From Henricia sp. BOLD:AAB3569 (Eukaryota; Echinodermata; Asteroidea; Spinulosida; Echinasteridae): a DNA stretch of 64,000 nucleotides. Every line of letters starts with the position of its first letter. Positions within the stretch are counted from its first letter, which is position 1. The stretch lies in the NCBI GenBank assembly GCA_037783545.1, contig JBBELK010000364.1:558001-622000 (forward strand). The letters are read 5' to 3'. The position numbers and the translations under genes were made by a program. This document shows, in pieces, positions 1-64,000 of this stretch. Below the pieces are notes generated by a model that did no database searches, was not told the DNA's origin, and was given only the letters and a program-made list of their open reading frames with translations.

Positions 1-1398
1 AAGCAAATCCACCTTCATTAAGGGGGCTGTGTCACGGTTTGCGCATGCGCAGCAAAACTAGCCCAACTTTTATACGTTTCGTCGCTCGGGTTTTGCATAT
101 ATCCTATTCAATCTTGGCTATCCCTTATAATTTTTTAGAAATTCTGGCAGTGGTGTACTTGTGAAAAAGTTCAATTAGTGCTCTTTTCTTGAGAATAGAT
201 GGCATAATATAGGTCTACTTTATCACACATTTAGCAATGCTCGTGCAGACTTTTTTATCCCATACACGACGTACACGCACGCGCACACACATTGAATGTA
301 GCCTTTCTGCGTCAAACTCTTGGTGGCGCCAGTGCTGTGAAATGCCCAAATGGTCCAAATCCCAAGTCCCAATTCAAGACAAGTGTTTATGAGCAGTTCC
401 TAATTAAATTCTCAATTTAACTCTCAGCTTTTTAGAAGTAAGGCAGAACAAAAGGAGATAGTGGAATTTTATTTATTTTTAGTCAGGCCAGTACCTTATC
501 CATCTTTCAAGAGAACAAAGCAAAAATGTGTGCATGCCTTCGAGAAATTGCACAAAATCACCATTTTGGCTGGTTCCATGGTTATATTTAATGGTCCTAA
601 TACCACAGCAGTCTCTTTCCCACAAAATGAAAAAAATGCATGTGCCATGTGCACACATAAAAGGCTCTCCAATCAAATGTTTGATTGAAATTTTGGGACA
701 TTACAAATCCTATATACATGTACAGTCTTTAATTAAAGTACATGTACAACACTTATGAGCAAGTTTGAATCACGACCATACATCGACTATTTCCAACAGA
801 ATGCAGTCTAGTCAATGATAGTTAGTCATGTCTGGTCGACTATTTGGACACAGTTATGCTGCTCACTGGTACCCATCAAGCATTGAGTTAATGCAGCGAT
901 TTGCACGGAACCAAGTGACTAACCAAAGTCATTCACATTTGCACGTTAGTGTAAATGTGTGTTGCCAGGATGGCGTTCGACCAGTGGTTGACTGTAGTCG
1001 TGAATCGAACTTGCTCCATGATTTCATAGGGCCACCTGCACAAACTTGCAGCTCTTGATTCAAAAATAAACATATTTCCAGACCCGCTTACAACATTTCA
1101 AGGTTTTGCTACATGAAAAAGCCGCAAGTTCCTGATTTTTAAATTACAATAATTTTCTCTTAATCCATGTAATTTATTAGCACTGTATGCTCAGTTACCA
1201 AGACATTATGTGGACATTATTAACATAATTTTGGAAAAGTGCTGATTATACCATGCTTGTAAATCTTGTCTTGAAAAAGCAATTTTCAATTAAAATTCAG
1301 AAATTCTGTTGGAAGTTCAACTATTCTTCTGCTAGTGAAACTATAAACATATCAGACATATTCATCACTGCCTATTTTATAAATCAAATAAAGTATAC

Positions 1399-1518
1399 CT
1401 TGTGGTGGGAATGTGCATGTAAGTCCTGTGAATCCATTGATGCATTGACAATTGAATGATAAAGAACCAACATTTCTGCAGACACCTTGATTCTGGCATG
1501 GGTTGGACGAGCATGGAC
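1399..1518 (-). CDS. EGF-like exon, left 1.6-kb block, copy 3
   Basis: A 120-bp phase 1-1 exon of 40 residues: NPCQNQGVCRNVGSLSFNC and NGFTGLTCTFPPQ. It is the right-block subtype (GVC, 40 residues) with one private S-to-L change. Last exon in the window; the array continues past base 1, so more copies are expected downstream. Confidence 0.92.
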
Positions 1519-3005
1519 CTGGAAAACAAGAAAACATTTGATAATGAGCTTAGAGCCACTTTTGTGTGTGTATGTGTGATTTTTTTTGCATGATGGTGCC
1601 TTCAATAAGCAAATCCACCTTCATTAAGGGGGCTGTGTCACGGTTTGCGCATGCGCAGCAAAACTAGCCCAACTTTTATACGTTTCGTCGCTCGGGTTTT
1701 GCATATATCCTATTCAATCTTGGCTATCCCTTATAATTTTTTAGAAATTCTGGCAGTGGTGTACTTGTGAAAAAGTTCAATTAGTGCTCTTTTCTTGAGA
1801 ATAGATGGCATAATATAGGTCTACTTTATCACACATTTAGCAATGCTCGTGCAGACTTTTTTATCCCATACATGACATGCACGCACGCGCACACACATTG
1901 AATGTAGCCTTTCTGCGTCAAACTCTTGGTGGCGCCAGTGCTGTGAAATGCCCAAATGGTCCAAATCCCAAGTCCCAATTCAAGACAAGTGTTTATGAGC
2001 AGTTCCTAATTAAATTCTCAATTTAACTCTCAGCTTTTTAGAAGTAAGGCAGAACAAAAGGAGATAGTGGAATTTTATTTATTTTTAGTCAGGCCAGTAC
2101 CTTATCCATCTTTCAAGAGAACAAAGCAAAAATGTGTGCATGCCTTCGAGAAATTGCACAAAATCACCATTTTGGCTGGTTCCATGGTTATATTTAATGG
2201 TCCTAATACCACAGCAGTCTCTTTCCCACAAAATGAAAAAAATGCATGTGCCATGTGCACACATAAAAGGCTCTCCAATCAAATGTTTGATTGAAATTTT
2301 GGGACATTACAAATCCTATATACATGTACAGTCTTTAATTAAAGTACATGTACAACACTTATGAGCAAGTTTGAATCACGACCATACATCGACTATTTCC
2401 AACAGAATGCAGTCTAGTCAATGATAGTTAGTCATGTCTGGTCGACCATTTGGACACGGTTATGCTGCTCACTGGTACCCATCAAGCATTGAGTTGATGC
2501 AGCGATTTGCACGGAACCAAGTGACTAACCAAAGTCATTCGCATTTGCACGTTAGTGTGAATGTGTGTTGCCAGGATGGCGTTCGACCAGTGGTTGACTC
2601 TAGTCGTGAATCGAACTTGCTCCATGATTTCATGGGGCCACCTGCACAAACTTGCAGCTCTTGATTCAAAAATAAACATATTTCCAGACCTGCTTACAAC
2701 ATTTCAAGGTTTTGCTACATGAAAAAGCCGCAATATTCCCGATTTTTAAATAACAATAATTTTCTCTTAATCCATGTAATTTATTAGCACTGTATGCTCA
2801 GTTACCAGGACATTATGTGGACATTATTAACATAATTTTGGAAAAGTGCTGATTATACCATGCTTGTAAATCTTGTCTTGAAGAAGCAATTTTCAATTAA
2901 AATTCAGAAATTCTGTTGGAAGTTCAACTATTCTTCTGCTAGTGAAACTATAAACATATCAGACATATTCATCACTGCCTATTTTATAAATCAAATAAAG
3001 TATAC

Positions 3006-3122
3006 CTTGTGGTGGGATTGTGCATGTAAGTCCTGTGAATCCATTGATGCATTGACAATTGAATGAAGAACCAACAGTTATGCAGCCACCTTGATTCTGG
3101 CATGGGTTGGACGAGCATGGAC
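3006..3122 (-). CDS. EGF-like exon, left 1.6-kb block, copy 2
   Basis: A 117-bp phase 1-1 exon of 39 residues: NPCQNQGGCITVGSSFNC and NGFTGLTCTIPPQ. Six cysteines. Acceptor is TGCCAG and donor is G|GTATAC. It shares GGC and the 39-residue length with the copy at 4268, so these two form a subtype. Confidence 0.92.
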
Positions 3123-4267
3123 CTGGCAAACAATAAAACATTTGATAATGAGCTTAGAGCCACTTTTGTGTATGTGTGATTTTTTTGGCATGATGGTGCC
3201 TTCAATAAGCATAAATCCACCTTCATTAAAGGGGCTGTGTCACGGTTTGCGCATGCGCAGCAAAACTAGCCCAACTTTTATACGTTTCGTCGCTCGGGTT
3301 TTGCATATATCCTATTCAATCTTGGCTATCCCTTATCATTTTTTAGTAATTCTGGCAGTGGTGTACTTGTGAAAATGTTCAATTAGTGCTCTTTTCTTGA
3401 GAATAGATGGCATAATATAGGCCTACATGTACTTTATCACACATTTAGCAATGCTCGTGCAGACTTTTTTATCCCATACACGACGTACACGCACGCACAC
3501 ACACATTCAATGTAGCCTTTCCGCGTCAAACTCTTAATAGCGCCAGTGCTGTGAAATGCCCAAATGGTCCAAATCCCAAGTCCCAATTCAAGACAAGTGT
3601 TTATGAGCAGTTCTTAATTCAATTCTCAATTCAACTCTCAGCTTTTTAGAAGTAAGGCAGAACAAAAGGAGATAGTGGAATTTTATTTATTTTTTAGTCA
3701 GGCCAGTACCTTATCCATCTTTCAAGAGAACAAAGCAAAAATGTGTGCATGCCTTCGAGAAATTGCACAAAATCACCATTTTGGCTGGTTCCATGGTTAT
3801 ATTTAATGGTCCTAATACCACGGCAGTCTCTTTCACACAAAATTATAAAAATGCATGTGCCATGTGCACACATGAAAGGCTTTCCAATCAAATGTTTGAT
3901 TGAAATTTTGGGACATTACAAATCCTATATACATGTACAGTCTTTAATTAAAGTACATGTACAACACTTATGAGCAAGTTTGAATCACGACCATACATCG
4001 ACTATTTCCAACAGAATGCAGTCTAGTCAATGATAGTTAGTCATGTCTGGTCGACTATTTGGACACGGTTATGCTGCTCACTGGTACCCATCAAGCATTG
4101 AGTTGATGCAGCGTTTTGCACGGAACCAAGTGACTAAACCAAAGCCATTCGCATTTGCACGTTAGTGTGAATGTGTGTTGGAAGTTCAACTATTCTTCTG
4201 CTAGTGAAACTATAAACATATCAGACATAATAATCACTGCCTATTTTAGAAATCAAATAAAGTATAC

Positions 4268-4384
4268 CTTGTGGTGAGATTGTGCATGTAAGTCCTGTGA
4301 ATCCATTGATGCATTGACAATTGAATGAAGAACCAACATTTGTGCAGCCACCTTGATTCTGGCATGGGTTGGACGAGCATGGAC
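4268..4384 (-). CDS. EGF-like exon, left 1.6-kb block, copy 1
   Basis: A 117-bp phase 1-1 exon of 39 residues: NPCQNQGGCTNVGSSFNC and NGFTGLTCTISPQ. Six cysteines. One residue shorter than the right-block copies (SS instead of SSS or SLS). Its downstream intron has lost about 345 bp relative to the other units. Confidence 0.92.
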
Positions 4385-4849
4385 CTGGCAAACAAACAAA
4401 CATTTGATAATGAGCTTAGAGCCACTTTTGTGTATGTGTGATTTTGTTTGCATGATGGTGCCTTCAATGAGCAAATCCACCTTCACTAAAGGGGCTGTGT
4501 CACGGTTTGCGCATGCACAGCAAAACTAGCCCAACTTTTATAAGTTTCGTTGCTCGGGTTTTGCATATCCTATTCAATCTTGGCCATCCCTTATAATATT
4601 TTAGTAATTCTGGCAGTTGTGTACTTGTCAACTGTCAGGTCGTCCTGATGCATGTCTCAATAAGACTTATTAAGCATGTCTCACTCTGAAGAATTATTGC
4701 TCACAACCAACTTTTGTTCAACTAGTTTTTATTTAAAAGAATAAAGCTGGTTCATTGTTATTTCACTATGCGGAAATGGCTGAAATTATTGAGCTTAATA
4801 CTGTAACACAACGTTTTAAAAACAGTGTTGAGTATTTTTCAAGACAGAT

Positions 4850-5165
4850 TACATGATTGGACGACTTTTAAAACAGGAACAACATCATAACATTAAACTA
4901 AAGAATAATGTTGATAAACTGCATTGAAGAAATTTCAGTCACACGGAATAATATGTCAGAAAACGTTACAAATCCATGCATGGTTTTTGTGTTGAATGAA
5001 TGGTAGAAAAATTGTTTGCAAACAATTTTAAAAAAAACCTTCAGTTGGCAATTTTAATATCTCACAAAAATAGCATTTACAAAACAATCATGTGGTGTTT
5101 ATTATCACCGCTATCAACAGTTTTTCTCTTGTCAACTCATGAAGTAAAATGTTGCAAATCCATGC
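4850..5165. repeat. Intron segment shared with 39955-40280
   Basis: About 315 bp alignable with small indels (shared GAAATTTCAGTCACA/GCCACA, GCATGGTTTTTGTGTTGAATGA, TTGGCAATTT, CATGTGGTGTTTATTATC). No terminal repeats seen. Either a dispersed element or a remnant of old intron duplication. Confidence 0.7.
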
Positions 5166-5344
5166 CAACAGCAGCGACTGTACATTAGTTATGGCAAATA
5201 TAGTGATTATTACATCGGTTCCGAGGATGTTAAATGAATGTGTCATATTAATTGCATATAAACAGGTCGTTTGTTTGTTTTGTTGAAAGGATTTACACAA
5301 TTTACAAATTACAACCAAATTAAAAAGTGATTTTTTTTAAATTT

Positions 5345-5460
5345 TTGTTAATGTAAGCCAAGGACCTGGGTTCAAATCCAAGTCGGGGCACTGCAATTTT
5401 CTTGTGTTTCTCAATTCATCTTTCAAAAATATCTCTGGTTCAGCAGTGAAACATTTTTTA
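5345..5460 (+). mobile_element. tRNA-like SINE fragment
   Basis: B-box-like CTGGGTTCAAATCCAAGT, then CTTGTGTTTCTCAATTCATC. Only a partial head. Confidence 0.45.
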
Positions 5461-5481
5461 GCGACATGTCCTTTAGTTTAA

Positions 5482-6258
5482 AGGGACACACCGGCTTTGT
5501 TGGGCTATTTTGGGCTCGAAATAGACCTATACATTATTCTGAAGAGCTTTCCATAGTAAATTAGATATATCCTGAAAAGACGCCGTCAAGTTTGGCCGTT
5601 TTTTAGCATTTTTCAAAAATTCAAAGTCACGTGACTTTTCGGAACCAGATTCTGGTTCCGAAATGTCACGTGGTCTTGTGAGTTAGTTGTATTTCCAGCC
5701 GTAGGAACCAGCGCGAAGTGCGAGTTGCTTTTGTCATATGGGTTAGTTTCTCTTATTGTTGGAAAATAATGTCCTACGAACACTATGTGCATACCGTATT
5801 TTCCAATATGTACACAAATCTGCCAACAGATTTCATAAGAAAGGTGTTGATTTTTGTGTCTTCGCTTCGCGCTCGCGGTGATCAATAATATCCGAAGAAA
5901 AAACAGCATAGGACTATTGAGGGCGCTAAAGATACCAAAACGTTGCGTTCGATGTGCTTCCTCGAGTCAGCGCTGACCTGAAGGATCATGCAAGGTGTGA
6001 TGAGTCAGGGAAAACAAGGAATCAAGGTTAAACACGTGTCAACCCATATCGAACGCCACCTTTATTTACAAACACATGATACATAAAACATCGCGGTAGC
6101 TGGTAAAACGTATAGCCCAACATTTGTCTCTTTTGTTAATTTTAAACATTTCTAGTTAATTACGTGACATTTTTATAAATTTTTTCACGACCATCAAAAT
6201 ATTATTGTCAAGAATGCTAGATTGCTACATTATGTAAACAGTAAGCTGGTGTGTCCCT
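5482..6258. mobile_element. TTAA-flanked MITE, 777 bp
   Basis: Terminal inverted repeats start AGGGACACACCGGCTT and end AAGCTGGTGTGTCCCT, directly flanked by TTAA (5478-5481 and 6259-6262). TTAA targets are typical of piggyBac-type elements. No transposase frame. Contains a near-perfect palindrome around 5632-5669 and a 98-codon open frame with no recognisable match. Related fragments occur at 17639 and in every 4.65-kb unit. Confidence 0.85.
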
Positions 6259-6301
6259 TTAAATAAATTTTAAAAATGAAACAAAATGTGAAACAAAATA
6301 A

Positions 6302-6330
6302 AACCCTGCTGGATCCATCAAGCAGGGTTT
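6302..6330. other. Short hairpin
   Basis: AAACCCTGCT and AGCAGGGTTT with a 9-base loop, just outside the 777-bp MITE. Confidence 0.6.
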
Positions 6331-6339
6331 GACGGATCT

Positions 6340-8080
6340 GTGAATTAAAGCTTCTGATACAGTGCTTTAGAGAGTCCAATCCAGGACATGGCATATTCTG
6401 TGCAAAACTTTTGAACAACACTGACCTATTATGTGATGAGCATATTGCTTGTGCTTGTACATGCCGTGCACGCAAGTACGATATGCAAGCACGCAAGTAT
6501 GGAATGTCCAAAAATCTGCAGCTGATTTCATGAAACCTTACGCACTGTGTATGCCCACTTGCGCAACTTTTTATTGCATAATTTGCGCAACATTTCTGCA
6601 ATACACACATGTAGTTACACGTAAGCTATGGGGCCTATGCCATTTTCAAAAGTTGGACATCTACGTACTTTTTTTTTTAAGCACGTTCAATTATAACCGC
6701 TACATAGTGTGTACACGCGACTATATGCGTTCTCCGCGACCAAGCACATACCATTTTAGGACAAGGGCACAGTGGTTTAAGACCCAGACATTTCGGCCGA
6801 TTTTGGTTTGCAGTTTTTTGACTTATAACAAGTCAGTTGTATCTGAAAAAATTGATTTGGGGCGAAAAAGCTGTTTTGTGCCCCGAAAAATTGCCTATTT
6901 TAACTGTACAGTTAAAAGTATGAGAATAAACCGAGTAATTAAAACGTCCAGTCATCTGAACTAAATCTCATATTTTCCCGAATAGAACAACATTTAAAAA
7001 AAAATGTTCTATGTATTATAATTTAGTCCTCGAAATGCTCTTTCCGGTGGTATAATGATTGTTTTAAATAATTATTAGTAAAGTGGCAAACGAAGCAGTG
7101 CTATCTTATCGAGAAGTTTTGAAAAATATGAAAAACACACAAAATGTGTTTAGTCAGATATTTTTACAATCAGCCATAAACGGCCAAGGCAAAACTTTCT
7201 ACTCTTATCAAAAAATTTTACCTTGGTTACTTGGCTACAAAAGTAATCTGCCGCAAAATCTCTTTGAGCGAAATAAATCGACCTTTTCAAAGACGTCTAC
7301 GGCCCACATTGCTCCCTACAGCTATCGCATAGTAAATAAATAGCGCCCTCTATTGACGACAGTTGTCGACAGTGAGCAACGTCGTGGCTCTAGCTAGCTC
7401 TACGAGGTCCATTGTGTGAACTTCTCGTCAGGTTTCCGATGAAAGTGGTGAAAAATAAGTTGGACGGCAAAAACCGAGATTATTCGAGAGGAAAAGGTCG
7501 CACGACATTTTGAATTGTGAGGGATATAAGTGGGGGAAATAAAAAGGGCTGGAAAAATAAAGGCTGTTCATCAGGAAAAAGCATCTTGATGAACTATTGG
7601 CTTAGGCATTTCTGGTTTTGCCAAAGTCTCATGAGGAAAACCGAATGGACACTTTATCACCGACTGTGGTATAAAGGCGCTCTATTTGTCATCTACTTCA
7701 GTGGCTTCCGAGGTTGATGTTCAGGAGAAAGAAACACAATATGAACGTCCCAAAATATGATTTAAATATGCGTTTTTAACAAACCACTCCAGAGAACACT
7801 TCAAACGATCCGCCAGAATTCGGCATCAGCAGCATCAGCTCAACGGGAGTTTGAAATGGGCATAACTTCAAACGATGTGAAAGTAATCGTCAATAGAAGG
7901 CGCTTTAGCTTTCGTGAACTGCGTGCGTTTTAGAGCCTCTTGGAGGTTTTGCGGCTGGGTAATGAGCTGTTTTGGATTGCAAATAGGTTGAATGGGTGTG
8001 CAAAGTGACTACATCAAAGGTATATTGAAGTAAGTTTGTGATATTTTGTCATGTCTGGGTGGTACTGGCTTTTAAACCAC
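6340..8080. other. Intron, nothing recognised
   Basis: Part of the 4.9-kb intron between EGF exons 9250 and 4384. Open frames of up to 171 codons occur on the plus strand but are low-complexity in composition, lack domain motifs and have no splice support. Confidence 0.6.
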
Positions 8081-8154
8081 TGTGAAGGGGGAATTTATTA
8101 TTTATTATTATTTTTTATATTCATTATTTTTTTTTTTAGGGCCCCACCTTGGGG

Positions 8155-8204
8155 GTCAGAGAAGTGGATTCACAAGTCTCAGTGTGAATCCACCCTTCTC
8201 TGAC
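8155..8204. other. Near-perfect 50-bp hairpin
   Basis: GTCAGAGAAGTGGATTCACA and its complement TGTGAATCCACCCTTCTCTG face each other with an 8-base loop. Follows a T-rich tract. Confidence 0.75.
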
Positions 8205-8289
8205 TGCACGGTGGTGCGATTTAAAAAAATTAAAAATCCCCCCTCGTCCAAAAATGGTACGTGCTTGGTCGCAGAGAGTGTGTAGTCCC

Positions 8290-8760
8290 TACACACACAC
8301 ACACGTAGGTGCGAATCGACATACAATCGCGGACGTCCCTTTGTTCCTCTTTTGTTTGGACATAGTCTATTTTTCCTTACTCTCGTTGGTTTTGTACAGG
8401 AGCGGACGTTCGCTTGCCAATCGCGGACGATATTGTTTTCTTTGTTAGACCTCCCTAAAACGTCCACGATTGTTTGGGAGAACAAACGCACACACACACA
8501 ACCTTTACACCCTTATGGGGTACCTCTTTTGTTACCCTCCCACGTACTTCCCTTTGTCTACCCTTTGTTCCCATTGTCAAAACTCTTCCCATACATGTAG
8601 GTAAAGCACTGGTCAAACCTTGTGGCGTACTAAGTAGACAAAGACCAACTTGTGGGGTACCTTTGTTCCTTGTGGGGTAGCATTCTCCTGGGTACGCCAC
8701 TAGTGTGTCAAAACAGATTCACACACCCATACTTGTATTTGCCGGCAATCGTGGACCTAA
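8290..8760. other. Intron stretch, probable old repeat
   Basis: CGCGGACG words, CACACACA tracts and several GGGGTACC/GTTACCC words suggest a decayed repeat; no termini found. Overlapping short frames on both strands are unconvincing. Confidence 0.4.
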
Positions 8761-8855
8761 CTCGATTTACCTTATACTGTAGGAAAGAATTTCTTTAATG
8801 AGTACACCCAACTTAATTTTACCTAAAGCTAGAGAGATGAAATTTAAACGTAAAT

Positions 8856-8967
8856 GGTTCTCAAACCTCTATAGGTTTGAGAACCAATAATTATAGTTGG
8901 TTCTCAAACCTATATATGTTTGAGAACTAGTAATTGGTTCTCAAACCAATTACTAGTTCTCAAACCA
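8856..8967. repeat. Cluster of GGTTCTCAAACC hairpins
   Basis: Three successive inverted repeats built from GGTTCTCAAACC and GGTTTGAGAACC (8856-8885, 8899-8928, 8928-8955), then a fourth half copy. The AT-rich loops differ. Confidence 0.85.
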
Positions 8968-9044
8968 ATGCGCGTGTGCCAAATTCGTGCCACGAAATAC
9001 GCAGCTCCATAGCAAAGGCATAGAGCTGCGTATTTGGTGGCCTA
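8968..9044. mobile_element. Fragment of the palindromic TTAA MITE
   Basis: Carries only the central foldback (CGTGCCACGAAATACGCAGC and its partner); both termini are lost. Confidence 0.7.
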
Positions 9045-9249
9045 TTTGTGATACAGAATGCATACACAATAAAAAAGAATGCCCTTTCGTGAAATTGAAT
9101 TGAGTTCGAGGATGTCTGTCCAAATTCATACGACAACGAGCGTGTAATCCTCAAAACCGAATGACGATTTTGCGAAATTGGCCAGGAAAACCTATATTAT
9201 GTAATTACATAACAGGAAAAACAAGGAAAAATAAATAAAAATGACATAC

Positions 9250-9369
9250 CCAATTGGCAGTTGTCTCCGGAATATCCAAGGAGACATTGGCAAAAGAATG
9301 TATTTCCATTAACACTGCATGTGCCTCCATTTATACAAGGATTGTTGCTACATGGGACAACGGTACCCT
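9250..9369 (-). CDS. EGF-like exon
   Basis: A 120-bp phase 1-1 exon of 40 residues: GTVVPCSNNPCINGGTCSVNG and FFCQCLLGYSGDNC. Six cysteines. Acceptor is TTTCAG and donor is G|GTATGT. Not a member of the 1.6-kb array; it sits between the two array blocks, with the divergent HYR-like exon. Confidence 0.9.
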
Positions 9370-9859
9370 CTGAAAAGGACAAAAATGTACATGCATCAAT
9401 AACATTGCAAGATTTTGAAATGTTCCTGTGTAACCGTGAAAAATAACACACATGATGGGGTACCGTGACCATGTGGTTTGGGCTGTTGACTTGCAACATC
9501 TGAGTGAAAACTCGGACTGAATGTCAAATGCCTTGGGGGTGGGACGAAGCTAATAATCAGCTTGAAATGAAATATTTTTTACTGCATGACCAGATGACTG
9601 AGCAGAAATTGTCCACAGCGCTGCATGTGCAGGACTAGTACAGTATGCAATGGGTAAATTTGGACGATAACATACAGGGGCAACAGTCAAAATAGAGTTC
9701 TAAACTTGCATCAGCCGACACATTTCCTATGAAATTAGCCTTGAAACCGAGTCAAAACCAATTTCTACACTCAATTGGTTTTGCATTAAGACGGAATTTC
9801 AACAAAGCAAGAAAGTGCCAAAGTTTTCTTGCGAGATTTTAATGGGAATTCAATGTTAA

Positions 9860-9991
9860 AGGCACAGGCTCGTCGGCAATGCGCGCCCGCCAAATGTGTG
9901 CCACGCAATACGCAGCTCCATAGCAAAGGCATGGAGCTGCGTGTTTCGAGCACGAATTGGGCGGGCGCGCATTGCTGACGAGCCTGTGCCT
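9860..9991. mobile_element. Palindromic TTAA MITE, 132 bp
   Basis: An almost complete foldback: AGGCACAGGCTCGTC at one end and its complement at the other, flanked by TTAA (9856-9859, 9992-9995). Second copy at 16362-16484 and a fragment at 8968-9044. Confidence 0.88.
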
Positions 9992-10078
9992 TTAAACCAA
10001 ACAATCTTTGTTTGTACCTAAATGTTTTGCATGTGCATAATATTTAGTATAATTAGTGCAATTGCACCAGTGTGTTAC

Positions 10079-10342
10079 CTGAGACAGTTACGGTACTAGT
10101 GCAAAAGTGGGTACTTCCTCCAAATGCTGTATAGACTGTAACGGTTCTGGTTTCTGTTCCACTCTGAGGAATGACGACTTCATATGAATCAGGTGCAAAT
10201 ATTTGTGTAGTTCCTTCAAAGTATAAAAACACAACTGTAGCCTGTAGGGCTCCAATGGCTGTTGGCTCTGGTAGATTGACAGAGACAGTTGACCCAGCAT
10301 TTCCTGTGGCAGTTGGCGGATCACTGCAAATGATCATAAAGC
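10079..10342 (-). CDS. Divergent HYR-like domain exon
   Basis: A 264-bp phase 1-1 exon of 88 residues. It starts FMIICSDPPTATGNAG, contains VSVNLPEPTAIGALQ, and ends VTVYTAFGGSTHFCTSTVTV. The end fits the HYR TYTATDxxGNxAxC pattern loosely, while the CP motif and the DNSG turn are gone. Acceptor is TTCTAG. A nearer AG (TTTGCAG) would give the wrong phase. Donor is G|GTAACA. It could be another beta-sandwich module; HYR-like is the best fit by exon length, phase and C-terminal motif. Confidence 0.72.
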
Positions 10343-10533
10343 CTAGAAATATTTGGGAAAAAAAAAAGCAATGTCAGATTCTCACATAACTAGTTAAAAG
10401 TTACAATTTTTTGTTGCCTCTAATTTGCATGGATGAGTCAAAACAGACCTTCATGATACCTACCAAGCTTTATGATACCTATTTACTCTACCTTCTGTAA
10501 ATTGAAAGTAGTCAAGGCAAAGTGCGGGCCTGC

Positions 10534-11146
10534 CAATAGACCAATCCAGTAAGCTCCGCCCATTCTGGAATAAATCAATCACAGCCTCAATCTCCATTTT
10601 GGTGACCCGAGTCCTCAAAATTTTGTGCACAGAGATACGGCAAACTGCAGTACATGTACGAGTGACGCAAAAACACAATAAACATGATTTTTATCAGCGC
10701 CCAGGACCCTAGCCAGTTTTCATGTATTCATAAATACTTGTGTAAATCGGTAAAACTCACCAAAATTAGCTGGTCGTTTTGCCATATTTTGCATTCACTT
10801 TCCTACACCGCGTTCTAGATGTGCTGTTTTTGTTCGATCGAAAATAGCCCAACTGCTGGAGTTGAGTTGTTTTATGTTCGATCGCGTGCGTTACGTGTAA
10901 AGCTAGCGTGTTGTTATGTGCACGCACATTAACGGATACTTGTCACAGTGCACATTTTGCTTTCCAGCGTGCAGTTTCTGTGTGCGTGAGTATGTTCCAT
11001 ACGCGCTGACCAGGGCGCGGGCATGGCCGGAAAGCAGTAAGCAAAATGTTATGTTGCCACGCGACTCCACTGCACACGTTTCTCGCATGTGTGCGATGTT
11101 GCTAGGCAATTGCTAAATGGGCAGGGCTTACTGGATCGGTCTATTG
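10534..11146. mobile_element. TIR element, 613 bp
   Basis: CAATAGACCAATCCAGTAAG at the left and a matching inverted copy ending CGGTCTATTG at the right. No clear target duplication and no transposase frame. Confidence 0.7.
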
Positions 11147-11420
11147 TACCAAGTACCAGAGAGTGGGTGCAAGTGTCGGAGGATGTTCATATTTTTTCAT
11201 CAAGCTTTAAGCTTGTTCCCATTGAACTTTTACTTCTGCTACCTTTAGGGAACATTCCTGTGTAATTTTACCGTGCATTCCTATTAGCCATTTGTTTTCA
11301 GTGCCCATGCGGACAGTTGCCGTGACCCCACTTTAAACTTTCCCTGTGCAAGCATGTTATTTACTGTAGGGTCCAATACGTTTACAGTGCAAACCTTTTC
11401 CCAATGGACTAAATACAACC

Positions 11421-11441
11421 CATTATTATTATTATTATTTC
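11421..11441. repeat. ATT microsatellite at array edge
   Basis: About six ATT repeats directly next to the point where right-block array homology begins. Confidence 0.8.
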
Positions 11442-11752
11442 TAGACCTGCTTACAACATTTCAAGGTTTTCCAACATGAAAAAGCCGCAATATTCCTGAT
11501 TTTTAAATTAGAATAATTTTCTCTTAATCCATAGCACTGTATGCTCAGTTACCAGGACATTATGTGGACATTATTAACATAATTTTGGAAAAGTGCTGAT
11601 TATACCATGCTTGTAAATCTTGTCTTGAAAAAGCAATTTTCAATTAAAATTCAGAAATTCTGTTGGAAGTTCAACTATTCTTCTGCTTGTGAAACTATAA
11701 ACATATCAGACATATTCATCACTGCCTATTTTATAAATCAAATAAAGTATAC

Positions 11753-11872
11753 CTTGTGGTGGGAATGTGCATGTAAGTCCTGTGAATCCATTGATGCATT
11801 GACAATTGAATGATGAAGAACCAACATTTCTGCAGACACCTTGATTCTGGCATGGGTTGGACGAGCATGGAC
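11753..11872 (-). CDS. EGF-like exon, right 1.6-kb block, copy 3
   Basis: A 120-bp phase 1-1 EGF exon with the same 40 residues as the two copies above. It is the last of the block in transcript order. The array homology on its downstream side stops at about 11441 next to a short ATT microsatellite. Confidence 0.92.
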
Positions 11873-13359
11873 CTGGAAAACAAGAAAACATTTGATAATG
11901 AGCTTAGAGCCACTTTTGTGTGTGTATGTGTGATTTTTTTTGCATGATGGTGCCTTCAATAAGCAAATCCACCTTCATTAAGGGGGCTGTGTCACGGTTT
12001 GCGCATGCGCAGCAAAACTAGCCCAACATTTTTTACGTTTCGTCGCTCGGGTTTTGCATATATCCTATTCAATCTTGGCTATCCCTTATAATTTTTTAGT
12101 AATTCTGGCAGTGGTGTACTTGTGAAAAAGTTCAATTAGTGCTCTTTTCTTGAGAATAGATGGCATAATATAGGTCTACTTTATCACACATTTAGCAATG
12201 CTCGTGCAGACTTTTTTATCCCATACATGACATGCACGCACGCGCACACACATTGAATGTAGCCTTTCTGCGTCAAACTCTTGGTGGCGCCAGTGCTGTG
12301 AAATGCCCAAATGGTCCAAATCCCAAGTCCCAATTCAAGACAAGTGTTTATGAGCAGTTCCTAAATCAATTCTCAATTCAACTCTCAGCTTTTTAGAAGT
12401 AAGGCAGAACAAATGGAGATAGTGGAATTTTATTTATTTTTAGTCAGGCCAGTACCTTATCCATCTTTCAAGAGAACAAAGCAAAAATGTGTGCATGCCT
12501 TCGAGAAATTGCACAAAATCACCATTTTGGCTGGTTCCATGGTTATATTTAATGGTCCTAATACCACAGCAGTCTCTTTCCCACAAAATGAAAAAAATGC
12601 ATGTGCCATGTGCACACATAAAAGGCTCTCCAATCAAATGTTTGATTGAAATTTTGGGACATTACAAATCCTATATACATGTACAGTCTTTAATTAAAGT
12701 ACATGTACAACACTTATGAGCAAGTTTGAATCACGACCATACATCGACTATTTCCAACAGAATGCAGTCTAGTCAATGATAGTTAGTCATGTCTGGTCGA
12801 CTATTTGGACACAGTTATGCTGCTCACTGGTACCCATCAAGCATTGAGTTAATGCAGCGATTTGCACGGAACCAAGTGACTAACCAAAGTCATTCACATT
12901 TGCACGTTAGTGTAAATGTGTGTTGCCAGGATGGCGTTCGACCAGTGGTTGACTGTAGTCGTGAATCGAACTTGCTCCATGATTTCATAGGGCCACCTGC
13001 ACAAACTTGCAGCTCTTGATTCAAAAATAAACATATTTCCAGACCCGCTTACAACATTTCAAGGTTTTGCTACATGAAAAAGCCGCAAGTTCCTGATTTT
13101 TAAATTACAATAATTTTCTCTTAATCCATGTAATTTATTAGCACTGTATGCTCAGTTACCAGGACATTATGTGGACATTATTAACATAATTTTGGAAAAG
13201 TGCTGATTATACCATGCTTGTAAATCTTGTTTTGAAAAAGCAATTTTCAATTAAAATTCAGAAATTCTGTTGGAAGTTCAACTATTCTTCTGCTAGTGAA
13301 ACTATAAACATATCAGACATATTCATCACTGCCTATTTTATAAATCAAATAAAGTATAC

Positions 13360-13479
13360 CTTGTGGTGGGAATGTGCATGTAAGTCCTGTGAATCCATTG
13401 ATGCATTGACAATTGAATGATGAAGAACCAACATTTCTGCAGACACCTTGATTCTGGCATGGGTTGGACGAGCATGGAC
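13360..13479 (-). CDS. EGF-like exon, right 1.6-kb block, copy 2
   Basis: A 120-bp phase 1-1 EGF exon, same protein as the copy at 14967. Acceptor is TTCCAG here against TGCCAG upstream. It lies exactly 1,607 bp from each neighbour. The surrounding unit is closer to the one at the left edge of the window than to its direct neighbours at several diagnostic sites. Confidence 0.92.
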
Positions 13480-14966
13480 CTGGAAAACAAGAAAACATTT
13501 GATAATGAGCTTAGAGCCACTTTTGTGTGTGTATGTGTGATTTTTTTTGCATGATGGTGCCTTCAATAAGCAAATCCACCTTCATTAAGGGGGCTGTGTC
13601 ACGGTTTGCGCATGCGCAGCAAAACTAGCCCAACTTTTATACGTTTCGTCGCTCGGGTTTTGCATATATCCTATTCAATCTTGGCTATCCCTTATAATTT
13701 TTTAGAAATTCTGGCAGTGGTGTACTTGTGAAAAAGTTCAATTAGTGCTCTTTTCTTGAGAATAGATGGCATAATATAGGTCTACTTTATCACACATTTA
13801 GCAATGCTCGTGCAGACTTTTTTATCCCATACATGACATGCACGCACGCGCACACACATTGAATGTAGCCTTTCTGCGTCAAACTCTTGGTGGCGCCAGT
13901 GCTGTGAAATGCCCAAATGGTCCAAATCCCAAGTCCCAATTCAAGACAAGTGTTTATGAGCAGTTCCTAATTAAATTCTCAATTTAACTCTCAGCTTTTT
14001 AGAAGTAAGGCAGAACAAAAGGAGATAGTGGAATTTTATTTATTTTTAGTCAGGCCAGTACCTTATCCATCTTTCAAGAGAACAAAGCAAAAATGTGTGC
14101 ATGCCTTCGAGAAATTGCACAAAATGACCATTTTGGCTGGTTCCATGGTTATATTTAATGGTCCTAATACCACAGCAGTCTCTTTCCCACAAAATGAAAA
14201 AAATGCATGTGCCATGTGCACACATAAAAGGCTCTCCAATCAAAAGATTTAATTGAAATTTTGGGACATTACAAATCCTATATACATGTACAGTCTTTAA
14301 TTAAAGTACATGTACAACACTTATGAGCAAGTTTGAATCACGACCATACATCGACTATTTCCAACAGAATGCAGTCTAGTCAATGATAGTTAGTCATGTC
14401 TGGTCGACTATTTGGACACAGTTATGCTGCTCACTGGTACCCATCAAGCATTGAGTTAATGCAGCGATTTGCACGGAACCAAGTGACTAACCAAAGTCAT
14501 TCACATTTGCACGTTAGTGTAAATGTGTGTTGCCAGGATGGCGTTCGACCAGTGGTTGACTCTAGTCGTGAATCGAACTTGCTCCATGATTTCATAGGGC
14601 CACCTGCACAAACTTGCAGCTCTTGATTCAAAAATAAACATATTTCCAGACCCGCTTACAACATTTCAAGGTTTTGCTACATGAAAAAGCCGCAAGTTCC
14701 TGATTTTTAAATTACAATAATTTTCTCTTAATCCATGTAATTTATTAGCACTGTATGCTCAGTTACCAGGACATTATGTGGACATTATTAACATAATTTT
14801 GGAAAAGTGCTGATTATACCACGCTTGTAAATCTTGTCTTGAAAAAGCAATTTTCAATTAAAATTCAGAAATTCTGTTGGAAGTTCAACTATTCTTCTGC
14901 TAGTGAAACTATAAACATATCAGACATATTCATCACTGCCTATTTTATAAATCAAATAAAGTATAC

Positions 14967-15086
14967 CTTGTGGTGGGAATGTGCATGTAAGTCCTGTGAA
15001 TCCATTGATGCATTGACAATTGAATGATGAAGAACCAACATTTCTGCAGACACCTTGATTCTGGCATGGGTTGGACGAGCATGGAC
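14967..15086 (-). CDS. EGF-like exon, right 1.6-kb block, copy 1
   Basis: A 120-bp phase 1-1 exon of 40 residues: GPCSSNPCQNQGVCRNVG, SSSFNCQCINGFTGLTC, then TFPPQ. Six cysteines. Acceptor is TGCCAG and donor is G|GTATAC. First exon of the right array block in transcript order; its upstream intron keeps a full-length TTAA-flanked MITE. Confidence 0.92.
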
Positions 15087-15191
15087 CTGGCAAACAAGAA
15101 AACATTTGATAATGAGCTTAAAGCCACTTTTGTGTATGTGTGATTTTTTTTGCATGATGGTGCCTTCAATGAGCAAATCCACCTTCATTAA

Positions 15192-15864
15192 AGGGGCTGT
15201 GTCACGGTTTGCACAAGCGCACGAACCTTTATAAGTTTCGTCGCTCGGGTTTTGCATATCCTATTAAATCTTTGCCATCCCTTACAATTCTTGAGTAATT
15301 CTGGCAGTGGTGTACTTGTCAACTGTCAGGTTGTCCTGATGCATACATTTTTATTTGAAGTGGCACTGTTTACCGTATCTTTAAGCCGTCAAACATCAAT
15401 ATCACAGGGTATGCGGCCGTCATTCAAAAGAGTATTTTCATACCATCAAAAACCCGACAAGACACGACAGAAACGACATCGAATAATATGAATGACATGG
15501 TTGGATACAGCATTTTGTTCAACTGTATGCTTAATTGGTCCTGACAGCAATTTTACAGCACATCTTTTGTCGATGTAAAGACACTCTGGCTGCCGCCGCT
15601 GTACCATTTTTTCCCCAGACACTGGCGAAATCGAACGAAGGTGCGCAGCACGATGTACTATGTAGTTGAATTCTGATCTGCGTATTGTAAACACTCATGA
15701 ACACTGTATACTGCCCATGCAGCACGTGTTAAAGTACATGATGTATATTTATGCACACAAACCAAATGCACTGTGTAACGAAATTGCACTACATTCTTCT
15801 GAGCACGCACGTTATGTCAATAATTTAAAGATTTGGTGCATACGCAAACTGTGACAGAGCCCCT
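15192..15864. mobile_element. TTAA-type MITE, 673 bp
   Basis: Terminal repeats AGGGGCTGTGTCACGG and TGTGACAGAGCCCCT, with TTAA on the left (15188-15191) and TCAA on the right. Its left end is the segment carried in every 1.6-kb EGF unit. No transposase frame. Confidence 0.8.
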
Positions 15865-16026
15865 TCAAGGTTGATACTTGAACTCTTTTTGGTTTTCGTG
15901 AAAATGAGTGGGACAATGCCTTGGATTTGTCTCAGCACAATAAATGTACGAACGATGCGTGTGCTTTACGTGCATACCCACGAATTACAGCATAAATAAA
16001 ACCTCCAGTGGTGCTCGCTTTGTGAT

Positions 16027-16264
16027 ATTGATAGCTTTCGAATACGCCATTTTGTGAGTCAAACAATGCCGAGTCATTGTGGAAGTGATGTGCGTGTGGG
16101 TTGTGTGTGTCTCTGGTGGGCGTAGCGTGGTTTAGTTCACCAATGGGAACCTTAGTACAGAGCGTTACGCGTGCTATGGACACATACAACGCGCACGCCC
16201 ATTGCTTCCACAATGACGCGGCATTATTTGACACACAACATGACGTCATTGGAAAGCTATCAAT
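16027..16264. mobile_element. Foldback MITE, 238 bp
   Basis: Arms from ATTGATAGCTTTC and GGAAAGCTATCAAT converge over about 70 bp each with moderate mismatch; the centre holds a GTGTGGGTTGTGTGTG stretch. Confidence 0.65.
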
Positions 16265-16361
16265 AAGGAAGAATTGGAGGAAATTTTAAAGACCAATGGA
16301 ATACCACAGCTGCCCGGCAGAATATTTGAGGTATAGTAAAACAAAATACAACACGGTTTAA

Positions 16362-16484
16362 AAGGCACAGGCTCGTCAATGCCAAATTCGTGCTACGAAA
16401 TACACAGCTCCATGCCTTTGCTATGGAGCTGCGTATTTCGTGGCACGAATTTGGCGCGCGTGCATTGCTGACGAGCCTGTGCCT
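16362..16484. mobile_element. Palindromic TTAA MITE, 123 bp
   Basis: Same family as 9860-9991: ends AAGGCACAGGCTCGTC and GACGAGCCTGTGCCT, TTAA at both borders, central GGAGCTGCGTATTTCG palindrome arms. Confidence 0.88.
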
Positions 16485-16662
16485 TTAATGGGAAAACTAT
16501 AATGATCCCTTGGTGTTGGATGATAAAGTACTTTTAAACTACTCTTACATTTATAAAATACTTTGAAATGAGACATACTTGCTAGTGAAACTATCGAGTC
16601 AAACATATAAATATATCAGACATATTTATGACTGCCTAGTTTAGAAATCGAATAAAGTATAC

Positions 16663-16776
16663 CTGGTGGTGTTTGGCATGTAAGTCCTGTGAATCCATTG
16701 AAGCATCGACAATTAAATGAAGAACCGACGACACTGCAGCTACCTTGATTCTGGCATGGGTTAGGTGTGCAAGGAG
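16663..16776 (-). CDS. EGF-like exon, diverged array member
   Basis: A 114-bp phase 1-1 exon of 38 residues: PCTPNPCQNQGSCSVVG and FNCRCFNGFTGLTCQ. Six cysteines. Clearly related to the 1.6-kb array EGFs (shared NPCQNQG and NGFTGLTC) but more diverged, with a different acceptor context. Not preceded by the 1.6-kb unit. Acceptor is TATTAG and donor is G|GTATAC, the donor used by all array copies. Confidence 0.88.
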
Positions 16777-17315
16777 CTAATAAGACAGAAAGAGAGAGAG
16801 CGAGGGAAAAAAAAGCTCAATTTTAACACAGCATGATAGATTTTTTACAAATCTCGATTACTTAAAGGAAGAAAAATTACTTGCCCAAGGTTGCCTATTT
16901 TTTTAGAATATCGTCAGCTTAGCAAGTTTGTTATAAAAGCACACTGAGGCTTAATTTTGAAACCGTATCCCTTCTGACCATTTGAAAAATCACTTTTAAT
17001 TTGCATCTAAATACGCTTCTTGTTATTTTATTTGGTTTTGCAGTTTGGTGCTCGGGCTCGAGAGGGTGTGAATCAGGTCGCAGCAAAGTTTCCATACTTC
17101 ATGCCGTGTTGGAGTCGGGGGAACAAGTGTTCAATCCTGATGTCATCCATGCAACTGTTGCATGGATGTCGTCATTTTTCCTTTCAAAATTTTAAGTATG
17201 GCACAGCGTATAGCCGCATTGGCTTTAAAATTTATTATTAAAATTAATTGTGTTGCCGACGTTGAAAACAGGTGCCCCGGATTCATTTGAGAACTCGAGC
17301 AGCACTGGCACTTAC
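16777..17315. other. Intron, nothing recognised
   Basis: GAGA-rich start after the EGF acceptor; no repeat ends found. Confidence 0.55.
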
Positions 17316-17576
17316 TTGAAGTTGATACAATGGACAATTGGAAGTTACACTCAGCTACCCTGCCAAAAGCATCGACTGCTCGGTACAAAAAACTGCCAGT
17401 AAATGGCACCGTAGTGTAGAAATCCCGGCCAGTGGCAGCGCCATTTACACGGCGATAACCCAGCCTTGGTGTACCAAGGGCGTTTGAGAAGGTAGGGTCA
17501 GGTAAGGTGTATGTGTAGCAGTCAAGATCGGCAGCAACAGGCAGGTTCACAGAAGTAGGACACTGGATACTGAAAC
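17316..17576 (-). CDS. HYR-like domain exon, divergent
   Basis: A 261-bp phase 1-1 exon of 87 residues. It starts FSIQCPTSVNLPVAADLDC and ends FLYRAVDAFGRVAECNFQLS. It keeps the CP and the VDAFGRVAEC ending (like TDxxGNxAxC) but has lost the DNxPP opening and has an extra cysteine. Acceptor is AACTAG and donor is A|GTAAGT. Confidence 0.85.
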
Positions 17577-17638
17577 CTAGTTACATGTAGAAAAGCAAAC
17601 AGTGAAATTAATTTATCTTAAGATCAATCCTAGTATTC

Positions 17639-17940
17639 AAAGGGACACACCGGCTTACTGTTTACATAATTTAGTGATGTACATGTAGCATAATTGACGA
17701 CAGTTTTTTGATGGTCCTTGTGAAAAAAAGATTGTCAAAATGTCCAGTAATTAACTAAAAAAGCTTAAAATTAACAAAAACGGTCAGTTTATCAGCCGTT
17801 CGCTATCGCGCGAGCCCCACGACTTTGTCGCAAATGATTCGTTCTTCTCTTGGCAGCTTTTGCTTTGGATATATCTCATTTTCTGCTGATGATTTGACTT
17901 CACAGCCCGGACCACCGAATAGGTTTTTCGTTTTTATTTT
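17639..17940. mobile_element. Truncated copy of the 777-bp MITE, inverted
   Basis: Starts AAAGGGACACACCGGCTTAC and continues as the reverse complement of the right side of the 5482-6258 element, including the ATGGTCCTTGTGAAAAAAAG region. The other terminus is missing. Confidence 0.7.
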
Positions 17941-18168
17941 ATTTTATGGTTTTTCATCACAAACAAGTCAACATCACAACAAAAAACTAAACACAGACTA
18001 ACACCACCACAACAGTGCAGCACTAAACACTGCCCACCCTAGTGATTGGAAAGTTTCTCAACAATTTTGTTCTTTGTATGGGTGATCTTAATGGATTTTA
18101 TTTAACTTTGTTTGGACTGACACAAAAGTCACCTTAGGAAAGACACATAAATCTAACCGCCCGTACCT

Positions 18169-19419
18169 GGGTCATTCTTCAGTAAGTGTCTATTTTCGTG
18201 TCCCGACACTTTGAGATGCTACATCTCAAAAACTATATAATGAAAATCTTATTTTTAAGCGGTAAAATAATCTTTAACATATTTCTGATTATATGCAGTG
18301 GTACAAATTCTTGAAAAAAATCGACAGGGTGCTTATTTTTTACGATGAACCTTCAAAATACCCCCAAAACGCATGTCCCGGTGGTGTCTCTCAAAATGTC
18401 CCCATTGCCATAATTTTTTAAATAAGCAGCTTAAAAAGATAATTATACTACCAGAAGCCAAGTATAGTTGGTCTCCTCCAAATGCAAAATTTAAAATTAC
18501 ATCATTAAACCATATTTGCATGAAATCTGACATTTTAAGAGTCAAAAATCGTGTCCCTGGATTTTTGGTCATCTCCGTCACGATATTTTGGAGCATCATA
18601 TCTGATAGAGAACTGACCATGAACAAGACTTGCATTAGTCCATCGGATACCTCAGAGCCTATATAGCAAGAAATAATCCATTAAAGAAGACTGCAACCCG
18701 TAATAGCCAAGGAATTGTGGACTTTCTCAAACAATTACAATAGTACCTTTATTCAACGTCATCTCCGAACGCTTTATAACATATCTTATTTGTGTTTTTA
18801 ATCTTGAAAAGTATTCATGCAAACGATCACAATTGTGCAAACTTCCAAGCTTCTGTTGTATTTGGGCTTCAAACAGACTGTGGGTGGTGTTATAAAAGTT
18901 TAATTGTTTATTTAGTCATATCCGTCACAGTCAGTTCCATCACTTTTTGCCGTGATGAAGATAATTTTTTGGCATTTTGGGTCATCTCCGTCACGATATT
19001 TTGGAGCGTCATATCTTATTTTATTTTGCATTTTCATTTGCCAATAATGGCAATAAAATGAGGACAATAAGTTGCGTTATATTCTGTTCAACGCCCTCTG
19101 TTCACTGGTTGTTATTCTATGTTTAAACTTTAAATTCTCTTGTTTGAATTTACTCAGTTTCCGAAGTCACTGTCAAAATTCGTCATTTCCGTCACGAAAG
19201 TGTGACGGATATGATTTTAGCACATTTTTCCTATGCTACAACACTGAAAAGTTAATGTTAATAAAATTAAATAAAACTCCCCTAAAGATTGTGCCGAAAG
19301 TTAATTATAGTTGTTGTGTACCTTAATGATCATGTTCCACTAAAAATAATCAACATTTGAACAACTTTTTTTTCACGATTTCTTAAGGCCAAAAATAGAC
19401 ACTTATTGAAGAATGACCC
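18169..19419. mobile_element. TIR element, 1,251 bp, ACCT target duplication
   Basis: Ends GGGTCATTCTTCAGTAAGTG and its complement, flanked by ACCT on both sides (18165-18168, 19420-19423). Inside, a block with TCCGTCACGATATTTTGGAG occurs at about 18574 and 18986, and shorter CCGTCAC motifs recur. No long open frame, so non-autonomous. Confidence 0.8.
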
Positions 19420-19512
19420 ACCTACTGCGATACCGCTGTCGGTACCGGCGGTTGGATTTGTGTCTCTTCCCTAGTTTTATATAAATGCAGTTGCCAGCCA
19501 TTTAGCACTGGG

Positions 19513-19588
19513 AAGCTCGGTTGTCAGGTGGTTTTTATTTTCCTAGTATGCAGGGGATTGTGGGTTCGAGTTCCCCCTGAGCACACTG
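19513..19588 (+). mobile_element. tRNA-like SINE head
   Basis: AGCTCGGTTGTCAGGTGG and TGGGTTCGAGTTCCCCC followed by GAGCACACTG; same head type as 43961-44127, without a recognisable body. Confidence 0.6.
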
Positions 19589-19935
19589 TTTTTTTTTTAG
19601 CAAGTTCTAGGAATAAACACGTTGTGCATACAACACGTATATGGACAAATTAAATTCCGTGCAACATCACATGGACCAATGCAATAATTATTACAAGATG
19701 GATCTCTGTGTGCGAATTAAAATTATTTAATTTTTTCCTGACAAAAACAAAATGAAATATTACAGGTGACATTTTCTGACCAATGTACTGGCTCAAAAGT
19801 GTGACAATTTAAAAACAAAATGCTTTTCAGGCCCCTTTAAGTGAGTGTTTTATTTGATTTTGTAGACAATGAGGTTAAAATATAAAATATGGAATTTTTC
19901 AACGGGTCGTTTTTCATATTCCACTGTAATATTAC

Positions 19936-20187
19936 CCTGAGATCTTGTGACTCGGACTCGGATTGTGCATGTTGCGCTCCTGCCTGCTGCATCTGTAGCA
20001 GTGTACGTCACTGTAGTTACACCCTCACCGAAAATTGAACCAGACCGACGATCACTGGTGACCTGAGGTTGGCCTCGGTCATCAGAGGCTTGGGGAGAGG
20101 GCCAGACCACTCGGATGGACGACTGGTCTCCGAGCAGGTTGGCAGAAACGTCACCTGGGCAAGTAATGGTTGGGTCCACATTGTCAC
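19936..20187 (-). CDS. HYR domain exon with two possible acceptors
   Basis: A 252-bp phase 1-1 exon of 84 residues. It starts DNVDPTITCPGDVSANL, contains VVWPSPQASDDRGQPQ, and ends TYTATDAAGRSATCTIRV. Donor is G|GTAATA. Two AG acceptors 12 bp apart keep the frame. The proximal one (TTGGCAG) matches the other HYR exon starts and is chosen; the distal one (GCTCAG) would end the exon at 20199 and add four residues. Confidence 0.88.
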
Positions 20188-20251
20188 CTGCCAAGGTTCC
20201 TGAGCCAAAATGGAAAACAAAGAAAAAAGTTGTCACAAGTTTTGAAGAGTA

Positions 20252-20490
20252 ACGGTGTCGGGGAATCAGGTTGCCGTGGCGGTTCTTTCCTCGCCTTCCA
20301 CTACTATGGCCCTGGTTCAAATCCCATCCAGGTCAGTATGTGCTATGGGTTCTCAGTCCATGCTTGGTGTGTGGGGTTTTCGTCCCACCTCTAAAACTGA
20401 GAATTTCTTCGTGTTCTCTCAACACTTCGTGGCCGAACTGAAGAACCTCCCAGGTGGGTACAGGGCAATGACTTAAGTCGGCTAATCTCA
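20252..20490 (+). mobile_element. tRNA-derived SINE-like repeat
   Basis: CTGGTTCAAATCCCATCCAG resembles a B box; the downstream part GGGTTTTCGTCCCACCTCTA also occurs, diverged, in the repeat at 39130. Confidence 0.55.
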
Positions 20491-20774
20491 GCAACCAGAT
20501 CCCTTTAGAGGATCATATGAAAGAAGATGGAGCAATGGTGTCAATAAAAATGATTTCAGTCCACAAGTTGAGCAAATTCACCCAAAATTCTACCCATCAT
20601 CATCATCATGACACATGGTGGACCCATATTCCACCATGTGTCATGCAAATCACATGACCCTCATCGGGAGCATGAGGAGTAACAGCACATTCCCCATTTG
20701 TTGTTGAGTAGCGAGACATTACTCCAACTGACCCAAGTGTCACTATTCTTGTCATTCCTGTGCGCAAGAGTATA

Positions 20775-21095
20775 CTTAATAATAATAATGATAATGCATG
20801 GATTTGTATAGCGCACATATCCACCCTGCAGGGTGCTCAATGCGCTGTTACTATTATTACCGCTGCCATCAGGGAATCACCAGAACCATTTCGCTTCAAC
20901 TAGGTGGCTGCTGGTCAGGCGCACAACCCTATCAGCAGTTAGATTGTGGCAATCCCCTTAACAGCTTCCCATATATATCTTGGGTTGACGAGGCAACAGG
21001 GACACAGACACGTTGGTTGAAGTGGGGCTCGAACCCCCAACCTCTGATTGGGAGTCCCGCTTCATACCCACTAGACCACACGCGCTCGCACTTGT
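20775..21095 (-). mobile_element. tRNA-derived SINE, minus orientation
   Basis: Read on the minus strand, GTGGTCTAGTGGGTATGAAG and GTTGGGGGTTCGAGCCCC give A- and B-box-like motifs. The other end has TTGTATAGCGCACATATCC and GGGTGCTCAATGCGCTG, a module common in marine invertebrate repeats. A related fragment is at 35670-35830. Confidence 0.7.
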
Positions 21096-21218
21096 GTTAA
21101 CACGAGTGCATGTACATGCTGGAACGCAGCCTTTGAGTCACTGACTAAACCATTCGGCCATGGTACACCCAACAAATTAAAGCTAGATGTGTAACTTGGA
21201 TTTGGAAGCAATACCTAC

Positions 21219-21455
21219 CTGTGACAAGAACATTGAAGGAGCATGCCGCTAAGTTGCCAGCCGCATCTGCATACTTGTAAATAATGCGGGTGGAGGTTCC
21301 AGCCAGGAAGAGTGATAAGTTAGGCGTGTGTGTCTGGTATACCAGATTGCCATCAGGGGAGGTGGGTTCATTCCATGGCACGGTCACGCTGGCTTGGGTG
21401 AAAGCATTGAAAGAGAAATCTCTTGGACAGCCAAACACGTTGGGTGGAGTCGTGT
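21219..21455 (-). CDS. HYR domain exon, short
   Basis: A 237-bp phase 1-1 exon of 79 residues, the shortest HYR here. It starts TTPPNVFGCPRDFSF, contains VTVPWNEPTSPDGN, and ends IIYKYADAAGNLAACSFNV. Acceptor is CTCCAG and donor is G|GTAGGT. It opens the second HYR group after nine EGF exons. Confidence 0.88.
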
Positions 21456-21718
21456 CTGGAGAAGAAAAACCAAAGTAACAAACATTAATGACTCGGGAGC
21501 AGAGATGTTGAGAAATTAGTAAATTTTGGGCATCACATTAAGAACACCACCAAGCGTTTCTGTCGGAGAGGGCATTTTCTGACAGAGCAGTTGAACTCTG
21601 TATTTGTTTATCACACAAACAGTTCAGATTTGATTTGAAAACGAATGTGTGATTTAGAGATTGAAGTTTATTTAGAAAGCCTAGATTATTTAAACACATT
21701 TGACAAAGTTTGTGAAGA

Positions 21719-22626
21719 AATAAAGTTCAATTAGTGCTCTTTTCTTGAGAATGGCATAATATAGGCGTACTTTATCACACGTTTAGCTATACATGCTCGT
21801 GCAGACTTTTTTAACCCATACACGACGTGCACGTACACATTGAATGTAGCCTTTCCGCGTCAAACTCTTGGTGGCGCCAGTGCTGTGAAATGCCCAAATT
21901 ACACCATGGTCCAAATCCCAAGTCCCAATTCAAGACAAGTGTTTATGAGCAGTTCTTAATTAAATTCTCAATTCAACTCTCAGCTTTTTAGAAGTAAGGC
22001 AGAACAAAAGGAGATAGTGGAATTTTATTTATTTTTAGTCAGGCCAGTACCTTATCCATCTTTCAAGAGAACAAAGCAAAAATGTGTGCATGCCTTCGAG
22101 AAATTGCACAAAATGACCATTTTGGCTGGTTCCACGGTTATATTTAATTGTCCTAATACCACGGCAGTCTCTTTCACACAATTTTAAAAATGCATGTGCC
22201 ATGTGCACACATGAAAGGCTTTCCAATCAAATGTTTGATTGAAATTTTGGGACATTACAAATCCTATATACAGTCTTTAATTAAAGTATGTATGTACAAC
22301 ACTTATGAGCAAGTTTGAATCACGACCATACATCGACTATTTCCAACAGAATGCAGTCTAGTCAATGATAGTTAGTCATGTCTGGTCGACTATTTGGACA
22401 CGGTTATGCTGCTCACTGGTACCCATCAAGCATTGAGTTGATGCAGCGATTTGCACGGAACCAAGTGACAAACCAAAGTCATTCGCATTTGCACGTTAGT
22501 GTGAATGTGTTAATTGCCAGGATGGCGTTCGACCAGTGGTTGACTCTAGTCGTGAATTGAACTTGCTCCAGGATTTCATAGGGCCACATGTACAAACTTG
22601 CAGCTCTTGATTCAAAATTAACATAC
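21719..22626. repeat. Single copy of the 905-bp segment of the 1.6-kb unit
   Basis: Homologous to bases about 171-1075 of the first array unit, with scattered substitutions and small indels. It contains none of the EGF or MITE part of the unit. Its high-coordinate limit is the donor of the EGF exon at 22627, so it is that exon's proximal downstream intron. It may be the source of the segment in the array, or another insertion of a dispersed element. Confidence 0.85.
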
Positions 22627-22752
22627 CTCCAACTGCATTTTCACAGATGGTTCCACTGAAGTTTGGTCGACAGGAGCATGTAAACGTCAGACCGTTAGCA
22701 GAACAGGCACCACCATTCAGACAAGGAGATGGGTTGTTACATGGGTTGCTCA
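22627..22752 (-). CDS. EGF-like exon
   Basis: A 126-bp phase 1-1 exon of 42 residues: SNPCNNPSPCLNGGACSANG and FTCSCRPNFSGTIC. Six cysteines. Acceptor is TTGCAG and donor is G|GTATGT. The intron directly after the donor is homologous to the 905-bp intron segment inside each 1.6-kb EGF array unit, and that homology runs up to the splice junction. Confidence 0.9.
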
Positions 22753-22956
22753 CTGCAACAATGAAAAAAAGAAGGCAAAGACAAAGTCTCGAATGTTACA
22801 TGCAAACTCTATCCCTTTTCATTCAAAAGATAATTTTGTATTTTAAACTACAAGATGGATAATGTCATTGTATTGGTGAACTAAAGGTGGTTTACAGCTA
22901 AGATTTACTGAGCTTAAGTTGTGTATCTATATTGGTTTTCTGTGTGGTAGAATACG

Positions 22957-23367
22957 TGTCTTTACGGTTCCCCCAATTCTCTGCAAGCAGTGCATGATGG
23001 GATGGAATTCTAGTACACTGAGTAGTGCACAGAGTGCTGCAACTGGCGCATGGTGCCTCACCGCGCCCTAGTGTGTCCACAAGTTTTTGACAGTTAATTC
23101 AGCATTTCACCCCTAGATGCCGATATATTCTCATAACAGATGATATACAGTAGGTTGAATCTGTATCGGAGCTCTATATTACCAGTTAACATGTGTCCAA
23201 AACAAAAATTTGCCACGTTATACAAGTTTGAAGCCTCCACTTTCCAGCGAAATCCCATTTGTTTGTACACGATCAAACTTGGTGCTTCTGTGCGGCGTAC
23301 TGTAATTCCGTCTCATCATACGCTGCTCCATGTACTGTGCACTGAATTGTGGGGGAACTGTAAAGGC
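22957..23367. mobile_element. Foldback element, about 410 bp
   Basis: Left arm TCTTTACGGTTCCCCCAATT and right arm GAATTGTGGGGGAACTG are inverted over about 95 bp with mismatches. The right end lies about 36 bp from the EGF exon donor at 23404. Confidence 0.6.
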
Positions 23368-23403
23368 ATGTACATGTATGGCATAAATGTTTACAAAACA
23401 AAC

Positions 23404-23556
23404 CTGTTGTTTCACAATGTTGGCCAATAAACCCAGAAAGGCACCTACACCAGTAGTCAATGGCTTGTAGGTAGCTGTTGTAGACGTTATTACATGTGCC
23501 TGAATTACTGCACTGTCTGACCAGGTTTCCACATGCATTCATTGATGGGGAGTTTA
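23404..23556 (-). CDS. EGF-like exon, long C3-C4 loop
   Basis: A 153-bp phase 1-1 exon of 51 residues: MNACGNLVRQCSNSGTC, a 14-residue loop, then YWCRCLSGFIGQHC. Six cysteines. Acceptor is TTACAG and donor is G|GTTTGT, a weaker donor than its neighbours. A foldback element ends within about 36 bp of that donor. Confidence 0.87.
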
Positions 23557-24085
23557 CTGTAATACATTATGAGAATGTTGCAAACACAAAAAAACAAACA
23601 TTTGTTATATGTAGTGTATAAAGAGTTTCATCGCAAAATGCAATAAATGCCATTTTTAAAAAATTTAGATTAAAAAACAAAAAAACTTACTTTTTGGAAT
23701 AGTGCTTAGTTGTAATTAAAAAAATGCAATTTTTCTACAAATGTCAAAAAATGAATAAATATGATACGTTTTGCAATTAAGCTCGACTGAATAAAATCTT
23801 TAATCTGATTGGCAACTTTCAACTGGTACCTCTGGGCATTTTCACAGTTAGTAACTTTAAATGTAATGCCATTCACCAGAAAAATGACCTTATATAATGG
23901 TGCAGAGAGCTACATGTACATGTCATGACAAGACATATCCTGCATCCTATGACACCCTACATGTGGCTCTCTGGGTCTTTATAAGGGCATTTTTACTATA
24001 ACTGACGTTACATGTAACTTCAGTTACAGTGAAAGTGCCTCTGTAAATGCTGTATAGATCACCAAATGTTCCTATTGATCAAATT

Positions 24086-24134
24086 CATGTAACGTGACCA
24101 AAATCATGTAACGTGACCAAAAGCATGTAACGTG
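24086..24134. repeat. Three 19-bp tandem repeats
   Basis: CATGTAACGTGACCAAAAT repeated nearly three times at a 19-bp period (24086, 24105, 24124). Confidence 0.85.
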
Positions 24135-24329
24135 GATGTCTTAAATAATAAACAGCAAATTAAAAATTTAGCATATGAAAGCGGAATACCAACCTATTGA
24201 ATGTTGATGCCGATGAACCATTGCGTGTGGGGCATACAACACAGACATTCATTTGAATTACTGCAACTTAATTAGAACTCCTTTCAACTGGCCCTATTTG
24301 GTTCCAGTTGGTTCCAACTAGTTCCAACT

Positions 24330-24600
24330 GGTCCCAATTTCATGGCGCTGTTTAGCAGCTGATTTTGTGCTAACCGAGGCTCCGGCTATTTCATGGAGAC
24401 ACTTTAAGCACTGTAAAACGTTTGCTAGCTTCAGGGACAAAATTTGCTAAACAGTAGTGGCACAACAATGCCCGTTTCCAAACACGTGGATGCTTAAGCA
24501 CGCCGCGGCCGTGAAATAGCCTTTACGTTAGCACAACTTTTCTGCTACAGTAAGCACCGATTTTCAGCTGCTGCTTAAGCAGCGCCATGAAATTGGCCCC
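24330..24600. mobile_element. TIR MITE, 271 bp
   Basis: GGTCCCAATTTCATGGCGCT at the left and CAGCGCCATGAAATTGG at the right, inverted, with TTTAGCAG/CTGCTTAAG-type inner palindromes. Confidence 0.75.
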
Positions 24601-24620
24601 TGGTCCCAACTGGTTTGTGC

Positions 24621-25087
24621 CAATGCATAGTTCCGACCTGTCAATCAACCGAACCCGCCGATCAATCACAACAGAGCTAGCGGATGTCACCCACATAGGT
24701 CAAAGTGCACTGTCTCACAACAACATGATCACGCGATATGTTCTGCCGGCCCCATACAATTTGTACAATGTTGTATGCGATGATCCAGGTGAATCTTTTG
24801 TTTCAAGGCCGGTCGTTTCGTTGTTCAAAGGTACGAACTACGAAAGCATGTATTTCATGATGATATGACATCCCTGTATTACTGGCCCTTTACTTGGTGT
24901 GTTCTAAGATAACTGTTGACCCTGAAACATGAATACCTTTGAGTTTTCTCCAATGAATCTGTGCTTTCTGTTGAAAGTCTCATTGCTTTGTGCGTTGTGT
25001 GTCGCCATTTTGACGATAGCGTGCGAGCCATAGCAACAATATCTAAGGGGGCGGTGTTAACTGGGCAAACTCGGAACTATGTATTGG
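24621..25087. mobile_element. TIR element, 467 bp
   Basis: Ends CAATGCATAGTTCCGA and TCGGAACTATGTATTG. Same family as 48211-48657 but in the opposite orientation, with full-length colinear homology. The open frames in both copies are element sequence. Confidence 0.8.
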
Positions 25088-25257
25088 TTCCAACTGGAAA
25101 ACTGAGTTGGTGATTTATTTAGGTAGTACAGCCAGACGAGGGATTGCAGTACTTTCTCCACCTGCTACCCGGTACCTCTATGACCCTCGTTCTAATCCTG
25201 TCCGAGGATGCCAGTCCTGATGAGACAACAAAAATTGACTAAATCCAGCACACTTAC

Positions 25258-25416
25258 CGACAGGCACATTACAGTTGGGTCCTGTGAAGGCGACATTGCA
25301 GATGCACACATACTGTGCCACGTATATGGCAGGGCTGGCACTGTGGTAACTATTACGGCATGATGAGCCTGCTAGGCATGGACTAGACACGCATGCACTC
25401 AGGGCACCAGAAGCAC
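25258..25416 (-). CDS. EGF-like exon, long C3-C4 loop
   Basis: A 159-bp phase 1-1 exon of 53 residues. It includes SACVSSPCLAGSSCRNSYH and YVCICNVAFTGPNC. Six cysteines; the loop between C3 and C4 is about 17 residues, longer than usual, a trait it shares with the next exon at 23404. Acceptor is TTGTAG and donor is G|GTAAGT. Confidence 0.87.
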
Positions 25417-25573
25417 CTACAATGAAAAACAAAAAAGAATAAAATGTAAACAAGCAGCAAAATCTTGATATTTTTGCAAAACATTCACAGAGTAGTGTTA
25501 CTTGAATCGCAGTTTAAGGTTTTATCTTTGCGTGCAATACTGATTTGAAGACAAACCCGGATTAAACCCAGTA

Positions 25574-25700
25574 GACCGTATCGAATAGGCGCCATTTTGT
25601 GGGGCACCTTTTGTTACTTACACCGTTCAACAATAGAACCATGCATGTCCTCAAGGAACAAAGAAACTGCCCCATGAAATGGTGGCTATTCGATACGGTC
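25574..25700. mobile_element. Short TIR MITE, 127 bp, TA target
   Basis: GACCGTATCGAATAG at the left and CTATTCGATACGGTC at the right, flanked by TA on both sides; arms about 33 bp. Confidence 0.8.
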
Positions 25701-26199
25701 TATAGACTGCTTTTGGCCACGTGCAACATCTGAATTTCTGGATGTCAGCCGACACCCATTGAGCTATACTTACATATGGAACTCCATGGTGTCATCAGCC
25801 ACATGTGTAAACGGGTGCAAACATGCATGCTAATCGACGCACACGAACGTGGGTAAAAAAATACCCATCTGCCCGTTTTTGTTCAAAAATGCGGCATACA
25901 TGTAAACACATGGCAATACGATCGAATTATTGAGCATGTACTCGGCTTGGAAGAACGAAACTATGTTTTCACGATGTAGCCTGAAGAAAGACATTTTTAT
26001 CTTACTCAGTGCAACAGCTATGGTGCAAAACAACCAACAAGGTTACCGTAGGTAACAGAGGTAAGTGCAACCAATACACTGTTCTCACTCTTTTTGCTGG
26101 TTAGCACTCGGGTCACGTGGGACATGATTGTCAAATGACACCCAAATGGTGGAAGGCAAGACGTCACCGTAAAGCAGTCTATACAACCACAGGGCTTAA

Positions 26200-26640
26200 A
26201 GGGGCTGTGTCATGGTTTGCGCATGCTCTAAATCGGTACAGCGGCAGCGGCCACAGTGTCTTTCCATTGACATTGAAGATATGTTGTAAATTTGCTGTCA
26301 GGACCAAATAAGCATACCTGTTTTGGGGGAAATCAAGGTTGAACAAATTGCTGTATCCAACCATGTCATTCATATCATTTGATGAAAAACTCTTTTGAAC
26401 GATGGTCGCACACACCCGGTGATATTGCTGTTTGACGGCTTAAAAATACAGCAAACATCGCCATTTCAAGTAAAAAGTAATGCATTTGGACAACCTGGGC
26501 GTTGACAAGTACACCACTGCCAAAATTACTAAAGAATTATAAAGGATGGCAAATATTGAATAGGATATGCAAAACCCAACGACAAAATTTGAAAATGTTA
26601 GCACAACTTTTCCAAGTTGTGCTGCCCATGCGCAAACATG
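26200..26640. mobile_element. Truncated relative of the 673-bp MITE
   Basis: Begins AGGGGCTGTGTCATGGTTTG after TTAA (26196-26199). Shares inner blocks with 15192-15864 (GCTGTCAGGACCA, ATGTCATTCATATCATTT in opposite sense) and fades out after CCCATGCGCAAAC. Confidence 0.65.
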
Positions 26641-27125
26641 TAAATGTAGAACATGGGCCTTTTCCCACTAGAACAACCATCCAAAATTTGCCCCTGAGAA
26701 GCAGTGCACTTGGATACAAATGTACCAGGATGCATTATATAGACTGGGGCAAAACTCGGATGGGATAGATGTAACTTATAATATTCTCGCCCTTTGTTAC
26801 CATCACCACGGATTTTGTATTTAGTCACCGAATGCACGATTTAAAGGTAGTTACCCAAACACGGTTGGAACGAATAAATGTTGCTAATTTAACTGATGGT
26901 CCTCGTGTGTTGCATGTTCGCATTCGTGTGTCGTGACTAAGAGTGCCCTCTATATTAATACTGGCTCCGAGCCCAAGAGCAGTAACAAGAGCATGGTTAG
27001 TTTCTGCTTATAGCATGGTAAAGTTAAGGTCTAAATCATTTGTCATTTATCGTATTACTTTCTGATAATACAAGTTCCCTGTTAAGTTTGAATGTACTTG
27101 GTTGCTCAATGTACTTGAGAAAATA

Positions 27126-27628
27126 TATAAACTCCTCAAAAAAAGTTCGGAAAGTCAAGTTTGACTGACGATTTCTCTCTTGTTGCAAAATAATTTTCCT
27201 TGAATTTTATATCATTGGAAAGCCCTGTTATTCCTCTTTACGATGATGTGTCACTTGTTATGCTTAAGCAATTGGGAGATGTGCAGCACTGCTGAATACG
27301 GGGGTGGGTGTAAAGTGAAATGTCACAAAATGCATTGCTATTGTCAAAAAGTACATTGATCCATTCCCATCCTCCAAGCAAAAGGGGAATGCACTGCATG
27401 ACAATAGCAGTGAATTTTGTGACATTTCACTTTCCACCCACCCCTGTATTCCGCTATACTGCACATCCCCCCAATTGATTAATCATAACAAATGACACAT
27501 CACTGTAAAGAGGAATAACAGGGCTTTCCAATGATACCAAATTCAAGGGAAATGTGTTACAAATTCAGTAACAAGAGAGAAATTGTCAGTCAAACTTGAC
27601 TTTCCGAACCTTTTTTGAGGAGTTTATA
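27126..27628. mobile_element. Long foldback MITE, about 500 bp, TA target
   Basis: Arms of about 220 bp in near-perfect inversion, ends ACTCCTCAAAAAAAGTTCGG. TA-flanked, as for Tc1/mariner-type elements. A broken relative lies at 42400-42882. Confidence 0.85.
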
Positions 27629-27715
27629 TAATTTCAAGAAAAACGTGGAACCAAGTACATGTAGAATAAACATGAGCTGTCACAGAAAATTCTTTCCAAC
27701 TTGGAAGATGTTAGG

Positions 27716-28357
27716 TCTATAGTCTGGACTCGACTTGACTGGAGTCCCAATTTTCAAGGACTTGGGCAGTAAGGACTCATACATGTACATGTAGATCAGA
27801 GATTTGGGCCGAGTCCATCCGAGTCCAGTGAAACGATATTTTACAAAAAGTACATTATTTTACAAAAAGTATATTAGTGTCAGAAATTGTTTCAAACACC
27901 TTTTACAAATTTTATTTGGGGTCCAACAACTTTCGAACATGTACGTAAATTTTAAGAATGTAAAATAAATCATGTCAACCGCTTAAAATGATTTTGAGAA
28001 CTCAAAATGTATTTCACCTCCCAGAGATATTTTTGCTAAAGATCATAGGCTCAATCATAGACTCTTAAAGGTAGGGTACTTGAACAATTGAAACAAGGAC
28101 TTAGGACTCAAATTCGGCCTGCTGAGGACTCAGGTGTATGATGGACTTAACGACTGAAGGACTTAACGACTGTCCCATACAAAGACAAGTTTGCTTTTTA
28201 CGGGTCTGCTCCGCTTTCTTAATAATTTGTTTTAATTTTCTTTAATAACTTTGTTATTATTTGTTTTCTTGTTGGAAGTGGAAATAAAGTTGATTGAAGG
28301 ACTCAGACGCGGAAACCAAGGACTCAGACTCGACTGTGGACTTGACTACAGCCCTAA
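27716..28357. mobile_element. Repetitive element rich in GACTCGGACT motifs
   Basis: Degenerate inverted ends (TCTGGACTCGACTTGACT and TCGACTGTGGACTTGACTAC), with many GGACT/GACTC words between. Resembles the smaller insert at 42437-42767. Ends about 22 bp from the EGF donor at 28380. Confidence 0.5.
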
Positions 28358-28379
28358 TAGGTGAAGGCGATGTACTTAC

Positions 28380-28517
28380 TATTTTGCATTCTACAGTTGA
28401 TGCCAGTATAGCCTTGTTGGCATTTGCAAGTGTAGTCATTGCCACCATCCATGTTGACACACTCAGCACCATTCAAACAAGGGAAGCTGTTGCATGGATT
28501 GGCCCTCACAACCAGTG
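28380..28517 (-). CDS. EGF-like exon
   Basis: A 138-bp phase 1-1 exon of 46 residues, including [20 protein letters not shown] and [14 protein letters not shown]. Six cysteines in the normal EGF pattern. Acceptor is TTTAATAG and donor is A|GTAAGT. The EGF frame is not the one with the longest open stretch here, so it is easy to miss. A repetitive element ends about 22 bp past its donor. Confidence 0.85.
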
Positions 28518-28654
28518 CTATTAAACAGAAAATGGCAGAGTAAGATTATATGATGGGCCAGGTTTTTGTGACCATAACGAGAAACATAAAAACTATGAAT
28601 TGTAGGATAGGGCGACAAATCGTGGGTAAAAAAGCTATATTAGGGCGACCTGCT

Positions 28655-28686
28655 CAATAGGGCGACATTTTGGTGTCGCCCTAATA
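28655..28686. other. Hairpin TAGGGCGACATT/TGTCGCCCTA
   Basis: A 12-bp stem. TAGGGCGAC also occurs just upstream at 28607 and 28641, so it may be one end of a small repeat. Confidence 0.6.
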
Positions 28687-29120
28687 TTTTTGAGTTTAAA
28701 ATTCATTTTTTTAGGTTAAAAAAACATTTTTTTTAGGTCGAGAACCATTTTTATTGGGACTGGAGCTGTTTCTCTTTGGTCTGGAAGCATTTTTGGAAGC
28801 TTTGGGTAAAAAAATAAGGTGTCATTTTGAGTGACTCTTGCCGAAATTTTGGTGGTCTCCGGGGAGAGTCTTCCCGAAATGTCGCCGTATTGCGGCATTC
28901 AGGGTTGTTTAAAAAACTACTACTATTACTATTAAAAAAACTATTACTAAAAACTACTTCTCTAAGCCGATTCTCGGCAACTATGGCAGCACTTCACACA
29001 AGTGGCCAAACCACAAATATACACTTTTAATATTTATGAGATGTTTTGACGTGTATGTTGGATAATTTCTCCCGTGTCTTTTGGTGGCAGTTTAATTTAA
29101 TTATGTTTCATGAGGCAATT

Positions 29121-29550
29121 AAGGGTGTCAGGTGGAACACGACTTGCGCCAATTCAGTATGGCTAGGAAAAAGAAAAGGATTTGAACCAGTGACTTGGTT
29201 GTTGTCAAGAATCAACAGAGCCTCGTTGAACATACGTACAATGAAACATATTGCGGGCTATTCTTTATCTTAAAACATGGCTCGTCCTCGGCTCACACCC
29301 CAGCAATGGGCCTACTTGGTAAGCAAATTCCACCGCACACAAAGTGCCACGGCTGTGTTCCAAAGCTTTTGCCAGCAATTTCCTAATGCATGCTGTCCAA
29401 CTCGTGCCACCGTTTTACTCAAATGCTCGTAAATACCAAGCCACAGCGACAAGCCACAACCTAAACAAAGGCACGTTTTTAGGGGTTTTTTTTGGTCTCT
29501 TTTTTCAATTGTTATCAGATGGCGCAAGTCGTGTTCCACCGGACACCCTT
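29121..29550. mobile_element. TIR element, 430 bp, ATT target duplication
   Basis: AAGGGTGTCAGGTGGAACAC and its inverted partner ending GGACACCCTT, flanked by ATT on both sides (29118-29120, 29551-29553). Terminal arms about 33 bp. Confidence 0.8.
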
Positions 29551-30064
29551 ATTTGCTGCATGTGCAGTCATGCATGAAACATAATGTAATTAAACTGCTA
29601 CCAAAAGATTTGTCAAAACATCTCATATAAATATTTGTACACTAAAACACAACCGGTAATTGTAAAAGTGTATAGTTTTTTGGGAGCGCGAGTATTCAGT
29701 TCTGGGTGTTGAAGGATGTTGTATTATTAAAACAAGTGTAACTCATGTATTATTAATATACAAAGAACAAGAAATGTGACCCACTAAAAAGCATCTATAC
29801 AAACTTCACAAAAATGGCAATTGCAGCGAATCTTTATACCACGGGCATTCGTGCGCTCCTTTGGCATAGTTGTACGCATGTCACTCTTTGCCCAGTTTTC
29901 TGACAAAACGGCGGTGCCCAGAATCCAGTGTTTCTGAAGTTCATGTCTGCTTTTCGGTGGGTCATATTTTTTATGTGTTTGTATAACAATAATGTATACA
30001 TGCCTTGCACTTGTCTTTTGTCTTTTGTTTCTCATTTTAATGTCATATTCTGTATCCTGCTTAC

Positions 30065-30184
30065 CTTCACAAAGCAATCCAGTAAACCCAGGGTTGCAGT
30101 CACACACGTAGTCGTAACAGATATTTTGTCTCGGCCGACACTGACCATTTTGGCACGGATTTTGCAGACAAGGATTGGCATAAG
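30065..30184 (-). CDS. EGF-like exon with 7 cysteines
   Basis: A 120-bp phase 1-1 exon of 40 residues. It starts YANPCLQNPCQNGQCRPRQN and ends YVCDCNPGFTGLLCE. It has the loop cysteine (NIC) of the 8-cysteine group but a normal EGF end (CNPGF), so the count is seven. It is the mirror case of the exon at 34605. Acceptor is TTGCAG and donor is G|GTAAGC. Confidence 0.9.
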
Positions 30185-31173
30185 CTGCAAGGAAAATTTC
30201 ATTGGACTCTTATTAAACAGCAATAGGTATGGTTTTGATTTCCTTAAATTGGTATAATTCCAAGGCATGCACTGATTTTGAATGGGGAGATATTTTTCCA
30301 AGTGATCTGTGCAACTCCACGTTTACAGTTGAAATATGTTTATAAGATATCGATTCTTGGTCAAAAGTTTGAATAGACCATCACAGCAGATTTGGGCTGT
30401 AAGATTTTACTTTAATACGTGTACCTGCACTATATTTTCCCATTCCAAACGGTGAAAATCTGATGAGAAATTATAGGCCTACTACATGTACAAGTATGTA
30501 GGTCCTACTAATTGCGGACAAATGCTGACAAATATTCTTAGGAAAGTTTTTTCGCCACTTAGTCGGCCTCCAAAGAGTTTGTGCATAGGGTTTCATTACA
30601 GATATTATAAATCCTTCATGTCAATTTTCTTTATTATTTTGTGCACAAAAACATACATCTGTGAGAATTTATAGCAAAAGAGCCTTTCAAGACTCCAGAA
30701 TAGCTCTAAGCTCTAAAATGTACCACACATTTTCAAACTTGTACTGGGGAGAACCTTATGACTACCAAATTGCAAACCTTAAAGGTCGACTGTAGGTAAA
30801 AAGAACAACCAGATATTTTAACCGGGCCACTTGAAATGCCAGTGACAAAACATTTTGACAAAACCAACTACTCTAGGTTGAATCTAGAATACCTATGCAA
30901 TGCAAAAAACCAAAATCAATTGTGGACACATTTTTCATGTATATTTAACTTAAGGCACCGATTACGTGGTTTTTAATATTTGGGGGACATTCCTCATTAT
31001 GCCGTGGCAGATCACATATACTCCCCAAGAAGTAATACAGTTAAATAATAAAAAGGATGAAGGCAATACAACTAGTAATCATGTCACAAAAACAGATTAA
31101 ATGAGTCCTATGTCCACAGAGAAGACAAGAAAATATTGTTTAAGATGATACTCCATGATTTTAAAGGACTTAC
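30185..31173. other. Intron, nothing recognised
   Basis: AT-rich intron between two EGF exons; no inverted ends, tRNA-like parts or open frame of note. Confidence 0.6.
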
Positions 31174-31296
31174 CTAATTGACAGCGATAGCCTGTGAAGC
31201 ATCCGATACATTGGCAGGAGAATGACGTACATGAGTTCTGAAGGCTATTACAGATGCCGTTATTCTGACATGGGCTTCCACTACAAGGATTGTACA
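31174..31296 (-). CDS. EGF-like exon with 8 cysteines
   Basis: A 123-bp phase 1-1 exon of 41 residues, starting YNPCSGSPCQNNGICNSLQ and ending FSCQCIGCFTGYRCQL, with NSC in the C3-C4 loop. The spacing of the two added cysteines is the same as in the two upstream exons. Acceptor is TTGCAG and donor is G|GTAAGT. A TIR element starts 33 bp beyond the acceptor side. Confidence 0.9.
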   Translation of the reverse strand, partial: CTILVVEAHVRITASVIAFRTHVRHSPANVSDASQAIAVN

Positions 31297-31328
31297 CTGC
31301 AAAGATATTTACAAACATAACCAGGTTA

Positions 31329-31816
31329 GGCCCATTTCAAACGTTGTGCTTAAGTGCAATGTCGAAAAAAATTCAATTTAACGCGACGATAGCATGGCAT
31401 AAGCACTGAAGTGGTTTCAAACGTCGAACTTAATTGCAAACTCTAACTTAAATACACCCAACATGGCGGATGAGTCGTGTGCACGTCATGAACGTTGTGC
31501 ACGTGTATTTTTCATTTGTCTATTGTAAATTGCCATATTTTGGTTATTTCTTTGCTCACATACGCACTGCGAGCATGCGCATTCCTAATTGTGAATAAAA
31601 TTGCAGACCAACTTTGAACTGGAATTAAATTTGAAACGGCGGAAACATGACGTTTGAAACCACGCCGTGCTACTGCCGCACTAAATTAAGTTAGCTCGTT
31701 AAGTTAAATTCTTCTGCTGTGCCGAATTCAACTTGCCGAGCCAAATGGATTGTGGCGTGTCAAATTTAAATTTATTTTTTTAATTTGACACGGCACAAGC
31801 ACGTTTAAAACGGGCC
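31329..31816. mobile_element. TIR element, 488 bp, TTA target duplication
   Basis: Ends GGCCCATTTCAAACGTTG and AACGTTTA-type partner closing in CGGGCC; TTA on both sides (31326-31328, 31817-31819). A 3-bp TTA target and GGCC ends fit PIF/Harbinger-type MITEs. Confidence 0.75.
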
Positions 31817-31852
31817 TTAGAGAGGTCAAAATTTGACATTATTTCCAACCTT

Positions 31853-31939
31853 CCTAAGGTCTATTAAAGAGACCTTAGGATGGGGGGTCGAGGGGGAGGA
31901 GGGGAGGGGAGGGGGAGGAGGGGAGGGGGAGGAGGGGAG

Positions 31940-31974
<35 letters not shown>
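31853..31974. repeat. Hairpin and G-rich tract ending in 32 G
   Basis: CCTAAGGTCT/AGACCTTAGG hairpin at 31853-31879, then purine-only GGGGAGG repeats and an uninterrupted run of 32 G at 31943-31974 on the plus strand (C on the transcribed RNA). Many possible G-quadruplexes. Confidence 0.9.
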
Positions 31975-31975
<1 letters not shown>

Positions 31976-31979
31976 GTGT

Positions 31980-32807
31980 TAGCGAGGATTTTTCATGGGC
32001 CACACGCGTGCTCCAAACGATCAACCCATATCCCAATTGTGATATCGATGTAGCTACGCCGCCGCTGCACTGAGCATGCAGCGCCCTCAAGAGGTGAACT
32101 AATTCACCATTTGAGGGCACTGATCAAAACAAATGCATGCAACTGTCACGGCCGTTATCGACGCTGATACGATAGATTTGCGTGGTAAGTGAACGATAGT
32201 GGTTAGCAAATCACGTTTGGTGAATTAACACCTAATTTTGGAATGACTTGGCTGTACGTTCAGTGTTTTAGAGGGGAAAATTGATTATTTTTGTCCGGGC
32301 GCTAACGGTACCGATGATTATTTTGTCTTGGGGCGGTCTCGGGTTTGCTCCGAGTTGAGTTCAACCCCGGTTGAGAAGGTGTAGTGTGAAAAAGCCTATA
32401 TTGTCTTCCATTGCCCATCTCACACTGTGTATAGAGGCAAAAATACCTCAGTAATTGCAACACTGTATATACGCCCATCCAGTACATAGAAATGCCATAT
32501 ACTGCATTTACACTCGAAGCGGCAAAGGTGGATACAGAACCGGCATTTTTATTGCAACCACAAATCTGAAAATTTGCCGAGTTACGTACACTAGACCTTT
32601 ATTCAGCTTCAATCCATCTTTCTAACCACAAAAGTCACCACTAATTGTGACAGCAGCACATGCGTGAGCCGTTTTGTGTTGCGTAACTGCTGCTTTCATT
32701 CAGGTCCACCTAAGGACATTCAAATTGCCCAATCAGTATTCATGAACCTTAAAAGACCACCTCTGCCCATTCTGAGTGCAGAATTTTGCATTTATTTTGC
32801 TCATTAC
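31980..32807. other. Intron, nothing recognised
   Basis: Follows the poly-G tract; includes a 16-bp interrupted palindrome near 32093-32118 (GAGGTGAACTAATTCACC). No gene features. Confidence 0.55.
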
Positions 32808-32930
32808 CTTGATCACAGTTGGGTCCTTGGAAACAGCCAGTGCATGTGCAGGAGTACCGCAGACAACTTCCTCCTAGAGGACTACATGCTGCACCATTTG
32901 CACACTTGTGGTTGGCACATGCATCAATCT
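32808..32930 (-). CDS. EGF-like exon with 8 cysteines
   Basis: A 123-bp phase 1-1 exon of 41 residues. It starts EIDACANHKCANGAACSPLG and ends SCLRYSCTCTGCFQGPNC. The two extra cysteines are at the same places as in the exons at 31174 and 33471. The EIDAC opening partly resembles a calcium-binding EGF start but lacks the acidic or amide residue just before the first cysteine. Donor is G|GTAATG. Confidence 0.9.
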
Positions 32931-33470
32931 CTGTCAAAAAAAGTTAGACATTTAGACAATTTTTTGGTGAAACTGGCAAGAGACATCAAATGAAGTCTGT
33001 AATGTTTTACCAAATGCAAAAGCATAAACTATCTAAGGTTCACTTAACATTTTTGGAAGGTCAAAATAATAGTGTTAAAAAACTGCAAACAAGAACCGTG
33101 ATACAAATTTGAAATAATGGGAATCAATTCCTCAAAACGTTTGAATCTAATTCTAATACTCAACCTGGGATTGGTTCTGATTGATAACTTGCCTAAACCC
33201 ACTCTATACATTCCATACCTTATGTGGACAATCGTTTGTTCCTGTATAGTTAAAAAAACTGTTTTTTACTAAATCAAAATGGTTCTCTTCTAAACTATTA
33301 CCCTAGCCCTCAACATAACCCCCCACTCTGACCTCTAACCTTGTTTTTAAAGGTTGGACAACCTTACTGTGTATGTGTGCTAGTCCACATATCATCCGTT
33401 TTTCCTGCCAAGTGTGGACATCTTTTATTTGCCAGTCCACATAAAACATATAATGTACATAAATACTTAC
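32931..33470. other. Intron, nothing recognised
   Basis: Short intron between two 8-cysteine EGF exons. A TGTGGAC word recurs at 33222, 33413 and nearby, without clear repeat structure. Confidence 0.55.
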
Positions 33471-33593
33471 GCTGTTCACAGAATCGACCATAGGAGCAAG
33501 TACTACATTGGCAGGTGTATTGAGTGCAGGAGCCTTGTTCAGGCACACAGGCACTGCCAGCTGCACACATGTTGTTGACACATTGGTTGGTGG
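33471..33593 (-). CDS. EGF-like exon with 8 cysteines
   Basis: A 123-bp phase 1-1 exon of 41 residues, starting TNQCVNNMCAAGSACVPEQG and continuing SCTQYTCQCSTCSYGRFC. Two cysteines beyond the EGF six occur, one before the TC-Q-C pair (GSC) and one after it (STC). Acceptor is TTTTAG and donor is C|GTAAGT. Confidence 0.9.
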
Positions 33594-33667
33594 CTAAAAA
33601 GATACATCAAGAAAATAGACGTACATAAAGTGCAATCAGTGTTGATATATCAAGGAAGTAACTTAGG

Positions 33668-33712
33668 GTAGCTCGGTGGTCGAGGGGTTAAGAGGTCTGC
33701 CTTGTTTGCAAT
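33668..33712 (+). mobile_element. SINE head fragment
   Basis: GTAGCTCGGTGGTCGAGGGG and GTCTGCCTTGTTTGCA match the tRNA-like head of 43961-44127; the B box and body are missing. A TIR element follows 50 bp later. Confidence 0.65.
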
Positions 33713-33762
33713 ATACCGATTATTCGATTTGGTAAAAGGCTATTCAAATTTTTGATGCACAG

Positions 33763-34472
33763 GGGCCGATTTCACTAACACGCTGTTTTGCGATCATCGT
33801 TAGAATGATCGCTAAATTCAAATCCATCGTTATTGCGATGGCGATGGATTTTGCATTTCACTAAAGCCGTCGCAATAGCGATGAGTATTAATTATAAATA
33901 CATTTATTGGACGAGGACGATCGCTTAGTAACGCGTAAACAACCATAAATTCAGTGACTCGCTGCACGATTCTGCAGACACTAGCTAGAGATACACAATG
34001 TATGCCATAATCGGATGTTGTGGAATAGAAGCAGCATAGCGTAAAACCTGAAAGCCACAAATACTTCAACGGTTGCAAATGTCAATAATTCTCATGACAC
34101 CATTCCGCGTAAACCGATAATATTTGTGCATCTTTTTGTCACTATGAATCCAGAGGATTTGTCCTGTCCCTAAAAATCCTCTCTCTCTCTGTAATGCTCT
34201 TGCATTGTTTATGTACAACAACTGAAACGCCATTTCGAGACGCACTGAAAATAACGCGAAATTGTATTTTAGCGATGAATGTTTCCATTTACGATGACAA
34301 ATTAGTCGTCGCTAAATATTCATCGCTAAAAACCAACTAGCGATGGCCAACACCATCGCTTAGTTTTTGTGAAATCGCTCTTTGAAGTTGATCGCAAAGT
34401 TGCGATGGATTTCGAGTTTAGTGATTGATTTGGGCATTAGCGATCATCGCAACGCGTTAGTGAAATCGGCCC
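33763..34472. mobile_element. TIR element, 710 bp, CAG target duplication
   Basis: GGGCCGATTTCACTAACACG and its inverted partner CGTTAGTGAAATCGGCCC, flanked by CAG at 33760-33762 and 34473-34475. The inner sequence is dominated by GCGATGG/GCGATCATCG words. Confidence 0.8.
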
Positions 34473-34604
34473 CAGGCCTATGACATTCAACAAATATGAA
34501 ATAACTGACAGTTATTGTTAATAAGCAGCCTATCACAGGTTAAGAATTATAAATCTTATGTTACTTTGAAAAACCCCACTGAACAAAATTGAATGCAAAC
34601 TCAC

Positions 34605-34724
34605 AGCTTTGGCAAGTTGGTCCAGAGAAGCATGGCGGACACACGCAGTTGAAGTCAGCGGTATTAAAGCCAGTAGGAACACAGTTACCACCATTGCCAC
34701 ATGGGACGATGCTGCAAGGGTTCT
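34605..34724 (-). CDS. EGF-like exon with 7 cysteines
   Basis: A 120-bp phase 1-1 exon of 40 residues starting ENPCSIVPCGNGGNCVPTG. The last part reads FNCVCPPCFSGPTC. Seven cysteines are present: the six of EGF plus one after the C-x-C pair (PPC). The extra partner cysteine seen in the three following EGFs, in the loop between C3 and C4, is missing. Acceptor is TTGCAG and donor is T|GTGAGT. Confidence 0.9.
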
Positions 34725-34787
34725 CTGCAAATATAAATATGCCATACTTGAGAAATTTAGATCCATGTACATGTACACTCAACAAAC

Positions 34788-34833
34788 AAAAAAGGAAAAA
34801 AAAGAAAGAAAAAAAGAAAGAAAAAAAAAGAAG
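34788..34833. repeat. A/G purine tract
   Basis: About 46 bp of GAAAAAAAG-type sequence. On the gene strand it is a T/C tract about 64 bp upstream of the EGF acceptor at 34724, so it may act as a long polypyrimidine region. Confidence 0.75.
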
Positions 34834-35039
34834 CAACTTTCGATATTTTGCAAATTAACCAGCATGGAGCAACGAAATTTTACAACATTCATGTATAAAG
34901 CATTGTAAATTTCATCTGCACAAATTGTCTAGGCTTTTGACCTTGTTTGGGTCTCCTAGACATGTGTTATGTAACTTTTACGAATGTCTCATACAATTTC
35001 AAATTACAGGTCTATCTGCATTTTTTGGTTAAATATATA

Positions 35040-35587
35040 CTCTCCAACAAAAGAAACTGTGCATGGTAAAAATTGCTGTATTTTTTCAAGAAGGTGGAAA
35101 TTAAACACCAAATTCACAGACAATATTCTCTGACATTGTTAGAAAAAGGTTATGCACTCAAAACCTGCTCATGGCATAGTGCAGGACTTAGGCATGCCTG
35201 GGTGTTGATTTCACAATAGGGGTCCTACAGGTTGTTATGTAACAGAATTCCATAAAGTTCAGGTCTCGTTAGCAAGCCGTATAAAAGGACTACCCAAAAG
35301 TCAATATTCTCTTTCATGCGCGTGTCATTGGCTCCATGAGGCGAAGATGCACAGCAGTGATTAATGCACAAGGGGGACACACTCGATACTGACTTTGTGA
35401 CTTCAATATTGGCAAGTCAGTTTTCAGCAACCTCTGAGAACACGAAGAACACATTTTGTACATTTCAAGTTCGGTTAACCATTTGAAAGATTTCATGGAC
35501 TTTCATTAACAGTTTATTCCAGCGAGTTATCTGCCATGGCTGAAAAAATACAGCAATTTTTATAATGCAGTTTCTTTTGTTGGAGAG
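35040..35587. mobile_element. Foldback MITE, 548 bp, TA target
   Basis: CTCTCCAACAAAAGAAACTG and its inverted partner, arms about 50 bp, TA at both borders (35038-35039, 35588-35589). Confidence 0.8.
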
Positions 35588-35669
35588 TATATATGTAAAA
35601 AAAAAATACTTGCTCTTAACATTTGATTCTAATAGCTGTTCTTGTACAGCATAACTAGAAGATCATAGT

Positions 35670-35830
35670 GCCGTTACCATTATTACCGCTGCCGTAAGAG
35701 AATCATCAGAATCATCTCGCTTCATTAGATTGCTCCCCAATTATTGCATGGGTTGACAAGGCAACTCAAAGCACTTTGAATAACACAAAAACCAGTCTTT
35801 GAAATGCTGATTTCTTTCAGCAATAACTCT
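35670..35830 (-). mobile_element. SINE fragment related to 20775-21095
   Basis: Shares ATTATTACCGCTGCC, AATCATCAGAATCATCTCGC and GGGTTGACAAGGCAAC with the larger copy; the tRNA-like part is missing. Confidence 0.6.
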
Positions 35831-36414
35831 GGTTTAGCTACACTACCGGCACAAAAGCATTATATTCCCAAGCAGATAGTTAACCCCAAACCTTAGTTTT
35901 CAAACATAAATTGGCTAGAACAAACACACTTGAGTATTTTTCCTTCCGTTACATTTTTGGCCATCCCGGTTACGAGCGTTATATTGGAAATTTTTACACG
36001 GGTTTTTTAAAAAGGCATGTTGTCACACTATTTGTAACCCTTTTTGGGCCTAAGTTATCTCTTCAGAACAACTTAAAGTTTTTCTTTTATTTGAAGACCA
36101 GACAAAGGTATTTCCTCAAAAATATAGTCTGTGTTGCCAAAATGCCCCCTTTACTGTGGAAAGACCCTCATTTTAGTGTAGTCACGTAGTCCACATTTTA
36201 TTGAAGTTTTCTACATTTACATATGAAGATATTTATAGTGTTTTGAGCAAACTGAAGAGGAGAACCTCTCAACAGGAATTTGGGTTTCTTTTAGGTAATA
36301 CTTCAGGCACATACATGTATGTACATGTATGTCTGCAGCAAGGGGCTATATATCTTTAGTTCGTTCGCATGTGCGACAAAAGCACCTGAAGTCATCAATG
36401 CTCAAGAGACTAAC

Positions 36415-36732
36415 CAGGGGCGGATCCAGGAATTTTTCCAGGGGGGTTTCGGCCCGTCAGATTTTGTTATATATATATATACATATATATAAAGTATGCA
36501 ATCTATCACTTGTACATTGCTGAGTGATGCACTTACCTTATGATGGGGAAGACTTGTATATCGGGGAAAATAACCTCCTTGGATTTCTCTATGATGAACA
36601 TACTTTGACAAGATTTTCCATTTTTGTAAAAATTTATTTGTCAATTTATTTATTAATTTTATTAATTTTTTATTTTTTAAAGAGCAGGGGGTGGTTTTGA
36701 CCCCCAAACCCCCCCCCCTGGATCCGCGCCTG
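36415..36732. mobile_element. TIR MITE, 318 bp, CAGGGGCGGATCCAGG ends
   Basis: CAGGGGCGGATCCAGGAATT and inverted CCTGGATCCGCGCCTG; CTAAC occurs on both sides as a probable target duplication. Contains a TA-rich tract around 36471-36491. Confidence 0.8.
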
Positions 36733-37054
36733 CTAACCGTATAATGCAAACAGTACACAAGTTTCCTGATGACTTTTGAATTTTTTTTCTCAAGTTAAAA
36801 AGAAAAATGTAGCGAAATGTTTCTACCCTCGATGTGTTATACAGTTACTAAATATACGATACTGTTGGGAAATAAACCTCCGGTTTACTTAGAAAAATGG
36901 CCATTATGTTGAGTTCACCGAAAAGGCGATATTTTAGACAAAAAATTACCCTATTTTGCAACTGATCAAATAAACGACGACTTTTACTTAAGTCTAGATT
37001 CCACTGAAGTATAAATATTCATAAATTGGGGTGTTATATAAATATTCATAAAGT

Positions 37055-37330
37055 GGGGTGTTATGGCCAAGCGGTCTAGTGCATCGAAACTCAAGTTCCT
37101 GTGCCAGTACTAGAATGTGGGCCGTGACGGGTTGTGGTACTTGTGCTCTTGAGCAAGGCACTTAATCACACTTGTTCTGTCCTTCGGAAGGGATGTAAAG
37201 CCGTTGGTCCAGTGTGTTAGAGTTTCAGTAACGCACTTTAAAGATACCCAGAGCATTCTTTCGTGAAGAGCAAGAGGAGGGATTCCCCGGTGTCTCTGGC
37301 CATTTCTAATTCAACTTAGAAGTTGATAGT
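37055..37330 (+). mobile_element. tRNA-derived SINE
   Basis: The head TTATGGCCAAGCGGTCTAGT resembles a Leu/Ser-type tRNA A box region. The body has TTGAGCAAGGCACTTAATC and TCCTTCGGAAGGGATGTAAA then GCCGTTGGTCCAGTGTG, a conserved SINE body seen in many animals. Ends near ACTTAGAAGTTG. Confidence 0.7.
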
Positions 37331-37651
37331 TATTCGAATATCTATGTTAATTGATCTCATTCTTGTAATTGGCGGTCCATGAACCACAATGCGACAATGC
37401 CATTGGATTAAACAACTACCGTGTCCATACAATCACAAAATGCTACTTCAGGCGTGAAGGGAATTTAAATGCTACTACATACGCTAACAAAAACTGGACG
37501 GTGTGAATAAACATATGTGCCGGCTCCGACTGGTTTTATTGTTTTAATTTTGTTATTTATTATTACGTTTTTACTTGTAATTTTCCTCAGAAATGAAATT
37601 AATAAACAAATAAATAAGTAGGTGGGGGAGGGAAGGGGGGAAATAACTTAC

Positions 37652-37906
37652 GGACATTGATGTTAACTTGGAATGTGCACACTGATGCCAAGCCGGTGTT
37701 ATCTGTTATGCGGTAGTTGACCTCCGTGCTGGGGCTCGTAAACAAACTGCCTGATTGATGTGACTGCGAGTTAATTCTTGCTGAGCCTGAAGCATCGGTG
37801 TACTGTGGCTCAGCCCAGGTTACAGGTATCCCAGCGGGGGAAAACTCCAGTACGCGGTACAGGATGTTATCGGGGCACCGTGTGATGAATGGGGCTGTGT
37901 TGTCCA
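37652..37906 (-). CDS. HYR domain exon
   Basis: A 255-bp phase 1-1 exon of 85 residues. It starts DNTAPFITRCPDNILY, contains VTWAEPQYTDASGSA, and ends YRITDNTGLASVCTFQVNIN. Acceptor is TTGCAG and donor is C|GTAAGT. The donor codon context (NV|R) matches array exon A (SV|R). It is the last HYR before the nine EGF exons. Confidence 0.9.
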
Positions 37907-38189
37907 CTGCAAGTTGTATCAAACCAACAGAAAAACAGTTACCTCGCATGCTTTAGGACTACATGTATAGCAGGTTTACAAAAATCAAACAAGTGTGGCC
38001 TGTTATGGCGAAATGAGGAATGTCCCCAAAATGGCAATATCACACTCAATTCCTGAACTGCGACATATTATATATGGGGTGTTTAAAGATAACATAAAAT
38101 ATCTGCCAACCAGGATTTCAAAATTAATTAACTTCAACAAATCATATCCCTGCAGATTTTAAACCAGTGTACACCATACCTTTAGAGAA

Positions 38190-38980
38190 GTGGCAATTTT
38201 AAAAGTATTTTTCATCAGGGTCATTATTTTTTTTCAGATAATAGATATTAAAGTGACAAATGAGCCAAATGTTCTGCATGGGTGTTATGCATTGGACATT
38301 CTCTGGTTGACGCCAAAAGCATTACACATGGGACACATATGTACATCCCAAGATCTCAGGGAATTTCCACTCTGCGAAGCGACGATACAATACCCTGAGG
38401 AAATCCACGCAAATCTGCGAAGTAACACGGCTGTTGCGTCTAGCAAACACACGCTTGAGTCATTTTGATGTAATCAATTTGGTCATGTTATGCCGAAAAT
38501 AAACCATTTCTATACTTTCCAGAAATTCTATTGGGTTCTGTTCCTTACGACTGTCGCATTCCTACCAAAATTCCCGGCGAGGATCTTATTTACTCTGCAG
38601 CTTTTCAAATTAATAACAGGGATGCATGCTGACGAATTGAATAGAACGGATTCCACAGTATGCTTTAAATAGCAGTCAATCGCCGACGCGGACAACGTCC
38701 AGCATTACCGAGTACATGTACATGTACACACTGCATGCGTGTTACATTTGAATGCCTGCAATGCACTGCCAAGTTTCCTGATTGGTCCAGAGGAGGCGAC
38801 AATATTTCTGTCGCTTGTTCACCAGCGAAATAGGGCCGGTTTCAAACGGGATGGTACATATATATTGCCAGAATGAAATTTGTACATGTACCTAAACTTG
38901 ACAATGCCTAACACACAATACATTTCATAAAAACAGGTGAAATTACTAACAGTTATTGCTAAACAGCATGAATATGAAAT
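38190..38980. repeat. Intron segment shared with the B-A intron of the 4.65-kb unit
   Basis: TTCAGATAATAGATATTAAAG, TTGACGCCAAAAGCATTAC and ACACATGGGACACA match 51260-51360; the block around 38920-38970 matches 51420-51480. Both lie between two HYR exons in the same order. No coding potential seen. Confidence 0.65.
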
Positions 38981-39124
38981 TTCATTTTATTTTATTTTGA
39001 AATTGATTTGGGTTTCACAACAGTCACTGCGTCAAAGATTCAACGCCATGTGCTTATTTTTGCAAACGGGTTCAATAAAGATAATCAAAAGGATGACTAT
39101 GCATTCAGAATGACCGCACTTTGG

Positions 39125-39390
39125 CCCAAACTGGCTGAGGCGGTCGGGTTGGCATAGTGGTTCTAACCCTTCGTTTATCCTTTGACGAACCGAGTTCGAT
39201 TCCCCGAGTGTGTATACATGTAATGTACCGGTACATGTATTTGAATTGCATTATGAAGTCCCTACTTGACTGCACATGTTTTTCCCCAGGAAAAATTTCC
39301 CTGGCCGTTTTCCTCTTACTTCTAAAACTACATGTACATGTACATCTCCTCATATCTTGCATTAATAATAAAGTACAGTTAAAGTTAATA
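39125..39390 (+). mobile_element. tRNA-derived SINE
   Basis: GTTGGCATAGTGGTTCTAAC and CCGAGTTCGATTCCCCGAG give A- and B-box-like motifs; the body CCTGGCCGTTTTCCTCTTAC matches 20252-20490 weakly. Confidence 0.65.
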
Positions 39391-39645
39391 CCATAGAGTG
39401 TATGGCATAGGCAGCCTTTGTTGCCGAAGATGCTATCAAATTAACACCACCACCAAACCGTCAGGTTGGTGGTGGACAAAAAGCCATAACTTATAAAATA
39501 AAGGTTTTATAGTATCGTGTGTTTCCGATACTGTGCAGTAGAAAGCTTAATCAGATTGCATCCAAACTGGTGTAATCTTTTAGTCTTTTTCACAGACTTC
39601 GAAAAAAAAAAAAATGATTTGGCTGTTAGCCACTGTTGAACTCAC

Positions 39646-39906
39646 TAGAATTAATGGTTACAGTGAAAGAGCATGTGGCGAAGTTGCCAGTGACATCGGT
39701 AGCTCTGTATGTTACGGTCTGGGCTGGTCCAACAGGAAAGAAGGCGCCTGGAGGACTATCAGTCAGGCGTTCAATAGTAACAGCGCCTCCAGAGGAATCC
39801 GTTGCAGTGGCTACTTGCCAAGACACTGTAATACCGCTGCTTGTACCCAGTTCCACGGTTTGGGTCATGTCAGAGGGGCATGCTATTACTGGGTCGGTTC
39901 TGTCAA
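39646..39906 (-). CDS. HYR domain exon
   Basis: A 261-bp phase 1-1 exon of 87 residues. It starts DRTDPVIACPSDMTQTVEL, contains VSWQVATATDSSGGAVT, and ends TYRATDVTGNFATCSF then TVTINSS. Acceptor is TTTTAG and donor is A|GTGAGT. The C terminus is closest to array exon B, and the downstream intron shares sequence with the intron downstream of B. Confidence 0.9.
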
Positions 39907-39954
39907 CTAAAAACACAAAATTCACGGAAACAATCAGGCACTTGTATTGTAAGA

Positions 39955-40330
39955 TTAAAGACCAATTACTTGATTGGAAAACTTTTAAAAACAGCAAAAC
40001 ATAAATAAAGAGTAATGTTGATGCACTGTCTTGTAGAAATTTCAGCCACATAGATGCAGCAATATTTCAGAAAACCTAAAAAATAAATCCATGTACACTG
40101 TATGGTTTTTGTTTTGAATGAAAGGTAAAAAAACACATTGTTCTTTAAAAGCACATTGAGTTGGCAATTTCTTTCACCAAGGTACTTTTTACAGGAAAAT
40201 TATGTGGTGTTTTTTACCATTGCTCTCAACACTTTTAGTCAGGTTTTTCTTGTAAACTCGTTAAGTAACATTTGTGGGCTTTAATAGCAGTAATTAGCCT
40301 TTTAGAAGTATGGCGGAACAAAAGGAGAGG
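39955..40330. repeat. Intron segment shared with 4850-5165 and the EGF array
   Basis: Partner of 4850-5165. Its last part (TTTTAGAAGTATGGCGGAAC) also matches the 905-bp segment of the 1.6-kb EGF unit, linking introns of the HYR and EGF regions. Confidence 0.65.
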
Positions 40331-41351
40331 GTGCAATTTCATTTGGGTATGAATTTTTGTATCAATTGTATTTCTTTCCAAAAACTTGATTTACATGTTG
40401 TAATTATATTACATAGACAGAATTATCAATAAAATAAATAAGTGTAAAGTGAAAAACTTAGTTATTTTGCATTTTAGTCGATTTTATACCCACTGCAAAG
40501 TGCGCCCTCCTATTGTGTCCGCCATACTTCAAAAAGGCTATTACCCTGACAAGTTTCTTTTAGTGAAACAGAGATTCTTGTCAACTGTATTATGCATTAT
40601 GAACATACAATATTTTTCATTCATTACTACATGTACACAGGCCGTTTTGTGTTCTTCTCAGGATGACATGACAACCCCGCTTGTAAACAAACCAAGTGAC
40701 CTTGATCATTTCATAATTCTAGGTAAGAAGAGTCGAACTGAATTGCGTTTTAAACAAAATAAATGTAGCTTTTTGGTGGAAAATACAATGTGTTCGCATT
40801 TTAGAAACATATACCTCCATGATAAACAGGAAAACTAAAAAAATGTAGATGGGGGACCACGGGGCGGGATTAGGGTTAAACACACAAATGAAGGCCACAG
40901 TTGCAGTTAATTTGTAGCTTGATGGAGACCTATGGAGTTATCAGAACTTAACGGCTCATGAATATTACTCTAAACAGGCTTATTCCAGACCAGCTTGTAG
41001 CAATGGGCTATTGTAAGCTCACTAGTACCGTATAATAGACCTTTATCACGGTGAAGGTAACCAAAGCGAGATGCACTGATCGTACCTGACATGTACTAGG
41101 GGGAACAAGACAAAGATGGAAACACCGTGACAATAAAAGCATCAAATTCATCACTAACATCCAAAGAAAGTCAGGTGAAAACATTATACATGCATGACAC
41201 ACCAAAGCCTGTTTAGTACTTCCAACCAATGTCTCAGCTCAGTGTGTCAGAGGTTTTGCAACTGAATACAATTTCTTTGATTCCAAGTTAAGCTAGAGGT
41301 AAAATAGCCTAATTACTGCAATAGGTTTAAATGCAGAAAATACATTCTCAC
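40331..41351. other. Intron, nothing firm
   Basis: A 129-codon plus-strand frame (40449-40838) has no recognisable domain or splice context. TATCACGGTG at 41045 and CACCGTGACA at 41126 are inverted over 10 bp. Confidence 0.5.
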
Positions 41352-41612
41352 CTGTACTTATGACAATACAGAAATCGCAAAAGGCGACATTGTTGCTGGG
41401 GTCTGACAGTTGATACCGGACGTTGTGTGTTCCCACCGTAAGAGGCGTGTCTGAAATAGGACCACTGACTCTAATAACAGTTACGTCTTGGTTCGAGTTG
41501 TCAACTCCAGTTGGCGTTATGTATGTCACTCTTGTTGAATCGCCAGAGCCAAGTTCCACAGTGGCCACAAGGTTGGATGGGCAGAACGTGATGATTGGTG
41601 GTTGATTATCCG
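41352..41612 (-). CDS. HYR domain exon with an extra cysteine
   Basis: A 261-bp phase 1-1 exon of 87 residues. It starts DNQPPIITFCPSNLVATVEL and ends VRYQLSDPSNNVAFCDFCIV. The C-terminal strand has two cysteines (FCDFC) where HYR modules normally have one, leaving an odd count of three. Acceptor is TTTCAG and donor is G|GTGAGA. Confidence 0.9.
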
Positions 41613-42399
41613 CTGAAATCAACATCCATAAAGAATATTTTGTTTTTGTCTATGGGATGAGCTTCTTTTTAATTGTTTTTATTACTAAAACCGATTTTTT
41701 CCAATTCTGCTTAAAGGAACGTGTTCAGATTTTTCCAGAAAATTTATTTCGTTTTAACCTAACAATCATGTAAAGTACATGATCCCCAAAATACCATCAA
41801 TGGGAAGAAACAGGAAGTTTACAATCCCCAATTTGGATGTGGAAGCAAAAAGGTTGGTGTAATCACTGCACTGCTTTAAGTAACTGAATAAATTAGTTTA
41901 CTGTTTTGTTTTTTTACGATATACCCAGAAATATATGGATTGAGAGCGCAGAATTTCAGAATTGTAACGAAAAAATATATACATGTAACACATGACATGG
42001 TATCGAAGTCTCAACACCCATAGACAAAATATGAGGCTCAAAAAATGTGATATGGTCACATTCCTTTAAATGAATTCGCAGGCATGTAGTATGCAGCTCC
42101 ATGTAGGGAATGCAGTGCTTTTGGAATATCGGGGCGCATAACGCAAAGTGCGATATAAGAATCGGAATGGGTACAAAGTACAATGTTACACTGTTGTTGC
42201 CAATCAGAAACACGGATTCAAGTTTGCGTGAAGATAATGTTTATTGTATTATAATCTTACTTGCATTATAGTCCCATTTTGTTAATTATTCAATTTGCTT
42301 CCCCAGACTTTGTATAAATTGAATTTATTGAATTTTCATCACATTTATACGTCATCTTGTAATTGGCGACTCGACATCTGTTTAATGTAATTGGTTAAA
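41613..42399. other. Intron, nothing recognised
   Basis: No repeats with defined ends and no coding signal. Confidence 0.5.
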
Positions 42400-42882
42400 A
42401 AGTAAACTCGGAAACTGAAGTTTGACTGACAGATTCCAGTGTTGTACCGTAGGACTCGGAGTCACATTTTTCGTGACTTGGACTTGACTTGAGTCACATT
42501 GGAAAATGACTCGGACTAGACTATGATGACTTGGACTGGAAAATGGTGATTCGTGACTCCAGTCACATATTTCAAAAAATGAAAAAAAGATATATAATCG
42601 TGTGTTTAATACAGGATTTTTAGGGAAAAATCACAGTACGACCCATCAAATATGTAACCTGCCCCCACCAGGCCAGCATGGAGCACAAGAGAACCTCATC
42701 ATTTCACATATTGTGCATTCAAAACTTGAGACTCGGACTCGATACTGGTGACTCGGCCACAACACTGACAATTTCTCTCTTGTTACCAAATCATTCACCT
42801 TGAATTGGTATCATTGGAAAGCCCCGTTATTCCTCTTTACAATGGTGTATTTGTTATGATTAAGCAATTCGGGGATGTAAAT
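42400..42882. mobile_element. Fragment of the 500-bp foldback, split by an insertion
   Basis: Bases 42400-42436 and 42768-42882 match consecutive parts of the left arm of 27126-27628 (AGTTTGACTGAC, then TTTCTCTCTTGTTAC and GGAAAGCCCCGTTATTCC). The intervening 331 bp are a separate element. Confidence 0.75.
42437..42767. mobile_element. hAT-like MITE, 331 bp, nested
   Basis: Ends CAGTGTTGTACCG and CGGCCACAACACTG, the CAGnG type of hAT termini. Flanked by ACAGATTC (42429-42436) and ACAATTTC (42768-42775), an 8-bp target duplication with two mismatches. Confidence 0.75.
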
Positions 42883-42964
42883 ACCCATCTTGGAGTACCT
42901 AATACATGTAGCCGAGTTTTAAAAAAGCAAAAAGCTTGGTCAGCAAAAACCATCTTGCACTAAC

Positions 42965-43225
42965 CTTGCAGAGTCACCACAACAGAGAAAATACACAAAC
43001 TCTGCTGGTTACTGCCATCAGTGGCGGTATATGTGATCTGATAGTTGCCCACGGTATACCTTTCCCCAGATTGCCTACTGCCAGCTTGCAGCATAACAAC
43101 AGGTGGTTGACCGGAGTTATCTGTGGCAGATGGGACTGGCCACGTAACAACCACGTCAACAGAACCTATAGGGATCACTTCTGAGTAGCCAGCTGGGCAA
43201 TCAAACACTGGTGGAATGTTATCAG
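42965..43225 (-). CDS. HYR domain exon
   Basis: A 261-bp phase 1-1 exon of 87 residues. It starts DNIPPVFDCPAGYSEV and contains VTWPVPSATDNSGQPP, then ITYTATDGSNQQSLCIF. Acceptor is TTTTAG and donor is G|GTTAGT. All HYR landmarks and both cysteines are present. Confidence 0.9.
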
Positions 43226-43438
43226 CTAAAATTTAAACAAAAACAAAAAACACCATAAGAATGGTTGACCACGGCATTATGATCATATCATTTGGACCGA
43301 TGCAATAATTCTTTACTTCAAATAATGATAGTGTTGCCGACATACATGTATGTATTTACTATGCAAATTGCTCATGGAGCTGATAATATTTGTGACCTAC
43401 TCTGCGAAAAAGGCCAGTAAGTCATGTACATGTAGGCC

Positions 43439-43668
43439 AGGGACCAATTTCGTAAAGCTGTTTAACAAAAAAAAATTGTTTGCTTTATAAAAATGGGTTA
43501 ATAGTCAAAATTGTATGTCAACTTGTGTTTCTAGCAAGAATAGCAGAACACCAGTTAATTGTACTATATATATACATCACATAAGATTTTGCTGAAAACC
43601 CATTTTAATGAAGTAAACTTTTTTATTAAGCATTTCTTTTCGCTAAACAGTTTTCTGAAATTGGCCCT
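43439..43668. mobile_element. TIR MITE, 230 bp
   Basis: AGGGACCAATTTCGTAAAGC at the left and TTTCTGAAATTGGCCCT at the right. Loosely related to 24330-24600 (shared CCAATTTC ends and TAAACAG words). Confidence 0.65.
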
Positions 43669-43960
43669 AGGTCTAGTTTTGATGACCATAAGAATAAAAC
43701 TACGGCATGTCCACGCTCATTAAAATACAAAGACACAATGGAAATTCTTGGCAGTGTCTGGGTACCGTTAGGTACTTTCATTGTGGTTTTTACTCCTTTA
43801 ATGAGCCTAGATCTGCTGCAGATTTCTTCTGATAATATACGTCGAGTAAGGGCAAAAACAAACCCTAATTAACATTCATTCTCGCTGACGCAAGCTAAAC
43901 CAATTACTGAATAATTGCAATCTCCGTTGCTAACTGAATCAAACCGGCCATTCAACACCG

Positions 43961-44127
43961 GCTAGCTCGGTGGTCAAGTGGTTAAGACGTCTGCCTTGTT
44001 TGCAGGAGGTCGTGGGTTCGAATCTCACCCGAGCACGCTATGAAGTTGTTCATAGTGTCTCGGGAAAGCACTGAGTATACAGTGTTAATATACGTCGGGT
44101 AAAGGCAAAAACAAACCCTAATTAACA
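43961..44127 (+). mobile_element. tRNA-derived SINE
   Basis: A tRNA-like head with A-box-like TAGCTCGGTGGTCAAGTGG and B-box GGGTTCGAATCTC, closing GAGC against an opening GCTC. The body is CGGGAAAGCACTGAGTATAC and the tail is GGCAAAAACAAACCCTAATT. The tail also occurs alone at 43833-43875. Not scored as a tRNA gene because of the fused body and mismatched stems. Confidence 0.75.
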
Positions 44128-44760
44128 GATTTTTTCCCACAAATTCTTCCTAGATGTGTTTCAATGTTATGGCCTTTTGGTTATTTTTTAGAGCCAAATT
44201 CTGCGAGGAATGTTGAGGTTTTGCATACAACTGCAACATCCGAGCCAGTGAAACATGGAAAAAACAAAAAAAACCTGATGAAATAGACGAATCCCAAATT
44301 AACCAATTTGAGACCGATCTGCGTACTTGCGAAGCTTAATATGAAGAGCCTCTATATCAAACTCGAAAGTGAACTAATGTACGCATGTGAATGCACAATC
44401 AGTCCTACATATCACGCAGAACAGCACACAAACACACTCAGTCACTGTACAATACTGTACTTGTAGCGCATGCATACTGCCAACTTAACACGAAGAGCCT
44501 CGGCTATGATGCAGAAGTGCATAAAACGGGCTTAAATGCGAAATTCATCTATGCATGACGTATTTTTGTATTGTTTCCAAAATTCATTTTGCTAAACAGT
44601 TTTCTTGCTCATTATTCACGCTGTGCTGAGATGTTCTGGTTGGTTTAATTAATGACATGAGACTTGACATAAAGTTGCTATTAAAGATTAAGGACTTGAA
44701 ACAAAACTCAACATAGGGGACTTGCAGACAACCTTACATTCAATACACACTTATTCATAC
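44128..44760. other. Intron, nothing firm
   Basis: ACACGAAGAGCCTC near 44488 repeats TATGAAGAGCCTC near 44340, suggesting a small local duplication. No coding signal. Confidence 0.45.
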
Positions 44761-45024
44761 CTGCTCGATTAATCCGTACATTGAATGTACAAACTGCAAC
44801 ATTGCCTGATGGATCTTCTGCATTGTATGTTATTTCTGTATTGGAGCCGACCAGAAAGGTTGATCCTGAAGCTGGTCCAAATGGTCGGCTGATGATGACA
44901 TTGCCTTGGGAGTTATCATTTGCTTGGGGTTCAACCCAGGTAACTTGTACTTGGTTATCAGGGAAGTTCACAGTGCGCTCGATGTCAGAAAGACATGGTG
45001 TGAACACAGGCTGTACTTGATCCA
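44761..45024 (-). CDS. HYR domain exon
   Basis: A 264-bp phase 1-1 exon of 88 residues. It starts DQVQPVFTPCLSDIERT and contains VTWVEPQANDNSQG and ITYNAEDPSGNVAVCTF. The usual Cys-Pro at the start of the domain is reversed to Pro-Cys here. Acceptor is TTGCAG and donor is G|GTATGA. It is the single-copy exon most like B of the array (both start D-Q, both have DNSQ). Confidence 0.9.
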
Positions 45025-45511
45025 CTGCAAAAAGGTAATTTTAAAAGCATATAAACATATAGGCTCTTTTTGCTGTAAAGGACTACATGTAGTTAAAAGT
45101 CACAGCTGCAAATAAATGCATAGGCAACATAAATATGCAGTTGGTTCGTCCACCAAAATAATACTATAGGTTTCCAAGACAATTCTGGAAAATTAGCCTT
45201 TAAATTTGTGAAACAAATACAATTTTAAGCTGATTTGGAGTTCATGTAATTCCCGATTTTATTTTCGCAATAACTAGCATTCAGTTTCATTTTGCGTCAT
45301 TTAAATAAATGAATGTGCTAATATTTCTTGCAAAGGATTACAAATATGTGATTAGGCTTTTGGTTTCATGCATACGTTGCAAGTTAATATGAATGTAAAG
45401 CAATCAAATTTGCAGAAAATCAACTTTTTATGGCGACACGCGTGAGTAAATTGAACATTCCTCTTTATTTGTTATGAAATAAATTAACATATTCTGCATT
45501 CAATTTAAATA

Positions 45512-46127
45512 CACTCGACCAAAAAAGTTCTGTCACCAGTAAGACATTTGTAGATATTTATTATGAAATTTGGATTTAATGTAGGAAAATAATATATCAA
45601 ATTTTAGCTGAACATATCACTCAAAGGAATAGAGCTCAACGGAGTCCATGATGGCAAGCTTCACGGAACAGGAATGCAACAAAGGAGTGTGGGGTCAGAA
45701 TGAAAAACACCAAAAAACAACAATGTCAACTTTATTGAACTCAAGCAAGGGGAGTTACAGTTCACTATTTTGCTTCCACCATACCTAATGCAATGGCACA
45801 ATTCAGATTGGACAATTTAACCATTTTGATTTGGATGTTTTTGACGAAACATTGATAAATCCAAACTCACTTAACAATTTCCTAATTGTCTACACACAAA
45901 TTGCCCAAATCACAAGTTGCATTGTTCTTTGGTGTTTTTCATTCTGACCCCACACTCCTTTGTTGCATTCCTGTTCAGTGAAGCTTGCCATCATGATCTC
46001 TCTTGAGCCCTATTCCTTTGAGGGATATGTTCAGCTAAAATTTGATATATTATTTTCCTACATTAAATCCAATTTAATAATAAATATCTATAAATGTCTT
46101 ACTGGTGACAACTTTTTTGGTCGAGTG
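45512..46127. mobile_element. Long foldback MITE, 616 bp, TA target
   Basis: Arms of more than 200 bp beginning CACTCGACCAAAAAAGTTCT, TA at both borders. The 73-codon plus-strand frame inside is arm sequence. Confidence 0.85.
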
Positions 46128-46632
46128 TATAAGCAGCCATTACAGGCCTATACAAATTATGATGCAATTTTGATTGGTTAATTATTTAATGTACATGTAG
46201 ACATAATCGATCATCAATGTTTGCTCTTATATTCACAAAATGAATCAAAGTAATCTTGTAAAGGGAAACATAACGTGTCATGTTACATGTACATAAGATC
46301 TGGGGACTTTTTATTGTTGATACTTTGTTTCAATCATATATTTTTATTTATGTCTTTTTGTATTCCATAAAGTTCTGTCATTTTATCAGGTCGATCATCT
46401 ATTCGTCAATGACCTGTCAAGAGAGTTTGTCTCAGAATGGTTGTACCAGGCATATTGTACTGCGTGCGATATCGGCTGCACATAAATAGATTGATAGATT
46501 GAAAGGAATTCGGGATTGCGGATGTGCCTCCTATTTCCAGTTAAAATGAAATGTCAATAAGCTAAAATCACGCACATTTGGGAAATCGTAAGCTGATTTC
46601 TTTACAAATGAATGTACCTACCTGTACATAGA

Positions 46633-46855
46633 AATTCATTCATTCATTCAATCATTTATTTCCATGCTTCACGAATACAACAACAATTTCATTTAATAAA
46701 ATAATTAATACTTTGGAGTGGACATACATGTACATTCATAAAATTACTTTATAGAAAGAGCTTAATTGATTTTTAAGACATGTATGCCGAAGCATGGCAG
46801 GTCCTTGGTAGAAAGCCAGAGGCTTGTACAAGACCAAGGGCCTGTTTCCCTGTAA
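46633..46855 (-). mobile_element. Possible LINE 3' tail
   Basis: On the minus strand, a GC-richer block (CTTGGTCTTGTACAAGCCTC) is followed by an A/T-rich stretch and a GAATGAATGAATGAAT tail, the form seen at 3' ends of CR1/L2-like retroposons. No reverse transcriptase frame is present. Confidence 0.4.
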
Positions 46856-47299
46856 CGATTAATTGTTACGTTATACATAATTAAATACATGTATGGAAAA
46901 AATATAAACAAATGAAACAAATATATATATACTGCAGAAATACTGACACACAAGTTATAGCTGGTCTAATAGATATTGTTTTAGGTACTTTTTAAAGGTG
47001 AAAATTATTATTTGTTAAATAGAAACAGGGATTCTGAACGTTCATTCTGTTTCGCACAGAAACGAATGCTTCTTTGAAGACTTATGTTTCTTCTTTGCTT
47101 TTCTGTTGTGCGTTCCTAAAATGACATGCCCAGACAGCGCCCTCTTTTTGAGAATAAATCTCCAAAGAAATTTTCAACGTTGAAAAATGCTACCTTTTAT
47201 TTTTTATAAGGGGCATCAAAATGAACAGCTGTATCGTTTTTCTAAACGAGTAAACCTTATATGCAACAAAAGTTGTGCACAAAGTTATTTAGCATTTAA

Positions 47300-47450
47300 G
47301 GGGTCCTTTAAGACCTTTGCCGAATATACAGGAGGACATGGGTTCAAGTCCCACCCAAGCACACTACGAAAGTTTTCCTTGCAATGTCTTGGGGAAGCAT
47401 TGCGTGTACAGTGATAAAATTACATGGGGGAAACGGCAAAGAAAACACAA
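47300..47450 (+). mobile_element. tRNA-derived SINE, degraded
   Basis: B box GGGTTCAAGTCCCACC, then TGTCTTGGGGAAGCATTGCG and GGGGGAAACGGCAAAGAAA, the body order of 43961-44127. The head is eroded. Confidence 0.65.
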
Positions 47451-47451
47451 A

Positions 47452-47748
47452 GACCCCGCTATCACTATAGAAATTGCTTCGTTCGACGATGATTCGATGA
47501 CAGATTTCCTGATGTGAACGCACACCTCTTCATTCGACGATGATTATAATCACTTCATTCGATGAAGGAAATAGCTTCATTCGACGAAGAGATTGCTTCA
47601 TTCGACGAAACAAATTTGTATTGTAAACGGCTCCCTTCATTCGACGAATCGATTTGGCAGTGATATATGAATGCACGCTTCATTATTAACTACAGATGAT
47701 TAACTAATCTTCGTCAAACGAAGCGATTTCTCTAGTGAGAACAGGGTC
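47452..47748. mobile_element. TIR element, 297 bp, across the array border
   Basis: Ends GACCCCGCTATCACTATAG and inverted CTAGTGAGAACAGGGTC, with GCTTCATTCGACGAA-type words repeated at least five times inside. Complete only here: the tandem unit starts at 47537 within it, so copies in units 2-4 lack the left end. Confidence 0.75.
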
Positions 47749-47820
47749 TAACTGAGGTAAAAATATGCCTTATATTTGCAGTTAGAGAATGTTTGAAGTT
47801 AACAACTTTAAAATACTTAC

Positions 47821-48078
47821 GGACACTGAAAGTGAATGAGCACTCTGCCTGATTGCCTGATTGATCAGTGGCTCTGTAGGTGATGGTGTAGGTGGCAAAT
47901 CCGAGAAATGTATTTTGTCCTTGCTGTGAGGATGACACAAGCTGGGGTATTATCGTAACTCCAGAATTGTCATTAACAGTGGGAAGATTCCAAGTTACTG
48001 AGGCTCCATTATTGTTTCCTGTGTTAACTATGAAGTCTTGAACATTTGGGCAGGTGATGACAGGCGGCACATTGTCAA
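47821..48078 (-). CDS. HYR domain exon A, array unit 1
   Basis: A 258-bp phase 1-1 HYR exon of 86 residues, with GASVTW, QQGQNTFLG and LGFATY. It is the last exon of the tandem array in transcript order. Its donor lies 72 bp from an intact TIR element (47452-47748) that overlaps the array breakpoint. The next exon is the single-copy HYR at 45024, after a 2.8-kb intron. Confidence 0.9.
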
Positions 48079-48210
48079 CTGAAAGAAGAAAGATTAAATA
48101 GTTTAATTTTACTCATTTTGTATACATGTAATGCACAAAATGAGATACAACAAAAATATGTAATTGATGACACTGTGCATGGCAAATGCATGGATGTCAT
48201 TTCGGCTCAC

Positions 48211-48657
48211 AATGCATAGTTCCGATTCTGCCCAGTTAACCCCGCCCCCTTGGACGTTGTTGCTATGGCTCACAAGCTATCGTCTAAAATGGCGTCACAC
48301 AACGCACAAAGCAATGGGACTTTCAACGGAAAGCACAGATTCATTGAAGAAAACTCAATGGTATTCATGTTTCAGGGTCAACAGTTATCTTAGAACACAC
48401 TGAGTAAAGGGCCAGTAATACAGGGATATCATATCATCACGAAATATAGCTTTCGTACCTGTGAAGAACGAAACGACCGGCTTTGAAACCAAAAATTAAC
48501 CCGGATCGTCGCATACAACACTGTACAAATTGTATGGTGCCGGCAGAACATGTTGTTGTGATCGTACAGTGCACTTTGACCTATGTGGGTGATATCTGCT
48601 AGCTCTGTTGTAATTGGTCGGCGGGTTCGGTTGATTGACAGGTCGGAACTATGCATT
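48211..48657. mobile_element. TIR element, 447 bp, array unit 1
   Basis: Ends AATGCATAGTTCCGA and TCGGAACTATGCATT. Family member of 24621-25087. Repeated in the array at 52862-53308, 57514-57960 and 62166-62612. Confidence 0.8.
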
Positions 48658-48879
48658 TATTTACATGCAGTGTGATTCTTGTGGCACCCTTTGAGAGATA
48701 TTTAAGGAAGTTGAGGGACGGACAACATTTTGTGCGAGGGACGGACAAAACGGGACTAACAACGTAAGTTTATCAAACTAAACTTGGAATGTACTGTAGT
48801 CTTTGACATTATAGGATTTGAGCAAAACAAGGTAGGGAGATTATTTGTTTTTACGAAGACCCCATTATATAAGCTGAGT

Positions 48880-48956
48880 GATGGTTGTGATGAATGGAGG
48901 TGATGAACGGACGTGATGAATGGAGGTGATGAACGGACGTGATGAACGGACGTTAG
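48880..48956. repeat. GGACGT minisatellite in the 4.65-kb unit
   Basis: Short GTGATGAACGGAC and GTGATGAATGGAG repeats of 12-13 bp. Their number and order differ between unit 1 and units 2-4. Confidence 0.8.
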
Positions 48957-49269
48957 GGATATTTGTGCTCACTATTGCGTTACATACATGTACTACATTG
49001 TCATAAAGTGATTTATATATTTCACAGAAATGATATCCACCCCAATTTCCCACCCAAACCCCTAAATCGGCCGTACACCTAGCATTTCATCCGTGATCCG
49101 ATCACGATAGCACATGTTATGCAGTGGCATCACAAGGTGTACGAATTTTTCGTGCATTCCAATAGCAATAAGGTCACAATTTTGTTCCCGTGTCCGTCGC
49201 AACGTAATCGCAGAATTTCGAGCATGCTCGAATTTTGGCGTGTCTGTGCAATCGCAACGAAGTTGGAAC

Positions 49270-49970
49270 AACAAAATAAAAATTCAAGGTCACGTGACTT
49301 TTCGGAACCAGATTCTGGTTCCGAAAAGTCACATGGTCTTGCGAGTTAGTTTTGTGTCTAGCCGCATGAAAGTTTCTTCCTGCAGAACTGCAAAAAATTC
49401 AACTCTGATTTTCCCCCAATATTCATATAAAGTAATTGACAAAAGAGAAATTATTTATACAGGTATGAAACAAAGTTAAACATATGTATGAAAATTCGAG
49501 CATAAATGTTTGTTTCGAGAGTCCGGGGAGCGAGCGCGTGCTACGGCAGGCTACCGTGGAGTGTTATATATTTGCCAAGTGCAGCACGGCAAATAGTCTG
49601 AGTGCACACACGCTCGGGTTGGTTGCTCCGGTGTACGTTTGTGAAGAGAAAACATGATGCTAACTCCTCAAAAGAAAACGGAAATTCCTATTCGGTCGTC
49701 CGGGCTGTCCAGTGAAATCGTGAGCAGAAAATCAGAGATATCCCGAGTAGGAGAAGAGCGAATCGTTTGTGACAAAGTCGTGAAGCTCGCGCGTAGTTGC
49801 AACGGCTAGTAAAGCGTATAACCGTCTTTTGACAATTTTTGTTAATTTTGCACTTCTTTAGTAAATTACGGGATATTTTGATGATCTTTTTTTACAACGA
49901 CCATCAAAAAAGTATTGTCAATGCTGCTACATCACTAAATCATGTAAACAGTAGGCCGGTGTGTACAATG
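49270..49970. mobile_element. Partial copy of the 777-bp MITE in array unit 1
   Basis: From the GGTCACGTGACTTTTCGG block to a decayed right end (AGTAGGCCGGTGTGTAC). Includes the 39-bp palindrome at 49294-49332. Recurs at +4651, +9303 and +13955. Confidence 0.7.
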
Positions 49971-50329
49971 AAAAATAAAAGCACAAGATAGATAACTGAT
50001 GACACAGTGCATGGGTGGACTAACAAAATGTGCAAATGCAGCGTGACCACTGTGGTGACCCAGCAGGACTAAGTATGTTTATTGTACTGCAGAAATTTCA
50101 AAATTGGTAGAGCGTGGATCCTTGCAAACCCTAAAAAAGAAGTGTCACTCTCTCTTTACGTTACCAGTGCAACATGTTTCAAATGTTTGCATAGTATCTG
50201 TAGATGGAGGTTTTAAAAAGACAGACAAATAAGCAATTTGCCAAGGTATAGCATTTCAAGTTATTTGTATCAACATAATTTTTATACTAACCCCAAAGAG
50301 AAACAATTTTCTTTAAATATATCTTGATT

Positions 50330-51000
50330 AGAACAGAAGTTTGTTGGAAACGATTCGCTCTTTACTTGGCAGCTTTTTGCTTTGGATATCTCATTTTCTG
50401 CTGAAGATTTCACTGGACAGCCTGGACGACAGAATGGGTTTTTCCATTTTCTGTAGTGGAGCTGACATACATGGTTTGTCTTCATGAACGTACAATTGTA
50501 GTTCCTTGCCGGACACTGTACATGTACCTGTTTTGGGCAGGCAACGTGCTTGTGCCGTGGGGCTAAATGTCACATTGTCTGGTAGACTGTCCACGGTGAA
50601 ACTCGCTTTGGTTTCTTCGGACTTTGTCAATTTTATGTTAGATTTTTCAGACTTATGTTTAACTTTGTTAAGTAACCTGAATAAATATTCTTTGTCAAAT
50701 ACTCATAAATATTTTGAAAATAAAATCGGAGCTGAATTCAATGCCGTACTGCAGTAATAAACTTCCGGAATAAACTGTGTATCATACGGCCGGCTGGAAA
50801 TAAAACTAACTCCAAGAACACGTTCCGATAAATCATGTGACCTCGAATTTTTGAAAAATGCTAAAAACCGGCCAAATTTTGAGGTTTCTTTTTAGGTTCT
50901 CTTCAGTCCGTTTCAGAAGGACTTTCAGAATTATGTGCGGGTCTATTTCGTGCCCAAAATATAGCCCAACAAAGCCGTTCAGTCCCTTTAAGCATACACA
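50330..51000. mobile_element. Inverted partial copy of the 777-bp MITE in array unit 1
   Basis: Runs to AACAAAGCCGTTCAGTCCC, the reverse complement of the MITE left end. With the partial copy at 49270-49970 it forms an opposed pair. The 79-codon minus-strand frame here (repeated in each unit) is element sequence, with no domain I recognise. Recurs in units 2 and 3. Confidence 0.65.
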
Positions 51001-51631
51001 GTACACCAACGCCGTATGCCATGGCACTTGCTTGGCGACTGGACTTGCACAAGTAAAGTTTGTTCTGCGAAATTACTGAAAGGGCGCTCTTTTTATGCTT
51101 GGTAAAATATATGGTCCATTGGTAGAGCAAAGAAGCGGAAAATAAAATATGGGCTGCACAAAAAAAAAAATTTGAAATCCGATAAAAATCAGAAATGTTA
51201 CACCACTGTGTTATGTTAGATCGAAATTCGTTCTCCAGGATATCTGAACAAGTACTTTAATTGTTTCAGATAACAGACATCAAAGTGACAAATCAGCAAA
51301 ATTGATGTTACGCATGGGACACTTTTCCAGTTGACGCAAAAAACATTACACATGGGACACGCACACTTATTTTCTACCATCTTTCCAGAGTGGAATTTGT
51401 GGATGCAGATAACTTTGGAAATGCTCAACACACAAGTCATTTCATGAAGCATGCGATATAAATAATTGTTATCGCTGAGCAGCCTATTACAGGGCATGAA
51501 CTTGAGCATTCAATTGATTTTGAAACACCCCAGTACGTAGTGCCGTGTTTGTTATGCTAAGCTCTTGTTTGCTGCACAGAGAGTGATAATACAAAAAAAA
51601 CAAAATGTATCAAACAATTATTTCTCCATAC

Positions 51632-51898
51632 CTGCTGAGTTAACAGTTACTGTAAAAGAGCATGTGGCCACGTTGTTTGAGCTGTCAGTAGCAGTGTATG
51701 TGATTGTAACCGGTGGTATTCCTACAATAAAGTTGGATCCCGGAGCTGCCCCAAATGTTCGTATAGCATTGACTTGCTGCTGAGAATTATCAGTGGCAGT
51801 GGGCGCAACCCAGCTGACAGGAAAAGAACTGCTGCCAAAGTTTGCTGTGTTGACGATATCGGTTGGGCAACCGAACAGTGTTGGATTAATTTGATCAA
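51632..51898 (-). CDS. HYR domain exon B, array unit 1
   Basis: A 267-bp phase 1-1 HYR exon of 89 residues, B type. Acceptor is TCCCAG and donor is G|GTATGG. Both canonical cysteines are present and the frame has no stop. It is the last B exon in the transcript; exon A of unit 1 follows after a 3.55-kb intron. Confidence 0.9.
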
Positions 51899-52053
51899 CT
51901 GGGAAAAGAAAAAGATATCAAACACAATGTTATTTAATACCAGTGCTACAATATACAGTTAAGCCCAAAATTATTTACACTCTTACAAAATTTGGAGTAT
52001 TTTTAATGGTGTTATTTGACGAATGAGTTTCCTCTGGGCTTAGTTACATGTAC

Positions 52054-52187
52054 ACTCAAGGAAAAAAGAAACGCACCACGTAAATTTCATTTTTTTAAAA
52101 AGGAAATAGGACCGGCATAGTAAAAATGGTACATGTTCTAGATTTTGAGCAATTTAGAGATAAACGTCGATCTTTATTTATCTCGTT
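52054..52187. mobile_element. Truncated TIR element end at unit junctions
   Basis: TACACTCAAGGAAAAAAGAA resembles the ends of the TA foldbacks in this window, but no inverted partner follows: the sequence is cut at 52187 by the tandem junction. Recurs before 56840 and 61492. Confidence 0.55.
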
Positions 52188-52471
52188 ACGATGATTATAA
52201 TCACTTCATTCGATGAAGGAAATAGCTTCATTCGACGAAGAGATTGCTTCATTCGACGAAACAAATTTGTATTGTAAACGGCTCCCTTCATTCGACGAAT
52301 CGATTTGGCAGTGATATATGAATGCACGCTTCATTATTAACTACAGATGATTAACTAATCTTCGTCAAACGAAGCGATTTCTCTAGTGAGAACAGGGTCT
52401 AACTGAGGTAAAAATATGCCTTATATTTGCAGTTAGAGAATGTTTGAAGTTAACAACTTTAAAATACTTAC

Positions 52472-52729
52472 GGACACTGAAAGTGAATGAGCACTCTGCC
52501 TGATTGCCTGATTGATCAGTGGCTCTGTAGGTGATGGTGTAGGTGGCAAATCCGAGAAATGTATTTGGTCCTTGCTGTGAGGATGACACAAGCTGGGGTA
52601 TTATCGTAACTCCAGAATTGTCATTAACAGTGGGAAGATTCCAAGTTACGAAGGCTCCATTATTGTTTCCTGTGTTAACTATGAAGTCTTGAACATTTGG
52701 GCAGGTGATGACAGGCGGCACATTGTCAA
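52472..52729 (-). CDS. HYR domain exon A, array unit 2
   Basis: A 258-bp phase 1-1 HYR exon of 86 residues. This copy has two private changes against the other A exons: F for S in GAFVTW and P for Q in QQGPNTFLG. It keeps A in LGFATY like unit 1. The private changes show that it is a real diverged copy rather than a repeated read of the same locus. Confidence 0.9.
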
Positions 52730-55700
52730 CTGAAAGAAGAAAGATTAAATAGTTTAATTTTACTCATTTTGTATACATGTAATGCACAAAATGAGATACA
52801 ACAAAAATATGTAATTGATGACACTGTGCATGGCAAATGCATGGATGTCATTTCGGCTCACAATGCATAGTTCCGATTCTGCCCAGTTAACCCCGCCCCC
52901 TTGGACGTTGTTGCTATGGCTCACAAGCTATCGTCTAAAATGGCGTCACACAACGCACAAAGCAATGGGACTTTCAACGGAAAGCACAGATTCATTGAAG
53001 AAAACTCAATGGTATTCATGTTTCAGGGTCAACAGTTATCTTAGAACACACTGAGTAAAGGGCCAGTAATACAGGGATATCATATCATCACGAAATATAG
53101 CTTTCGTACCTGTGAAGAACGAAACGACCGGCTTTGAAACCAAAAATTAACCCGGATCGTCGCATACAACACTGTACAAATTGTATGGTGCCGGCAGAAC
53201 ATGTTGTTGTGATCGTACAGTGCACTTTGACCTATGTGGGTGATATCTGCTAGCTCTGTTGTAATTGGTCGGCGGGTTCGGTTGATTGACAGGTCGGAAC
53301 TATGCATTTATTTACATGCAGTGTGATTCTTGTGGCACCCTTTGAGAGATATTTAAGGAAGTTGAGGGACGGACAACATTTTGTGCGAGGGACGGACAAA
53401 ACGGGACTAACAACGTAAGTTTATCAAACTAAACTTGGAATGTACTGTAGTCTTTGACATTATAGGATTTGAGCAAAACAAGGTAGGGAGATTATTTGTT
53501 TTTACGAAGACCCCATTATATAAGCTGAGTGATGGTTGTGATGAATGGAGGTGATGAACGGACGTGATGAACGGACGTGAGAAATGGACGTAAGGAACGG
53601 ACGTTAGGGATATTTGTGCTCACTATTGCGTTACATACATGTACTACATTGTCATAAAGTGATTTATATATTTCACAGAAATGATATCCACCCCAATTTC
53701 CCACCCAAACCCCTAAATCGGCCGTACACCTAGCATTTCATCCGTGATCCGATCACGATAGCACATGTTATGCAGTGGCATCACAAGGTGTACGAATTTT
53801 TCGTGCATTCCAATAGCAATAAGGTCACAATTTTGTTCCCGTGTCCGTCGCAACGTAATCGCAGAATTTCGAGCATGCTCGAATTTTGGCGTGTCTGTGC
53901 AATCGCAACGAAGTTGGAACAACAAAATAAAAATTCAAGGTCACGTGACTTTTCGGAACCAGATTCTGGTTCCGAAAAGTCACATGGTCTTGCGAGTTAG
54001 TTTTGTGTCTAGCCGCATGAAAGTTTCTTCCTGCAGAACTGCAAAAAATTCAACTCTGATTTTCCCCCAATATTCATATAAAGTAATTGACAAAAGAGAA
54101 ATTATTTATACAGGTATGAAACAAAGTTAAACATATGTATGAAAATTCGAGCATAAATGTTTGTTTCGAGAGTCCGGGGAGCGAGCGCGTGCTACGGCAG
54201 GCTACCGTGGAGTGTTATATATTTGCCAAGTGCAGCACGGCAAATAGTCTGAGTGCACACACGCTCGGGTTGGTTGCTCCGGTGTACGTTTGTGAAGAGA
54301 AAACATGATGCTAACTCCTCAAAAGAAAACGGAAATTCCTATTCGGTCGTCCGGGCTGTCCAGTGAAATCGTGAGCAGAAAATCAGAGATATCCCGAGTA
54401 GGAGAAGAGCGAATCGTTTGTGACAAAGTCGTGAAGCTCGCGCGTAGTTGCAACGGCTAGTAAAGCGTATAACCGTCTTTTGACAATTTTTGTTAATTTT
54501 GCACTTCTTTAGTAAATTACGGGATATTTTGATGATCTTTTTTTACAACGACCATCAAAAAAGTATTGTCAATGCTGCTACATCACTAAATCATGTAAAC
54601 AGTAGGCCGGTGTGTACAATGAAAAATAAAAGCACAAGATAGATAACTGATGACACAGTGCATGGGTGGACTAACAAAATGTGCAAATGCAGCGTGACCA
54701 CTGTGGTGACCCAGCAGGACTAAGTATGTTTATTGTACTGCAGAAATTTCAAAATTGGTAGAGCGTGGATCCTTGCAAACCCTAAAAAAGAAGTGTCACT
54801 CTCTCTTTACGTTACCAGTGCAACATGTTTCAAATGTTTGCATAGTATCTGTAGATGGAGGTTTTAAAAAGACAGACAAATAAGCAATTTGCCAAGGTAT
54901 AGCATTTCAAGTTATTTGTATCAACATAATTTTTATACTAACCCCAAAGAGAAACAATTTTCTTAAAATATATCTTGATTAGAACAGAAGTTTGTTGGAA
55001 ACGATTCGCTCTTTACTTGGCAGCTTTTTGCTTTGGATATCTCATTTTCTGCTGAAGATTTCACTGGACAGCCTGGACGACAGAATGGGTTTTTCCATTT
55101 TCTGTAGTGGAGCTGACATACATGGTTTGTCTTCATGAACGTACAATTGTAGTTCCTTGCCGGACACTGTACATGTACCTGTTTTGGGCGGGCAACGTGC
55201 TTGTGCCGTGGGGCTAAATGTCACATTGTCTGGTAGACTGTCCACGGTGAAACTCGCTTTGGTTTCTTCGGACTTTGTCAATTTTATGTTAGATTTTTCA
55301 GACTTATGTTTAACTTTGTTAAGTAACCTGAATAAATATTCTTTGTCAAATACTCATAAATATTTTGAAAATAAAATCGGAGCTGAATTCAATGCCGTAC
55401 TGCAGTAATAAACTTCCGGAATAAACTGTGTATCATACGGCCGGCTGGAAATAAAACTAACTCCAAGAACACGTTCCGATAAATCATGTGACCTCGAATT
55501 TTTGAAAAATGCTAAAAACCGGCCAAATTTTGAGGTTTCTTTTTAGGTTCTCTTCAGTCCGTTTCAGAAGGACTTTCAGAATTATGTGCGGGTCTATTTC
55601 GTGCCCAAAATATAGCCCAACAAAGCCGTTCAGTCCCTTTAAGCATACACAGTACACCAACGCCGTATGCCATGGCACTTGCTTGGCGACTGGACTTGCA

Positions 55701-56282
55701 CAAGTAAAGTTTGTTCTGCGAAATTACTGAAAGGGCGCTCTTTTTATGCTTGGTAAAATATATGGTCCATTGGTAGAGCAAAGAAGCGGAAAATAAAATA
55801 TGGGCTGCACAAAAAAAAAAAATTGAAATCCGATAAAAATCAGAAATGTTACACCACTGTGTTATGTTAGATCGAAATTCGTTCTCCAGGATATCTGAAC
55901 AAGTACTTTAATTGTTTCAGATAACAGACATCAAAGTGACAAATCAGCAAAATTGATGTTACGCATGGGACACTTTTCCAGTTGACGCAAAAAACATTAC
56001 ACATGGGACACGCACACTTATTTTCTACCATCTTTCCAGAGTGGAATTTGTGGATGCAGATAACTTTGGAAATGCTCAACACACAAGTCATTTCATGAAG
56101 CATGCGATATAAATAATTGTTATCGCTGAGCAGCCTATTACAGGGCATGAACTTGAGCATTCAATTGATTTTGAAACACCCCAGTACGTAGTGCCGTGTT
56201 TGTTATGCTAAGCTCTTGTTTGCTGCACAGAGAGTGATAATACAAAAAAAACAAAATGTATCAAACAATTATTTCTCCATAC

Positions 56283-56549
56283 CTGCTGAGTTAACAGTTA
56301 CTGTAAAAGAGCATGTGGCCACGTTGTTTGAGCTGTCAGTAGCAGTGTATGTGATTGTAACCGGTGGTATTCCTACAATAAAGTTGGATCCCGGAGCTGC
56401 CCCAAATGTTCGTATAGCATTGACTTGCTGCTGAGAATTATCAGTGGCAGTGGGCGCAACCCAGCTGACAGGAAAAGAACTGCTGCCAAAGTTTGCTGTG
56501 TTGACGATATCGGTTGGGCAACCGAACAGTGTTGGATTAATTTGATCAA
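56283..56549 (-). CDS. HYR domain exon B, array unit 2
   Basis: A 267-bp phase 1-1 exon encoding the 89-residue B-type HYR module (GCPTDI near the start, NNVATCSF near the end). I see no coding difference from the B exons of units 1 and 3. The short intron upstream of it, toward A of unit 3, contains the unit junction and a truncated transposon end. Confidence 0.9.
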
Positions 56550-57123
56550 CTGGGAAAAGAAAAAGATATCAAACACAATGTTATTTAATACCAGTGCTAC
56601 AATATACAGTTAAGCCCAAAATTATTTACACTCTTACCAAATTTGGAGTATTTTTAATGGTGTTATTTGACGAATGAGTTTCCTCTGGGCTTAGTTACAT
56701 GTACACTCAAGGAAAAAAGAAACGCACCACGTAAAATTTCATTTTTTTAAAAAGGAAATAGGACCGGCATAGTAAAAATGGTACATGTTCTAGATTTTGA
56801 GCAATTTAGAGATAAACGTCGATCTTTATTTATCTCGTTACGATGATTATAATCACTTCATTCGATGAAGGAAATAGCTTCATTCGACGAAGAGATTGCT
56901 TCATTCGACGAAACAAATTTGTATTGTAAACGGCTCCCTTCATTCGACGAATCGATTTGGCAGTGATATATGAATGCACGCTTCATTATTAACTACAGAT
57001 GATTAACTAATCTTCGTCAAACGAAGCGATTTCTCTAGTGAGAACAGGGTCTAACTGAGGTAAAAATATGCCTTATATTTGCAGTTAGAGAATGTTTGAA
57101 GTTAACAACTTTAAAATACTTAC

Positions 57124-57381
57124 GGACACTGAAAGTGAATGAGCACTCTGCCTGATTGCCTGATTGATCAGTGGCTCTGTAGGTGATGGTGTAGGTGCCA
57201 AATCCGAGAAATGTATTTTGTCCTTGCTGTGAGGATGACACAAGCTGGGGTATTATCGTAACTCCAGAATTGTCATTAACAGTGGGAAGATTCCAAGTTA
57301 CTGAGGCTCCATTATTGTTTCCTGTGTTAACTATGAAGTCTTGAACATTTGGGCAGGTGATGACAGGCGGCACATTGTCAA
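57124..57381 (-). CDS. HYR domain exon A, array unit 3
   Basis: A 258-bp phase 1-1 exon encoding an 86-residue HYR module with DNVPPVITCP at the start and GNQAECSF near the end. It reads the same as the unit 4 copy and differs from units 1 and 2 by G instead of A in LGFGTY. The upstream intron, between this exon and B of unit 3, is about 3.55 kb and carries the dispersed repeats of the array unit. Confidence 0.9.
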
Positions 57382-60300
57382 CTGAAAGAAGAAAGATTAA
57401 ATAGTTTAATTTTACTCATTTTGTATACATGTAATGCACAAAATGAGATACAACAAAAATATGTAATTGATGACACTGTGCATGGCAAATGCATGGATGT
57501 CATTTCGGCTCACAATGCATAGTTCCGATTCTGCCCAGTTAACCCCGCCCCCTTGGACGTTGTTGCTATGGCTCACAAGCTATCGTCTAAAATGGCGTCA
57601 CACAACGCACAAAGCAATGGGACTTTCAACGGAAAGCACAGATTCATTGAAGAAAACTCAATGGTATTCATGTTTCAGGGTCAACAGTTATCTTAGAACA
57701 CACTGAGTAAAGGGCCAGTAATACAGGGATATCATATCATCACGAAATATAGCTTTCGTACCTGTGAAGAACGAAACGACCGGCTTTGAAACCAAAAATT
57801 AACCCGGATCGTCGCATACAACACTGTACAAATTGTATGGTGCCGGCAGAACATGTTGTTGTGATCGTACAGTGCACTTTGACCTATGTGGGTGATATCT
57901 GCTAGCTCTGTTGTAATTGGTCGGCGGGTTCGGTTGATTGACAGGTCGGAACTATGCATTTATTTACATGCAGTGTGATTCTTGTGGCACCCTTTGAGAG
58001 ATATTTAAGGAAGTTGAGGGACGGACAACATTTTGTGCGAGGGACGGACAAAACGGGACTAACAACGTAAGTTTATCAAACTAAACTTGGAATGTACTGT
58101 AGTCTTTGACATTATAGGATTTGAGCAAAACAAGGTAGGGAGATTATTTGTTTTTACGAAGACCCCATTATATAAGCTGAGTGATGGTTGTGATGAATGG
58201 AGGTGATGAACGGACGTGATGAACGGACGTGAGAAATGGACGTAAGGAACGGACGTTAGGGATATTTGTGCTCACTATTGCGTTACATACATGTACTACA
58301 TTGTCATAAAGTGATTTATATATTTCACAGAAATGATATCCACCCCAATTTCCCACCCAAACCCCTAAATCGGCCGTACACCTAGCATTTCATCCGTGAT
58401 CCGATCACGATAGCACATGTTATGCAGTGGCATCACAAGGTGTACGAATTTTTCGTGCATTCCAATAGCAATAAGGTCACAATTTTGTTCCCGTGTCCGT
58501 CGCAACGTAATCGCAGAATTTCGAGCATGCTCGAATTTTGGCGTGTCTGTGCAATCGCAACGAAGTTGGAACAACAAAATAAAAATTCAAGGTCACGTGA
58601 CTTTTCGGAACCAGATTCTGGTTCCGAAAAGTCACATGGTCTTGCGAGTTAGTTTTGTGTCTAGCCGCATGAAAGTTTCTTCCTGCAGAACTGCAAAAAA
58701 TTCAACTCTGATTTTCCCCCAATATTCATATAAAGTAATTGACAAAAGAGAAATTATTTATACAGGTATGAAACAAAGTTAAACATATGTATGAAAATTC
58801 GAGCATAAATGTTTGTTTCGAGAGTCCGGGGAGCGAGCGCGTGCTATGGCAGGCTACCGTGGAGTGTTATATATTTGCCAAGTGCAGCACGGCAAATAGT
58901 CTGAGTGCACACACGCTCGGGTTGGTTGCTCAGGTGTACGTTTGTGAAGAGAAAACATGATGCTAACTCCTCAAAAGAAAACGGAAATTCCTATTCGGTC
59001 GTCCGGGCTGTCCAGTGAAATCGTGAGCAGAAAATCAGAGATATCCCGAGTAGGAGAAGAGCGAATCGTTTGTGACAAAGTCGTGAAGCTCGCGCGTAGT
59101 TGCAACGGCTAGTAAAGCGTATAACCGTCTTTTGACAATTTTTGTTAATTTTGCACTTCTTTAGTAAATTACGGGATATTTTGATGATCTTTTTTTACAA
59201 CGACCATCAAAAAAGTATTGTCAATGCTGCTACATCACTAAATCATGTAAACAGTAGGCCGGTGTGTACAATGAAAAATAAAAGCACAAGATAGATAACT
59301 GATGACACAGTGCATGGGTGGACTAACAAAATGTGCAAATGCAGCGTGACCACTGTGGTGACCCAGCAGGACTAAGTATGTTTATTGTACTGCAGAAATT
59401 TCAAAATTGGTAGAGCGTGGATCCTTGCAAACCCTAAAAAAGAAGTGTCACTCTCTCTTTACGTTACCAGTGCAACATGTTTCAAATGTTTGCATAGTAT
59501 CTGTAGATGGAGGTTTTAAAAAGACAGACAAATAAGCAATTTGCCAAGGTATAGCATTTCAAGTTATTTGTATCAACATAATTTTTATACTAACCCCAAA
59601 GAGAAACAATTTTCTTAAAATATATCTTGATTAGAACAGAAGTTTGTTGGAAACGATTCGCTCTTTACTTGGCAGCTTTTTGCTTTGGATATCTCATTTT
59701 CTGCTGAAGATTTCACTGGACAGCCTGGACGACAGAATGGGTTTTTCCATTTTCTGTAGTGGAGCTGACATACATGGTTTGTCTTCATGAACGTACAATT
59801 GTAGTTCCTTGCCGGACACTGTACATGTACCTGTTTTGGGCGGGCAACGTGCTTGTGCCGTGGGGCTAAATGTCACATTGTCTGGTAGACTGTCCACGGT
59901 GAAACTCGCTTTGGTTTCTTCGGACTTTGTCAATTTTATGTTAGATTTTTCAGACTTATGTTTAACTTTGTTAAGTAACCTGAATAAATATTCTTTGTCA
60001 AATACTCATAAATATTTTGAAAATAAAATCGGAGCTGAATTCAATGCCGTACTGCAGTAATAAACTTCCGGAATAAACTGTGTATCATACGGCCGGCTGG
60101 AAATAAAACTAACTCCAAGAACACGTTCCGATAAATCATGTGACCTCAAATTTTTGAAAAATGCTAAAAACCGGCCAAATTTTGAGGTTTCTTTTTAGGT
60201 TCTCTTCAGTCCGTTTCAGAAGGACTTTCAGAATTATGTGCGGGTCTATTTCGTGCCCAAAATATAGCCCAACAAAGCCGTTCAGTCCCTTTAAGCATAC

Positions 60301-60934
60301 ACAGTACACCAACGCCGTATGCCATGGCACTTGCTTGGCGACTGGACTTGCACAAGTAAAGTTTGTTCTGCGAAATTACTGAAAGGGCGCTCTTTTTATG
60401 CTTGGTAAAATATATGGTCCATTGGTAGAGCAAAGAAGCGGAAAATAAAATATGGGCTGCACAAAAAAAAAAAATTGAAATCCGATAAAAATCAGAAATG
60501 TTACACCACTGTGTTATGTTAGATCGAAATTCGTTCTCCAGGATATCTGAACAAGTACTTTAATTGTTTCAGATAACAGACATCAAAGTGACAAATCAGC
60601 AAAATTGATGTTACGCATGGGACACTTTTCCAGTTGACGCAAAAAACATTACACATGGGACACGCACACTTATTTTCTACCATCTTTCCAGAGTGGAATT
60701 TGTGGATGCAGATAACTTTGGAAATGCTCAACACACAAGTCATTTCATGAAGCATGCGATATAAATAATTGTTATCGCTGAGCAGCCTATTACAGGGCAT
60801 GAACTTGAGCATTCAATTGATTTTGAAACACCCCAGTACGTAGTGCCGTGTTTGTTATGCTAAGCTCTTGTTTGCTGCACAGAGAGTGATAATACAAAAA
60901 AAACAAAATGTATCAAACAATTATTTCTCCATAC

Positions 60935-61201
60935 CTGCTGAGTTAACAGTTACTGTAAAAGAGCATGTGGCCACGTTGTTTGAGCTGTCAGTAGCAGTGT
61001 ATGTGATTGTAACCGGTGGTATTCCTACAATAAAGTTGGATCCCGGAGCTGCCCCAAATGTTCGTATAGCATTGACTTGCTGCTGAGAATTATCAGTGGC
61101 AGTGGGCGCAACCCAGCTGACAGGAAAAGAACTGCTGCCAAAGTTTGCTGTGTTGACGATATCGGTTGGGCAACCGAACAGTGTTGGATTAATTTGATCA
61201 A
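60935..61201 (-). CDS. HYR domain exon B, array unit 3
   Basis: A 267-bp phase 1-1 exon encoding 89 residues. It starts DQINPTLFGCPTDI, contains VSWVAPTATDNSQQ, and ends TYTATDSSNNVATCSF before TVTVNSA. Acceptor is TCCCAG and donor is G|GTATGG. It has no internal methionine start, but the frame is open from splice site to splice site. It follows exon A of unit 4 after a 574-bp intron. It resembles the single-copy HYR exon at 44761-45024 (both start D-Q) and the one at 39646-39906 (similar C terminus). Confidence 0.9.
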
Positions 61202-61491
61202 CTGGGAAAAGAAAAAGATATCAAACACAATGTTATTTAATACCAGTGCTACAATATACAGTTAAGCCCAAAATTATTTACACTCTTACCAAATTTGGAG
61301 TATTTTTAATGGTGTTATTTGACGAATGAGTTTCCTCTGGGCTTAGTTACATGTACACTCAAGGAAAAAAGAAACGCACCACGTAAAATTTCATTTTTTT
61401 AAAAAGGAAATAGGACCGGCATAGTAAAAATGGTACATGTTCTAGATTTTGAGCAATTTAGAGATAAACGTCGATCTTTATTTATCTCGTT

Positions 61492-64000
61492 ACGATGATT
61501 ATAATCACTTCATTCGATGAAGGAAATAGCTTCATTCGACGAAGAGATTGCTTCATTCGACGAAACAAATTTGTATTGTAAACGGCTCCCTTCATTCGAC
61601 GAATCGATTTGGCAGTGATATATGAATGCACGCTTCATTATTAACTACAGATGATTAACTAATCTTCGTCAAACGAAGCGATTTCTCTAGTGAGAACAGG
61701 GTCTAACTGAGGTAAAAATATGCCTTATATTTGCAGTTAGAGAATGTTTGAAGTTAACAACTTTAAAATACTTACGGACACTGAAAGTGAATGAGCACTC
61801 TGCCTGATTGCCTGATTGATCAGTGGCTCTGTAGGTGATGGTGTAGGTGCCAAATCCGAGAAATGTATTTTGTCCTTGCTGTGAGGATGACACAAGCTGG
61901 GGTATTATCGTAACTCCAGAATTGTCATTAACAGTGGGAAGATTCCAAGTTACTGAGGCTCCATTATTGTTTCCTGTGTTAACTATGAAGTCTTGAACAT
62001 TTGGGCAGGTGATGACAGGCGGCACATTGTCAACTGAAAGAAGAAAGATTAAATAGTTTAATTTTACTCATTTTGTATACATGTAATGCACAAAATGAGA
62101 TACAACAAAAATATGTAATTGATGACACTGTGCATGGCAAATGCATGGATGTCATTTCGGCTCACAATGCATAGTTCCGATTCTGCCCAGTTAACCCCGC
62201 CCCCTTGGACGTTGTTGCTATGGCTCACAAGCTATCGTCTAAAATGGCGTCACACAACGCACAAAGCAATGGGACTTTCAACGGAAAGCACAGATTCATT
62301 GAAGAAAACTCAATGGTATTCATGTTTCAGGGTCAACAGTTATCTTAGAACACACTGAGTAAAGGGCCAGTAATACAGGGATATCATATCATCACGAAAT
62401 ATAGCTTTCGTACCTGTGAAGAACGAAACGACCGGCTTTGAAACCAAAAATTAACCCGGATCGTCGCATACAACACTGTACAAATTGTATGGTGCCGGCA
62501 GAACATGTTGTTGTGATCGTACAGTGCACTTTGACCTATGTGGGTGATATCTGCTAGCTCTGTTGTAATTGGTCGGCGGGTTCGGTTGATTGACAGGTCG
62601 GAACTATGCATTTATTTACATGCAGTGTGATTCTTGTGGCACCCTTTGAGAGATATTTAAGGAAGTTGAGGGACGGACAACATTTTGTGCGAGGGACGGA
62701 CAAAACGGGACTAACAACGTAAGTTTATCAAACTAAACTTGGAATGTACTGTAGTCTTTGACATTATAGGATTTGAGCAAAACAAGGTAGGGAGATTATT
62801 TGTTTTTACGAAGACCCCATTATATAAGCTGAGTGATGGTTGTGATGAATGGAGGTGATGAACGGACGTGATGAACGGACGTGAGAAATGGACGTAAGGA
62901 ACGGACGTTAGGGATATTTGTGCTCACTATTGCGTTACATACATGTACTACATTGTCATAAAGTGATTTATATATTTCACAGAAATGATATCCACCCCAA
63001 TTTCCCACCCAAACCCCTAAATCGGCCGTACACCTAGCATTTCATCCGTGATCCGATCACGATAGCACATGTTATGCAGTGGCATCACAAGGTGTACGAA
63101 TTTTTCGTGCATTCCAATAGCAATAAGGTCACAATTTTGTTCCCGTGTCCGTCGCAACGTAATCGCAGAATTTCGAGCATGCTCGAATTTTGGCGTGTCT
63201 GTGCAATCGCAACGAAGTTGGAACAACAAAATAAAAATTCAAGGTCACGTGACTTTTCGGAACCAGATTCTGGTTCCGAAAAGTCACATGGTCTTGCGAG
63301 TTAGTTTTGTGTCTAGCCGCATGAAAGTTTCTTCCTGCAGAACTGCAAAAAATTCAACTCTGATTTTCCCCCAATATTCATATAAAGTAATTGACAAAAG
63401 AGAAATTATTTATACAGGTATGAAACAAAGTTAAACATATGTATGAAAATTCGAGCATAAATGTTTGTTTCGAGAGTCCGGGGAGCGAGCGCGTGCTACG
63501 GCAGGCTACCGTGGAGTGTTATATATTTGCCAAGTGCAGCACGGCAAATAGTCTGAGTGCACACACGCTCGGGTTGGTTGCTCCGGTGTACGTTTGTGAA
63601 GAGAAAACATGATGCTAACTCCTCAAAAGAAAACGGAAATTCCTATTCGGTCGTCCGGGCTGTCCAGTGAAATCGTGAGCAGAAAATCAGAGATATCCCG
63701 AGTAGGAGAAGAGCGAATCGTTTGTGACAAAGTCGTGAAGCTCGCGCGTAGTTGCAACGGCTAGTAAAGCGTATAACCGTCTTTTGACAATTTTTGTTAA
63801 TTTTGCACTTCTTTAGTAAATTACGGGATATTTTGATGATCTTTTTTTACAACGACCATCAAAAAAGTATTGTCAATGCTGCTACATCACTAAATCATGT
63901 AAACAGTAGGCCGGTGTGTACAATGAAAAATAAAAGCACAAGATAGATAACTGATGACACAGTGCATGGGTGGACTAACAAAATGTGCAAATGCAGCGTG
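61492..64000. repeat. 4.65-kb tandem unit 4, cut by window edge
   Basis: First 2.5 kb of a fourth unit, with exon A (61776-62033) and the TIR element at 62166-62612. Its exon B is expected near 65590. The array therefore continues upstream of the visible gene part. Confidence 0.93.
61776..62033 (-). CDS. HYR domain exon A, array unit 4
   Basis: A 258-bp phase 1-1 exon encoding 86 residues. It opens with DNVPPVITCP, the classic HYR start, contains VTWNLPTVNDNSG in the middle, and ends with the TITYRATDQSGNQAECSF hallmark. Acceptor is TTTCAG and donor is C|GTAAGT. The two HYR cysteines are present. It is the most upstream exon in the window; its B partner in the same unit would lie beyond base 64000. 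The sequence matches the unit 3 copy (S in GASVTW, G in LGFGTY). Confidence 0.9.

Follow-up and report, generated by a model that had tools for sequence, protein, structure and literature searches.

A tandem array of HYR exon pairs in a putative EGF/HYR mosaic gene of the sea star Henricia, with different exon numbers on two colinear contigs

The window analyzed here (64,000 nucleotides of Henricia sp. BOLD:AAB3569, positions 558,001 to 622,000 of contig JBBELK010000364.1, hereafter C364) contains a tandem array of HYR exons that sits within a run of about 143 kb of minus-strand EGF, HYR and HYR-like exons. The mitochondrial code is that of an echinoderm, and gene order points to a sea star. 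Two further tandem exon arrays occur in the same run, making three in all. EGF exons form an array with a 1.6-kb period in two blocks, both on the minus strand. Block 1 (positions 1..4653, extending left past the window) has five EGF exons in total, and a second contig of the assembly, C476, appears from match coverage to have five as well. Block 2 (11436..15344) has three on C364 and two on C476. Further EGF-like exons lie at 22600..34730 (minus strand); when three were submitted to Pfam, one exceeded the EGF cut-off, another was just short of it and the third had no match. Acceptor and donor are both phase 1 in 15 of the 19 EGF exons. The outstanding minus-strand exons in a 172-kb codon-use scan were nearly all EGF, HYR or HYR-like, the scan having been trained on HYR, EGF and V exons, i.e., on the same exon types that it recovered. 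The V domain had no Pfam match, and its alignment to HYR by hhalign was ambiguous (probability 26.5%, E value 0.0007), so it was dropped as a HYR member and is termed HYR-like only. Among seven V exons an acceptor was called in two and a phase-1 donor in none. The exon run yielded neither a signal peptide nor a membrane anchor. We predict that splicing joins these exons into a single adhesive protein, either secreted or at the cell surface.

The HYR array consists of alternating exons A (258 nt) and B (267 nt), each encoding one HYR domain, all on the minus strand and all with phase 1 at both acceptor and donor. The starts given for them in the original prediction are exact as low ends: A1 to A4 occupy 47821..48078, 52472..52729, 57124..57381 and 61776..62033, and B1 to B3 occupy 51632..51898, 56283..56549 and 60935..61201. 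The array was predicted to span 47537..64000; it is real, but runs on to 70795 and comprises five complete units on C364, of which the window contains 3.5. Unit 1 (47537..52187) includes 284 bp of the intron that follows A1, exon A1, an intron of 3,553 bp, exon B1 and 289 bp of the short intron, which is 573-574 bp long in full. Units 2 (52188..56839) and 3 (56840..61491) are 99.68% and 99.66% identical to unit 1, respectively. Unit 4 (61492..66143) has its first part, 61492..64000, in the window, and unit 5 (66144..70795) lies wholly past the window end at 64000; both are on the minus strand, as are units 1 to 3. A sixth, more diverged A exon follows beyond unit 5. Downstream of the array in the gene are exon C (44761..45024, a HYR domain with phase 1-1) and exon D (42965..43225, a HYR domain present once per contig in the stretches compared), both on the minus strand, then three single-copy HYR exons with minus-strand cores at 37659-37904, 39653-39904 and 41359-41610. 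Across the HYR exons, the first-listed acceptor is phase 1 in 12 of 14 and the donor in 13 of 14. Because every exon encodes one complete HYR domain and is bounded by phase 1 on both sides, each unit adds two domains in frame (525 nt, 175 codons), as had been proposed. The A, B and C exons all share this phase and have no stop codon. Repetition of whole exons of matching phase, with the frame kept, is as expected of an array of the LPA KIV-2 type (see below).

Assignment to HYR is supported by Pfam. All three array exons submitted (A1, 59.1 bits; A2, 55.9 bits; B1, 66.5 bits) and exon C (63.8 bits) score well above the curated cut-off of 21.7 bits for PF02494. The two conserved cysteines and the aspartate before the last strand are present; C10, D72 and C80 are invariant in 20 exon sequences from our own HYR model, several of them copies of A or B. 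AlphaFold modeled A1 with a mean pLDDT of 84.3. Searched against the PDB, this model found no match at E<=0.001, the best being bacterial adhesin domains (SraP and Fap1, E 0.06-0.1), and phmmer against PDB sequences gave weak matches only (best E 0.17 for A and 0.66 for B).

The units repeat with a period of 4,651-4,652 bp, and their introns are nearly identical too, in agreement with the original prediction. In a self-comparison, positions 47537-59348 align with 52188-64000 at 99.80% identity and matches at longer offsets have 99.68-99.72%; a base-shuffled unit used as a control gave no match. Alignment of the five units shows 22 variable columns of 4,652, including a 1-base gap, and such near-identity, introns included, is again as in LPA KIV-2. 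Pairs of units differ at 1-17 columns, in a graded manner (unit 1 from the rest at 15-17, unit 2 from units 3 to 5 at 7-8, unit 3 from units 4 and 5 at 4-5, and unit 4 from unit 5 at one), which fits stepwise growth. The exact number of units rests on the assembler, because units 4 and 5 differ at a single column. The junction of units 1 and 2 (52178..52202, plus strand) has a 3-bp ACG microhomology. Its 25-mer occurs four times in the 740.7-Mb assembly, always on C364. One array breakpoint falls within a Tc1/mariner-like terminal repeat; despite this, the junction shares only 3 bp, and homologous duplication mediated by the transposon was rejected.

C476 runs colinear with C364 for 154 kb (C364:536,855 to 691,000), barring length differences of some kilobases, and left-flank colinearity was traced back to window position 22883. 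The order of HYR exons is D C [A B]x5 A on C364 (13 exons) and D C A C A B A B A on C476 (nine exons). C476 lacks the 4.65-kb junction; it carries its own C-A duplication and a longer A-B unit of 7.6 kb, present twice. Microhomology at both junctions is only 2-3 bp, with 2 bp for the C-A duplication. The copies of the latter are 99.3% alike over 2.0 kb and 94-97% over the other 1.4 kb, an identity too uneven to give its age. Measured against the matching C476 segment, with gaps counted, array units are about 95.5% identical, yet they differ among themselves at so few columns, which supports a recent expansion, as predicted. By bin, divergence between the contigs reaches at most 2% next to the array and falls to about zero some tens of kilobases away. 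At either end of the colinear block, the stretches compared showed no detected difference: C364:536,855-538,921 and C476:1,214,149-1,216,215 have equal bit scores, and C364:688001-691000 matches C476 at 100%. The V arrays of the two contigs also score equally in bits, and their offset stays constant to within 22 bp.

We consider it likely that the array forms a protein-coding macrosatellite within a giant gene of EGF/HYR mosaic type, grown by duplication and unequal exchange, and that C364 and C476 represent alleles. The expectation that the number of HYR pairs differs between haplotypes is borne out within the assembly, where two colinear contigs carry 13 and nine HYR exons and the junction is private to one of them; their allelism is suggested by the sequence comparison. 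The two alleles should encode extracellular proteins that differ by four HYR domains, or about 351 residues, in the array region. The first step may have been tandem duplication of one A-B pair, joining two unrelated intron points, one of them in the Tc1/mariner-like terminal repeat, via the 3-bp microhomology. Unequal exchange between near-identical 4.65-kb units would then have given five on the C364 haplotype. Separately, the C476 haplotype would have acquired its C-A duplication via 2-bp microhomology.

Of the variable columns, 5 of 22 fall in exon A and none in exon B (Fisher p=0.006 counted site by site, p=0.001 when a minisatellite cluster is counted once). When neighboring sites are treated as one event, 2 of 11 events are in exon A (p=0.12). 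Mean pN/pS is 2.2 over ten A copies, 1.0 over seven B copies and 0.64 over three C copies. In four non-array exons (HYR37, HYR39, HYR41 and C), pN is 0.017 and pS 0.016 (13 nonsynonymous and four synonymous changes, binomial p=0.58); exon D was excluded from this count due to a codon-sized insertion and deletion between the contigs. Variants recur among the A copies in a mosaic pattern, as gene conversion would give. Given the count by events, the similar pN and pS outside the array, the mosaic variants and the values for B and C, we do not accept these data as proof of positive selection on exon A. A comparison of exon and intron diversity was dropped, as the non-homologous flanks of some copies inflate the intron values. 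The locus could be a hypervariable recognition locus (for gametes, self/non-self or microbes), with haplotypes of differing HYR number and order kept by balancing selection. This reading draws on the rise in divergence, to 2% at most, beside the array, the separate duplications on each haplotype and the difference in EGF number, but we regard it as doubtful.

A rather improbable alternative is that C364 and C476 are recently duplicated genes, in which case copy number would differ between paralogues in a segmental duplication and not between haplotypes. In its favor, the two contigs belong to the same assembly, end stretches with no detected difference would also be expected from a very recent duplication, and a related, older locus exists on C431 (a 930-bp piece with 91% identity to the V unit, along with a HYR match). 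Against this are the 154 kb of colinearity and the lack of any third copy similar in length and identity among the matches listed for five queries, in which only top candidates were scored. Also, extrapolation of the offset places C364 (710,679 bp) almost wholly inside C476 (1,364,417 bp), as for a haplotig, and equal-scoring pairs C885/C489 and C917/C30 suggest that the assembly keeps duplicate contigs. Expansion of a shorter array by the assembler is very unlikely. The single column that separates units 4 and 5 and the four that separate units 3 and 4 would be compatible with it, but units 1, 2 and 3 carry fixed differences in graded order, the four HYR exons beside the array (37659, 39653, 41359 and D) are single on both contigs and C476 independently has repeated A and B exons. 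Assemblers collapse repeats more often than they expand them. Least probable is a decayed, non-expressed pseudogene array, to which the similar pN and pS of the four non-array exons, the loss of a conserved Trp in one A copy on C476 and the indels of exon D could point, but every A, B and C exon (12 of 12 on C364, eight of eight on C476) has an open frame and intact splice signals, the 11 copies of the V exon vary at only 2 of 93 codons, each time in copy 7, and six of seven EGF stretches are identical between the contigs, the other differing at one base.

If the array is an allelic macrosatellite, the closest known case is the LPA KIV-2 copy-number polymorphism of human apolipoprotein(a), and the C364 array is a further case of that kind. 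The KIV-2 unit is 5.5 kb long, with exons of 160 and 182 bp and introns of 4 and 1.2 kb, and occurs in one to more than 40 copies (PMC4378929). On these figures, both are intragenic tandem units with two exons and one long and one short intron (on C364, 4.65 kb, 258 and 267 bp, and 3.55 and 0.57 kb), and both have near-identical units, a repeated extracellular domain and alleles (putative for C364 and C476) that differ in number. Unlike KIV-2, in which a kringle takes two exons, each exon here is a whole HYR domain, making two domains per unit. The duplicated exons are also not the same on the two contigs (A-B or C-A), and only two structures are known here, from one assembly, compared to the range of copies stated for KIV-2.

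Other proteins share some features. The EBR1_5-type egg receptor is likewise a HYR-rich echinoderm protein, but has a SEA domain and transmembrane segment beside HYR, whereas the C364 run has EGF exons; no SEA or transmembrane exon was found among the 59 candidates of the 172-kb codon-use scan. Hyalin resembles the C364 gene in its long series of HYR domains and belongs to adhesive extracellular matrix. We know of no EGF domain in hyalin, nor of variation in its exon number between haplotypes. Sea urchin hyalin is mentioned in a paper on sea star footprint proteins, among them Sfp5, with three hyalin repeats and FAMeT, and Sfp7, with two EGF-like, one hyalin and two FAMeT domains (PMC9382459). 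These secreted proteins combine hyalin repeats with EGF-like or FAMeT domains, but the C364 gene has many more HYR exons. For FAMeT (PF12248), none of the 115 matches among 123 candidates scored genome-wide lies on C364 or C476, which sets the gene apart from the Sfp5/Sfp7 type. VERL, the abalone egg vitelline receptor for lysin, has 22 repeats of about 153 residues and a gamete role (PMC4063459). As an extracellular recognition protein with tandem repeats and concerted evolution it resembles the C364 gene, for which, however, a gamete role is hypothetical. The VERL repeat domain is unrelated to HYR. No paper on copy-number polymorphism of HYR exons was found among those listed from the mainly open-access literature searched, with subscription journals mostly outside it, which is weak evidence of absence.

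Should C364 and C476 prove to be allelic, a single animal would have two forms of an extracellular protein of adhesion type, four domains apart and produced through separate exon duplications, and the locus would parallel LPA KIV-2 in an invertebrate. Typing of sperm or larvae from one cross could then give the rate at which the array changes, as well as the effect of domain number on fertilization, settlement or host defense.

Contig JBBELK010000364.1 (C364) of the 740.7-Mb assembly (2,104 contigs) carries a head-to-tail array that starts at window position 47537 and repeats with a period of 4,651-4,652 bp. The repeats are 99.6-99.9% identical in a self-comparison of the window, in which a base-shuffled unit used as a control gave zero matches. 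Five full units are present (C364:605,537-628,795), 3.5 of them inside the window. Each encodes two minus-strand exons, A (258 nt) and B (267 nt), that match the HYR domain in Pfam and have AG acceptors, GT donors and phase 1-1; the introns between A and B exons are 3,553 bp and 573-574 bp long. Because both exons are phase 1-1 and together make up 525 nt, each unit adds 175 residues in frame, as the original prediction had proposed. Past the window end lies a final A exon, A6, which has diverged further than the other A copies and sits across a longer intron (3,599 bp) containing a putative Tc1/mariner-like element.

Variation among the five units (U1-U5) is confined to 22 of 4,652 aligned columns, seven of them in a 13-bp minisatellite; exon A holds five and exon B none. 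Differences between units are graded: U1 is set apart from the rest by 15-17 columns, U2 from U3-U5 by 7-8, U3 from U4-U5 by 4-5, and U4 from U5 by one. Although the majority of the exon A variation is amino-acid changing, selection on this exon is not established.

A second contig, C476, carries the same exons in a different arrangement. It matches the left flank from window 22883 as far as the array, and the right flank from 76.1 kb to 80.8 kb after the window start. With rising coordinate, C364 has 13 HYR exons in the order D C A B A B A B A B A B A, and C476 has nine, in the order D C A C A B A B A. The A-B units of C476 are two in number, 7.6 kb long and 97.9% identical to each other. Private to C476 is a 3.85-kb duplication of a C-A pair (identity is 99.3% across 2.0 kb and 94-97% across the remaining 1.4 kb), with GT in common at its junction. 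From exon lengths, the predicted product of the A-B-C region is 351 residues longer on C364 (1,049 residues from 6 A, 5 B and 1 C) than on C476 (698 residues from 4 A, 2 B and 2 C). A tRNA gene is predicted by Rfam in the D-C intron (window 43964-44036, plus strand), opposite in strand to the exons.

The two contigs are colinear from C364:536,855 (C476:1,214,149) to C364:691,000 (C476:1,356,960). Leaving aside dispersed repeats and shorter pieces of related sequence, the matches listed for the best candidates scored place the locus on these two contigs only. One of the shorter pieces, of 930 bp (C431:128,143-129,165), matches the unit of the V array, a tandem array of HYR-like exons to the right, at 91%, and lies near an HYR match (140,477-140,734); it is possibly an older paralogous locus. 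The C476-C364 offset falls from 677,294 at the left limit of colinearity to 673,612 at the first EGF block, then is 675,118 at window 22883, 667,167-667,189 across the V array and 665,960 at the right limit; thus the contigs also differ in length outside the A-B array, by some kb to the left of window 22883 and by about 1.2 kb on the right-hand side. Left of the array, 2-kb bins show 0.1-0.7% divergence across window 22.9-36 kb, rising to 1.1-2.1% between 36 and 46 kb and returning to 0.6% for 46-48 kb; five 1-kb bins to the right of the array give 0.6, 1.5, 0.9, 0.5 and 0.0%. The query aligns to C364 and to C476 with the same bit score both at the left end and across the V array, and C364:688,001-691,000 is 100% identical to C476 over 3,000 bases. 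We take the contigs to be two haplotypes of one animal with an island of divergence around the array, and the zero-divergence stretches may be a single homozygous sequence placed in both. A very recent segmental duplication is a less likely origin of the pair.

The right end of each unit falls within the terminal repeat of the element adjoining the array (C364:628,656-630,334; 70,656 to 72,334 from the window start; inverted ends of about 342 bp), which appears to be Tc1/mariner-like, a name read from its sequence rather than from a database match. Similar inverted ends are present in both 7.6-kb C476 units. The left end of each unit falls in different intron sequence, and the 25-base junction occurs four times assembly-wide, always on C364. 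Since the two unit ends have just ACG in common, homologous recombination probably did not make the first duplication. That step would instead have been based on microhomology, with unequal exchange afterwards; later growth is most simply attributed to homologous recombination.

The array lies within a longer run of exons extending from 19.6 kb before the window start to 123.5 kb after it. When 172,679 bases of the minus strand were scanned by codon use, with known HYR, EGF and V exons as the training set, 59 candidates emerged, and nearly all of them are exons of the EGF, HYR or HYR-like (V) type. Taking first-listed splice sites, HYR exons have a phase 1 acceptor in 12 of 14 cases and a phase 1 donor in 13 of 14, and 15 of 19 EGF exons are phase 1-1; these counts take in HYR and EGF exons, V-exon splice sites not being callable. 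EGF exons form an array of 1.6-kb period in two blocks (window 1-4653 and 11436-15344), with eight exons on C364 versus seven on C476, five of the latter inferred from match coverage; the second block has three on C364 and two on C476. In the first block of C476, about 2.6 kb of other sequence sits between units. The third tandem array of the run (L019-L022; C364:641,960-668,200, or 83,960 to 110,200 from the window start) comprises 11 nearly invariant V exons, classed as HYR-like and giving no match to Pfam. Their spacing is mostly 2,330-2,333 bp, neighbours are 99.8-100% identical within each block, and array length is equal on the two contigs to within 22 bp. A 603-aa open frame on the minus strand, 113,778 to 115,586 from the window start, looks by its motif like the reverse transcriptase of a LINE-type element.

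Genome-wide, at least 150 HYR matches were found, C364 and C476 included (scores cover the best 150 of 505 candidates). Several evenly spaced matches of equal or near-equal score occur on C937 (3,775-21,743, about 5.9 kb apart; 66,651-73,000, about 3.05 kb apart) and C37 (108,073-117,077, about 0.38 kb apart), so this genome may be prone to tandem growth of its HYR exons. FAMeT matches lie about 13-18 kb from those on C37, a combination as in sea star footprint proteins. Elsewhere in the assembly, C955 has three COX1 matches 16,221 bp apart and is apparently the mitochondrial genome assembled as a tandem; one further COX1 match is on C2104. At conserved sites of COX1, AAA encodes Asn and ATA encodes Ile, i.e., the echinoderm code, and five of the six tRNA genes found ahead of COX1 are on the opposite strand. 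Sea star mitochondrial genomes have such a gene order and are of such a size.

Published echinoderm HYR proteins include a putative egg receptor, described as having positive selection in its HYR domains (PMC5521101), and proteins of adhesive footprints (PMC9382459). Against the footprint type for this locus stands a genome-wide FAMeT search (123 candidates scored), which placed no such domain on C364 or C476. The closest parallel is LPA KIV-2, which, as described in PMC4378929, likewise combines a pair of exons with a long and a short intron, near-identical units and length alleles, allelism in Henricia being our reading of the two contigs. Beyond this likeness, different exon pairs are duplicated on the two presumed haplotypes. 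The phenomenon is of a kind already known; new here are the locus and the differing exon-pair duplications on the two contigs, and the product of the locus would be a secreted or surface adhesive protein with a variable number of domains.
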